Of a DNA stretch of 64,000 nt, positions 1-64,000 are shown piece by piece (within the stretch, counting starts at the first letter, position 1; every line of letters starts with the position of its first letter). This DNA is from Mesodorylaimus sp. YZB2_4. Its lineage: Eukaryota; Nematoda; Enoplea; Dorylaimida; Dorylaimidae. Location: contig JASANH010000855.1 of assembly GCA_030248295.1 (NCBI GenBank), forward strand, positions 62,001 through 126,000, written 5' to 3'. Below the pieces are notes generated by a model. That model was not told the DNA's origin, searched no databases, and saw only the letters and a list, made by a program, of their open reading frames with translations. The position numbers and the translations under genes were made by a program.

Positions 1-7079
<7,079 letters not shown>

Positions 7080-7620
7080 TGGTCTAGGTCGAAGGTGCTA
7101 GCCACTGTCCACCTACAAATGAGGTCCAGCACGCACCAAGCAGTATTTGATGACATTTTTCTCTCAAGTTTCTAAAATCCAAAAATATTTATGAGCGCCA
7201 AATTATCAATTCTTTGTTTTCCACTTTGACTACAGCTTGTCTTTTTGTAAGTTTGAGCACTTTGATTTTGTGTAATATTTTCATCTTTTTTCTCCTGGTT
7301 TTATTTGCAACTCGCACAGCTCGGATCAAGCTCTTGCACCATCTTTGGCCGTGTAATGTGCCATGAACGACGAAAGGGTGCTGTATATGATAATGCTTAG
7401 GCAGCTTGTGCAAGGTTGTATACACTACATGGCGCTACGGTATGCCCAATGGGTTGCATAGACTAGGTCATTGTGCATATTTATTAACGAACCTGCATCG
7501 GTTGTGTGCACTCCCTGGTCATGTTTCCCCTCTGTCGATCACTGCTTATGTGAGCAACGAAATAAACTGGTTGCAGCGATGCCTGGACTGTGAAAGGCAC
7601 AGCAAGAACAAATAGCCATC
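7080..7620 (+). promoter_or_regulatory. probable ALK 3' UTR with AATAAA signal
   Basis: Non-coding stretch directly after the ALK stop codon. An AATAAA hexamer lies at 7560-7565 and could be the polyadenylation signal, giving a 3' UTR of roughly 500 bases. No other gene signal is seen. The assignment rests only on position and the hexamer. Confidence 0.35.
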
Positions 7621-8064
7621 GTTTTCATACAAACTATGGTCATCTGAAACCATATTTTACCATTGAGGGCAAGAATGTGCACTGCCTGTTTGGCGAAGTA
7701 GCAGCTTTAGAGCACTGAAATTGTTATGCACAGGACAAGAAAAGGAACAAGCAGCTATCGTTTGCAGACAATAATCTTTATCTGAAACTATATTTTACCA
7801 TTAAGGGCAAGAATGTGCACTGACTGAAATCTTGTTGTTTGGCGAAGTAGCAGCTTTAGAGCACTGACACTGTGATGCACAGGACAAGAAAAAGAACAGG
7901 CGCAACCAGCCATTGTTTGCAGACGAAAACTTTTTGTCTGAAACCATATTTTACCATTAAGGGAAAGAATGTGCACTGACTGATGCCTTGCTTAGCGAAG
8001 CAGACCCTGCAGAGAAAAGACACTGTGATGCAAAGGGAAAGATGAAGATGGAGCAATGCAGCGA
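7617..8064. repeat. three tandem units of about 140-157 bp carrying the CTGAAACCATATTTTAC motif
   Basis: Units run approximately 7617-7755, 7756-7912 and 7913-8064. Each carries CTGAAAC(C/T)ATATTTTACC, then an AAGAATGTGCACTG block about 25 bases later, then a GCGAAG...CAG...AGCACTG block. The first motif is the end sequence of the MITE family described at 14697-15720 and 31189-31632, so these look like tandemly amplified MITE ends or partial elements. No coding potential is evident. Confidence 0.75.
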
Positions 8065-8324
8065 TGAAATGACCAGCAAATTATGAAAGACCATAAGATG
8101 TCACATTTTTATAGGATGAGTAAAAAAATGTGTGGCAGTTGGTGTCGTCCCTGATGTCTCTGTCACATTTGATCGTCTGTTGTAGTATGTGACACAGTGC
8201 TCGTTAGAAAAGCACATTCTTTCACTGGATGTGTAAAAGCTAGTTTCAGATAAATTTTCAAACACTACGCGCGCAACAGCGATCGCTGACACAGACAGCG
8301 CGATCAGTGCACTGCGCGTGCTGT

Positions 8325-8445
8325 TGTACTTGGCACAGTGTACGGTACAGAGGAGGTGCACAGTACACTTTACACTGTACACTGTATGTACAGTGCAATT
8401 CAGTGCGGGCGCAGTGTACAAAGGTGCTGTACAGTGTACCTTGCT
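8325..8445. repeat. cluster of GTACACTGTAC-type palindromes
   Basis: About 120 bases with repeated CAGTGTAC/GTACACTG words on both strands, including TACACTGTACACTGTATGTA. It sits about 100 bases upstream of the first four-pass membrane protein gene, so it could be either a short palindromic repeat or a promoter-proximal element. No specific binding factor can be named. Confidence 0.5.
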
Positions 8446-8539
8446 CCACTACGTCCCCGCTAGCTACCACGAAGACTGGTGATAGGTTGGCTCACTGATC
8501 TTCTCGTATTTGATCGCAGCTGGTTGGTCCGTTTGTACG

Positions 8540-10436
8540 ATGCAATCGCAGCCGCAGTCGCTACCTATAAATGCGTTTGGACAACGTAGGCAACCGTTCG
8601 GAGTGGGCATGGCTCCTCTCCGACCCACACCTAACCAATGCTGCAGGTGGACGTTGATTATCTGGAACACTATCGTTATTGTGAGTTGCTTTAAAAAATT
8701 ATTTTTTTGGGCCATTTCACATGCATTGTATAATTCAAAATTTGAATTTCCCGCTTCAAACCGCTTGCGACAATTTTACATAGATTAAAAGTACCCACTT
8801 TAATGCCTGTGCGCTTGTTGTACTGACAGAAATTTTCTGTTGATTTTTCCTGATTCATGGCTTTAACTGGATTCATTTTCGAAACGTGGTCAGAAGTTGT
8901 AGCCTTTCTGTTAAAAAAAACTTTCGAAATCGGTGCGCACTGCGCACAAGATTTGAAGTGAGCAAGTTATCTATGAAAACTTTCATAAGCGGCTTGCGGA
9001 AGGAAATTCAAATTTTGCGTTGTACGAGATCTGTGAACTGGTCTACAGAGGAAGTTATTCTGTTAGCCGTGCGTTTTATGATCCTAACTGTTGAACGCAG
9101 TAATAGCGAGTGGGCTGTATGGACTGTCAGCATTAATCTGGCGGCTGGTTCCCTCGAAAAGGCGACTCGCGCTGCAAAAAGCCGTGCTGTACCTATCTGT
9201 CCCCAGGCTATTATCATACGGCCAGTGCAGGGCTAACAGAAAAACAGCCTGACCCGGTGGTGCGGCGTGATCGTCAATCCGTTACAGACGTGTTATCTGG
9301 CCTCGCTGATCAATGGGATCGTTGTAGTGAACCGAATATACTCTGGCTCCGCCAAGACATACTATGACATAAAGAAGGAGGCATTGGGCGAGTTGATTCC
9401 CGTAAGTCAGCACAGCGCTAGCTCCAGCCTGAGTTTACTTTTCCGCCCATTGCAGGTACTCCTGTTCGCAGCAGTGGCTGACTTCATTTGTGTCATTTAC
9501 GGTGCGATCGGCTTAATCGGGGCCAGTATAGAGAGTGCCAGTGTGCTATTTGTTTATTTCATAATGGGCTTCTTCATGATGGCCAGGGCATTTGTCGTCG
9601 CGAGCTGGCTTCTCTCGCTGTCCGTAAGTAACCAAAGGAAATCTTTTCACAAAAAATGTAAAAAGCTGTTTCGTTTTAAAAAATTTAGCTTCCCCTTTTA
9701 CAGCCATTTTGGGCGCTCCACCTGACTATATGTCACTTTATTGGCTGAGGTCTCCTGATGTTACAGCAGTGATGAGGCCGCACACAGATGGGGGGGGGGG
9801 GGGTGAGGGTTGTGGAAATGTATGCAGCCAATAACTTTATGAAACTGGGAGGGAAGATGAAAGAAGGCACTCTCGGACGGAAAGTGAAGGCGTGCACGAG
9901 TAAATGACCTGCGACCATGCCACACGCGCTTTCGTTGCAGTCGCAAACAATCGCAGGGTGAGCTTTGAATACGCCTGTGATTTATGGCAAGCAATAACTT
10001 TTTAGACGGAATCACACGTTTCGAGAGTTTATGTAAAATATAGTTTCAGATTCGATTCCTTGAAGGCTACTTATGACCATGATGCACACGCTTTCGTTGC
10101 AGTCGCAAACAATCGCAGAATGAGCTTTGAATGCGCCTGTGATTTACGGCAGCAAACCACTTCCAGATGGAATTACATTTTTTGAGCCTTTGTGTAAAAT
10201 ATAGTTCCAGATTCGATTCCTGGAAACTGACATGTGATTTAATAAGAATTTTGTTTCAGGTCCTGGCCAGTCTCGTGTCGTTGCTCCTCGCCTTGCTTTT
10301 CATTCTGGTCAACGGCATAATGTCTGCGGTGACCTGGATCTTGATTCGTTCGATAAAGCAGTGCGACGAGGCACGACATTATCAGAATTTGCACAATGGG
10401 GCTGTGCAATCCGGACCCGTGCATGAAACCAGTTGA
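8540..10436 (+). CDS. four-pass membrane protein A, family not recognised
   Basis: Exons 8540-8680, 9288-9401, 9456-9623 and 10260-10436, all joined in phase 0, give 199 residues. The ATG at 8540 was chosen because the longer open frame starts at a non-ATG codon. Four hydrophobic segments are visible: WTLIIWNTIVI running into exon 2, LLFAAVADFICVIYGAIGLI, LFVYFIMGFFMMARAF and LVSLLLALLFILVNGIM. An NQCC motif precedes TM1 and WILIRSIKQC follows TM4. No signal peptide is needed for such a topology. The layout recalls tetraspan or MARVEL-like proteins, but I see no tetraspanin CCG motif and make no functional call. It is the tandem paralogue of the gene at 12864-14252. Intron 3 holds two copies of the MITE end motif; intron 1 holds two other small inverted-repeat elements. 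Confidence 0.8.
8712..9042. mobile_element. putative small inverted-repeat element in intron 1
   Basis: The segment near 8720-8775 (ending AATTTGAATTTCCCGC...CCGCTTGCG) is the approximate reverse complement of 8968-9042 (CGGCTTGCGGAAGGAAATTCAAATTT...). The roughly 50-base imperfect arms enclose about 200 bases without coding signal. This is consistent with a MITE-like foldback insertion; boundaries are approximate and no target duplication was identified. Confidence 0.5.
9060..9245. mobile_element. MITE-like element with GTTAGCCGTGCGTT ends
   Basis: Starts with TCTGTTAGCCGTGCGTT and ends with GGGCTAACAGAAAAA, an inverted-end arrangement. A related element lies at 13228-13410 in the neighbouring paralogous gene, ending TGCACGGCTAACCGAAAAA. 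The element ends just before the exon that starts at 9288. Confidence 0.55.
9905..10228. repeat. tandem pair of about 163-bp units ending in the GTAAAATATAGTTTCAG motif
   Basis: Two adjacent copies (about 9910-10070 and 10075-10228) share CGCTTTCGTTGCAGTCGC, GAGCTTTGAAT.CGCCTGTG and the terminal TGTAAAATATAGTT(T/C)CAGATTCG. The terminal motif is the right end of the MITE family seen elsewhere in the window. Both copies lie in intron 3 of the four-pass gene A and end in a sequence resembling a 3' splice site. Confidence 0.7.
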
Positions 10437-11064
10437 AATGACAGAAAGGGAAGCTGAATTTGGTGTTTCTGATCGATGCAAGTATTTGTCTTCATATGTG
10501 TGCGACAGCCAAAGACTGTCATATTGCTTTCATCGTACTTGGTGTGAAGAATGTTCGACATTTTTGTTTGAGCTTAATGATCTCTTCAAGCACCAAGAGT
10601 GTGGGCGGTCACCGTCCATGCAGTATGTCCTCCTAGGTCATCTATAGTCACCCCTCGAATAATATCCCCGTTTTCATTGTCATTTGCTTGTGTTTCACAT
10701 ACCAATTTTTGAAGAACATGAGCACAGCATCAGTAGGTACAGTATGTCATTCGAGGGCGAGGGAACAATGCACGAAATAATTGCCTGCTGTACCTTGGAC
10801 GAGTGGGTTGGAGAGACAGGGAGCTAAGAACACTTCAGAAGCAGGGTTTGAACCAGGGAAAGCAGAGAATAGAAGTAAAAATTGATATTTCGTAGGTTGC
10901 TGATTCTTCTTGTGCCTCTGTATGATGCTCAGTATTGATTGGCAGCTGTGCTCTGCTTGTGCAATATCAGGCACTCATGAAGTGCAGCAGAGATACGTGT
11001 GGCGACCAAGAACTCACATCCCAACCAACTGCCTGCAAACAAAACCAGCCTCTCGACTAGACCC

Positions 11065-11180
11065 CGGATCGGGTCAGGTACTTTCGGGTCGGGTCGGGTC
11101 GGGTCGAAGCAGCAACATTTCGGGTCGGCGGGTCATAATCGGGTCGGGTCACTTTTCTGAAAGATCGGGTCAAACGGGTC
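11065..11180. repeat. (GGGTC)n pentanucleotide cluster 1
   Basis: Runs of TCGGGTCGGGTCGGG interrupted by short unique bases. The same pentamer recurs at 12105-12175. The pattern is a simple-sequence tract and differs from the common animal telomere units TTAGG and TTAGGG. Confidence 0.8.
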
Positions 11181-12104
11181 AAAATACAGAAATTTTGCAA
11201 GTTACTATTATTAGCAACTACAGTACAGAAACCGTTTCTTAGTTGTTCGACTCCAGGATTTGCAGTATATATGCTTCATGAATGCATGCACAAAGTTTTT
11301 GATTCCACGTCCTCATTCTGCGTAACTTCCGAGAATGTGAGACGAATTGTAAGGTGTGAGAATGACCAATTTTTCTAAGCAATTTCTGCAAAGGGAAGGG
11401 TCCATATGTGAGAGTTCTCATAAACATTCTCTTTTTAACTCTGATGAATGAGTGGGACTAGCCATACTCTAACATAAGATGACATAACTTCCTGGGTATA
11501 CGTGAGTGGAAGAGCAGTATAGTCTGTACCCAAACACCAAATACAGTATGTACCAATAATAGCCCCTTTGACCACCATCCATGTTACCATTTCAGAACAG
11601 TTTGCTGTGTTCAGAAGTGATGGGTGCCCTCACATCCCTCCATCAGTAGAGGAGGTTCTGACAGGAGCTAGTGTCCGCCGCAATATAACTTTGTAAGCAA
11701 TATCTTTTGTGAAGACTAGATGCAACTCCAGCCTGGGGTTCATATATGGTAGGTATTTCTATGTTCAACCAAGGATAAGCTGTCTCAGACTCCAAAAGTT
11801 GACACAGTTGTCTCTATTATCCACGCCTATTATTCGGACTGGTTAAATCTTGTCTCCAGTGGACAGACCCTGGTCGCTTTCAGATCTGAGGTTTTTAAAA
11901 AATTATTTGACCACTTTTGTGGGAAATATGAAGGAACGTTATTGCATTTACTAAGGATAACTAGGGAATAACAAAAGATGAAGGTTGGCGTGCGTGAGAT
12001 GTCTCCATCTCATATTTTCTCACAGTCACCTTTACACCAGCGCCACCACGTTCTGAGCATTTGTGAATGGTTTTTATCGCGAGGAGCTTCAACTACTTTT
12101 ACCG

Positions 12105-12175
12105 AACTCGGGTCAACCCGACCCGAAATTTCGAGTCAGGGACTTTCGGGTCGGGTCGGGTCGGGTCGGGTTGAA
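12105..12175. repeat. (GGGTC)n pentanucleotide cluster 2
   Basis: Second TCGGG cluster, beginning with CGGGTCAACCCGACCCG, a small inverted arrangement, and continuing as a direct run to GGGTTGAACC. It resembles the cluster at 11065-11180. Confidence 0.8.
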
Positions 12176-12261
12176 CCTGACCTGATGCGAAGTCTACTCT
12201 CGACCTCGATCTCTCTCACTATCAATCTCATGTCTGACCCAGACTTAGGAGCCTACCTGTG

Positions 12262-12530
12262 CTAAGTCATGCTTATCAATGCACTGACAACACAGATAAG
12301 CTCTTGTAATTTTGTGCTTATCAGTGCACTGACAACACGGATAAGCGCGTGTGTTTGTGCTTATCAGTGCATTGATAGCGCAAGTACAATACGCTGCCAT
12401 CCATGCTTATCATTGCGATAACACATCTAAGTTATCCGCCAATCTGTGCTTATCACTGCACTGATAGTCCAGGCACGCTGCTTATTTGTGCTTATCAGTG
12501 CACTGATAGGCACAGATAGGAGCACATCTT
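12262..12530. repeat. six degenerate units of about 45 bp with GATAAG palindromes
   Basis: The word GTGCTTATCAGTGCACTGA recurs with variations about every 43-47 bases, often followed by a GATAAG on the same strand, so that CTTATC and GATAAG face each other. The array lies about 330 bases upstream of the start of four-pass gene B. CTTATC/GATAAG is the core site of GATA transcription factors, so a regulatory role is possible but unproven. Confidence 0.7.
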
Positions 12531-12863
12531 CTGATCGTGAGTGCAGCAGAGGCGTTGGCGAGCGTGACAAAAGCCTACTCTAGAACTGGCAGCTTTGTCG
12601 AGGTAGAGGTAAATTTTATGAATTCCGCTCAGGATAAAGACTGGCAGAATAAGCAGCGAAAATGAGCCTTGCACTGCAGCCTTGCAAAATGATTACTGGC
12701 CCAGCGTGCTGTAAGCTGAGCTCACTCGCTTTGCCCAAGTGTGTGCAGACCGCACACTTTACACTCGTACCGCCCACAAGCAGTCAAGCCGAAGCCCCCA
12801 CACTTAACGTCATCGTCGGCTAACATCGGTTGTGTCTTGCGAATTTTATCGATCGTGACAGGA

Positions 12864-14252
12864 ATGGCACAACCACAAGTTGTGTATGCACCAGGGTACT
12901 TGGTGCCGATGCACGTGATCGCAACCCCCCTCCTGCCCCAACCGAATCAGTGCTGCAAGTGGACGTTGGTCGGCTGGAATATTGTGGTGATGGTAAGTGA
13001 AACAATCTTCGCTGTGCTCCCTTTTTTATACCCCTGAGTCGATGGATATACTGGGCTAACATGCAAACATAGTGTCCAGCTAGCTCATCGATCAGTCGTT
13101 GCAGGTGGTCAACTTGATATCGGCTGTCAAAACGATCCTTAACGTGCATATGATGTTCGCGGGCATCTTTAAAAATGAGCTCATACCGAAAGAAGAAGTC
13201 GATAGGCTGATTCCGGTAAAGTGGGCATTGTTCTGTTAGCCGTGCGTTCCACAATGCTGCCAGCGTTCCAATAATTCTGCCAGCGGGATCTCAAGAGCGT
13301 AGAAGCATGAGCGATTTCTCAAATTTTGATATGACTGACTTTTTGACCATTTGATCTGACACAATGAAAAAAAGGGCGCTTGTGAATGCACGGCTAACCG
13401 AAAAACCACTGCTCCACTGGTACCAATTTCTTAATTTTTAGGTGTTTATCTGTTCGATAATTTTGTCGCTCCTGTGCATGGTGTACGGTGGCATCGGGTT
13501 GGCCGGAGCTTTGAAAGAGAGCACCAGTCTGCTCTATGTCTATTTCGTCATGGCCTTTGTCTTGATCACCATGTCGTTTGGTATCAGCATTTGGACCATC
13601 ATGTTGTCAGTAAGCACATTGGTCCATTTTCACAATCAGCCAAGACACTACTCTGAGGGCATCCCAAGTCCCACATGAACGCTGTAACACTTGTATGTCT
13701 TTGGGAGATGCCCTGGCTGATTGTAAGTGGTCCTGCTCGCAAGGGATACCCTCGTGCCATAGAGCATGGCGAGAGGGAGAGAGTAGTCGATTCGCCTGGC
13801 TGGGAGACGTCAACCCGGCGGGTTGATGCTTCAGTCCGCTGGTATAGCCACTTGCCTGCTCTCGTCGGAGTTTTTGTTCAACCGACTTCGGCTGGCAACC
13901 CCTCTTATGCCTGCCAGGCCTGATTACACTGAGGACATCCCAAGTCCTGTTCCAGATCTCAGGGCTGTGACTGTCCTACGTCTTCGGGAGATACCTTGGC
14001 TGATTGTGGAAATGACACTGGTCGCAAGCCTGTCGGTGTTGGTAGGTGATGACTTGTTTCGTCTTTCAGACAATGCTTACTCTATTGATCTTGGCCAGCG
14101 CTTTGTGCTTTACTGTCGCCAACTGCATCGTGGCTGCGATCGCTTGGATTCTGATAGGATCGATAAAACAGTGCGAACGTGCCCAACGCGAAATGCATCG
14201 AGAAGCTGGTGCTATGCAGTCTGTGCCGACTACGAATGCCGATCAAGTGTAG
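12864..14252 (+). CDS. four-pass membrane protein B, paralogue of A
   Basis: Exons 12864-12992, 13105-13215, 13442-13609 and 14070-14252, all phase 0, give 196 residues. The ATG at 12864 was chosen because the upstream open frame starts at GTG. Same plan as gene A: NQCCKWTLVGWN before TM1, hydrophobic SIILSLLCMVYGGIGLAGAL, LYVYFVMAFVLITMSFGI and LTLLILASALCFTVANCIVA, then WILIGSIKQCERA. Exon 3 is 168 bases in both genes and exon 2 is 111 versus 114, so the intron positions are conserved and the pair arose by tandem duplication. Intron 3 contains a copy of the AACATCAACCCG hairpin repeat and intron 2 a GTTAGCCGTGC element. The family is not recognised; function unknown. Confidence 0.8.
13228..13410. 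mobile_element. MITE-like element with GTTAGCCGTGCGTT ends
   Basis: Begins TCTGTTAGCCGTGCGTTC and ends AATGCACGGCTAACCGAAAA, giving about 15-base inverted ends. It matches the element at 9060-9245 in the paralogous gene but lies in a different intron (intron 2 rather than intron 1), so it is probably an independent insertion. Confidence 0.6.
13795..13925. repeat. dispersed repeat with AACCCG/CGGGTT hairpin core
   Basis: Contains GACGTCAACCCGGCGGGTTG then a downstream block CTTGCCTGCTC..CGGAGTTTTTGT. Related copies with the same order of blocks occur at about 16985-17140, 20140-20265, 21965-22110 and 34005-34205; shorter pieces are at 3865-3900 and 29920-29970. The short palindrome is conserved although its sequence drifts. 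Confidence 0.65.
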
Positions 14253-14696
14253 CGGATGGTGATGGCGGACTGGTTGATGCGCGATTGGTGTGAACACAGT
14301 ATGTTTGTCTGCGGGCCTGTGCACTTTGCAATGCTTGCCTTTGTGCTTGTGCCTTTGCCTGTGCCTACTGCGTTGTATGCGTTGCGCGCAGCGCTATTGC
14401 GCTATTGTGCTATTGCGCTTTTGCGCTATTGCTTTATTGCGCTATTGCGTTGTATGACTACTGCTGTAGAACGGTATTGTGGGAACCATGTTCCTGTGTT
14501 TCTTATTAGCAAGAGTTGGCTAACTGACCCACGCATACAGTATGTCAACTGTATATCTGTTTGAATCAATCTTGACTAAGCAATTTTAGAAACTTAGCGC
14601 AGCAGGATCGATTTGCAAGTTTTGAGAAACAGAAGAACCTTTAAAGAATTTTTCAGGATTTTCGAACTTCGAAGCACGTGTAGTAGACTCCTTTCC
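14253..14696. other. intergenic, short GCGCTATT-type microsatellite
   Basis: No gene. A degenerate GCGCTATT(GTGCTATT) tract runs at about 14380-14455. The remainder shows no coding or RNA signal. Confidence 0.5.
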
Positions 14697-15720
14697 TGGA
14701 ACTGTATTTTACTCACGATCAGTGGTACAAGAATGTGTATTATATGCGTATGATAGAATGTGTATGGTATCGTATGCTATGCGAGTATATTTGTCTAATT
14801 GGGTTCTTATCTAAGGTTTTTATCTAAAATCTGAAATCTCATCTAAAGTTTCTAAAGTTTTCTTCTAAAATTTCTCGGCCTGAAACTCAGTTTTACCTCG
14901 CCGAGCAATGTTTTGACATTTGCGATTTTGTTTTGGATCAGCCATCCTCTCTGTGGCTAGAATCAAATCGGCATGTGTGTCACGGTTGAAAATTAGCATG
15001 GAAATTTGTTTTCAATGACATGAGCGTAAAATATGGTTTCAGGAAAAAGCAAGCTGGCGGGCTCAGCTAACTGGATGAATCATGGACCCCATTTCTAGAA
15101 CTATATTTTTCTCACAGTCAGTGATACAAGAATGTGCTTCGCAAAATGCGAACATATTAAAATCTTTTAAAGCTTTTGGTGGTTTTCTTGTCCACAACCG
15201 CTTGGGCTGAAGCTCAATGTTACCTAGCTACAGTATGCAGTTTTGCAACATTTGTGATTTTGCCTCTCTGCTGTGGCTTCTGGAAACTCCTGGGAGAATC
15301 TACAGATTTCAGGGACATTCAAAAATCCCCTGGAAAGTTTATTTTAAAGCAGGTGCGTGAAATTAGTTTTCAGGAAAAAGAAAATGGCTAGATCAAAGCA
15401 CTACATTCCTGAAACTATATTTTACTCACGATCAGTGGTACAAAAATGTGCTACATCATGCGAGCATATTTTTGTATTGTTGCCTCCTTTTTGTCTAGTA
15501 TGTAAAATCTTATCTAAAGTTTTTTGGGGGCTTCTTATCTAAAATGGCTCGGCCTAACCTGCAACTCAATTTTACCTGGCTACGTAATTTTGTGACATTT
15601 GTAATTTCGGCTATGACTATTTGCCATACTCGCTGTGCTTAGGATCTTCAGTGTTCTGGGACACTTAAAAATTCCCAAGAACTTTGATTTTAAATACAAA
15701 AGAGTAAAATTAGTTTCAGA
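14697..15720. mobile_element. three tandem copies of the CTGAAACYATATTTTAC MITE
   Basis: Copy 1 about 14697-15042, copy 2 about 15090-15375, copy 3 about 15405-15720. Each starts with a variant of CTGAAACTATATTTTACTC followed by CA(C/G)..TCAGTG.TACAA.AATGTG and ends with a variant of GTAAAATATGGTTTCAG. The left and right ends are inverted repeats of each other. The inside has no open reading frame of note, as expected for a non-autonomous element. The copies differ internally by many substitutions, so the array is old. Confidence 0.75.
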
Positions 15721-15788
15721 AAGAAGGGAAATGGCGGATTGTGCCAACTGGCTGGATTGTAGCACGTTTAACTGACCGCACACAATTG

Positions 15789-18700
15789 TTATTTCTTGCC
15801 ACCCTCATTGCCACCCTCATGGCCACACTTCGATTTGGAACACAGTTGCCCCAACAGAAAAAAGAACTCAAAAACGAATAGAATGGATGCCCCGACCCAC
15901 AAGCCCATCTGACCCCCGACTTCGGAGATGAGTACATCGAATGTGAACGTGGGCACTTCTTCGTAGACGATGAGTCCCTGATCGACCCGATAATCGATAG
16001 TCAGGCTGATATTTGCGGGGTCGTGTTCGGTAGCAGTGCTGTTCAGCAATGATTGGGCGTCTGTGCGTTGGAAGGCGGTGTACTGGCAGGGTTTCTTGCA
16101 CGATTGGTAACATCGTTGCAACTGATCAGATACGCTCTGATTGCATGTATAATGGATTTTAGGGTGCGTCAACCAAGTGCACAATGGCGATTGGGTGGTG
16201 TGGGTATGAATCATGGAAGTATCCTGGGAGAGGAGCACACACCCAGCGCACACTTTGACCGCCTCTACGTAGCACTCGTGGCGACAGTACTCTTTGAAGT
16301 AGGAGGGGCTAGTGTCTGGGGTCGAGATACAGTTGTCGCTGGGGAGACGTATGTACTTGGTGGCCGACAAGCGAATGGCTGTGAGTCTGTTGTCTTTGAG
16401 GGGTGTCACGTCCGGTTGCAATGTCAGGCGGGTATCGTACTTGATGGCCATGAGACTGCCGGAATAGCCGAAATGGTCGTCGGTCTTTGGAAGTCGGATG
16501 GTCATTTCGAAGATGCGACCGGATGGATTGTGCGGCTTGGCATCGACTCGGTGGCAAAGTCGAGTGTGCATCATCGTGTCGTCGTAGTAGGGACCTAAAA
16601 GACGGCTCATATCGGAGCACTCTATGGTCAGATGCTGGATGCATGTCGTGCATGTCGCTCCTTCGACCCTCGAGGTTTTGCCGCGACCAGGTCGCTGGCG
16701 ACCTGTGACCCTTCTCTCTCACGAGCAGACGTCACATCTCGCACCTCCGAGCTGGATGAGAATACGAATGGCTCTAACCTGGCAGGTTTTTCTTTCACCT
16801 TCGAGCTCAGAATACCAGCGTCTCTCACCAAGCAGTGTGAAGCGCACTCAGGCATGCAGCAGGGTGCCTGTCTCCTATGTGGCTGGCTATCAACAGGCGC
16901 GGTAGCTGCCTGTTTAGCCCAGCCATACTATATGTGCACTGCCAAAAGGAAAGTCTTTTGAGGTGTAATCACACTGCCTGGCTGGCCATGAAGAGAATTT
17001 TTATCTTTTGCTTGGAGATGTCAACCTCTCAAGCAGATGTTTCTGCAGCATGTACAGTCTTAAGACTTGCCTGCTCCATTCGGAGTTTTTGTACCACCGA
17101 CTTCGGTCAGTCACATTCTCTCGTGCCCTGCCAGGCATGGTCGCAGACCTTTAGAAAAAGTGAAAATTTCCTTCTGTGTGTCATTTGGCCGTACTAGGCT
17201 TGCGGTCATTTTCATAACAGCTCAAGGCCAGTGTTGCCAGCAGTTTCAGCAGTCATTTTCAACAGTTGATGGCCGATGATGCGTGCAGTCAAGCCAAACC
17301 CCTTGATCTTTATAAAAATCCATCAATAGTCTGCAAGTGATTGCAGTTTTTGCAAGGAATCGCGGCAGCGTAGTCTGTGTGAGCAAGGAGCTCCTGCAAT
17401 TTACCCATTGCAGTCATGAGGGCTCTTTTCTCGTCCAGATGCGCCACACCCTTACTTTTGAGTAAAAGTCAGTTTCGGCGAGTGGTGGATTGCGGTAGCT
17501 TACGGGTAGGACAAACTGTCAGCACTGAAAGTCTGTCACAACTACTTTAGTGTCTGAAAACATTGTTCCCATGGGAAAATGACCAGCAGGCAGTAGAAAC
17601 ACTTTTATCCCCCCCCCCCCCCCCCCCAAAAGGACGTCTTAGGGTTTGCCCAGTCAACCTCCCCCCCCCCCGACCCTATGCTTTCATTCCTTTGGACATG
17701 GACATGGATCTTATCGTGTCCTGGCCACCTTTTGCCATGACTTGCAATTTCAATAAAGAGTTCTCATTTTCGCTCATTCCCAGACCAAGGTTGCTTGAGG
17801 GTACCAAAGCGCATGAGGGCATCGTCTGCAATTAGCGTGCACGGATTCGACTTACCTGCCACAAGCAACTTTTCGAATTGTCTGTTGCTCACGCTCCGAT
17901 CGTCCAACAAGAATTGTTCACTATCGAGTGAAATCCAATGAAAAAATTCAGCGTAAGTTTTGAAATTCATTTGTTTAACGAATTCATAAAATTCCACTTG
18001 GCCCAGTGTCACATTGGCTGTGTCGAACAGGTGCTGATAATAGAGCGGGTCTCGAATAATGGTCAGTGCGTAGACCTGGGCGTCATAGGACAGATTGGCA
18101 CGACGAGCTTTCTCAATGTTCCAATTTCGAGCCGCGCACAGGATGATGGGCGGGTACTCGTATGTGTCTTGGTGGATTATGGAGATCTGGAGAAAGTTAC
18201 TGGGCACTTTGGGTTATGGTTTAATTGAAGTCGAAACAGGTCCATCCCTGGCCATCATCCGCAGGCAGCCCCTGGTAAACCTCCCTGGGAGGTTCCCTGG
18301 CCTCCCTGGCAAGCTTCCCAAGGAGGCTTGCCAGGGTCTGCCTGAAAGTTTGAGATGACGAGTGCAGAGCATGCACAATTCGGTTAGACGCCACTGCACA
18401 GATGGGACAAAAGAGGTGGTGCATGCCTTCCAGTAGCTGCGGCTTGGACCTAAAGATGGTTCTCTGGGTTGTGCAACCTGCGACCCTTGAAATCACTGAG
18501 ACGCGCATGTCTCGCGACTATTGTACCTACGACTGAAACATCAACCTGAAGGGTTTATGTCTCCTAACTAGCCAATGGAGATCACGTCATTTACTCTCAC
18601 CAAGCATTGTTAAACACTCAGGGGTGCAGAGGAGATCGACCATGCTGTGGGTTACAGTGGTCACTGTAGCACCTGTCCAACTTACCTTAGTCACAGTCGG

Positions 18701-18895
18701 ATTATTTTTGTAGGAGATGACTTGTATTGTAATATAATACGAGCAGAACACCACACCCAGCCCGAGTACCAGCATCCACAGGCCCCTGAGGACCCGATTC
18801 GGTGTGTCGTACACGAACTTGACAATATGAACATCCAAGTCGTGCCCGATCGTCTCCCTCCGGTCTTGACTCAATTCTGACTGGCTACAAGCCAT
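15789..18895 (-). CDS. DEG/ENaC-family sodium channel, paralogue 1
   Basis: Amiloride-sensitive/degenerin-type cation channel subunit: two TM helices, a large Cys-rich outer domain, trimeric in known family members. Minus-strand exons 18895-18686, 18186-17856 and 16660-15789; 470 residues. TM1 is LRGLWMLVLGLGVVFCSYYI. The family YPxIxLC element appears as EYPPIILCAARN. The Cys-rich region has CRHECYVEAVKVC and CYQSCKKPCQYTAF. Before TM2 is SEVGGQMGLWVGASILFVFE; GAS matches the GxS selectivity-filter motif. Phases match (0, then 1). The third exon's acceptor is poor in pyrimidines, but it gives exactly the same length to the next conserved block as in the paralogue at 20811-23507. Its last exon is not split, unlike that paralogue. 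Ligand and ion preference cannot be told from sequence. Confidence 0.9.
16985..17140. repeat. copy of the hairpin-core dispersed repeat in DEG/ENaC-1 intron
   Basis: Shares CTTGCCTGCTCCATTCGGAG and TTTTTGTACC.CCGACTTCGG with the copies at 13795 and 20140. The palindromic AACATCAACCCG core is degraded here. Confidence 0.55.
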
Positions 18896-20810
18896 AGGAG
18901 GTACAGAGCAGCCTTTTTGGTGGTTTCGCGACGAGGAGAAGATGAAAATGACAAAGGATAGGAATGGTGTTTGGTAAGAAATCGATATTCTCATGGGGCG
19001 TCCATGGAGCACAAATACAGCTAGCTCCTAGCTGACACGAGGCTGACAGATGACCAGTTTGGATGGCAATGATGGAACGTTATTGCATCGTATGGAACAC
19101 AAACCATTTAATGAATGCTCAATGGTGCCTGCTAAGTGGATCCGCCAAGGCTAGTCGGTTATGTAAAACTGATCAGCCAAACTAAATTGACGATTTGACG
19201 CAGTGCCTTTTGCGACCGTGCTTGGCCAAGTACTACTGGCGAGTCCCCTCCTCTCTGATGAAAGTCGGGGAATCAATATCGAAATGGCTTTCTCCATAGC
19301 ACCTAGCGTCTAATTGAGTGTGAGGTCACGCACGTGGTGACATGATCTATGATCACATGGACTGGAAATATTGTGCTATCATTCACAAACTTGGGCAAAC
19401 TGGACTGAAAGTAATTCATAAAAGTGACAAAGGCCTAATTAGATTGAGCGTGTGTGTTAGTCTCGTGTGAGCAAAGAACTATAATCCACCCGTTGCAGCT
19501 GTGAAGCCGCACCTTTACTCTTGCGTAAAAGTCAGTTTCGGGCCGAGATGCAAGACAGGACAGGAGTCTTCTGTTCGCTTACGTTAGACCAGTTGTAATA
19601 CGCCAGTCTGTATTCCTGGAGGGAGTGACCAGTGGTTTGACACCACGCCAAAAACACTTGGGGCGACCAACCAAGTCTGTGGCTGAAGCATGCAGAGGAT
19701 CAATCGCTGTATGACTTGAGAATGGTCTGTGAAAGGTTGAATCATGGGCGAAAAGAAACAGAGGGAGTGACGTGGAGATTGGTGCTCCAAAAAGCTGTGG
19801 CAACCAACCAAATCACTAAAACATCACTATGACGGGTGACGCTCTCAGGTGTCAGCTCCCTGCAGGGGATCAATCATCATCATATTTCACTCAGCACGTG
19901 CATGCAATCTAAAGGTACGGATCAATGCCAGTCGAGCCTCTATACTGCCAGCCAGGCGCACAATGCTGAGGGTGACTCGAGGATAGTCTGTAAAAGGTTG
20001 TAAGCCATGCGACAAGGTGAAACAGAGGGAGTGACTAGTGGAGATTTGGCACCACGCCATCACCAAAACCTGGACAACTGCAATCCCCCGCCTGGTAGGC
20101 CATGGCGAGTGGAAGAGACTGATCGATACTCTCCCCCCTGGCTGGGAAACATCCCCGTCCGGTTTATGTTTCAGCCGTTGGTATAGTCGCTAGCCTTGCC
20201 TGCTCCAGTCGGAGTTTTTGTCCCGCTGACTTCGGGCGGCAACCTCCCCCACGCCTTCCAAGACGTTACACAACCAGCGATTCCATGCCTGAAACATCAC
20301 TCTAACGGGTGACGCTCCCAGCAGCTAGTTCCCTGCAGTCGAGCCTCTACAAAGACAATCAGGCTCACAATGCTGAATATCTAAGAGGAGAATGGCTTTT
20401 ATAAGGTTTAACCTTGGAATGAGGCGAAGTTTGGGTGCTATGATTGGCGTGTTTTTAGATTTCCTGAATGTAAGCTGAAGAACTCGGAGCTGGGATTTGG
20501 TCATCGATACTCTGCACAAAGCTGGCAGCTGAGAGCGTCAACCGTTAGGACGACGTTTCATCCATTAACGGTCGGAAGACAGGTTTTTTGGGTTTTCGAT
20601 GTGGTGTAAAAGCTCCACTGGTCACTGGAGCAATAAGGACCCAGTCCTATCACAATTTTTTGTGTGGCGATCGGTCAGCTATCGAGCTAGGTACTGTATT
20701 TGGCAGAAACCCAAAAAATATCACTTCAAAACGTTTTTAGCCAGAACAAACCAGAAAACCATAGATCTACCTGACTACGTTGCCTGTCATCGATCTACAG
20801 TTCACTCGTT
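18896..20810. other. intergenic repeats between the two channel genes
   Basis: No coding region recognised. Contains degenerate copies of a unit with GAGGGAGTGAC(TAG)TGGAGATT.GG and CACCACGCC at about 19615-19680, 19735-19810 and 20010-20070, and the hairpin-core repeat at 20140-20265. The promoter of the minus-strand channel at 15789-18895 should lie at its left end, but no clear TATA element was identified. Confidence 0.55.
20140..20265. repeat. copy of the hairpin-core dispersed repeat
   Basis: GGGAAACATCCCCGTCCGG followed by TTTATGTTTCAG, then GCCTTGCCTGCTCCAGTCGG and AGTTTTTGTCCCGCTGACTT. Same block order as at 13795-13925. Confidence 0.65.
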
Positions 20811-23507
20811 TCATGCACCAGTCTCCTCGACCAAGGTGTTATTTGCTCGCGGACTCATCCGTGCATCTTCCATCCTCCTCGCGGCCGTTCTCTTGGCCCT
20901 CCAGTTGACCCATGTCACGTAGGCCAGCAAGTAGAGCAGCTCCAAGCCAGTCAACAGGCTGGCCCCGCACCACAGTCCCAGTTGGCCACCGATGTTCGAC
21001 ACCTGGAAAAGGAAGCATTGAGGGGTGGGTGGGTGTGATAGGAGAGATTACCATGGATGCCCAGGTGTAGGTGGGTATCTCCTCGTAGACCAGGATGCCA
21101 TCGTCGACTTCGTAGTAGAGCCAGACGACAATCGGGTCCACATCGAAGGCCGTGTAATTGATGGGGGTGGCGGTGAGTGTGAATTCGTAAGCGTAGTATT
21201 GGCACGGATATAAACACGAGGATATGCACTTTTGGTAAGGTGCCTGAGCTGGGGGGCAATCGATGTTCAGATTTGGTTGTGCGAACCAAGAACACAATGC
21301 GGAGGGGGGCACTGACTCGATGCGGGTATGTTGGGTAAGGAGAGTACAATTGTGGCACATCTCCACTGCCTGCCCGTAGCATTGATGGCGACAGTGTTTG
21401 TGCGTGTAGTTGTGTCCGAGCTCTCGTTCGGGTGGCACGCACGGTCGGGTCTCCGTGTTCAGATTCATGTATCGCTTGGCCGATAGGCGGATGGTGGTGA
21501 CTCGATTGCGACGAATGTTGATACGATCCTTCTCCAGCACCACCCGATGGTCGTTGCTGATGACCAGGAAGTCGGTGTTCATCGAAGCAGGTAGAATGGG
21601 GGCCAGAGAGGGTTTTTTCATTTCGTAAGCCAAGTAAAAAGCGTCGCCGATGTTTGGAATATATTTGGAGACTTGGGCTTGGAAACAGATCCGGTATGGA
21701 ATCGGCTCGCCGTCGTAACTGGGGTCTGAAGAGAACGAGATCAAAGTTGAATTCGAGAAGGTCCATTTCATGGTAAAGTTAGGTTTCGTGTCTTTTCAAG
21801 CAATGATGTCAATGACAAGTGATGATGGGGAGACATATCAGCGGAATCAGTGATGGGGATTGTGGATTATATCAGTGATAAGGAGCCTCTCGAAGGGATG
21901 GTAAGGGTCAAATGTGGCTAGGAATGCCAAGTCTGTGGGATCTGGATCAAAAGACACCCCTGAGGCAGCCTGAGCCGTGGCGAGAGGAAGAGCATTGTTG
22001 ATTTTCCCTTGCTGGGAGAAGTCACCCCTTCAGTTTGATGTTTCAGCGGCAGGTAGCCGAAAGACTTGCCTGCTTGTCCGACATTCTCTCCTTCGTTTGC
22101 CAGCAATGATCGCAACAAGATTGGGTAAATACAGATTGACAGAAAATGTAGCTGCCCCAGGTTATTGTCAAATCGATTCAAGGACAGGCTGCAGGTTACC
22201 AGAACATGCAGTGCAGGGTGCAGGGAGCGAAAGTAGCACATACTCGTACCTTTCTTTCAGATAAGCATACCACTTTGCACGGCCAGAGAGCCATGATTGT
22301 TGTGCTCATCGTTGACCCAGCAATCTGCACGGGTCAGTGATTTTAGAGGGTAATTCTTGCCATGGACCCCTTGTCAGTCACAAAGAAGTCAAGACAGCGA
22401 GAAAATACTGAGGACTGACTGGGAATCGAACCCTCGCCCTTCGCCCACGTTCAATCTTCTTTTGATGTTAAAGGATAAATCCTAAGCTAACAGTCAAGTC
22501 ACAAAGAAAAACCTAAGGACTGACCGGGACTCGAACCCTCGCCCCAATAAAGCGCAGGTGCAAATTTCTTTCCTCCACCTCAAGAGCGAGTGTCCTGGCT
22601 TGGTTCGATTCCCACTCAGGCCTCATTTTGTAAGAAGAGGTAACTCACTGGCCACAAAGACAGGTGGAAAAGTTAATGGAACGCTGGGTTCATCGCCGAC
22701 GACGTGAGTGAAGTTGAAAGCGAGCCATTTATAGAAGTCAGTGTAAGTCTTGAATTGACCATTCCTGAGGACTTTGTTCAATTCTACTTCAGCTTTGGTT
22801 AAGTCCACGCTATCGGCGATTGAGCCTGGCTTTTGCAGGAGAGAAGCGGCGTAGGTGAGTGCTTGGTTGGAGAGACCAGCTTTTTTCAATTTTTCCATGT
22901 CCAAGCTATATCTACTGCAGAAATATATATTCGGGTAAGCGTAGGTGTCTTGCTCGACGGCGCTGACCTGAAGTGAGACAAGGATGTGGCTGGCCGTGAC
23001 TGGCTGCAGTGCTTTGCGACAGAGTGCCCACCATAGGCATACCCACTTGACCAGTGCTACCCTATCACTGCGACAGACGCCTTGGTCTGTGGCCTAGCGG
23101 TTAAAGCGGCTGTCTCTCACGCTGAGTGTGCATTTAAAGGGAAGGGTTCGACTCCCGCCTGGGCGAAAAATCATCGCCAAATATGTGTCCCTTAGCCAAC
23201 TTGGCGATGAACAAAGTATATGACATGATCCGGCAGACCACTCCTAAGCGTGGCTACTGTTACACAGAGAAGACTGTAGGGTGACTGCACTCACTTTGGT
23301 GGCCGTTGGTTGGCTTTGGAATTCAGTGATAATCTCATAAATATAATATCCAGCCGCGCATAATCCACCCAAAAACAGTGAAAACCAAAATAGCTTAACA
23401 GTTTTTGATCGAGATTGGAAAACGAATTTGAGCGCATGCACGTCGACTTGTTCCAAGGCTTCGTTCAACGTCAGCAATCGAAGCTGACCTCCGTTCTGGC
23501 CAGCCAT
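20811..23507 (-). CDS. DEG/ENaC-family sodium channel, paralogue 2
   Basis: Second degenerin/ENaC-type channel subunit. Minus-strand exons 23507-23295, 22967-22649, 21791-21052 and 21002-20811; 487 residues. Start at 23507 (MAGQNGG); an in-frame ATG at 23543 would add 12 residues. TM1: KLFWFSLFLGGLCAAGYYIY. YPNIYFC matches the conserved post-TM1 element; CRHQCYGQAVEMC and CISSCLYPCQYYAY match the outer Cys-rich domain; SNIGGQLGLWCGASLLTG precedes TM2 and carries the GxS filter motif. Phases agree (0, 1, 0). A 49-bp intron (21003-21051) separates the outer domain from TM2 and is absent from the paralogue. The cytoplasmic tail is basic (WRAKRTAARRMEDARM). It lies head-to-tail with the other channel gene, about 1.9 kb apart, which indicates tandem duplication followed by strong divergence. 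Confidence 0.92.
21965..22110. repeat. hairpin-core dispersed repeat in DEG/ENaC-2 intron
   Basis: GAAGTCACCCCTTCAGTTTG followed by ATGTTTCAGC, then GACTTGCCTGCTTGTCC and a C-T-rich end. The same family as 13795-13925, degraded. Confidence 0.5.
22400..22620 (-). repeat. two antisense tRNA-like (SINE) fragments
   Basis: GGAATCGAACCCTCGCCC (about 22410) and GGGACTCGAACCCTCGCCCC (about 22508) are reverse complements of a Pol III box B (GGTTCGANNCC). Each follows AAGGACTGACYGGGA. They lie 100 bases apart in an intron of the channel gene. No cloverleaf could be drawn. Confidence 0.6.
23085..23200 (+). repeat. tRNA-derived SINE-like copy, family A
   Basis: Box-A-like TGGCCTAGCGGTTAAAGCGG and box-B-like GGGTTCGACTCCC are 60 bases apart, followed by CCTGGG and a CAAATATGTGTCCC tail. 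The same tail follows box B at 26450-26480 and 59755-59800 and a CAAATACGTGTTCC version at 6580-6620. Acceptor ends do not pair, so it is not a working tRNA gene. Confidence 0.7.
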
Positions 23508-23543
23508 TGCCCGCAGAAATGGGGTGGCTGGCGTGCTAATCAA

Positions 23544-24160
23544 CCAGTGGTCGCGTGTTGACAGAATCTAGACCAGGGTCCCGCAGGAATGGCTAGATCG
23601 ATATGCAATAATGACTGAAGGCGTTATGAGCTCGAGGGGGGGGGGAGATAGGTGTGCCAGGGCTTGCCAACTTGGCACCAAGCACGGAAGAGGTCTTGAT
23701 GGACAATTTAGGAGATGAAATGGTGTGATCAAGATGAAAACTGAGCCACAGAGGCATCTGCGCACGTGACACATCTTACAGGCGTATGACAGTGGGACCA
23801 GCCTTCCAGCAGATGAAAGCTGCGCCGCAGGCAATATGAACCTTATCGGTCCTGCTACTTGTACCTATGGTAACCATTGCAGGTGGACGCAGGCACATTG
23901 TCCCACGACATCACCTGTGCTCACTCCTGGCACAAGAGATGAGCACCACAGGAGGAGGGGCGCGGGTGTATGACAGTAAGACTAGCTCCAGCAGAGACCA
24001 TTCTGGCCTGTGGGCATCTCAAATAGCCATACCAAGTGATGTGGGTGTCTCTCAGAGGCTGCGCGACCTTGCATGTCTCTGCTATCTGTCTGCCTGCTAA
24101 CTGCGCCTGCAATCCTGATCCCAAGTTTTAACACTGCCATTCGCGTCTTTTCAAGCAGCG
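23544..24160. other. intergenic, nothing recognised
   Basis: Upstream region of the DEG/ENaC paralogue 2 gene. There is no open frame with family similarity and no clear TATA element. Confidence 0.4.
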
Positions 24161-25885
24161 ATGTCACTGATAAGGTATGATACGGAGTTTCATTAGCAGA
24201 ATCAGTGATAAGGAGTGATGGGGAGTGACATCGGCGGAATCGGTGATAAGGGGTGATAAGGAGTTGCATCCGCAGAATCAGTGATAGGGAGCGACATCGG
24301 CGTGATCAGTGATAAGGGGTGATAAGGAGTGGCATCAGCGGAATCGGTGATAAGGGGTGATAAGGAGTTGCATCCGCAGAATCAGTGATAGGGAGCGACA
24401 TCGACGTGATCAGTGATAAGGGGTGATAAGGAGTGGCATCAGCGGAATCGGTGATAAGGGGTGATACGGAGTGGCATAAGCGGAATCGGTGATAAGGAGT
24501 GCTGGTAAGTTATATCAGTGATAAGTGATAGCGCGCCATGAAGACTTATAAGCAGTGGCCATGCCTCCACCCCTATGGGTATCTGCCAGGTTTGTCAGGC
24601 TACACAAGGTGCCAGTGTGGCTGTAGCGCTGGTATGCACCCGGCGGCCAAGAGTGGGTGCAGACGCAAGAAGCAAAAAATTCAGCAAGCGATGCACTGGT
24701 CGAGCCTGAAAGTCTAGAAAAGACTCGTTCGCTCTCGCTGTCGACTAGAATGTGTTAACATCTCGCCCAGACCCTGTTTTCTGGGTGGCAACGTGGGGTG
24801 ATGGTATTGTTGACGAGAAGGGATGTCCGATAAGAGGACGGAGATTTTTATAATTTTTGGTGGATTGCTGCTTTTGGAAGGTAAGCAGGCGTGTCCAGGG
24901 GCGAGCAGTGTTCCAGATTTGTGGTCCCAAAACATTTGACTTTGTGACATGTAACTTTTTGTGGGAAAAACAAAAATTTCTTCTAAGTTTCCCCAAAATT
25001 TAAGACAGGTTGTCTGTAAGTTTCGACGATGTCTCGCCCACACCTTGTTAGGAAAATTTTGGGGCATACGATCTGAAAAAATTTCTTTGGTTTTTCTGAA
25101 GTATAAAATGCAGTTTCGTGGATCCAAGGATAAGATGACAAGATAGCTGATAAGAACTTGAGCGAGGTTGAAACAGGCGCGTGATGAAGGTGATAAGCGT
25201 TTGCACGCGATCTGATAAGAGTATCATCTCGTCTAACGATATCTGCATGCGCCGTGACAGCAAGCATTGTTAAAGTGCTTGGGTGATATGACTGATAAGG
25301 CGTGATACTGATTATATCATTGATAAGGAATGTAATTATTGGTATGGAGCATATCATTGATGGGGCGTGTCAAAAATGATATCTTATACGGAATTATAAG
25401 GAGCGATACGACTGATAACATTGATAAGGATTGATATCGCTGACATCACTTATACGGAGTAATATCAGCGACAGGCGAAACGCGCCATGACGTACTGGCT
25501 TATTGGCATTGTTGAAGTGAAGCTGATATAGATGATAAGGAAGTCATAGATTATGATATCAGTGATACGGCGAGATGTCATTGAAATTATTCATTGGGTG
25601 GTGATGTTGATAAGGACTCATACAACTGATATCAGTGATGAGGAGAGATATCGGTGATAAGCCGCGCCATGACATCAGGAATTGTTGAAGGGTGACATCG
25701 GTGATAAGGGGTGATATGGTATGATAGGGGATGATATCGGTGATACGATAGACTTGTCATTGATATGATTTAGTGTGATACCATTGATAAGAATTGATAT
25801 CACTCATATGAGTGATAAGAGTTGATAAATCTTATGTCAGTGATGGGAAGTGATATCAGTGATAAGCGATAACGCGCCATTACAG
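24160..25885. repeat. TGATAAGG-rich satellite-like region
   Basis: Dozens of GTGATAAGG / AGTGATA / TGATATCA words. Between 24240 and 24450 there is a clear higher-order repeat of about 104 bp: GTGATAAGGGGTGATAAGG, GAGTTGCATCCGCAGAATCA, GATAGGGAGCGACATCG and GGCATCAGCGGAATCGG recur in order. Beyond 24540 the pattern decays, with a non-repetitive stretch at about 24600-25130, and resumes to 25880. It directly precedes the probable first visible ROR exon. Confidence 0.75.
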
Positions 25886-25941
25886 CAGGCATTTTTAGAG
25901 GCGAAAGAGGACTGGATTGACCAACTGGATCTTAATTTCAG

Positions 25942-26166
25942 GGTGCCTAAGCAGCGATTTCGACGTGGCCTTGCTTGGATTTGATTCAGAAGGATACGAG
26001 TGCAGTACAGTGGGGGAATGGGACAAGCGCAGCCTGGCGAGGCGGGATCATCCCTGGATCAGTTGGCGTCGGAGGCGAGAACCTGGCGGGCCGGTTGCCA
26101 GGAATGGACTGTGCGTATGGCGATGGAAGAAGGGGGTGAGGAGTGCTCTTGACGAGCTGGTCAAAG
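25942..26166 (+). CDS. probable Ig-domain exon of the ROR gene
   Basis: Bounded by acceptor TTAATTTCAG and donor AAAG|GTGAGT and open throughout. The translation contains DSEGYECSTVGEW, which resembles the D-x-G-x-Y-x-C element at the end of an I-set immunoglobulin domain. Both ends are in phase 1, the usual phase for an exon carrying one Ig module. ROR receptors of many animals start with an Ig domain, so membership of the gene at 26572-30687 is likely. However, the next certain exon starts in phase 0, so an exon between 26166 and 26572 must be missing. Earlier exons and the signal peptide were not found. Confidence 0.5.
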
Positions 26167-26389
26167 GTGAGTGCTGTCGCGGGCCAATCACAAGGGTCAG
26201 CAGTGCTTGGTTTCAGAGGTGCTCACCAATCAGACTATCCTATCTTGGAGAAACAAGGGTCAGCTGCTTTGTGTGGCGGTCAGTAGTCGATACTGGCCAG
26301 TGGTCATTTGGAGGAGCATCGGGATGGAAAACGTGGTGAGCGAGGGGATCCCTGATAAGGGTGGGGGAGGTATGGACTCACAATCAGTG

Positions 26390-26480
26390 ATCAGCTGTGA
26401 CCCCCTGGCCTGTGGGTCAAGGCGTCTGCCTCTCACACTACATGGCGAGGGTTCGACTCCCGCCTGGGTCAAATATGTGT
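26390..26480 (+). repeat. tRNA-derived SINE-like copy, family A
   Basis: CCTGTGGGTCAAGGCGTCTG, then CTCTCACACTACATGGCGAG and box B GGGTTCGACTCCC, CCTGGGTCAAATATGTGTAC. Matches the copies at 6520-6620 and 23085-23200. It lies in an intron of the ROR gene. Confidence 0.65.
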
Positions 26481-26571
26481 ACGTAGCCCTCTAGTGCGCT
26501 AGTGCATTGCTGGATAAAATATGAAACTGGGCTGTTTTGGCAGAAATGACATTGAAAAGGGCCTCTTGCAG

Positions 26572-29500
26572 ACGTTGTCCTCGACGACCATTTCCTCACC
26601 GCCAACAATGACCACGCGTCGGCATTGCGAAAACGGGTACAAGGTGGTCAGCGTAGTTCGCACTGATCAGTCAGCTGATGTGTACCAGTGCAGACTGGAC
26701 GAGGGCCAGACGTGCTCTGTGCGCAATCAGTGCGAAAGGAAAGTGGTGACCAGTGGAAAAGTGAATGCGGAGAAGGCGGGCCTGGGTGGGTACTGAGTCT
26801 GGGCATCACACAAATATTACAGCCTTTCCATTTCAGGAAGTAGATCGGTTGGAAAATGTATCCCTTTAAGTGACGGTCCATGTGCAAATATTTCGGGCAA
26901 TCAGGCGAGACTCGTGGCATCGGCGGACAGGTTCGATCAGATAGTGACCAGGATGCGGGTTCGATCACGAGCTGATCTGGAACGGGTGTGCCACTTGGTG
27001 TACCCCACGTGCACACAGAATGGATTCGTGCCCCTGTGCAGGTCGGTGGGACTGGAGATGGGGATGAGTGTGATGGATGGCAGTTTCAGGGAGGACTGTT
27101 ACATAGTGCAGTACGGATATTGGCAAAGGTGGTCAGTTCTCGTTCGATACTTGGCCGATCGATTTGGTCAGGGTCTGTGGAAAGGGTGCGCACAACTGCC
27201 GTCGGTGCTGGACGAGGGTGCGCAGTGTCAACAGACTTCGAGGAAGGGGTTTCGGAAAGAGAAGGCCACGACGAATTGCTACAGGGAGAAGGATCGGCAT
27301 TATTTGGGTGTGGTGAACAGGACGGCCAGTGGATACGTGTGCCAGAGGTGGGATAGCCTGGTAAGGGTGAAGAGAACAATACAGTTTGCGTCCAGCTGAG
27401 GCACAAAGCCCTTCCGGCTCGTTCCTTGAACAATGTCAGTGCCAGTGTTAGGCTTTTGGGTGTGTATGAAAGGTTCATCATGCCAGAGAACTGTAGGCCA
27501 AGGCCACAGGTATCCCCCTTCAGCTTTGGGCACATCTTGGTCTTCAAGCACCGTCAGTGCCAGTGTCAGGTCTGTAGGCTGTGCATGAAGGGCTCATCAT
27601 GCCAGAGAACTGTAGGCCAAGGCCACAGGTGTCCCCCTTCAGCTGTGTGCATATCTTGGTCTTGGAACACTGTCAGTGCCAGTGTTAGGCTTTTTGGGTG
27701 TGTATGAAAGGTTCATCATGCCAGAGAACTGTAGGCCAAGGCCACAGGTGTTCCCTTCAGCTGTGTGCATATCTTGGTCTTGGAGCACTGTCAGTGCCAG
27801 TGTCAGGTTTGCTGGGTGTCTGACTGGAGTTGTTCATTCAGTGCCCCCACCACCACGACTACTGGCCAGAACTGTACCCCGAACTAGACCAGGCCGAGAA
27901 TTATTGCCGGAATCCACGCGGGTTGCAATCGAGACCATGGTGCTACACGACCGAGCCGACTGTCCGCATCGCCTTCTGCACGGACATTCCACCCTGCCCA
28001 GTCGACCATGATACCTTGGTGGCGAGTCAGACCCCGACCAGTACCACCCTGGTGCTGGCTGTGGTTGGTGGCCTGCTCTTGGCTCTATGCAGCACAGTTA
28101 TTTTTGTGTGCAGACGAAGGGCATCGAGGGCCAAAGTCAGGCAGCGACACTGCACTTTGGACTCGGTGCGCTACGACGGGGGGGAGGAGACGGTGGTGGT
28201 CGGCATGCCGGCCAGGCAAGCAGAACGAGAGCTGTCCATTTCGAATATTCCACAAAATGAACTCTACTTCCTGAATGAGAGAGGCATCGATCGACGTCTC
28301 GAACCACTCGAGGTGCCCAGATCCAGTTGGACAGTGATCGAGAGACTGGCACATGGAGAAAACAATGAGGTGTTTTTGGTGAGTGCTCATGCTGATATCC
28401 ATCAGAAGATCGATTAGGCCACTGTTCAGACCGGCATTGGCTAAGATTTATTGGCTTTGATGAATATTGATGATAATCTAATTATCGATTGATCGATACT
28501 CCACATCGATTGATTAGTGAAATGTCATGACCGTATCAGGTTCCACGGATGGCTGCTGATTATGCGCTATGATGAGATCGATATTTCATCGAGATCGATA
28601 TTTCATCGAGATCGATATTTCATCGAGATCGATATTTCATCGAGATCGATATTTCATCGAGATCGATATTTCATCGAGATCGATATTTCATCGAGATCGA
28701 TATTTCATCGAGATCGATATTTCATCGAGATCGATATTTCATCGAGATCGATATTTCATCGAGATCGATATTTCATCGAGATCGATATTTCATCGAGATC
28801 GATATTTCATCGAGATCAATTGATCTCTATACCATTGATTGGTTTGTGAAAAATGCATCACAATGTCAAGGTCCATGGATGACTTCTGATTATAAGCCAT
28901 GACGAAATCGACATTGATCGAGATCGATTGATCTATGCTCCCATTGATTGATTTGGGAAATATGACGATATCACACATTCATGGATGACTGGTGATAAAT
29001 GTCTAATCGCGGAATCGATAATTGATCGAGATCGATTGTCGATCCCGATGAATTATCGATCCCGATGAATTATAGATTATGTCAGAGCGCCCCAATCACC
29101 AGTCATCCATGGACGCTAGTATGGTCATGACAGCTCACAAATCAATCAATGAAGTATCGATAGATCAATCATTAGATTATCATAACTTATCATAGAGATA
29201 AAACTGATCATTCGATGCAGGTCAATTGACTTGAGCATCAGGGCTGGAAATTTAAAGTTTATGCGATGGTTTGATGAGATTCAGGCTCACTTTTGTGATC
29301 ATTGAGTGTGGTCATCAGTGTATTCCTGTGAAATTGCTATGGTTTCAGGCCCGCCCTTGCGCCGACATGGCGGCAGCGAGTAGTCGTGGTCTACTGGTCG
29401 TCAAGATGTTGAAGCATCGAGGTTGTGGTGACAATTGCCTGTTCGATAGTTTTGTGCAGGAGGCGTGCGTGGTGGCCAGTTGCAGGCACCATCGCATCGT

Positions 29501-30687
29501 CGACCTATTGGGGGTGTGTCTAGTCACCCAACCGACCTGCATCCTGTTCGAGTGGGTGCCGTTGGGTGACCTGAAGTCCATACTCGAGGCCGAAGTGTCC
29601 GCCCATTGCGACCCTGACCAAGCCAAGAAACTGGATCGGATTCGTAAAAAGTGGGACCCGCCGCTGAGACATCCGAAGAGGCAGGTCGACATATGCTATC
29701 AGGTGTCGGACGGAATGCTGTATCTGGGCAGTCAGAGGATCGTGCATCGGGATCTGGCTGCGAGGAATGTGCTGGTCGATGACAAGTTGCAGGTAACATG
29801 GCTCCTCTGCTGGACACTCCCCCCGTCTGTTGTCTGTAGTCAATGCAGAGCCCCAGTCAGCCCCCTCCCCCAGGGCAGATGCTTGCCGCCTTGTACAGCG
29901 TATTACTGTAGTCGCCTCGGCTGGCCCTCCAGGTGAGGCAGAAACCCGTCGGGTTGATGTTTCTGCCTCTTACGAATAGAAGGCCTACCTGACTGACCGA
30001 CTAACTTCACTGAACCAAAAACACTTTGCAGCCCATCCCACTTTTTTGACTGACTATCTACTCCCCGCTGTGCCTTCTTTAATTGACTAGTCAGACTATT
30101 ACATTTGTGGCCAGGCCACCTTCACAATTACTTGGGACCCATCCAAAATCACTGAACACCCAAGTCCCGCCCTGCATCTGGTGCTAAGGTACTATGCCAC
30201 TAAATTGCCCGGGATGGGAAATCGCAGGGCTTTCCTGCAGTTGACTGTTCCCACTTTTCCCATTTTTCAGACCAAAATATCTGACTTTGGTCTCTCGAGA
30301 CGTGTGGCTTGTGTGGGTGGTGTCCACGTGGGCGGTGAGGACGAACGACTTCCAGTGCGATGGACGGCGCCCGAGGCCTGCTCTCGACGTCTGTTCTCAT
30401 GCAAGTCGGACGTGTGGTCGTTCGGAGTGCTGGTTTGGGAGATCCTCTCGCTGGGCATGCAGCCCTATGTGGGCCTGAGTCATCGAGAAGTAGTGGATAT
30501 GGTGGTCAACCACAAGCAGACACTCTCCCTTCCGACACCGGCCGATGGGGGTGGTGAGGTGGTTGACGGGCGGGACATAGGGGAGGGCTTGATGATGCCC
30601 TGCTTCGCCTACAGACCAGAAGACAGGCCGGAGTTTGTCGAGTTGATGTCGACAGCTGCCAGGTTGAGGGAGATGTTGAGGAAGTGA
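26572..30687 (+). CDS. ROR: ROR-type receptor tyrosine kinase (CRD, kringle, TM, kinase)
   Basis: Exons 26572-26785, 26837-27360, 27842-28378, 29349-29792 and 30271-30687; phases agree throughout and give 711 residues without the N-terminus. Residues about 75-160 form a frizzled-like Cys-rich domain (GKCIPLSDGPC, VCHLVYPTC, PLCRSVG). A kringle at about 220-298 is split by an intron: NCYREKDRHYLG, GYVCQRW, then YCRNPRGLQSRPWCYT. TM about 314-336 (LVLAVVGGLLLALC) is followed by RRRASRAK. Kinase: LLVVKMLK lysine, [43 protein letters not shown]. Frizzled-like CRD plus kringle plus kinase is diagnostic of ROR or the related MuSK; ROR fits best. Odd points: the glycine loop is degenerate (LAHGENNEVF) and the activation loop between DFG and APE has no tyrosine. 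RORs bind Wnt ligands and often act with weak or no catalysis. Confidence 0.88.
27428..27825. repeat. tandem repeat of about 120 bp, 3.3 copies
   Basis: TGTCAGTGCCAGTGT recurs at about 27434, 27553, 27670 and 27790, and CATGCCAGAGAACTGTAGGC at about 27479, 27598 and 27717. The copies are very similar, so the expansion is recent. It sits wholly inside the intron that splits the kringle domain of ROR. Its open frames are by-products of the repeat. Confidence 0.85.
28480..29200. repeat. ATCGAT-rich intron with three direct and one inverted unit
   Basis: A block containing CCATGGATGACT(T/G)(C/G)TGAT and ATTGATCGAGATCGATT recurs near 28540, 28870 and 28980, and in inverted form near 29090-29160 (CACCAGTCATCCATGGACG). 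The 17-bp array 28574-28811 is nested in the first unit. ROR intron 3, no coding role. Confidence 0.6.
28574..28811. repeat. perfect 17-bp minisatellite, 14 units
   Basis: GAGATCGATATTTCATC is repeated exactly 14 times (238 bases). The unit holds the palindrome ATCGAT. As 17 is not a multiple of three and no frame of the unit contains a stop, the array reads as a long artificial open frame. It lies in the intron between ROR exons 28378 and 29349. Confidence 0.97.
29920..30180. other. ROR kinase intron with hairpin-core repeat fragment
   Basis: The intron 29793-30270 holds GAAACCCGTCGGGTTGATG, the palindromic core seen at 13805 and 34076-34143, with otherwise unique sequence to 30270. No coding signal is seen. 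Confidence 0.45.
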
Positions 30688-30869
30688 GGGCTGATTGGCT
30701 TGTGTTGGGATTGGTAAGACTGTGTTACTTGAAGTGCATGTCACTGCCTTGTGTGGTCTTGTTGCCTGTGTCGCGATCATGAGGAGCAGATAATACATTT
30801 GCATTGGTTGGTAAAATATAGTTTCAGTGTGGGTCAAAGGACACTAATAAGAATATGGTTCTGTGGGAG

Positions 30870-33800
30870 TCAGTAGGCCAGTAACTGACAGCACTTGGCG
30901 AACACCCAGTTGATCTGTACGCACTCGTAGCCTTGGGGGCACATCAGGTCGGTGCATGTGTCGCCGAAAAATGGGTCGTTCATCCAAGGACGTTCCGGGT
31001 TGTAGATGCTGTAGTGAGCCTGTCCGTTTGGGCATCGTTGCGAGGTGACAGCGTAGGCGTTGCCATAAGCGTCTGCAATATTGAGGGGGCATGGTCAGGG
31101 ACCTCACTCACTTTTAGGTACTGCGGGGTGAGGGGACTGGTCGAGGACAGGACAGGGCAAGCTAAGAAGGCTATGAAGTTGCTTGCAGCTGAAACCATAT
31201 TTTACCTACCCACGCCAGCGTATGACAGAGCTGCCATGCGGCTGCTTTTTACTATATTCTTTCGAATTCAGAGTCGCCCTCTCTGCAAACTGGTAGTTGT
31301 TTTTTAGCAAAGGCGACAGGTGAGTAAAATATGGTTTCAGATGCCGTGCTCTGCTGAAAATGGTGGATATGGTGCATGGCTTGGAAATTTTGCTTTGAGC
31401 AGACCTGAGACGGGCTGAGGTGGCTAGTCGAGGGCAAGGCAAGCTGAGAAGGATAGCCGCCTTCGCAGCTGAAACCATATTTTACGCACCCGACGTAAGT
31501 GTGTGGCAGATCTGCCATGCGGCTGCGTTATGCTGTATTCATTTCGAATGTAGTTGGATGTAGTCGCCCTTTCTGCGAGACTGATAGTTAGTCTAGTAGG
31601 AAAGGCGACAGGTGAGTAAAATATAGTTTCAGATGTGGTGCTCTTTGCTGCTTATGGTGCATGGCTACCTTGGACATTTTGCATAGGTCTGACTGGAAGT
31701 GCCACACTGTTGCACTGGTGGGTAAAATATGGTTTCAGTTTAGGGAACGAAGGTGTGACCTACCTTGGACGATGGTGTTGCAACACTCTGGTGACGGTGG
31801 GTTCGTATCAGCCATGTTGCACTGGTAGTACTGTGGACATGTCAGCTGACTGCAGTCGGTGGCCTTTCCACTGGGATCCACGATCGGTGGCCACGTGCCT
31901 GGGCAGGTCGATGCTTTGGCTGTCAAGTAAGCAAGTGTTATTTGGGTTTAGTCTTGGCTCTGATGCTTGCTTACGTCTTTTGCAAGCTCGGCTGCACTGC
32001 CACCAGGAAGTGTAGGGATAGTCGGGGTATGGTCCGCATCCGTAGTACGTGTACGCCATGCACTCCTCCAGCACTCGATTGTAGTACCAGCGAGTGACTG
32101 GTTTGTTGGCGGCCTGGGTGCCGCACTGACCAGTCAGTTTGCCCAGGTAGCACTTGGGGTCAGGAGGACCGCGTTCTTCCACAATGAAGCCCCCATAGGC
32201 TGTATGCAAAGCTGAAAGGGTGCACGTAGGCCTTTGGAATACTTTCCTTTCGTCTTGGCAGTTGCACTTTGACGGTTCGAGTCCTGCTGGGCTCTTTTAT
32301 GCCGCGCCCTCGATTGGCACGGGTGCATTGCAGCAGGCAGCAGTGTAAGACCTGAATCCATCTTGAGTGGACACCAGAGCTTGTTGGGAGCAGGCAGATA
32401 GTCCATGTTGACATGAGCCACTTTCTCATGGCACACTGTTCTGCTATCCTGACCGAAAACTTGTACCATGAGTGGGATTTGAACCCCTTCTGCTAGATCT
32501 AGTCCGCCTCTGACCACCTCTATCAGAGTTTTATATATTGCAGAGTTAGAATAGAAAGAGACAAACAGGGGTCAGGACCAATGCCAACTGACCCATGTGG
32601 TCGATGAGGAAAGCACGTCCCACCTTGTCTTTGGCCAGATTTGGAATGGAGTGTCCACAAAAAAGGGCTGTTGTGTGTCCTAGCCTGTGACTGGTGATCG
32701 ATCATAGAGAGACAGTGGCGGGTCAACTAGTCATCTTGATGGTTTACCAGTTCTTGACCTGAGTATGATGAGGCCTTGCCTTACAGCAGTCAATCTTTGA
32801 CTCAGGGAGACACCGTTCTGCAGTTGAGGACTTACCAAGCATCCATACCATGCACACAGTGTTCGACATCATTCCTTCTACTCGCCAAGATTGTACGCTG
32901 GTCTGCCCAAAAAGCACACGCGCTCTCCTTTTATGGTCATGCACCAACATTAACTTTTTTGACTTTGTGGACTGCTGTTTTATTTTTGACAGAACTCACT
33001 ATTTGATGGTGCCGTCAATCCTGGCTTGTATCCCTCACTTGTAACCCCGGGGGGAAACTGTTTTGGTTGTCTTTATGTTAACCAGTTTTGGGAATGGATT
33101 ATGTCCAGGAAGACACCCACTGATTCTTGCTCACCGAGTAGTTACATAGAGTTGGCATCCTTGACTTCACAGGAATCATACACTGGGTCTGTTCAAATAC
33201 ACAAACTTTCCTTTTATGGTCATGCACCAACATAAACTTTATGGAAACTTTACGACTCCTGATTTACTGTGCTGGTTCTAACAACCTGTTTTCTGACAGT
33301 TGGGTTGAGAAGGGGCATAAATGGAGTATATTATGCATAAAATATGGGAGAGAGCAATAGAAGTCCAAATTGAGTGCATCGTGCCAGCGTCGGGCTGCAA
33401 GTAAAAGGAAGGTCCACCAGAACACTGCCCTGATGCGGAATCAGACAAATACAGGCTGACTGGCATCATGTCTGACTCGATGCTGAAACGGAAATAAGAC
33501 TGAAAAGACTCGTCAAAAATATAAAACTTTAGCCTTGAGTTAGATTCGAGCTCGCACCAAGGTGGTAATCCAGTGGGGTGTAATGGTGTAGTAGCGGTTA
33601 GAGTATGCTGGACTGATAAGCACAGGTGCGAGGGTTCGAACCCTACTCATGGTTAAAGTTTTTGAAAAGCCAGGAGTGGACTAAAAGCATGTATTTACCA
33701 GGAATGGTCAAGCAGAGCTTGAGTTCGGCCATTTGGTCAAGGCTGGTCGTGTTTAGAGTCTGAAGAGACAAGTTGTCAGCTTGTAATCATGAGCAGCCAG

Positions 33801-35631
33801 GGGTACCTTTTCGATGGCGGAACCTGATGGCATATTGCGTATTCCAACCATGATAAGGCCATCGGACAGGGGCTGGCTCGCACCGAACGAAGCGAGCAAG
33901 TAGGTCGTGGATTGGGACAAGCTGCAAAAGGCAGACAGGTGCGAACGACACTGATATGGGACTGCAATGTAACAAGCCCCAATGCGTGTGTTGCCTCACT
34001 GCCTGGCGAGGGAGATAACCGATCCCTCTGGTCTGGGGCTAAAACATCAACCTGAATATCCCTCTGGTACTGAAACATCAACCCATCGGGGTAATGTTTT
34101 AGCACCAGGTGCGTCCCAACATCAACCCGTTGGATTGATGTTCCAGTCGCATGACTTGCCTTGCCATTCGGGTTAGTTGCATTCTCTCCTACGCCTGCCA
34201 GGCGTAGCACACGCAGCTAGTAGCGCATCAAGCTATGTCATACCTGCAGCAGGTCATTCCAAGGATGACTGTGTGCAACGGCTTACCGCTTGATTACATC
34301 GCCGATGGTCAGGACCACCACTGCTCGCCCGTCCGGAATGCTACTCAAAAAAGTGCCAAGCACACGCTCGTCTGAAACATCAATTCGTGAAGAGTGAGGC
34401 CCAGCAGTGTCCCCAAGTCACCTTCTGAGGATGCATCAAATACGACGACCTTATCGACTGATATTTGGGACTCTAAGAAACGGTTGTCCTGTAGTGGCAA
34501 GAAGTCAGTGGGACAAGCAGAGCATACCATCGAGAAGGACGATCAACAGGCCACTTCTGATGGCCAGTGAGGATTCAGGCACGATGCTGAAAAGGGGTCT
34601 TGCTTGGTGAGCACACTCACACTTCGGCTTTGGTGGCAGAGGGGGTTTCGACTGGTGAGGGTTCAACTCCCGCTCAGGGCATTCTTTTTGTAAACCTGGT
34701 CAAGGCTGAAAAGGAGTCTTGCTGGGGTGGACACACCTTCACATTGTTGGCTCCCTCGCCTTTGGTGCGTGGTGATGCAATGGGATCCCCTGTTTCGCTA
34801 GGGATTCGACTGTTGAGGGCTCAACTCCCGCTCAGGGCATTCTTTTTGTAAACCTGGTCAAGGTTGAAAAGGGGTCTTGCTGGGGTGGGCACACCGTCAC
34901 CTTATTCAGGCTCCCTCGCCTTTGGTGATAGAGAGTACAGTGAGATCCCCTGTTTCGCTAGGGATTCGACTGCTGAGGGTTCAACTCCCGCTCAGGGCAC
35001 AGTTTTTTTTATCATGCTTGCCAAGGCTGGAAAAGGGTCTTGCTACGGTTGGCACACTCACACTAGTCAGGCTCCTCCGCCTTTGGTGATAGAGAGTGCA
35101 GTGGGATCCCCTGTTTCGCTAGGGATTCGACTGGTAAGGGTTCAACTCCCAGTCGGGGCATAGTTTTTGTATTTTGGCAAGGTTGCGGCGTGGTATTCAT
35201 ACTTCCTTGTCATAAGCAGCTTTGCGCGCGAATTCAAATTTTCGAATTTACCCATATGGCATACCCAGCAGACCCAATCTGCACCCACTTACATCTTCTT
35301 ATTCACGCACAGTCGAGTGCACTGGGGGCACACGAGCGAGACCCGTGCCACCAGGGCCAGTGTCCTGTTGGCGGGGCATGGATTGAGAGCACACCACGCA
35401 TCACTGGTCTCCTCACTTATGCCATCTAAAATCGAGTCCAGTGCGAAAACAGCAGACTCGGCCTGTCTAGCACCTACCAATCGGGTCAACGAGAATAGTC
35501 CTCAGGAACATAAGCAGTGCGGCCGAGAGGACCAATGCACTCGGCACAACCAACAGTTCTAAAAAGTGTTATAACTTGCAAAAAAGTGCAAATAAAAACT
35601 CGACCCACATACTTGGAATAACACGCAACAT
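30870..35631 (-). CDS. FAM3/ILEI domain - Kunitz - lustrin-like cysteine domains, secreted or membrane-anchored
   Basis: Minus-strand exons 35631-35613, 35558-35478, 35425-35293, then a gap where one small exon is missing (phase 2 to 0), 34488-34422, 34371-34287, 33921-33807, 33759-33699, 32211-31975, 31919-31764 and 31072-30870. All other junction phases agree. The start MLRVIPKLLVV begins a hydrophobic signal or anchor (SALVLSAALLMFLRTIL). WCALNPCPANRTLALV..C matches the FAM3 N-terminal CxxxxxCP pattern; VDKVVVFDAS, FLSSIPDGRAVVVL, LASFG...LIMVGI and LCLTIP follow the ILEI domain to its last cysteine. Next comes a Kunitz domain (KCYLGKLTGQC, RWYYN, YYGCG, CSRACKR; six cysteines), then two Cys-rich modules (CPQYYQC...CC; CPQGYECVQI...KCC) like nematode lustrin domains. 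ILEI/FAM3 proteins are secreted cytokine-like factors and Kunitz domains inhibit serine proteases. The combined role is unknown. Confidence 0.82.
31189..31340. mobile_element. CTGAAAC...GTTTCAG MITE, 152 bp
   Basis: Left end CTGAAACCATATTTTACC and right end GGTGAGTAAAATATGGTTTC followed by AG are near-perfect inverted repeats. Inside is a second pair, GTCGCCCTCTCTGC and GCAAAGGCGAC, so the transcript could fold. It lies in the last intron of the FAM3-Kunitz gene. Confidence 0.85.
31469..31632. mobile_element. CTGAAAC...GTTTCAG MITE, 164 bp
   Basis: Second, adjacent copy: CTGAAACCATATTTTACGCA at the left and GAGTAAAATATAGTTTCAG at the right, with internal GTCGCCCTTTCTGC / GGAAAGGCGAC. It is similar to the element at 31189-31340 along its length. 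A lone right end (GGTAAAATATGGTTTCAG) follows at about 31720-31738 and another precedes them at 30811-30828. Confidence 0.85.
32465..32545 (-). repeat. antisense tRNA-like fragment
   Basis: TGAGTGGGATTTGAACCCC reads on the minus strand as a box-B-like GGGGTTCAAATCCC. It sits in the long intron 32212-33698 of the FAM3-Kunitz gene. Confidence 0.45.
32850..33260. repeat. direct duplication of about 285 bp
   Basis: The word CCTTTTATGGTCATGCACCA plus flanking sequence occurs at about 32929 and 33210, each followed by ACAT(T/A)AACTTT. The copies are diverged. Intronic, no coding signal. Confidence 0.6.
33580..33665 (+). repeat. tRNA-like SINE head with T-run terminator
   Basis: TGGTGTAGTAGCGGTTAGAG resembles box A and GAGGGTTCGAACCCT resembles box B, spaced as in a tRNA and followed within 15 bases by AGTTTTTG, a possible Pol III stop. 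The ends do not form a seven-pair acceptor stem, so I call it tRNA-derived rather than a tRNA gene. Confidence 0.55.
34005..34205. repeat. compound hairpin-core repeat
   Basis: Holds three successive versions of the core: AAAACATCAACCTGAATATC, GAAACATCAACCCATCGGGG and CCAACATCAACCCGTTGG running into ATTGATGTT. It then carries GACTTGCCTTGCC and GCCTGCCAGGCG. It lies in an intron of the FAM3-Kunitz gene. Confidence 0.65.
34600..35165 (+). repeat. tandem tRNA-box-bearing repeat, about 3.3 units of 175-185 bp
   Basis: Each unit has AAAGG(G)GTCTTGCT, a (C/G)GCACAC segment, CGCCTTTGGTG, GATCCCCTGTTTCGCTAGGG, ATTCGACT and the box-B-like GAGGGTTCAACTCCCGCTC, then AGGGCA and a run of five or more T. 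Box B positions are about 34656, 34817, 34976 and 35138. The order suggests a tRNA-derived unit amplified in tandem. It lies between exons of the FAM3-Kunitz gene, where one small exon is still unaccounted for. Confidence 0.8.
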
Positions 35632-37595
35632 AATCGAGTGGGATTTCGTGCAAACGGCAACACCGAGTCACAAATTCTAGCTAAGACTGCACACAAGACA
35701 AGCCTGTTCCAACACGACAGGTGGCCAGGGTAAACACAAGTGGTCACCCGGGCGTGTCCCCCAAAACACATTATGCACTCCACACAAAAACCAATACTGC
35801 ACGCTTAAGGCAAATATGCATGTCTAATACACAGTCAATAAAGGCGAGTCAAAAATCGATATGTACACAATATTACTGCAGACAACATACAAGGCGCAGA
35901 TAATGATTTTCCCCGATTCCAAAGTTCCCCACAAAAATTTGAGTTTCCCAGCAACTTCAACCAATTCCAACCGACTTCCAGCTTGATCATCAGGCTGCCA
36001 GAAATGGCGGGAATTTGAAATTTGAAACTTAAAACTGCACTTGATTCCGACATTCCCTTCTCCCTGACTTCCAGGATGCTCCTCTCCTCGTTTTCACATT
36101 CGCCCATCTTCAACCAATTCCAACCGACTTCCAGCTTGATCATCAGGCTGCCAGAAATGGCGGGAATTCAAAATTTGAAACTTCAAAATATCCTTCAGTT
36201 TTCCTTGATTTTGATGCCAAATTCCCATTTTCCTGACTTGCAAGCTGACCCAATTTCCCACCTTTTACGAACCTGCACTCCGACAAGGCGATCGCCCACA
36301 ATCAAGTCCAGGCACAAAATACAAAAACACATAAAAAATAATATTTTCCAAGCCAAGTGACATTGCAAACACGCTTTGCTAAGACACCTTTTCAGGGCCC
36401 GTAGTCATCTCCAAAAAAAACCAAATATCACCTGTGTTTTTCAACCCCACAATTTTTTTTATTCTATCACAGGCCAGCACAACTAATAAAAAAGTCAAAA
36501 AAATTTATGTTCCTGCCTGGTATTCAATTATTAATTCAAAAAAAGCAAATTTTTTGCTGCCTGTTATTAGAACTCATTAAAAATCCACCAGAATTAAAGT
36601 AAAATGCATAATCGAATTTGGTTTTTCGAAAGAAAAAATTAATTAGGTCATGTAATCAATTAATTAGGTCATCCAATTAATCAATTAATTAAGTCTTCTA
36701 ATTAATCAATTAATTAAGTCTTCTAATTAATCAATTAATTAGGTCATTCAATTAATCAATTTATTAAGTCATCTAATTAATCAATTAATTAGGGCATCCA
36801 ATTAATCAATTAATTAAGTCATCTAATTAATCAATTAATTACTTCATTTAATTAAGTAATTAGTTGGCTGGGTGTCATCTAAATAATTGCATTTCCAATC
36901 GAGATCTGATTCGACAAAATTCGATGATTTTCCGAGGGATTAAAAAATTGATCAAAATACAATTCTGAAAAATCCAAACGATTCCAATTTTTTGAGATTG
37001 AAATTGAAAAATTTGGATCTAAAAAGTTGGGATTTTGAGATTTCTCCACCGCCTCACTCGAAATTTTGAATGGAATTCATCGAATTCTTCCTCTGCTTTA
37101 ACCTCAACCGATTTCAGATGACTTCTAGCTTGATTATCAGGGAAACTGAAAAGGCGGGAATTCGAAATTCGAAAGATCAAAATGCAACTTTCATTTTCCA
37201 TTGATTTCTGGTTTTTCAAATAAAATTTTGCAATTTGAAAACAATAATTTTCTCAAAAGATTTTAATTGGGAGATTTCAAAAAATTCAAAAGGTCCTAAA
37301 AAACTTCTAGCATTTTGAAAATCGATCTCTTCAAAAACATGATTTTAAAAATGCAAATTTTAAAAATCCCCACTTTAAAAATTTAATGCGCTGAAAATGT
37401 ATGATAAAAAAATTGTTCCTTTGAAAAAATTTTACTTCGAAAATTCAAAAAAAAGGAACCTTCAAAAAGTTTAAAAAATTCGGTTTCTCAAAAAAAAACA
37501 TCTTGAAATCTTTTCCTTCTCAAAAAACTTCCTGATCTCACTTTTCTCAGATCTTTTTGAATTCGCGTATTTTCCCGCCATTTTTCCCATAAATT
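35632..37595. other. intergenic region, change to AT-rich DNA
   Basis: No gene recognised. Two near-identical blocks at about 35955-36015 and 36110-36190 share CAACCGACTTCCAGCTTGAT and GCCAGAAATGGCGGGAATT; a weaker copy is at 37115-37195. From about 36400 the DNA becomes strongly AT-rich. Confidence 0.6.
36640..36860. repeat. 25-bp AT-rich minisatellite, about 9 units
   Basis: Unit GTC(A/T)TC(T/C)AATTAATCAATT followed by AATTAA, with the palindrome AATTAATTGATTAATT formed across units. Strictly periodic with few substitutions. Confidence 0.9.
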
Positions 37596-40500
37596 TTACG
37601 AAACGTAAAACATTGATTTTTGACTAGAATCAATTTGCAATTGCGCTTTTTGCACTTGCTCTGCCGTCAATTTAGTTTTTGGCGCTCGATAACTTGCTCG
37701 ATTTCTTCTCATTTCCTCTTCATTATTCGTAGCTTCAGTCATTTTTCTTCGTCCATATTCTTCGTCTTCCATTTTCTCACCTCGACGACTCGGCACCGAA
37801 CCCGATCGTCGATTTAATTCTTTCTTTTTTTCACTATTTTTCAATCCGATAGGTCGTGGAGGAACGATTGGTCGCGATGGGACCACAATCGATTCTAATC
37901 GATTTTTCGTCATCGATATCGATTTTTTCTCATAAAAAACACCATCCACTTTTGGCACATGCACATTTCGTAATTTCTCCAAAGCTAATTGACACGATCG
38001 ATATGATTTTTGTAATCGATTTCTTTCTTCGACACGATCGATATTTTCTTCCAATAATTCTTCCACATTTTGTAATCGAGAAATATCGGCTACAAATTTT
38101 TTCTCCAAATATTCGATAGTATCTTTAATTAATAATCGTACAATAACTTTAGGAATCATATCTTCCAATGTACGACATACAATTCGCATATACGATGCGA
38201 TTAGGACCCAAATTATTTCAATTTGCCTTTCTAAATGTGGATCATTCGTGTCCATAATTTGTGCCGATATTGGTTTTTTAATAATCGATGTCATCGATGA
38301 TTTATTCGAACAAAATACACCAACTCGCATAAATCCATTTCTCCAATCATCGAATTGTTCGAATGATGGCGCCATAAAATCTAATCGATTACAATCTTTG
38401 TAAATATTTTGTTTTTCCGATTCACCAATCAATGAAAATTCATTATTTTTTTCATGATCAACAAATTTTAAACGTCCATCAATTAATGGTATTCGATATT
38501 TACATTCTTGCAAAGCCGGATCGACAAACCAAGAAAAATTATCTGGTGTTAAAACGAACCAATATTTATGATTTCTTGATATTATCGACGATGGTGTTGA
38601 AATTGTTAACCAACCACTTTTTAATACTTGCATTCCTGGATTTTTTCTTTCGCATACAATTTTATCGGCCGTACTTTCGGCTGATCGAAATCCAATAAAA
38701 TCTTCGTGTTTAGCATTTATATACGCGTATTCGTAATCCAATAATTCATTGGCTCCGATTCGAGTTCGATCCATTCGATTTAGGATATAATTCGATACTA
38801 ACGATTCGATATGCCTCGCCAAGGCAGGATATTGTTTCATACTCTACAAAAAAATTTATTCATCACAAAACTTATATCCTTGAACTTTATGACTTCATTA
38901 TGTTTGGTAAGTGGGTGGTATATATCTACTTATCTACTGTATAATTATATATATGAAACTACAAGCGAGCCTGTTTTCAAACAGCCAGGTATATGCAATG
39001 TTGTCCACTCCATTATAATCACGAATAATTTTCATATATACTATATTTATCTAAATATGTCATTCAACATATAGAAATAACAAGTATCATTATTTTTAAG
39101 TTAGATATTTGGGTATGCCATGTATATAAATATATACAGATTTATATAACACGAGATGATACAATATTAGGCTTAGGTATTATCAAACATATCTGACCTG
39201 AATTTATACACCAGTGATATATGTTTGATACAAATACAGCAAAATCCTTTGCTACATATTTTGTTATTCTTTGCTGAATAGAAAATATACTGTATACATA
39301 CAGCAAATATAATGAATACATCTTTATATATGTATATTTTTTTAAACGGTTCACGTAAAAACGGATTATATAAATCACAAAATTTTTTTCTGCAATAGTC
39401 AACTATACGCGGCTTACTGAATTCATTGTATAACAAACATTCCCAAATCTAAATTCTCTCTATCCAAATTTTTGCTTTCATGGTGAGGGTTGCGATTAGT
39501 GATTTTGCGAATTCAAAAACCAAATTTATGATTTTTGCTCAACGCAATTTCGAAAAAGTAACAAAGGATTTTTTCTGAAAGTTTTTTGAATACACACAGC
39601 ACATATTAGTTACATAAATCTATTACAAAAAAAATTTGATTTGAAATCGTTTACAAGAAATATTTATTTCAGGAGTACAATTTTAGGATTATTATTATGT
39701 GAATGTAAACATGTTGCACTCTTAGAGTACCATTCTGTATATTATAAATATGTGTTTATATAAGGACACATAATATATGTATAAATATTTAAATATAATT
39801 ATACATATTTGTGTGGATATAAAAGCAAGAAGAAATAAATTTATAAAAGTAGATATCTTTTATATATATATATTATATTTCGTATACATATATTGTATGT
39901 CTGGTATATGTACCTTATATATCTTAGACATAAGTTAAAACTTATATAAACTTATTAGGAATTTATATATTTCATATATCTTATATATTTTATAAACATT
40001 TTATTATTGTATATACAACTTATATGTAATGGCATTAAAACTTAAAAAATTTTTTATATAACTTTTACATCATACATATTTTATACATAACTATAATATC
40101 TTAAATATATTTACTTTTTATCATATATAATATATATCTCATATATAATATATATCTCATATATAATATATATCTCATATATAATATATATCTCATATAT
40201 AATATATATCTCATATACAATATATCTCATATATAATATATATCTCATATATATTATATATCTCATATATTATATATATCTCATATATATCTTAAAATTT
40301 TTTTATATATTTTTCATATTTTATGCGTCCTATATATATCTTATATATTTAAAAAAATTTTCTCGAAATATATATCTACTGCATATTATAAAGTTCTTTA
40401 CTTTATCAAAAACTTTTTCACACATCTTATCCGAAACTTGTCAAGTCAAGTTTTTCACAGTTTCTCCTAAAGCGAAAGGCACCCGCGCAAGTATATTTTT

Positions 40501-43500
40501 TCCCGTCATTTTAAAATTTTAAAATTTTAAGCTAAATCTCCCCTTTTTTTCACCACGCTCACACTTACATCCAAAGCAGTATCGATAGATTTCATCAATT
40601 CCGATGATACCATTTCGATTAATCGCATTGTTGGTTCGCGTAATTTCCCGATTTGTTTTCGTATAATTTGATCGAATGCTTTATCCGGTGTAAATAACGA
40701 CGTTCTTACACCGATTATATTTTGAATAGCGAAACCGATTTCTCGTTTCATTTGAATTTCTTTGGCGAATTCTACATCGGCCAATAATGATGGATATTCG
40801 AAATGAAATAATTTATGAATTTTCGCACCGCACGATAATTTATTATATTTTAAAAAACTATTTTCATTCGTATTTCCCAATAAATCGATCCGACATTCTT
40901 GCGAAAATCGAATAACTGACATTACGAGAATTTTTGCTTTCCAAAACGGATCGTCATAATCCAACAAATTTTCACCAAATCCATCGCCGCCACCAAATTT
41001 TAATGAGTTTAATCGTTTTTCTAAATTCAAACACTGCGAATCGACTTTTGCTCGCAATTCGGGCAAAGTTTCAACGATATGACGAGTTAAATGAAAATGT
41101 AAGGCTTTTCGCAAATATTTCGTGCCCATTCGATCAGAAATTGGCGAATAGGATGGATGGGAAACGAAAAATTCTTCTTCCGATACTAATGCTTTATCAA
41201 TTTCTTTTTGCCCATCGATATCTTTTTGACTACGATTTACAACGCCGATAAAACCGTATCGTAAAGGAAACACCTGAGAAAAAAGTTTTTTTAACACACC
41301 AATGTAATATCCTCAAAAAAAATCTATTAGCTCTTGATTTTTTTACACACAACTCTCTAAGCCTCGATTTTATTATATGCAAAACTAAAATGTGAGTGAA
41401 GTTTTCCAAAAATTTTTGGCTTTGCTAAGATTTGAACCCTGTCTTAATCTTTTGACAACAAATTGAAGCTTATTTTTTCAAACCAGTCTGCACTCTACGC
41501 TACGCGGGCACTGCGAATTTTAAAAATCACGACAATAAAATAATTTCTCCAGCTAATGAGGTGTGAAATATAGTCTCAGCAAACATGTGTAAAATATAGT
41601 TTCAGTAATGATGTGTAGAACATAGTTTCAGTATAGATTTGTAAAACATAGTTTCAGTAATGACGTGTTGAGCATAGTTTTAGTAATGATGTGTAAAAAA
41701 TAGTTTCAGTATAGATGTGTAAAACATAGTTTCAGTAATGACGTGTTGAGCATAGTTTCGGTAATGATGTGTAAAAAATAGTTTCAGTTTAGATGTGTAA
41801 AACATAGTTTCAGTAATGATGTGTAAAACAAAGTTTCAGTAATGATGTGTAAAACAGTTTCAGTAATGATGTGTAAAATATAGTTTCAGTAATGATGTGT
41901 AAAACAAAGTTTCAGTAATGATGTGTAAAAAAAAGTTTCAGTAAAGATGTGTAAAACATAGTTTCAGTAATGACGTGTTGAGCATAGTTTCAGTAATGAT
42001 GAGTAAAAAATAGTTTCAGTTTAGATGTGTAAAACATAGTTTCAGTAATGATGTGTAAAACAGTTTCTGTAATGATGTGTAAAACAAAGTCTCAGTAATG
42101 ATGTGTAAAACATAGTTTCAGTGATGATGTGTAAAATATAGTTTCAGTAATGATGTGTAAAACAGTTTCTGTAATGATGTGTAAAACAAAGTCTCAGTAA
42201 TGATGTGTAAAACATAGTTTCAGTAATGATGTGTAAAATATAGTTTCAGTAATGATGTGTAAAACAAAGTTTCAGTAATGATGTGTAAAACATAGTTTCA
42301 GTAATGATGTGTAAAACAAAGTTTCAGTAATGATGTGTAAAACATAGTTTTGAATTTTAAATTTTCGCAAAAATGTCATTTTAAAAAGCAATTGCAAAAC
42401 TTCAGAAACTTTTTCCTCTATTTTTAGTACCAAACGCAAAATTAGCTGCTAATTTTTTCGCAAAATGCACATTATTATGGCATGTCCCAAAGTTCAAAAA
42501 ATCTCCCACGAATGCAATTTCATCTACTGCAATTCGTGCGAATATTGCAGTATTTCCCAATTTTTTGAAGATAGTAATTTTCCCATAATTTTTTCATGAA
42601 TTCACTATTTCAAAAAACCTTAAATCTTAATAAGAATCAAAATCTTTTTATCAAAAGTACAAAAGCTTTTGCAGAAAAAAGCAATTTTCGCAGCTTTAGT
42701 AGAAAATTTGCAAATTTTATCGATTAATTCAGTGAAAAATGCAAATTTTTACATTTCTTCTCACAGAAATACAATTTTTGCACAATGCAAGATTTTCTCA
42801 TCATTTCTCCAAAAAATGTGAGAGATATCAAAACTTTGCTATCATTTTTGCAAAAAAAAGCGCATTTCTCGTCGCTTTTGGCAAAAGGCTTGATGTTTTA
42901 TAGCCATTTCTGCAAAATTGCTAATTTTTGCAGCATTTAATTAAAAAACACGGCATCCCTTTTCTTTGGAAGACCAATGCAAATTCTTTCACAGTTTTTG
43001 CAAAAGTTGCATTTATCCACCCATTTTCTGCATAATGCACGGATTTCACGATATTTCCACAAAATTGCTACTTTCTTGCTAAAATTGTTCTTTTTGCAGA
43101 AATGCAAAGTTTTAAATTTCACGCCTTGTTTAAAAATGAACCATAAATTTCCCCGTGGTTTGTGGAAGAGACGCAATTTTCCTACAATCTTTAAAAAAGA
43201 TCACGAATTTTCCTTTTTTTTAAATTGCATATTCTATGAAAATTTCGAACCAACATCCAGAAATTGAAAATAGACCTTGTCGAGTGCGGAAAAAATATTT
43301 TCTGCAAGCTCTGCTAAACACAAATGCAAAATTCGCTGTTTGTGCGAGAAACACAAGTTTCTTCCACAAAACTTTGCAAATTATTAGCAAAATTGAAAGG
43401 TTTTTTTTTTATTCCGCTAAAATGCAAAGCTTCCCGCAAGTTTTGCAAAATCGACGCACGGTTTTCAACAAAAAAATTGTGTAAGAGAGATTTAATTTTT

Positions 43501-44763
43501 CTGCAGTTTTTGATGAGCACGAAGTTTTCAGCCGTTTTTTTTCGAAAAACGCAATATGTCCCATATTTCCTGCAAAACCTTTGATTTTACGAAATTTTAA
43601 TGAATTTGCAAACGTAAAATATGGAATTTTTTTATTATCCACGAAAAATGCTTGCTTCCCGCCATTTCTGCAAAATTAAACGTTTCTTTTCCTTATTGAA
43701 AAAATTCAAAGTTCTGAATCAATTTTTCGTGAAAAACGCAATTGCTTTCATTATTTTTCAGCGTTTCTAATGTTTTATCAGATTTTGCGAATGATTACAT
43801 TTTTTATCACAACAAGGAATTTATGCACATTCGCTAAATTTTTCGATTTCCCGCCATTTTCCTTCTTTCAAAATTTTCGTTAAAAAACCATATAATACTG
43901 ATTATTCCAAGAAAAAAAGCTTATTTATGTCGTTTTAGTCAAAGCAATTTGATTCAGCCACATTTGCTGAATTTTTCGATTTCCCGCCATTTTCCTTTTT
44001 TCAAAATTAAAAAAATCTACACACTAAAAAAGGAAAAACGAGGAAAAATTTCTTTCTTTTCTAAACTAACATCTAATCGTAGGCTCCGAGTCAAAGTTAC
44101 CTCATTTTTCAAAATGGCACTAGCATCAGTTCCGGCATCCATTAAATCCAATTTCGTCAATACTCCGATTGTTCTCAGTCCATCGGGATCGACAATTTGT
44201 GCCAATTGCAAGGCGTCGCTGTTGGCCAAATCGGCATTGGCCGGAGAAACGGCCAAAATTAAACAATTGGCGGGTTCGATAAATTGTAAAATCAATTGTC
44301 GAATTTGTACTTCGATATCGGGCGGCTGATCACCGATCGGCACTTTAGTCATGCCGGGTAAATCGATCAGGGTCAAATCGAGGACTCGATTGCTATAAAT
44401 TCTCAAATGAATCGGCGACGACGACAAGCCTTTATTATCGCCGCAAACACGAGCAGTTTCCGATTCGATTTCGCGTCGAATTTCATGAAAATCATAAAAT
44501 TGATGATTTCTTTTATGAAGAAATTCGCCGTATTCACCATCGATTTCATGACGAATTAATTGTAAAATCAATGGTCGACGTGTAACAATTCCTGAACCGC
44601 GAGGTAAAAAATCTTTCCCGACGATATTTTCTAAAACTGAACTTTTTCCAGCGCTTTGACAACCGACGACGGCGATTTGAGGTAATTCGAGTGCGAAACG
44701 TTCGTCAACACCGGCGAATGCGTCTTGTAAATCGTTAACTAATCCGATAAGATCTTCTTCCAT
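37596..44763 (-). CDS. DNM: dynamin (GTPase, stalk, PH, GED, short proline-rich tail)
   Basis: Membrane-scission GTPase of clathrin-mediated endocytosis and synaptic vesicle recycling. Minus-strand exons 44763-44101, 41273-40569 and 38843-37596, all phase 0; 871 residues, close to the usual 830-870. The ATG at 44763 follows a splice-acceptor-like TCCTGCAG, suggesting a spliced 5' UTR. GTPase: P-loop GCQSAGKSS, switch [38 protein letters not shown]. Exon 2 resumes with [12 protein letters not shown] and covers the stalk. In exon 3 a PH domain starts at LKSGWLTIS, the GED has [15 protein letters not shown] and the tail is basic with only PPRP-type sites (VPPRPIG), so the proline-rich region is short. 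The second residue of the P-loop is Cys where most dynamins have Gly. Introns are large (2.8 and 1.7 kb) and repeat-filled; the gene is AT-rich like its surroundings. Confidence 0.97.
38880..40500. repeat. AT-rich dynamin intron with 18-bp TATATCTCATATATAATA array
   Basis: Most of the intron 38844-40568 is A and T. Between about 40119 and 40290 an 18-bp unit (TATATCTCATATATAATA) is repeated about nine times with slight slippage. No coding or RNA signal is present. Confidence 0.85.
41554..42350. repeat. 26-bp minisatellite derived from the MITE end
   Basis: About 30 units of TAATGATGTGTAAAACATAG followed by TTTCAG. Variants differ mostly at AAAACA(T/A)AG, and some lack three bases. The core GTGTAAAATATAGTTTCAG, still intact at 41586-41604, 41871-41889 and 42128-42146, is the right end of the MITE family at 10034, 30811, 31320 and 31615. 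It fills 0.8 kb of dynamin intron 1, about 280 bases upstream of exon 2 in the direction of transcription. Confidence 0.92.
42350..44100. other. remaining dynamin intron 1, AT-rich
   Basis: Long A/T-rich stretch with recurring GCAAAATTG, TTTTTGCA and AATTTTGCAGAAA-like words in loose order, suggesting an old degenerate repeat. GATTTCCCGCCATTTTCCTT occurs twice (43846-43865 and 43979-43998). No exon was found; exons on both sides join in phase. Confidence 0.5.
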
Positions 44764-44799
44764 TGTCAACTGCAGGAAAAAAGTTTAGAAATCTTCAAC

Positions 44800-46535
44800 T
44801 CAATTTTTATGGGATCATCGAAAAAAACGTTTTTTCATAAGTTCTTGGGCGATATCGGCCATAACTCACTGATTTTTCGGTCTAGCTCGATCAACGACAT
44901 ATCAGCGTGTTCGCAAATTAATGACGAATCGAATGCTTCTTGCGAAAATATTCTATCTTTCACCTATCTCGAGATATTAGGTGCCAAAGTTGTAGGAACC
45001 CTCCTATTTCTTTAAGCTAACTGGGAGACAGGGTTTGACCAGCTTGAAATATGTCCGATTCATCTTGCTTCCAACGTGCCCCCCATCGTCTACCTTAGAT
45101 TTACATTTGATATCCAAATATGCAAGAAACTGCAGCCAACTATGGGGAATTTTCAGAAAAATCCATTTTTTATAATCTTGCGAAACAGATCAAGAAACCG
45201 GACATTTTTTTTCGGAAAGAGCTTAAAAAATGGCGTTGATTGGTTTTTTTAAATTGGAATTCGGCCTCCAATTGTGGAAACAAAGGAGAATAAAGTAGCA
45301 GTAAGGCAGCGCCGGGAGTGCGCAATTTTTGAATTTCCCGCCAGCGCGCGGCTTATGACAAAAAAGCGGTTCCGGCTGCTTACTCTGGAAGATACATAAC
45401 TTTTCCACTTTTTCACTACAAGTCTATCTAAGTTTGTACTGAAGTATTCGACTTTCGTGAAAAAGTGAAAAGCCATAAATTTACCAGCGTTTTCCAGAAT
45501 GAGCAGCCGAAAACCGCTCTAATGTCATCGGCGGCACGCTGGCGGGAAATTCAAAAGGTGCAAACTTCAGGCGTTTGGTGAGCGCTTCTTTCTTTCTTTT
45601 TTTTAAATCAGCTTCGCAAAAAATGTGGCCAACTGAGGAGAATCCATTTTTTAAAGCTTGCGCAAAAAAACCCATGTATTTTTGAATAGAGCATAAAAAT
45701 TGTGTCGATTAGGTTTTTTCCAGTTTCGACTTCTAATTAAGGCAATAGAGGGGATGAAGGTGGGGCCGAGAAGCGCGCGCAATAAGCGCCTTTTGAATTT
45801 CCCGCCCGCGCGCTGCTTATGACATTTAAGTGGTTTGGCTGCTAACTTTGAAAAACAGAGGTAATTTTCTGACTTTTTTTGCATTTTTCACTTCGTATTA
45901 GTCTAATTTTAACGAAGATTATCTGTCTTTCGCGCAAAAAGTTATAAATTTTTCCAGCGATTTCCCAAGTTAGCAGCCAAACCACTCAAATGTCGCAAAC
46001 AGCGCGCGGGCGGGAAATTCAAAAGTTGCGTACTTCTGGCACTTGGTGACCCTAAAATTTAAAAGTCGAATTTGCAGCGCGAAAAAACCAATGGATGCTA
46101 TTTTTATGCCTTATTCGAAAATATATGTCTGGCTTCGTGATCTGCTTTGCAAGAGTTTCAAAAATTGATTTTTCTATAAACTCCTTATAGTTGGCTGCAG
46201 TTTTTGCATATTTGGATATTAAACGATGGGATTCACGTTGAAAGCCAGATGGATTGGCATATTTTAGGCTGGTCGAACCCCGTCTCCCAGATGGCATAAA
46301 CGAACTGGTCCGAAAATCGTCAACTAGAAGGGCACCTCCAGCTTTGGCGCCTATTAACTCGAGGTAGGTGAAACGTAGAAACTTTTCGCGACAAGCGTTC
46401 GATTCCTCATTCATTTTCGAACACGCTGATGTGTCGTTGATCGAGAAAGACCGAAAGATCAGTGAGTTATGGCCGATATCGCCCAAGCACTTTCGAAAAA
46501 ACGTTTTTTTTGGGTAATCCAATAAAAATCGGGTT
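44800..46535. mobile_element. 1.7-kb foldback element with about 450-bp inverted arms
   Basis: Left arm about 44800-45260 and right arm about 46070-46535 are reverse complements with moderate divergence: TTGGGCGATATCGGCCATAA at left faces TTATGGCCGATATCGCCCAA at right. Between the arms are two smaller hairpins, about 45325-45560 (TTTCCCGCCAGCGCG / ACGCTGGCGGGAAATTC) and 45785-46030 (GTGGTTTGGCTGCTAAC / GTTAGCAGCCAAACCAC). The element lies just 5' of the dynamin coding start. No transposase motif was found. Type: foldback-like or large MITE. Confidence 0.8.
46052..46522 (-). pseudogene. 156-codon open frame in the right foldback arm
   Basis: Open frame starting MDYPKKTFFRKCLGDIGHN. The left arm carries a related but shortened frame at 44809-45015 (+) starting MGSSKKTFFHKFLGDIGHN. 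Similar peptides on both arms follow simply from the inverted repeat, so this is weak evidence of a gene. I recognise no family. It could be a remnant of an element-encoded protein or chance. Confidence 0.2.
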
Positions 46536-49500
46536 TAAATAAAAAAGCACTATTGCATTTATCACAACGAATGGGTGCATCGAATTCACGCATAAAAAAG
46601 GGGGTTAACATTAAAGGGTGACCATTTTCGTTTCCCAAGTCAAAACTTTCAGAAAGCCTGATTGAAAATGGAAACAGAAAAGTTGGCCTACAAAAATGTT
46701 GTGCGGGAAATTCTGTGTAAGCTGAAAAAGGAAAGCAAAAACGTTTTGCTGCGTGCATGTTTGGTTGAGTGATGAATCAGACGATAGAATGGGGTAAAAA
46801 ATTGGAGAAAAGGTGACTTTACTTTAAAAGAAGAATACGAACAGAAATACAAAAATGGAAAAAGGAAAAGGAAACAGAAAAATTTCAAATCTTCGCGCTC
46901 ACCTTTTTTTTCAAGAATTATACACCAATTTCGCAAATTCTAAAAATCAATTTTTCCGATAAAGAATTTTGATCGATAGAATGAAATTGAAATTTTTCAA
47001 AGATCGTCTGCCAAAAATGAAATTTAAATTTTTTAAGGACTACCCGCCAAAAGTAATCTGTAATTTCAAAAATTTGAATTCGAACGAGATAGGAGCGAAA
47101 TTTGTGGAATGTGGATAGGACTAATGGGATAAGGACGAAAAAGTGAGATTAGGCAACGCAAATAATTGTGATTCAAAGCACATCCTCCCCGAATCGCCAT
47201 GAAACTAGAACTGAAACTTTATTTTACCGTTGTTCTAGGGAGGTTGTTGCACAGCGCGAAACAATATACGGAAAATTGCCCCCGCAACACTGGCCGCAGG
47301 TACGTGGCTGCGGCAGGCCAAGGCCAGATCTTTGACATGCGCAAATATCATCAGTGCCTCTACGTCGAAAGGTGCGGGTGCCTGGTGTAGGTCGTTGTGG
47401 TGCAGATTCCGTCAATAAAGGTTGGACGTGAGTCGGAAGCGAATTCGGTCCTGATCATTGGTTCCTGATTCCATCAACCACAACACCCGCTGTCTAGGCT
47501 TGCAAGGAATTCTATCGGATTGTCAAGTTTTTTCCAGTGTTAAGACGTGTCAAAATGAAGGTTGTGATTGGGGGAAACGATGCAAAAATTTTGACGATCG
47601 GACGAGTTGCTGATCAAGAGTGGCAGATAGTCAAAATGATTGGTCAATTTTGAATGTGTTTGATCATTTCAAGATATCTTCACGCAGGCTGCATGTTTCG
47701 GCCAGACAGACAAGTTTTTGCACCCAATTTAGACAGCCTGCTTGAAAATGTCCTGTCGCTTTGACCACCTGCCACTCTTGACCAGAACCTCGTCTGGCCA
47801 TTAAGATTTTTGCATCGTTTTCCCTAATCGCAACCTTCATTTTAACACGTCTTAACACTGGAAAAACCTCAACAGTCCAGTAGCACTTCTTGTTGCACAT
47901 AAAGTTGGGCTTAGTCCATGTTGGCCAATGCACATATAAGCTTCGAGCTGAACTTATTGGAAAGTGTGTAATTTTGTCAAACAAATTAAACTAATGCCGA
48001 AATTATGTCGATAACTTTTAGCGATCACGTTAAAAAAATAGGGTTTAAGTAAAGAAAACAGATGCAAAAAAGAAGCAACCCTAGCTTCGACAGAACCACT
48101 GAACCAGCCAAACTAAAGCAGGACCAGCGTTTTGGAGCCAAGCCAAGGCCAACCCGCCTGCCTTGCATCATTTCACACTGACTAACAGCGCAAAAATGGA
48201 AAACTTTTGAGTTCAAATAGCTTCTGGTGAAGGGGCATTCATAAACTAGGAATTATCCTGGTCGTCTCTTCATCTTCATTGCCATCGAACAAGCTGCTGA
48301 GCTTTGCCACAACTTGTCTGGTCTAACCTGACTAGCCGCAAGAAACTGCGGTTTATTTCGAACCTGATTCAGTCCTGGTTTGGTAAAAATAGTCACCCGC
48401 CGGTTGGAGGGGGGTGGCTCGGCTGCAAAGGCCGGCTCAGTCGAATCTGACCTCCCAACGGTGGTAAATCCATTCACCTCAGAGGGCAGAGCACACCAGG
48501 ACGAAAATGCGGCAGACGAGGGTCGTAACAAGTTGCAAGAATCAGTTTCTCTCTCCATGGCCAGGTGCATGACCGCGAAATTTGAATTTCCCGCGTGTAG
48601 CAATTTTAACCCCCGGATAATTGCCCCAGGATAACTGAGCCGCGCTGCGACACGAACGCCCTCTAGCGGCATACATATTTGGCATAAAATTCAGACCGGA
48701 CAACGAATATCAGGGCATAATCAATGGTAAGTTGTGAGTTTTCTTGGGTTTTTAGCATAATTGTAGTAAAATAGAAAGGAAACTGTTGTGAGCCCAAGTT
48801 TTTTTCAGCTAAACATAAGACGCAATGATTTGAGGGTTTTGCATAATTACTGATTCTTGGTTTTTCGAGGATTTCTAAACCAAAAAATCGTGTTTTAATA
48901 TTTGATACGTATATAATTTTGAAAATATTGGACTCGTTTTTGCGCTGTTTTGGAAAAATTGAGATCAAACTGATTGTGAGATGCGAAAAAGAATGCTGTT
49001 TCTCTTTTTCGCCTCAAAATGGGGCGCAGTAATGCGTACTTTAAAAATCGCGGAATTTGGTTGATTGAAAGCGCGGGAAATTCAAAATTGTTTGTGTGCA
49101 CTTGAACAAACGCGCTTTTTGACTGGGTCAAAAGTGCGGGAAATTCAAATCTGGTTTATTATGCAGTTTCAAATGTAATATTTGAATCATAGACTTGGGT
49201 GTCCTGTTTTTAGTGATACGAATTTTTTAATTCGTGCTCTTTTAACTGGCTTAAAAGACGCGGGAAATTCAAAATTTGTTTATCGTGCAGTTTTAAATGT
49301 AATTTTCGAATTATGGAATTCCTTTCAGAGAGGAAATGTAAATTGTGTATTGGCCAGGCATAGTTTATGAGTGTGGGAACGTGTTGGTTGGGAAGTTCTC
49401 CTTTTATGGCCTGCCAACAATGGATGTGGTCTATTATGGTCGAATATGAAATTTGTCTTGTCCTTCGCAAAAGGTCGTTAATGAAGCGGTCATAATAATG

Positions 49501-49640
49501 GCGGTATTTGATTGAGCGAGGTCAGCGTCGAGCGTGTTCTCCATTTCGAGTAACGCGATCAAGGTCGAGCACAGGGCACTGACCCCTTGGTGGAGAAAAT
49601 TTTTGAAAATTTTTCAATTCAACAAAGCTAATGGGGATGA
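46536..49640. other. intergenic, repeats with GCGGGAAATTCAAA motifs
   Basis: No gene recognised. Contains a hairpin element at 47529-47871 and several GCGGGAAATTCAAA motifs (about 49070, 49133 and 49256; inverted at 48580), with a diverged duplication around 49060-49330. A reading frame at 48253-48672 (-) includes one such motif and looks non-coding. Confidence 0.55.
47529..47871. mobile_element. hairpin element with about 110-bp inverted arms
   Basis: Left arm starts TTTTTCCAGTGTTAAGACGT and right arm ends ACGTCTTAACACTGGAAAAA. The arms stay complementary through AAGGTTG.GATT, GATGCAAAAAT and AAGAGTGGCAG. The central 110 bases are unique. Boundaries are clear; a target duplication was not evident. 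Confidence 0.8.
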
Positions 49641-49669
49641 AATTGGAGATTAGTGACCAGGGTGTGCGC

Positions 49670-50170
49670 CGCACTCTGCTGTGCTGTGCCCAGCTTGCAG
49701 TCGCAGGGCCCACAGGCGCCTTGTGACTGCAAGCTGCGCACAGGGCAATGGCCGCAGGAAAATTGCCACAGGGCAGTTGTCCTGCATTCAGTCGCGGGGC
49801 AATCAGTTGCTGCTGTGCTGTGCCCTGTGGCAGTTGTTCTATGGTGATTGCCACAAGACCATGCGCCCTGTGACAGGGTACAGGGCGCCCTGTGAAAGCA
49901 CAGCACAGGGCAATTGCCACAGGGCAGTTGTCCTGCATTCAGTGACGGGGCAATCAGTTGCTGCTGTGCTGTGCCCTGCTGCAGTTGCTCTATGGTGATT
50001 GCCACAAGACCCTTGCGCCCTGTGACAGGCCGATTGCCATAGGAAAATTGCCACAGGCCAAGTAGTCACATGGCAATGCGCGCCCCGCTTGCAAATATCC
50101 GGGCAATCAGCTGCTGCTGTGCTGCGCCCTGCGACTGCTTGCCCTGTGTTGGCTGTGACTGCAAGCACAG
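49670..50170. repeat. tandem repeat of about 152 bp built from GGGCAATTGCCACAGGGCA-like words
   Basis: GACGGGGCAATCAGTTGCTG and GCCACAGGGCAGTTGTCCTG occur twice about 150 bases apart (49764 and 49916), with a partial third unit from 50030 (GGCAATCAGCTGCTGCTG). The unit itself has small palindromes such as CAGGGCAATTGCC. GC-rich island within AT-rich DNA. Confidence 0.8.
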
Positions 50171-50609
50171 CAAAGCACATCAGACTGAGTTCATGCAACT
50201 GTAAAAGTATATTTATAAAAATATACGACAAATAGCATTTGCATCGAAATTGTGGGCATAGCAAGGCCAGACACTCGTTTATTACCCCTTTTTGATTCCT
50301 AAAAGGCTTTTTCGTCGACGGCAGGAAAATAATGAAGGTCACGCTTATTATCTTTCAACTAGACAGCTTTGCAATAATTTTTTATGAGAAATCGTAAAAA
50401 TTGAAATATTATTATTTAAAAGGGTCGTAAATTTTTGAAAATGTACAATTTTTGTGAGGAAATAAAATACTTTATGTGCTCATTACTCATTTTTAATAAA
50501 TAACTTTGAAAAATATTATTCGATATTCCAATTTGCTGCTATCGGAATAGTTGGCGTGACTTGTAAAAATTATATGCTCTCCATTCCAATTTGGATACAA
50601 GCCAAGTGA

Positions 50610-50725
50610 GGAGGCGGGGCTAGTGCGCTTTTTCAGCCAATCAGAATCGGCCGCCTTTTCTGATTGGTCAGAACCATATATATAGTCGAGAGACGCCTGT
50701 GTTGAGCGGCAGTTCGTACGACTAG
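50610..50725 (+). promoter_or_regulatory. core promoter: GC box, CCAAT, inverted CCAAT, TATA, Inr
   Basis: GGCGGGGC at 50613-50620, CCAATCAG at 50638-50645, an inverted CCAAT (TGATTGG) at 50661-50667, TATATATAG at 50677-50685 and a GCAGTTCG start-like element at 50709-50716, about 34 bases after the TATA start. Spacing fits a classical TATA promoter reading rightward. The coding start of the gene at 51712 follows about 1 kb later, leaving a long 5' UTR or an undetected UTR intron. Confidence 0.7.
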
Positions 50726-51711
50726 CGGTTGTGTTGAAAAAGTTTGTAGAGAAAAGAGATTATTAATTATAAGTCATGAAATTAAAGAAAGAAATCATGT
50801 AAAAATTGTATTCCCGCCTTGTAGCAGACATGTGATGTGGATTTGATGTAGGCGGCTGTTTAGACCCGTTGGGGGCGGAGCTATCGAGCAGCCCGGCTGG
50901 CCTGGGCTCTCGTTCTCTCTTCGCCATGCGTGTCAAAACATCTTTTCTTGCCGGCCAGTCAAGTTTGATGCGTAGAAAGGAGAAAAGTATTTTTATTCGT
51001 AAAACAAGACTAGAATATTCTTGTTTTTCAGAAGCTGGTGAATAGTTTTAGGGGGAAAGATTTGTTTTCGATCGAATTTTTCGAAATAGTTAATTAAATG
51101 TAGAGAAAAACTCATCGGATTTTTTCATCGTCTTCAACGCGGTTATTCTTTTTCCCTGCCGGGGGGAATGGAGGAAATATTTTGTAGAGGTGATTATTAG
51201 CAGTGCATCAATCTTGGGTCGGTCGGGGCGAGCTTAGCTAGAATATCGAGGGAATTGTATAAAAAATTGGCATTGGGGGTTTTGTGTTATTTTTCTAGAT
51301 TTGATGTATTAGCCAATTGGTGGCCGAGTTAGTTCTCCGCCCAGCCGAGACTGCCAGCCCGCCTTTATTCCATATTTCCTTCGCGAGGCAGCCGAGATCG
51401 GGGAAGCGGGCGTAGTTTTTGACTCGTTTCCCATGTAAATACGGGTTGGCTGCCTGCCCTATCGATTGATCTTATTCCCGTATTTGTGATCATGATTTGC
51501 TGGGCGCCGACAGCTGGTGGCGGCTGGTAAAGTCATTTGTGAGGTAAAAGAGCGAGAAAGGGGTCGTTTCGCCGATTCGAGGGACCGTTTCGATTTTAGT
51601 TAAAAAAAAGTAGATCATCGATTCAGGGCGGCGGTAAAGCGGCATCCCTCTTTCTTCATTATTCGACGAGCTGGCTGGAGAAAATTTACTCCCAATTTCG
51701 TACGTGCACGA

Positions 51712-54700
51712 ATGATGCTAAGAAGTTTGGTAAGTGAATTTTATGTTTTTGAAAATTGAAATTTTTAAATTTCAAATTTTAGGTGAAAAAATTTAAATCT
51801 CATTCATTGAACGAAGATGGCGGGACGGAAGAAGTGGTTGTGGAATCGGATGCGCACGAATCGAATCAGGTGGTCGAGAGTGGTCATCAGGCAGTGGTCG
51901 AATCGATGGTGAAGCAGGGGGTTGGGCCCGTCCAGTGCGCTCGCAATGTGGCTCCGCTTGGTCGGCACCATGTCCGCAATGTGGGCGGATGTGCGTGCGG
52001 TGGATCGACGGGCGTGTCGTCCATAGCTACTCGTTTACGGAGCAGTGTGCTGGCCGAGGAGCACGGTCGAAGGGTGCGCGGATATCACGGACATTGCAAT
52101 AGTCAATGCCCGCATCAACCATATCGCGGCCAGGGGTCATCGGCCAGGACGGGACCGACCAACAGTGCTGGTGGCGAGGACGAGTGTAAGGACTCCGGGA
52201 CAGAGTCCGATGATGAGGAGTTGGAACGAATCGAAACGAGTAAGTGCACGGGGGCCGTATACTAAGCGAGGATGGCGGGCTGAGGGTGTTGTCAGATTGT
52301 TCGCGTATGGGGTCGACACAAAGCTGGAATTGGAGGGACCGTATCCTAAGCTGAAAGGGATGGGTTGGCGGGGGGCGCGCTGTGTGCGCTGATCGATTGG
52401 CGGGTTTAGGGGCCATATTATAAATAGGGAAAGAAGGGGTCGTACAATAACCTGATATGGAAAGGGAGTCCCATTCTGACCGCCCGTAGTTCAGTTATTG
52501 AGAGGTGCTGTATCCTAAACTGAAACAGCTGGCTGAGAATGTGTGGTGTGGGAACGGATCGATTGGCGGGTTCAGGGGGCGTATCCTAAGTTGAAGTGGT
52601 ACAGGGAGGGGGTTTTTTCAGACTGTTTGAGTTACAGGGCTTTACATAAACCTGATATTAGGCGGGCTCATAGTTAGTTTTGGGAAGGGCTGTATACCAA
52701 GCTGAAAGAGATGGATTGACTGGCGAATAATGTGTGCTCTGATCGATTTGCGGATTCAGGGGGCGTATCCAAAATGGAAGAAGGTGCGCGCGATGATGGA
52801 GATGTTCTCGGTTTGTGGGAGTCGCACACAAACCGAAAAGGAATGGGGAGCTCCATTCGGGCCACCAATACTTCAGTATTTGAGAGGGGCCGTATCCTTA
52901 GCTGAAAGGGATGAATTGGCTGGCGGAAAAATGTGTTCTGGACGGGTTAAGGGGCCGTATCCTACATTGAAATGGTATGAGGAGGGGTGCAGGGATCCGT
53001 TCTGACCGCTTATATTTCAGTTTTTGGAGGGGCCGTGTCCTAAGCTGAAAGAATTTGCTGTATGGCGGGTAATGTGTGCCCTGATCGATTGGCGGATTTA
53101 GGGGATATCTTGTATTGAAGTGGTGCAGGTAGCGGGTGTTTTCAGTCTTCAGTTATAGGGTCGTGAAAAACCTGGAATCAGGTAGACCCATTGTTCATTT
53201 TAGGAAGGGACTGTATTTCAAGCTGAAAGGGTGACGGGGAATGTACGCTCTGATCGATTGTGGGCGTTTAAAAAACGGGTAGTGAAGGGGTGCACGATTA
53301 TGGAGTGCTCTCAGTTTTTCGGGTTATATGGGTGTACTCAAAGCTGAAATGTGGAGAGCTGCATCGTGATCACCGATAGTATCCGATAATGAGGACTTGG
53401 AGCGAATCAGAACTAGCAAGTGCATAGGGGCCGTATACTAAGCGAGGATGGATTGGCTAGCGGGCGCGGGGGGTTTTTACGAATTATGGGGTCGCACTCA
53501 AAGCTGGAATTGGGTGTACCCTTAGTCAGTTTTGGGGGACCATATCCTAAGCTGGGTGGATGGCGGGGAATGTGCGCTCTTATCGATTGGGAGAGCATCC
53601 TAAATGGGAAGGGAGGGGAGGTATTCGCAGTTTGTCAAGTTATGGGGTCGTACTTCAAGCTGAAATGCATTCTGACCGCTCATAGTTCAGTGGGACCGTA
53701 TCCTCATCCGAAAGGGGATTGGTTGGTCGACGATGGATTTGCAATTCCTATTGGCCCGGAGGTCATTTGGAAAAAGGGCGTATAGAATTTTCAGATATCG
53801 CCAATGGGAGGAAGGAAGTTTGCAATAGGAGAAGTCGAACGAGTTGTCGAGAAATCGAATAGTGTTAGGGACGGTTGGGGGGGGGGGGGTTGTCAGCTGT
53901 GCTTTGTGATTCTCGAAAAATCTAACAGCTGAAAAGTTAGACTAAGGTTTGTGCTCTTGAGAATTCGCTATTGCGGATGAGTGAGCGAGTTAGCTAGCAG
54001 CTTTTTTTGTCGAAGCAGCCTAGTATTGACGAATGAAGAATAAGTTGCATAGGACATTGGATTCCGGCTTGGTTCGAGCTGAGTGCATTGGACTGGTGTC
54101 GTGTCACGTCGTGCGTTTCCTACGATTATCATGCGTGCCAGTGGGAAATGTAGAGTAGGGGTGTGTTTGTGGTTGGCCTAGTTGTTGGTGACTGTGCATA
54201 GGTGCCCGCACTGGGGGGGAGGAGGGCGGGTCGATATTTGGTTTGTGTAATGATGGAATATGGAGACGGATGGGCGCCATTCGAGGTGAACCTGGTTGGT
54301 GTTTTGTTTATTTACGCAGCTTTATTGAAGGAGTGCTTGGTGCAAGGGATTGGAGTTGTCGGGTAGAAAAACTGACTGGCACTCTTTGGTGTTATTATGC
54401 GAGCGGGCGGTCGGAGTGCTCGTTCGAGTGCCATAAGTTTTTTTGAGTTTGAAACGAAAAACAAGAGATGAAGAGGGGGTGGGCGACGGGAATAAGTCGG
54501 GGGGGGGGGCGAATATGGTGCGAGGGATGTTTGCTTTGGACTGGTAAATGATACGCGGGCAAACCGGTGCTGGATGAAAGGATCCATTCGAATGGTTGGT
54601 ATGGCTTTTGGACGGCGAGGAAGCTTTCTTTTTTCTGTTCGGGGAGGTAACGTAAAATAAACAGGACGAGGAGGGGGGTGCGTCAATCAAGGTTGCTCTT

Positions 54701-57093
54701 ACTGGTTTTACATTTTGACAGTGGACAGGTTAGTGTTGGGGGTTTTCTCGAGAGGGGCGGATGGATAGTGAATGCCCTTGGATGTGCCAAATGGGCCATC
54801 GAGCGCACCTGCGTTGCTATGATGGAGGGGGCAGGTGCTTGGCGGGGGCCCGTGGTCGATAAGGACTGGATACTGGGTAGTCCATTTTGGTTGGGTGTTG
54901 TTGACATTCGACCAGGGCTTAGATGAGGCGGCGAAGCGGCTGCTGTTCTGGCTTCTTTATGCTTGAGAGCAAAATCGTAATTAGGTGCTAAGAATGAAGG
55001 CAATTTTTTTTCGTTGTGTATTCATGATTTGGAATGAGGCCAGAAAAAGAGGATGTAGGGTTTGAGATAGTGGTTGTGTCAAGTTAGGATTCGTAAACGG
55101 GCCGAGAGACGAAGCTTAGACGAGGTACTTGTTTTGATGTGATAAAAGGAAATTAGCTTGGCGGCTCATATAAGCGAGGAAACGAGTGTGGTCTTGTTAA
55201 GAGACGGGACCGAGATGAGGGGCAGTCAATGGAGACTAAGAAACGGGGACCGTCTCCCAAGCGAAATGGGAGCTGGAAAAGGGGACCGTCTCCCAAGCGA
55301 AATGGGAGCTGGAAAAGGGGACCGTCTCCCAAGCGAAATGGGAGCTGGAAAAGGGGACCGTCTCCCAAGCGAAATGGGGGCTGGAAAAGGGGACCGTCTC
55401 CCAAGCGAAATGGGGCGTGCCTAGGGGGCCATGGTCCTAAACGAAATGGGGGCGGGGGGGCAGTCAATGGAGACTAAGAAACGGTGACCGCATTTTTAGC
55501 GGAATGGAGGCGAGTGGCAGTGTCCTAAACGAGTTAGGGGCGAGCAGAGGCGGCAGTCAATGGGGGACCATCTCCTAAGCGAAATGGGAGTCGAGGGGGC
55601 AGTCAATGGAGACTACGAAAATGTGACTGTATCCTAGACGTAATTGGGGCGTCTTCTATCCGAAGTGGGGATCGAGCCGAGGGCAGGTACTGCAAGCTAG
55701 GAAAGAGGGACCGTCTCCTAAGCAAAATGAGGGGTCGAGCCGAGGGCAGGCTAAGGGGCCGTATCCTAGGCGGAATCGGGTTCGGGCGGATGTGATTGTT
55801 TTATGGCGGAAAAGTATTGGTTTTTTAGATTCGACTCACAGCGTTCCAGTTAGTCAAACGTCGGATTATTATGCGAGCCAACAGAGCTTGTCGATTAACA
55901 GTTGCCGGTCATCGCATTGTGGCTCGCCGTTATTGGGTTTATCGGATCAGGAATGCAATAGGTAGGCGCGAAAGGGGGCATCATCCGAAACAAAGCCCTT
56001 GGCCAGAGGTTGGGGTCTGATCCTTTTACAAAATTTACAATTGTTCAAGTCTGGGGGTCACCAGGGCCACCCGAGTAGGGGGCTAGTTTTGGGGATGGAA
56101 GAAGAGGTGGCTGGGGAGATGGTAAATGTTGGTTTGTGTTGTAGTTGGGAGAGTATCGGGTCGGAATCAGGTGTGGGCAGTGTGCGTACGATCGGCTCGA
56201 GACATCATTGTCATCATCACCAGAAACAAGGTTGTCGTTCATCGAACTCGATGGTCAGCAGCGCGTTCCAGTTGAGCAGATTGGACCATGCGATAGTGAG
56301 GGGGTCGACGGGGATGCGACCACCGTGCGATATGATGATGAGGGAGGAGTTGCCTCAGCATCATTATCATACTCGACAACAATTTCAACGTTTAACGCAG
56401 CAGATCTCGATGAAAAACGGGCTAACGGCTAATGAGGAAGGCGACGAGGAGGCCGGGGATGGCGACGAGCAAAGGACGGCCTTCGTTCCCGTTCGACCAG
56501 TTCAAACGGTGTCGATGGCGACGGGGGTCGATCAGAGTGCCGAGGGGGCGGGCGGATCGTCGTTGGACGAATTGGAGGAAGCTGATTTGGGGTCGGAACA
56601 ACACAAATGCAGTCGGCGATCGAGGATGTCGAGCGAGAAACGAAAATGGTCTCAGATGCGTCAAGAACATAAAAGGCAAGGCGAGGAGGGCGAGAAGAGG
56701 CGGCAAGAGCGGCCGGTGTTGCAGGCGGCTAGAAAGACGCCGATAAGATTGTTGTACTCGTTGGAGGGCGATGGGAAATCGATGAACGGCCGTTCGTCGA
56801 GGATTCATAACCAGCAACTACCTCAGACTGGCAACGTGTCGCCGCCGGCCGGCAGCGCGGCTAAGAAATTACGATCGGTTAAGAAAAAGTGCAAAAGCGA
56901 TTGTCGGTGCGAGCAAGAGGGAGAGGATAGCGGTGCTGCCCACGCGCATCGGTGCCCGAATAATGAGAAGAAGGAGGAGGAGGAGGCTACCGAAGCCAAA
57001 CGTCCTTCCTTGGATTTCAATAAGATGAGAGGGGTAAGATGCGGATTTATGCAATTTTGCAATCATGTGATAATGGGCGCTTGTCAGCGATGA
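51712..57093 (+). CDS. unrecognised low-complexity, probably nuclear protein
   Basis: Exons 51712-51729, 51783-52239, 55850-55961 and 56145-57033 (or to the stop at 57093 if the strong donor AGGGG|TAAGA region is not used). Phases 0, 1 and 2 agree, giving 492-511 residues. The first exon is six codons (MMLRSL). Exon 2 ends acidic with DSGTESDDEELERIE; DSGTES fits the DSGxxS phosphodegron read by beta-TrCP. Exon 3 is Ser/Gln-rich (SDYYASQQSLSINS). Exon 4 has His runs (RHHCHHHQ), acidic stretches (EEGDEEAGDGDE), a basic segment (KRKWSQMRQEHKRQ) and KKLRSVKKKCK, all typical of disordered nuclear regulators. No enzyme domain is visible and I do not recognise the family. A TATA promoter lies upstream. 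The 3.6-kb second large intron is entirely satellite. Confidence 0.65.
52240..55849. repeat. intron filled by degenerate GTATCCTAAGCTGAAA satellite
   Basis: The word GTATCCTAAGCTGAAA and variants (GTATACTAAGC, CATATCCTAAGCTG, ATGGTCCTAAACGAAATGG, GTCTCCTAAGCGAAATG) recur over the whole intron at irregular distances, commonly with TGATCGATTGGCGG. The interval holds a sharp 36-bp tandem array at 55245-55418. A less repetitive stretch is present at about 53800-55140. Confidence 0.75.
55245..55418. repeat. 36-bp tandem array, 4.8 copies
   Basis: Unit GGGGACCGTCTCCCAAGCGA plus AATGGGAGCTGGAAAA, nearly perfect. Since 36 is a multiple of three, repeated 12-residue peptides appear in three frames on both strands; this is a repeat effect, not coding evidence. 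The unit is a relative of the surrounding satellite (CTCCTAAGCGAAATGGG). Confidence 0.95.
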
Positions 57094-57542
57094 GTTGCTG
57101 GGATTTTTTGAATTTGTAATCAGGGGTCATGGAAGGATGGAAAAATTTGGAAACTGAGAAGTTGCATTTTAGGATACAAGTTTTGAATTACCCGCCTTTT
57201 TGAGGAAGCCAATTAGATGGATTTTGCAAAATCGATCAAGGCTGGGTGATCAGGGTGTGAATTAGGTGAATTGGTTGAGTAATGCTGCTGTGAAAATAAG
57301 CAGGGAAAGAAGTATTTTTGGTGCAAACCTGGGAGAATGAGGGAAAATCATTTTCCGCTTCGTTGCGTGTTCGTAGCCTGGGAATTTTTGGGAGGAGCCT
57401 TGAAGATTGTGGTCTGTGTAATAAGTTTTTTAGTGTTTGTGAATTTTTGCCTCGCTGGTCAGCAGTCAAACCTAAGCAAGGCTGTGCGGGGACCAATCAG
57501 CACACAGAGTCCCTGTGGCATGCAGGACTGGACAGCGACTAG
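57094..57542. other. downstream of the 51.7-57.1 kb gene, nothing firm
   Basis: Possible start of a long last intron. GAATTACCCGCC at about 57185 recalls the dispersed GGGAAATTC motif. A candidate acceptor CTGGTCAG near 57470 leads to no convincing exon. Confidence 0.4.
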
Positions 57543-57833
57543 CAAGTATGGGCAAGGGGTAGGGGGTAACCCCCCACTTCAGGTCCAGCGGGAAGACAGA
57601 AAAGGAAGCAAGCAAAAGCGATCAAACTGTGTGGGCAGGACCATGACCTGACCTGACTGTCCAAGCACAGGCCAATTGTCCAGCCAGTCTACAGTACTCT
57701 ATGTAAACAGTCATACAACTCACTCGACTCGACCCAAACCTGACCTGTCTCACACGCAATCAGATCAGGCTTAGGCGATCTGATCTGATCTCTACCCCTC
57801 CCCCTCTAATCCAGCCGACCTTGCCCATACTTG
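57543..57833. mobile_element. hAT-like MITE, 291 bp, copy 1
   Basis: Ends CAAGTATGGGCAAGG and CCTTGCCCATACTTG are perfect 15-base inverted repeats. The element is flanked on both sides by GCGACTAG (57535-57542 and 57834-57841), an exact 8-bp target duplication as made by hAT transposases. It has no coding capacity. A copy in the opposite orientation is at 59850-60143. Confidence 0.93.
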
Positions 57834-57844
57834 GCGACTAGCTG

Positions 57845-58740
57845 TCATTGTTGGACAGCCGAGGCTGTCTCTCCGCTCGGAGCACCCAATGGTACCCAGT
57901 GAGGGTTTATTGTTTGCAAATTAACCTCTGTCACTGGGGATCGAACCCCCAGCCACTTGCTACGGAGAGACAAGTGCTGAACCGTGGTCACCCGTTTGTG
58001 TGACAGGCACCTTAGGGTAGTCATAGCATACTTAGAACATCTGTTGTGCACCTGAGATGCACAGGTGGTTTGTTGGATAGGTGCCTTAGGGCTCTTAGCA
58101 TAATGTGCACCTGAGATGCCAGACTCCCTGGTCAGGGAGGCATCGCTTCCACCAGAGAGGCGGAGAAACAGGCTAGAATGCTGGCAGTGCCTGGCGACTG
58201 GGCATGACATAGAACACCCTGAGACCAGGTCATATATCCAATCCATCCCGCAGAGCCTCCTGGACAGGGGTTCTATCAGTGACGCCAATTGCAGCGGACC
58301 CTATGCGGGGATGGTCTCAAACACTCCTGGCAGGCAGGTCGTAGGAGGGAGGGACATGGACCCGTAGGGGGTCTGCCTCCTGGAGGCCACGGGGGCAAGG
58401 AAACACTCTGCTCAGTGTGTGGGTAGCTGGTTAGGGCAACCTTGCCCGCAGGCCAAACACGTGGTTCATTGGGGATGTGGGATGGTGTGGGCGTCAGTTG
58501 TGAGTGCTAGACTGACGGGTATCGCGCTGTCTGCTCTTCGCCTTGCGAGGTGGGTGTGGGCGTTGAATGGTTGGGTGCCGGGGAAAATGTCCGAGTGGCA
58601 TTGGTTTGGCATTCGTCTCCCAGGATCGTCTGGGAGCGTGTGGCTGGGAGTTCGATCCCCGGTGATGGAGGTTGGTTTGCGATCCGTAAACCCTGGCTGG
58701 GTGACTAACCTGGTGTCCTAGAGGTGCTCTGACCGTGAGT
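57845..58740. repeat. inverted pair of tRNA-derived SINE copies
   Basis: On the minus strand (57890-58020): box-A-like GTGACCACGGTTCAGCACTT, box B GGGGGTTCGATCCCC, then TTTGCAAACAATAAACCC. On the plus strand (58590-58715): TGTCCGAGTGGCATTGGTTT, box B GGGAGTTCGATCCCC, then TTGCGATCCGTAAACCCTGG. The matching tails show one family in two orientations. T-stem pairing is good, but acceptor stems do not pair. The DNA between is unrecognised. Confidence 0.65.
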
Positions 58741-59558
58741 GGAGGGACGGGCTCGCACCCCGCCTGAAGTCAGTGCCGAGATGTCCTCGTGTGGGTGCTC
58801 CTAGTGGAGACACACAGGGACGCTGTAGTTTGTGCTGTTCGGCTATGGCACAACGGATTGCGGCTTAAAAACTTTGTAGCAAGGGAAAAGTTGACACTCG
58901 AGATGGAGTTGGAAGCCTGACATTTTTCTGAGCATACATATTTGAGTTTCGAGTACTGTGACCGCAGTTTTTCTGAGTCCAGATCGACCGACTCAAAGTT
59001 GGTTTGAACGACCTGCTGCAGGACTGTTATCGAAGGCACTCAACAGGCCAGCATTGACCCGCTTTACACAATTTGGGCATCGAGCCCTCGCCAACTGCTG
59101 CATTGCTTAGGCCAGTTATGTGCAGTCGGGTTTGACTGCTGGCTGGCAAGGCAAAACGGGCTTGAAGTCACAAACATTGAAGAAAGTGTTGCAGGGCGGC
59201 AGGCCAATGTGTATATTACAACGGACAGGAGGCAAGGAAACTGAGCCCGGGGATGCACGACGATGGGGTGCAGAATCGGTGCATGGCGAGGGATGGAATT
59301 TATTGTGCGGGCGCAGTGTTTGAGGGAAGATTGACGATTATTGGTTTGTGCTGTGGTCATAATAATGGGGGGCAGCCATATTCTCGGCACCCCGCAGCTG
59401 CCGTCCATAAATTATCGCGGCGGACGCGGGTTGGTAAACAATGTTGGCTGTGCGGCGGTGTGCTTTTGTGAACAGATGAGGGGCGAGTTGAGGGAGAGGA
59501 AATTCGGTGGATTGGACAACAATTTTGCATAAAAAATGAATGATGGTTTTTTTGTAGA
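58741..59558. other. unassigned interval
   Basis: No firm gene. An open stretch at about 59231-59470 (+) after a weak acceptor could be an exon of the upstream gene, but both available frames lack any recognisable feature. The short AT-rich stretch 59510-59558 ends in a good acceptor (TTTTTTTTGTAG). Confidence 0.35.
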
Positions 59559-59649
59559 AATTGGTGTGTTTGAGTGCGGCGAGTGGAAGGAAGAAAACGA
59601 AGCGATCGAGGAGTCTTATCAATTGTTCTGGACTGAGGGCGAAGTTGAA
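59559..59649 (+). CDS. candidate exon, unknown protein
   Basis: Acceptor TTTTTTTTGTAG and donor GAAG|GTATGC enclose 91 bases that read EIGVFECGEWKEENEAIEES and onward to FWTEGEVE. The composition is typical of coding sequence. Start phase is 1 and end phase is 1. It may be a late exon of the gene at 51712-57093, with an exon between still missing. Confidence 0.35.
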
Positions 59650-59724
59650 GGTATGCAGTGGGTGCCTGGTTGGGGTAGTGTTTGTGTCAGAACCCTGATT
59701 GATCGACCCCTTGTCAAAGTCTGT

Positions 59725-59815
59725 GGGTCTGTGGCCCAGCGGTGTCTAGGTTGGGGAGGGTTCGATTGCCTCCCGGGGTAAAACACGATGTCAAATATGA
59801 ACAGTGGTTGGGGTG
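59725..59815 (+). repeat. tRNA-derived SINE-like copy, family A
   Basis: CTGTGGCCCAGCGGTG, then GGAGGGTTCGATTGCC and a GTCAAATATGAACAG tail. A shortened member of the family at 23085 and 26390. It sits 35 bases from the hAT-like element at 59850. Confidence 0.55.
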
Positions 59816-59849
59816 TCATGTCATACTTATCCATGGCCAAGCAGTGTAC

Positions 59850-60143
59850 CAAGTATGGGCAAGGTCGGCTGGGTTAGAGGGGGGGAGGGGTAGAGATCGA
59901 ATCAGATCGCCTAAGCCTGATCTGATTGCGTGTGAGACAGGTCAGGTTTGGGTCGAGTCGAGTGAGTGAGTGAGTTGTATGACTGTTTACGCAGAGTACT
60001 GCAGGCTGGCTGGACAATTGGTCTGTGCTTGGATGCCAGGGCTGGACCTTGGTGGGGGGAGGCTTCGAGAGGAAGGGTTCGATGTCCTGGATGGCCCAAC
60101 AAACAGGGGGGGTTACCCCCTACCGCCGCCTTGCCCATACTTG
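59850..60143. mobile_element. hAT-like MITE, 294 bp, copy 2 (inverted)
   Basis: Same 15-base ends, CAAGTATGGGCAAGG and CCTTGCCCATACTTG, with the interior in reverse orientation relative to 57543-57833 (for example the GACTCGACCCAAACCTGACC segment of copy 1). Flanks are CAGTGTAC (59842-59849) and CACTGTAC (60144-60151), an 8-bp duplication with one mismatch. Non-autonomous. Confidence 0.93.
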
Positions 60144-60159
60144 CACTGTACAGTCCATT

Positions 60160-60227
60160 CGATGGCTAAGGAACGCGAGTGTTCGACTCGCGGGCCGGAA
60201 ACATATACCGCAAAAAAAAACCACACC

Positions 60228-60292
<65 letters not shown>
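60160..60292 (+). repeat. SINE-like 3' end with a poly(A) tract of about 60 bases
   Basis: Box-B-like GTGTTCGACTCGC at about 60180 is followed by CCGGAAACATATACCGC and then almost pure A from 60213 to 60290 (pure A from 60230). A retroposed tRNA- or mRNA-derived copy fits, and the long A tail suggests a recent insertion. The lysine-rich reading frame across it is an artefact. Confidence 0.6.
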
Positions 60293-60293
<1 letters not shown>

Positions 60294-60400
60294 AATCATT
60301 TGGTGTAAAATGTGTCCCTTCACCCTCGAGTGCGCATAAGCGTTTTGTGATGTGGTAAAACATGACAATGGAACAAATTGGGCAGTGTTGTGCATTGCAG

Positions 60401-60619
60401 AGTGTGGGTGGTCGTCGCGAGGGATATCAGCTGCGATCGACCCACCGTCAGTGCTGTCTATTCCGACCACTCGATCCGCCGATGGTGGTGGCGGGTGTGG
60501 ATGGGGCAACGTCGTCGACTTGGTTTGGGTCGGGGTCGGATGAGCGGACGTTGGATCAGCCGTGGCAACAGGGCTTGGAGGGCACGTTTTATTTTGGGTC
60601 GAGCGCCTTGTCTGACTGA
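60401..60619 (+). CDS. candidate terminal exon, unknown protein
   Basis: Follows acceptor GTGCATTGCAG. One frame ends at a stop at 60619 with a natural-looking tail (STWFGSGSDERTLDQPWQQG); a second frame, ending at 60543, is the one that matches the phase of the candidate exon 59559-59649. I cannot decide between them. It may be the 3' end of the gene at 51712-57093 or of a separate gene. Confidence 0.35.
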   Translation, partial: SVGGRREGYQLRSTHRQCCLFRPLDPPMVVAGVDGATSSTWFGSGSDERTLDQPWQQGLEGTFYFGSSALSD

Positions 60620-61398
60620 TTGAGTGGGGTGTGGTTTTAGTGTGTTATTGTGTGCATGGTTTATATTTTAGGTCAATTAATTGGATTTGTCAGCTCTGGC
60701 GGCTATACTTATGTTTTAGTGGGTCGGTTTATTGTGCATAGGCTGCGTTAGACGAGTGCATTGGAGGGGGCAGGCTTTAGAGTGGTGGGCTGTATGCTAC
60801 GTGTTAGCTGGCTGGTGTGTGCGCGTGCTCGTCCAGGATGGAGTTTTGAAAACAGCAGGGATGTGTACCTAAATGAAAGTCGTGCTATGTCCTGTACACT
60901 GGTCTTGTTTGTTCTATGGGTGCAAAAGAATTGGACTTGGTGGGGGTCGAACCCGCATGTGGGTGGGGCTGAGCCAGGTGCAAGACAGACACTGATAACA
61001 GCCTGGCGTCTGTCTGATGCAAGTACGTGCACCGACTGCTCTGATTTGATGTAGGGATTGATTGAGAAAACACATTCTGCAAGCTTTTCTTCATGAAAGC
61101 AATGTTGGTGTTGATATTTAGGATTGTTAATAAAATTGAATTTTCAGTGCGTTGGAATTTTTGCTGGCAATAAACGCTAGTTTTATCACTAGTCGAAAAT
61201 TTATAAATTTGAATTCTACCGCCAACTGAGTCTCGCGTGATGCGCAGGTACGCCCAGTCATTTTGGAATGGTCCTCGGGCGGAGTGTGCGCATAAACACG
61301 AAACACGATGAGAAGTTTCTAGATAGCTGTTCTAGCCAGCTGGGCGGGAGCATCGGCTTAATTGTAAATTTATCAAGTTGCGAAGCCAAGTCACGAAG
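60620..61398. other. intergenic; antisense tRNA-like copy; TMBIM upstream region
   Basis: At about 60940-61020 a GGGGGTCGAACCCGCATG word reads on the minus strand as box B, with CAGGCTGTTATCAGTGTCTG downstream on that strand, so it is another tRNA-derived fragment. The TMBIM promoter must lie left of 61399; no TATA was found. Confidence 0.5.
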
Positions 61399-63806
61399 AT
61401 GAGTGGTCAACCACCGCCGTACAATCCCAATTACCCGCCGCCCAATTATGCGGGATATCCCCCTCCGCCACAGCCCGCAGGTAAGGTCTGTCTTGGGAAA
61501 CAGTTTTAGTCTAATGATTCATTTTTCGTTTACGAAAGAATGTTTAAGCTGCTGGCGTTATTGTTTGAAAACACTAGGCTGAAAAATTCACAGTTTTTTC
61601 TAACTTGTCTCAAGAATTTCGGATTTTTCCGACTTGTTTCGGGAGTTCCAGTTTTTTTCGACCAGTTTCATGAATGAACCGCACGCATGGCTTAATTTCA
61701 GCATTTTTACACTGGTCATCAAGCCTTGAGTAAATTATATAGATTAGTTTGAAATTTGAAAAATCTGGCAAATTTTTTCGTAGCAATTTATATAAATAAT
61801 ATAAATCGGATTCCTGAGCTGAGAGTTTTTACACAAAGTTTAATTCGACACCCAAACTTCATACGAGCTTTGGAATATTTGAAATTCGGTATTTTCCATT
61901 AAGTATATTTGTGGCATATTTTTGAATATTTCAGAATAAATCGCTAGCTTTTCTCGATATTGCACGATAAACTGTCTTTGACATCCGAGTTACGTGCGCT
62001 TTTCCATGTTTTTTGTGAAAATAGGCCCAATTAGAAAATTCGGGAAAAATCCCATTTAAAAAATCGATATTGCGGCTTAATAGAAAAAGCGGAAATTCAT
62101 TGGCTTTTATCCAACTTTTTTCAAAAAGGCTTTGGGAAACTATCGCGTGTTTATCACATTTTTCTAGAAAAGTCAAAGATTTCTGAGCGGCAGGTGATAA
62201 AATGTGAGATAGAAGGTCTTTTTTGCTTCTTTTAAGAGAAAATTTAAAATTAAGGTTGCAAAATTCATAAGGCACCAATTAAAAAATTGTGTAATTTGTT
62301 TTCCTCGCTTTCAGAAATAGGATAACGTGCATTCAACAGAAAAAATTGAGTATTTTTTTGAGTGCAGTTTTAATTCAGCACGTACCCTGACCCGTGCGAT
62401 TGATGAGATGAATTTGTCGGAAGCTAGGATCTGACGTTTGTGCTAAACAAATCGTAGCCAGCGAATCTCGAGTTTTTTTCAATTTTTTTAGCATAAAACG
62501 AATTTCTTGTTTAAAACGTTTAAAAAGGAAATGACTCATCGTCAGGATGGATTCAAGAAATGTTGTAGAAACTATTTAAAAAATTTTGCAAGTAGAAAAT
62601 ACTAGATGGGCTAAAAACTGCTGTTCCCGGTCCTTGTCGTGCATGTGTTGGTGACCTGGATTGGTAGCCTAAGTAAGGGTGTAGGTTCGACGCCCGGCCG
62701 GACCTAATCTCCTTTATTTTGTTTCTGCACTGTTTTCATGCGTTCAGGTTATTGCTAGGATTAGTAATCTGAGGGTGGGGGTTCGATTCCCGGTCGGACC
62801 AGTTTTTTTCATTGCGTATCAACACCATTTCTTGCTTTTAGGTTACAGCTATGGCGGGGGCCCGCCGCAGCAACCTGGCCAGCCAGGTTACGGGGGGATG
62901 CCGCCACCCCCGCCCCCCATGCACGGTGGGTACGGGTCCGCGCCGGTTGTCAACCCCACAAACGATGTGGAATGGGGAGGGCAACCCAAGTCGGATCAAT
63001 TCGCTTTCAACGATCGAACCATTCGTCAGGCGTTTATTCGCAAAGTAAGTCAAGTGATTTTTATGGTTTTTGAGGGGCTCGTCATTTAAGGCGGTCAAGA
63101 AATGCAGGTAGTGTGTGGAAAATCCCAAAAAAGTTGATGAAAAAAACTTTACTTTTTTACGATCTCAATGGATTTTTAGATGACTTTTTCAACGTTTTTC
63201 AAATAGGCTTTGGCCTTTTTGAAAAAAGCTGGCCGAATTGGCTTGAGCTGGCCTGTGATAAAATGACGAAAATGGGGGATTCCCTTTTTTTCTGTGTGTC
63301 TAATAATCACGCTGGAATTGGTTGAAGTTGCTGGTGGTAGTGCGAAAATGATGAGGTACCCTGGCGGTCAAGGAAAAATGTGAATTTGGGATCGAAATTA
63401 AAGGAAACTGAAAAATGCATTTTGAGGTTTTAAATTTCGAATTTCCCACCTTTTCTGGTTTTCTAATGATCAAGCTGGAAGTCAGGGAAAATTGGCATTT
63501 CGGAATTAAAATCAAGGAAAACTGAAAGGTTGCACCGCTTTTTTTGAGGAATTATCTTGTGAATCAATTAATCAGTTAAAATTGATTTAGTAGCAAATTT
63601 AGGAAAAAGTTTTTTAAAAAATCAGTCTCTGCTTTTTTCGTGATTCCTGTTTTGGCAATCGCTCAATTTTTTAATTTCCAAATTTTATTACACTCGGTTT
63701 TTTAAAATAAAATTGGTAACTAAAAGTATTTTGTATTTTAGGTGTTTATAATTTTGACGATTCAATTGTCGTTCGTGGCGGCGTTGATCGCGTTGTTCGT
63801 TTTTGA
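61399..63806 (+). CDS. TMBIM: TMBIM/lifeguard (BAX-inhibitor-1 motif) protein, 3' part outside window
   Basis: Multi-pass membrane protein of ER, Golgi or plasma membrane; family members act in calcium leak and suppress cell death. Exons 61399-61480, 62842-63044 and 63742-63806 join in phases 1 and 0; the last ends in phase 2 at donor GA|GTAAGC and the gene runs off the window. The N-terminus is the Pro/Gly/Tyr-rich cytosolic tail typical of the GRINA/LFG branch (PPPYNPNYPPPNYAGYPP, GGMPPPPPPMHGGYG). Next comes the family signature before TM1, NDRTIRQAFIRKVFIILTIQ, then TM1 (LSFVAALIALFVFE). Intron 1 (1.36 kb) contains two tRNA-like pieces at 62640-62705 and 62750-62810; intron 2 has diverged GAATTTCCCACC repeats. 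Closest to TMBIM1/2/3-type proteins rather than BI-1 itself, because of the proline-rich tail. Confidence 0.95.
62640..62810 (+). repeat. two tandem tRNA-like fragments in TMBIM intron 1
   Basis: GTAGGTTCGACGCCCGGCCG at about 62685 and GGGGGTTCGATTCCCGGTCG at about 62778, each followed by GACC and a T run. The two copies share GGATT(G/A)GTA(G/A)(C/T)CT upstream. Box A is poor. A family distinct from the CCTGGGTCAAATATG type. Confidence 0.6.
63300..63540. repeat. diverged GAATTTCCC-type repeat
   Basis: ATTTCGAATTTCCCACC and GATCAAGCTGGAAGTCAGGG are reverse complements of blocks at 35955-36190 and 37115-37195 (CTTCCAGCTTGATCATCAGG, GGCGGGAATTC). The same repeat family therefore occurs at both ends of the AT-rich half. 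It lies in TMBIM intron 2. Confidence 0.6.
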
Positions 63807-64000
63807 GTAAGCAAATGGTTTTTTTTAATGTTGAGATACAAAAAATTATTTTTTTTAAGGGAAAATTGCAAATTTTTTGTGCAAAGAAATGCGTGGTTGT
63901 ATTATTTGTCGTAGTAAGTGTCCTAAATTGTGTTTATTCACGGCTGGAAAAGTCAGGAAAAGAATTTTGTAGACAAAATGAGGGTTTAAAATTTTGATTC

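Follow-up and report, generated by a model that had tools for sequence, protein, structure and literature searches.

Two adjacent genes favoured over one fused protein for FAM3-like and Kunitz exons that lie in series

A chain of ten exons on the minus strand, running from 35631 to 30870 of a 64,000-nucleotide stretch of DNA (hereafter the window), places a FAM3/ILEI-type domain directly upstream of a Kunitz domain and two cysteine-rich modules. The first-pass annotation joined these into a single reading frame, raising the question of whether the locus encodes one fused protein or two neighbouring ones. The exon chain itself is real: all ten exons can be traced, the nine introns between them are all bounded by GT and AG, and the phases agree at eight of the nine junctions, the single clash lying between exons 3 and 4 (35293/34488), just as had been described. 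Eight of the introns are 47-804 bases long; that between exons 7 and 8 (33699-32211) is the longest, at 1487 bases.

Exon 1 (35613-35631) carries the start codon and ends in phase 1, exon 2 (35478-35558) encodes a hydrophobic signal anchor, and exon 3 (35293-35425) encodes a cysteine-rich N-terminus, WCALNPCP...RLCVNKKM, ending in phase 2. The mean hydropathy of the anchor over 19 residues is 2.22 and WCALNPCP follows it, which bears out the proposal of a signal or anchor with a FAM3-like CxxxxxCP N-terminus. The phase 2 donor of exon 3 corresponds in position and phase to the intron found after ICINGKT in the second FAM3-like domain (Fam3L2) of L002, a gene elsewhere in the same genome. Exon 4 (34422-34488), starting in phase 0, clashes with it. 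The intervening sequence contains four copies of a repeat of about 160 bases with a conserved 56-base core (34643-35177; repeat families D2 and D3). A stricter scan of this intron found no mini-exon bridging 35293 and 34488; loose rules gave ten mini-exons, those seen lying in or beside the 160-base repeat array, none of which was convincing. The clash may point to a broken or misassembled upstream gene. Further upstream of the FAM3-like exons, a 25-base AT-rich unit is repeated in tandem (36612-36886), and beyond it lies a dynamin-like gene with Pfam matches to GED, PH and Dynamin_N (37599-44784), held within a region at 38-44 kb of about 28-30% G+C, flanked by sequence near 50%.

The FAM3-like domain itself is encoded by exons 4-7. 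Exon 4 ends in phase 1 at FDASSE/D and exon 5 (34287-34371) in phase 2 at DVIKR/L, both as in L002; exon 6 (33807-33921) completes the core and ends in phase 0, and exon 7 (33699-33759) supplies the C-terminal cysteine, in LKLCLTIP, and a phase 1 donor. An ILEI domain in the upstream exons was upheld by the profile check, if marginally: against a curated cut-off of 27 bits, the Pfam ILEI model (PF15711) scores 28.7 bits for exons 4-7 alone and 27.1 bits for exons 1-7. Solved FAM3 structures were rejected as a match for these exons, the searches returning either no FAM3 chain or FAM3C as the last of four at an E value of 1.7.

Closer relatives are found within the genome. Searching all of it with the Pfam ILEI profile gave matches above the cut-off at two places, L001 and L002. 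The window domain is absent from this list because its exons are short, and therefore further such genes may have been missed. Six-frame translation reveals that each of the two loci has a pair of FAM3-like domains and, after them, a transferase-like part; exons here were traced by reading the translations. The transferase-like parts score 26.0 and 36.2 bits against GNT-I (cut-off 25.4), a hand-joined piece of L001 has POMGnT1 as its nearest solved structure (7.7e-07), and the second domain of L001 matches the solved structures of FAM3A, FAM3C, FAM3B and POMGnT1. One genome thus holds two genes of the FAMP-1/POMGnT1 type with tandem FAM3-like domains. The same order, two FAM3-like domains and then a transferase-like part, is given for C. 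elegans FAMP-1 in the accessible text of PMC9802357, according to which FAM3-type domains within larger proteins were already known from FAMP-1 and POMGnT1.

Exons 4-7 align best with the first FAM3-like domain (Fam3L1) of L002, at 41.6 bits and 30% identity over 104 residues, the best of 500 shuffles of that domain reaching 21.2 bits. Scores against the other domains are lower: 30.4 bits for Fam3L2 of L002 (best shuffle 23.5), 27.7 bits for the partial Fam3L1 of L001 (best shuffle 22.3) and 26.2 bits for Fam3L2 of L001 (best shuffle 19.6). The intron positions point the same way. A phase 1 intron at FDASSE/D in the window falls at FDVSVD/D in Fam3L1 of L002, and Fam3L2 of that gene has this intron as well; a phase 2 intron at DVIKR/L coincides with NIFNK/L in Fam3L1 of L002 and is lacking from Fam3L2; and the phase 1 intron after CLTIP in the window lies after CLQLP in Fam3L1 of L002, and occurs in L001 too. 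Of the four window introns compared, only that between exons 6 and 7 is not shared by L002. Chance would very seldom produce three exact coincidences within about 310 bases. Matching same-genome members in both sequence and introns, exons 4-7 are, on these comparisons, to be regarded as a diverged paralogue of the Fam3L1 domain of FAMP-1/POMGnT1-like genes, and the nearest relatives found are therefore multi-domain genes, not stand-alone cytokines. Hence the FAM3/ILEI assignment stands as far as the domain type is concerned, but its kinship is with Fam3L1 and not evidently with a stand-alone secreted FAM3 factor. Like FAM3A-D (ILEI/PANDER), the window gene has a hydrophobic anchor, a CP-type cysteine pair, an ILEI fold region and a C-terminal cysteine; unlike them, it resembles solved FAM3C only marginally (E 1.7, fourth of four), and its domain is closer to Fam3L1 of its own genome in both sequence and introns.

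The FAMP-1/POMGnT1-like genes (C. elegans FAMP-1 is M70.4) share with the window a Fam3L1-type domain and, in L001 and L002, intron positions; the difference is that no Fam3L2 or GNT-I part was found in the window when eight pieces of L001 and L002 were compared with it by tblastn (best E value 0.64), nor did this search give any credible remnant of either. Among viral contigs, one stretch matched a pattern for relatives of the domain and none was confirmed. The available portion of PMC9802357 describes POMGnT1 residues Arg129, Asp179 and Arg207 as contacting GlcNAc, and as conserved in FAM3 members, whilst the equivalents of Asp179 and Arg207 are reported lost from Fam3L1. In our alignment A1, in which positions were placed by eye, these two correspond to Gly and Ser in the window domain, which in this respect too is like the Fam3L1 of FAMP-1 and POMGnT1 as there described; Arg129 has no confidently placed equivalent. 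With Gly and Ser apparently standing in for two of the three residues that contact the sugar, the domain may bind a partner rather than GlcNAc.

The downstream exons are of a different character. Exon 8 (31975-32211) encodes the Kunitz domain, exon 9 (31764-31919) the first cysteine module, both exons being in phase 1 at either end, and exon 10 (30870-31072) the second module and the stop codon. Their coding signal amounts to +41.3 bits over 197 codons; that of exons 1-3 and of exons 4-7 is weak, at 0.1 bit per codon, with exon 4 negative. The six-cysteine Kunitz domain was confirmed, exon 8 passing the Pfam model (PF00014) at 27 bits against a cut-off of 21 with all six cysteines present at a spacing of 8-20-7-13-3. 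The residue following the second cysteine, usually the P1 site, is Gly and not a basic or otherwise inhibitory residue, and the 20-residue stretch exceeds the normal loop length; the matching stretch of BPTI has 15 residues, five fewer. With Gly at P1 and these five extra residues, it is doubtful that the domain is a working protease inhibitor. The suggestion of a cytokine-like fold coupled to a protease inhibitor hence holds for the presence of the two domain types, but the inhibitor is in question.

Likewise, the two modules described as lustrin-like both end in the arrangement C-4-C-5-C..CC, but they miss the Lustrin_cystein cut-off (PF14625), with one stretch of exons 9-10 scoring 11.7 bits (E value 0.33) against 27. 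The presumably secreted protein, with its CP..C..CC modules placed after a Kunitz domain, recalls nematode MLT-11, which has, in the part of PMC13181417 that describes it, a thyroglobulin domain, three Lustrin domains and ten Kunitz domains; by that account the window protein differs in having a single Kunitz domain and modules below the Lustrin cut-off. Convergent with the Kunitz exons, on the plus strand, is a receptor tyrosine kinase (26797-30684), ROR-like by resemblance; a kringle-like piece in it scores 22.4 bits, short of the cut-off of 34.3. Elsewhere in the window are two similar-looking reading frames of the amiloride-sensitive channel type (15792-16718 and 20842-21795), the first of which alone has a Pfam match.

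Whether the two parts are joined depends on the interval between exons 7 and 8. The join from 33699 to 32211 was not borne out: it had been fixed by phase agreement alone, which has a one in three chance of occurring, and the donor at 33699 is compatible with a different join as well. This donor is in phase 1, and its position and phase are kept in L001 and L002. Spliced instead to an acceptor at 33482, it would lead into a candidate terminal exon (minus strand, 33466-33482; placed by acceptor scores and translation) encoding ASSQT and a stop, such that the protein would end CLTIPASSQT, five residues beyond the join. Such a tail would be similar in length to that of human FAM3A, a possible further likeness to FAM3A-D. 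The acceptor at 33482 scores 5.3 bits, more than eight of the nine model acceptors, with 32211 at 2.8 bits; one at 33394 scores higher still, 6.7 bits, and would yield a 43-residue tail. Acceptors of at least 5.3 bits occur at 0.5 per kb on the minus strand over 1-36 kb, giving an expectation for the gap of about 0.75, where two are seen. The motif scan found one AATAAA between 33760 and 32200 (minus strand, 32979-32984), which could be the signal for the FAM3-like gene.

Beyond this, donor score and translation mark a candidate first exon for a separate Kunitz gene at 32836-32872 on the minus strand, encoding MMSNTVCMVWML and ending in phase 1. Its donor scores 4.4 bits, and when spliced to exon 8 it reads MMSNTVCMVWMLALHTA-YGG, a signal-like peptide that has no positive charge before its hydrophobic stretch; codon usage is neutral, at +0.5 bits where the 90th percentile of non-coding sequence is 1.1. 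Of 400 shuffles, 4 gave an equally good match to a first exon, as did 6 of 170 window pieces; looser limits raised these counts to 29 and 22 respectively. The limits were chosen once the candidate exon was already known, and the gap itself is included among the 170 pieces. An alternative first exon at 33379-33286 has a better signal peptide and was set aside for its poor donor (-1.9 bits). Reading straight through 33699, the first stop falls in a tRNA-like repeat. Motifs resembling the tRNA B box (GGTTCRAAYCC) are present at 32475-32485 and 33632-33643, the window as a whole having four where 0.14 would be expected, which suggests that the gap contains short tRNA-derived repeats; ARAGORN found no tRNA genes in the window.

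On balance this evidence tips towards two adjacent minus-strand genes over one fused protein. A fused gene, in which the ancestral donor at 33699 splices to 32211 by class 1-1 exon shuffling to give an anchor, a Fam3L1 domain, a Kunitz domain and two cysteine modules, is possible and distinctly less probable. In its favour, the donor is conserved in L001 and L002, so that exon 7 should lead into another exon, and the Kunitz exon is the next one downstream with a strong coding signal and is in phase; a fusion would predict such agreement between the donor and the coding exon that follows, which counts against two genes. Exon 8 also has phase 1 at both ends, which makes the donor equally compatible with a fusion by exon shuffling, and the first stop past 33699 sits in a tRNA-like repeat. 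The Kunitz exons, moreover, have no undisputed start of their own: the signal-peptide start proposed for a separate gene is not unique, because 33379-33286, with its better signal peptide, is a second option. However, such a splice would bypass two acceptors, 33482 and 33394, that outscore 32211 on both scales, across an intron exceeding the other eight in length, when a matching phase is to be had by chance in one case out of three and a separate candidate first exon exists at 32872-32836. Nor was a precedent found: the open-licence literature searched contained no combination of FAM3/ILEI with Kunitz, Kunitz co-occurring only with lustrin, and leads on FAM3 in oyster and Trichinella came down to a reference mention and unrelated gene labels.

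An improbable further explanation, overlapping neither of these, is that the FAM3-like exons are a decaying FAMP-1-like copy, a pseudogene that merely happens to precede an ordinary Kunitz gene. The unmended phase clash at 35293/34488, the Fam3L2 and GNT-I parts not being found within the window and the weak coding signal of exons 1-7 are all in keeping with it. Yet the other exons are open and their phases match at about 30% identity to the paralogue, when long neutral drift should have erased them, and the cysteines and three introns are retained.

Under the favoured arrangement of two genes, the first would extend from 35631 to about 33466 and be a shortened FAMP-1/POMGnT1-like paralogue that has kept the signal anchor and the Fam3L1-type domain and lacks Fam3L2 and the GNT-I part, the conserved phase 1 donor at 33699 now splicing to the short terminal exon at 33482-33466. 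Its product would most likely be a single-domain type II membrane or secreted protein, probably binding a partner instead of GlcNAc. The second, from about 32872 to 30870, would encode a small, presumably secreted protein of Kunitz and cysteine modules, most likely of the extracellular-matrix type and not a canonical trypsin inhibitor.

Should the fusion be true after all, the domain order would be new, a Fam3L1-type domain having been freed from a FAMP-1/POMGnT1-like gene through the ancestral phase 1 intron and given a tail of Kunitz and cysteine modules, a course of events that we think possible and rather unlikely. Maturation and secretion of mammalian ILEI are described in the accessible part of PMC4303039 as needing serine proteases and as blocked by aprotinin, a Kunitz inhibitor, with plasmin removing the propeptide; a fusion would tether a domain under protease regulation to a Kunitz domain within a single polypeptide. 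Either as two genes or as a fusion, the locus would hold a FAM3-type domain without a GNT-I part in a genome that retains FAMP-1-like genes. In the text available from PMC9802357, nematode FAM3-like domains always precede a C-terminal part, with no nematode gene having an isolated one, and isolated FAM3 genes are proposed to have originated in early chordates. A single-domain derivative of Fam3L1 whose introns are conserved would, provided that the host lies outside the chordates, represent an independent origin of isolated FAM3.
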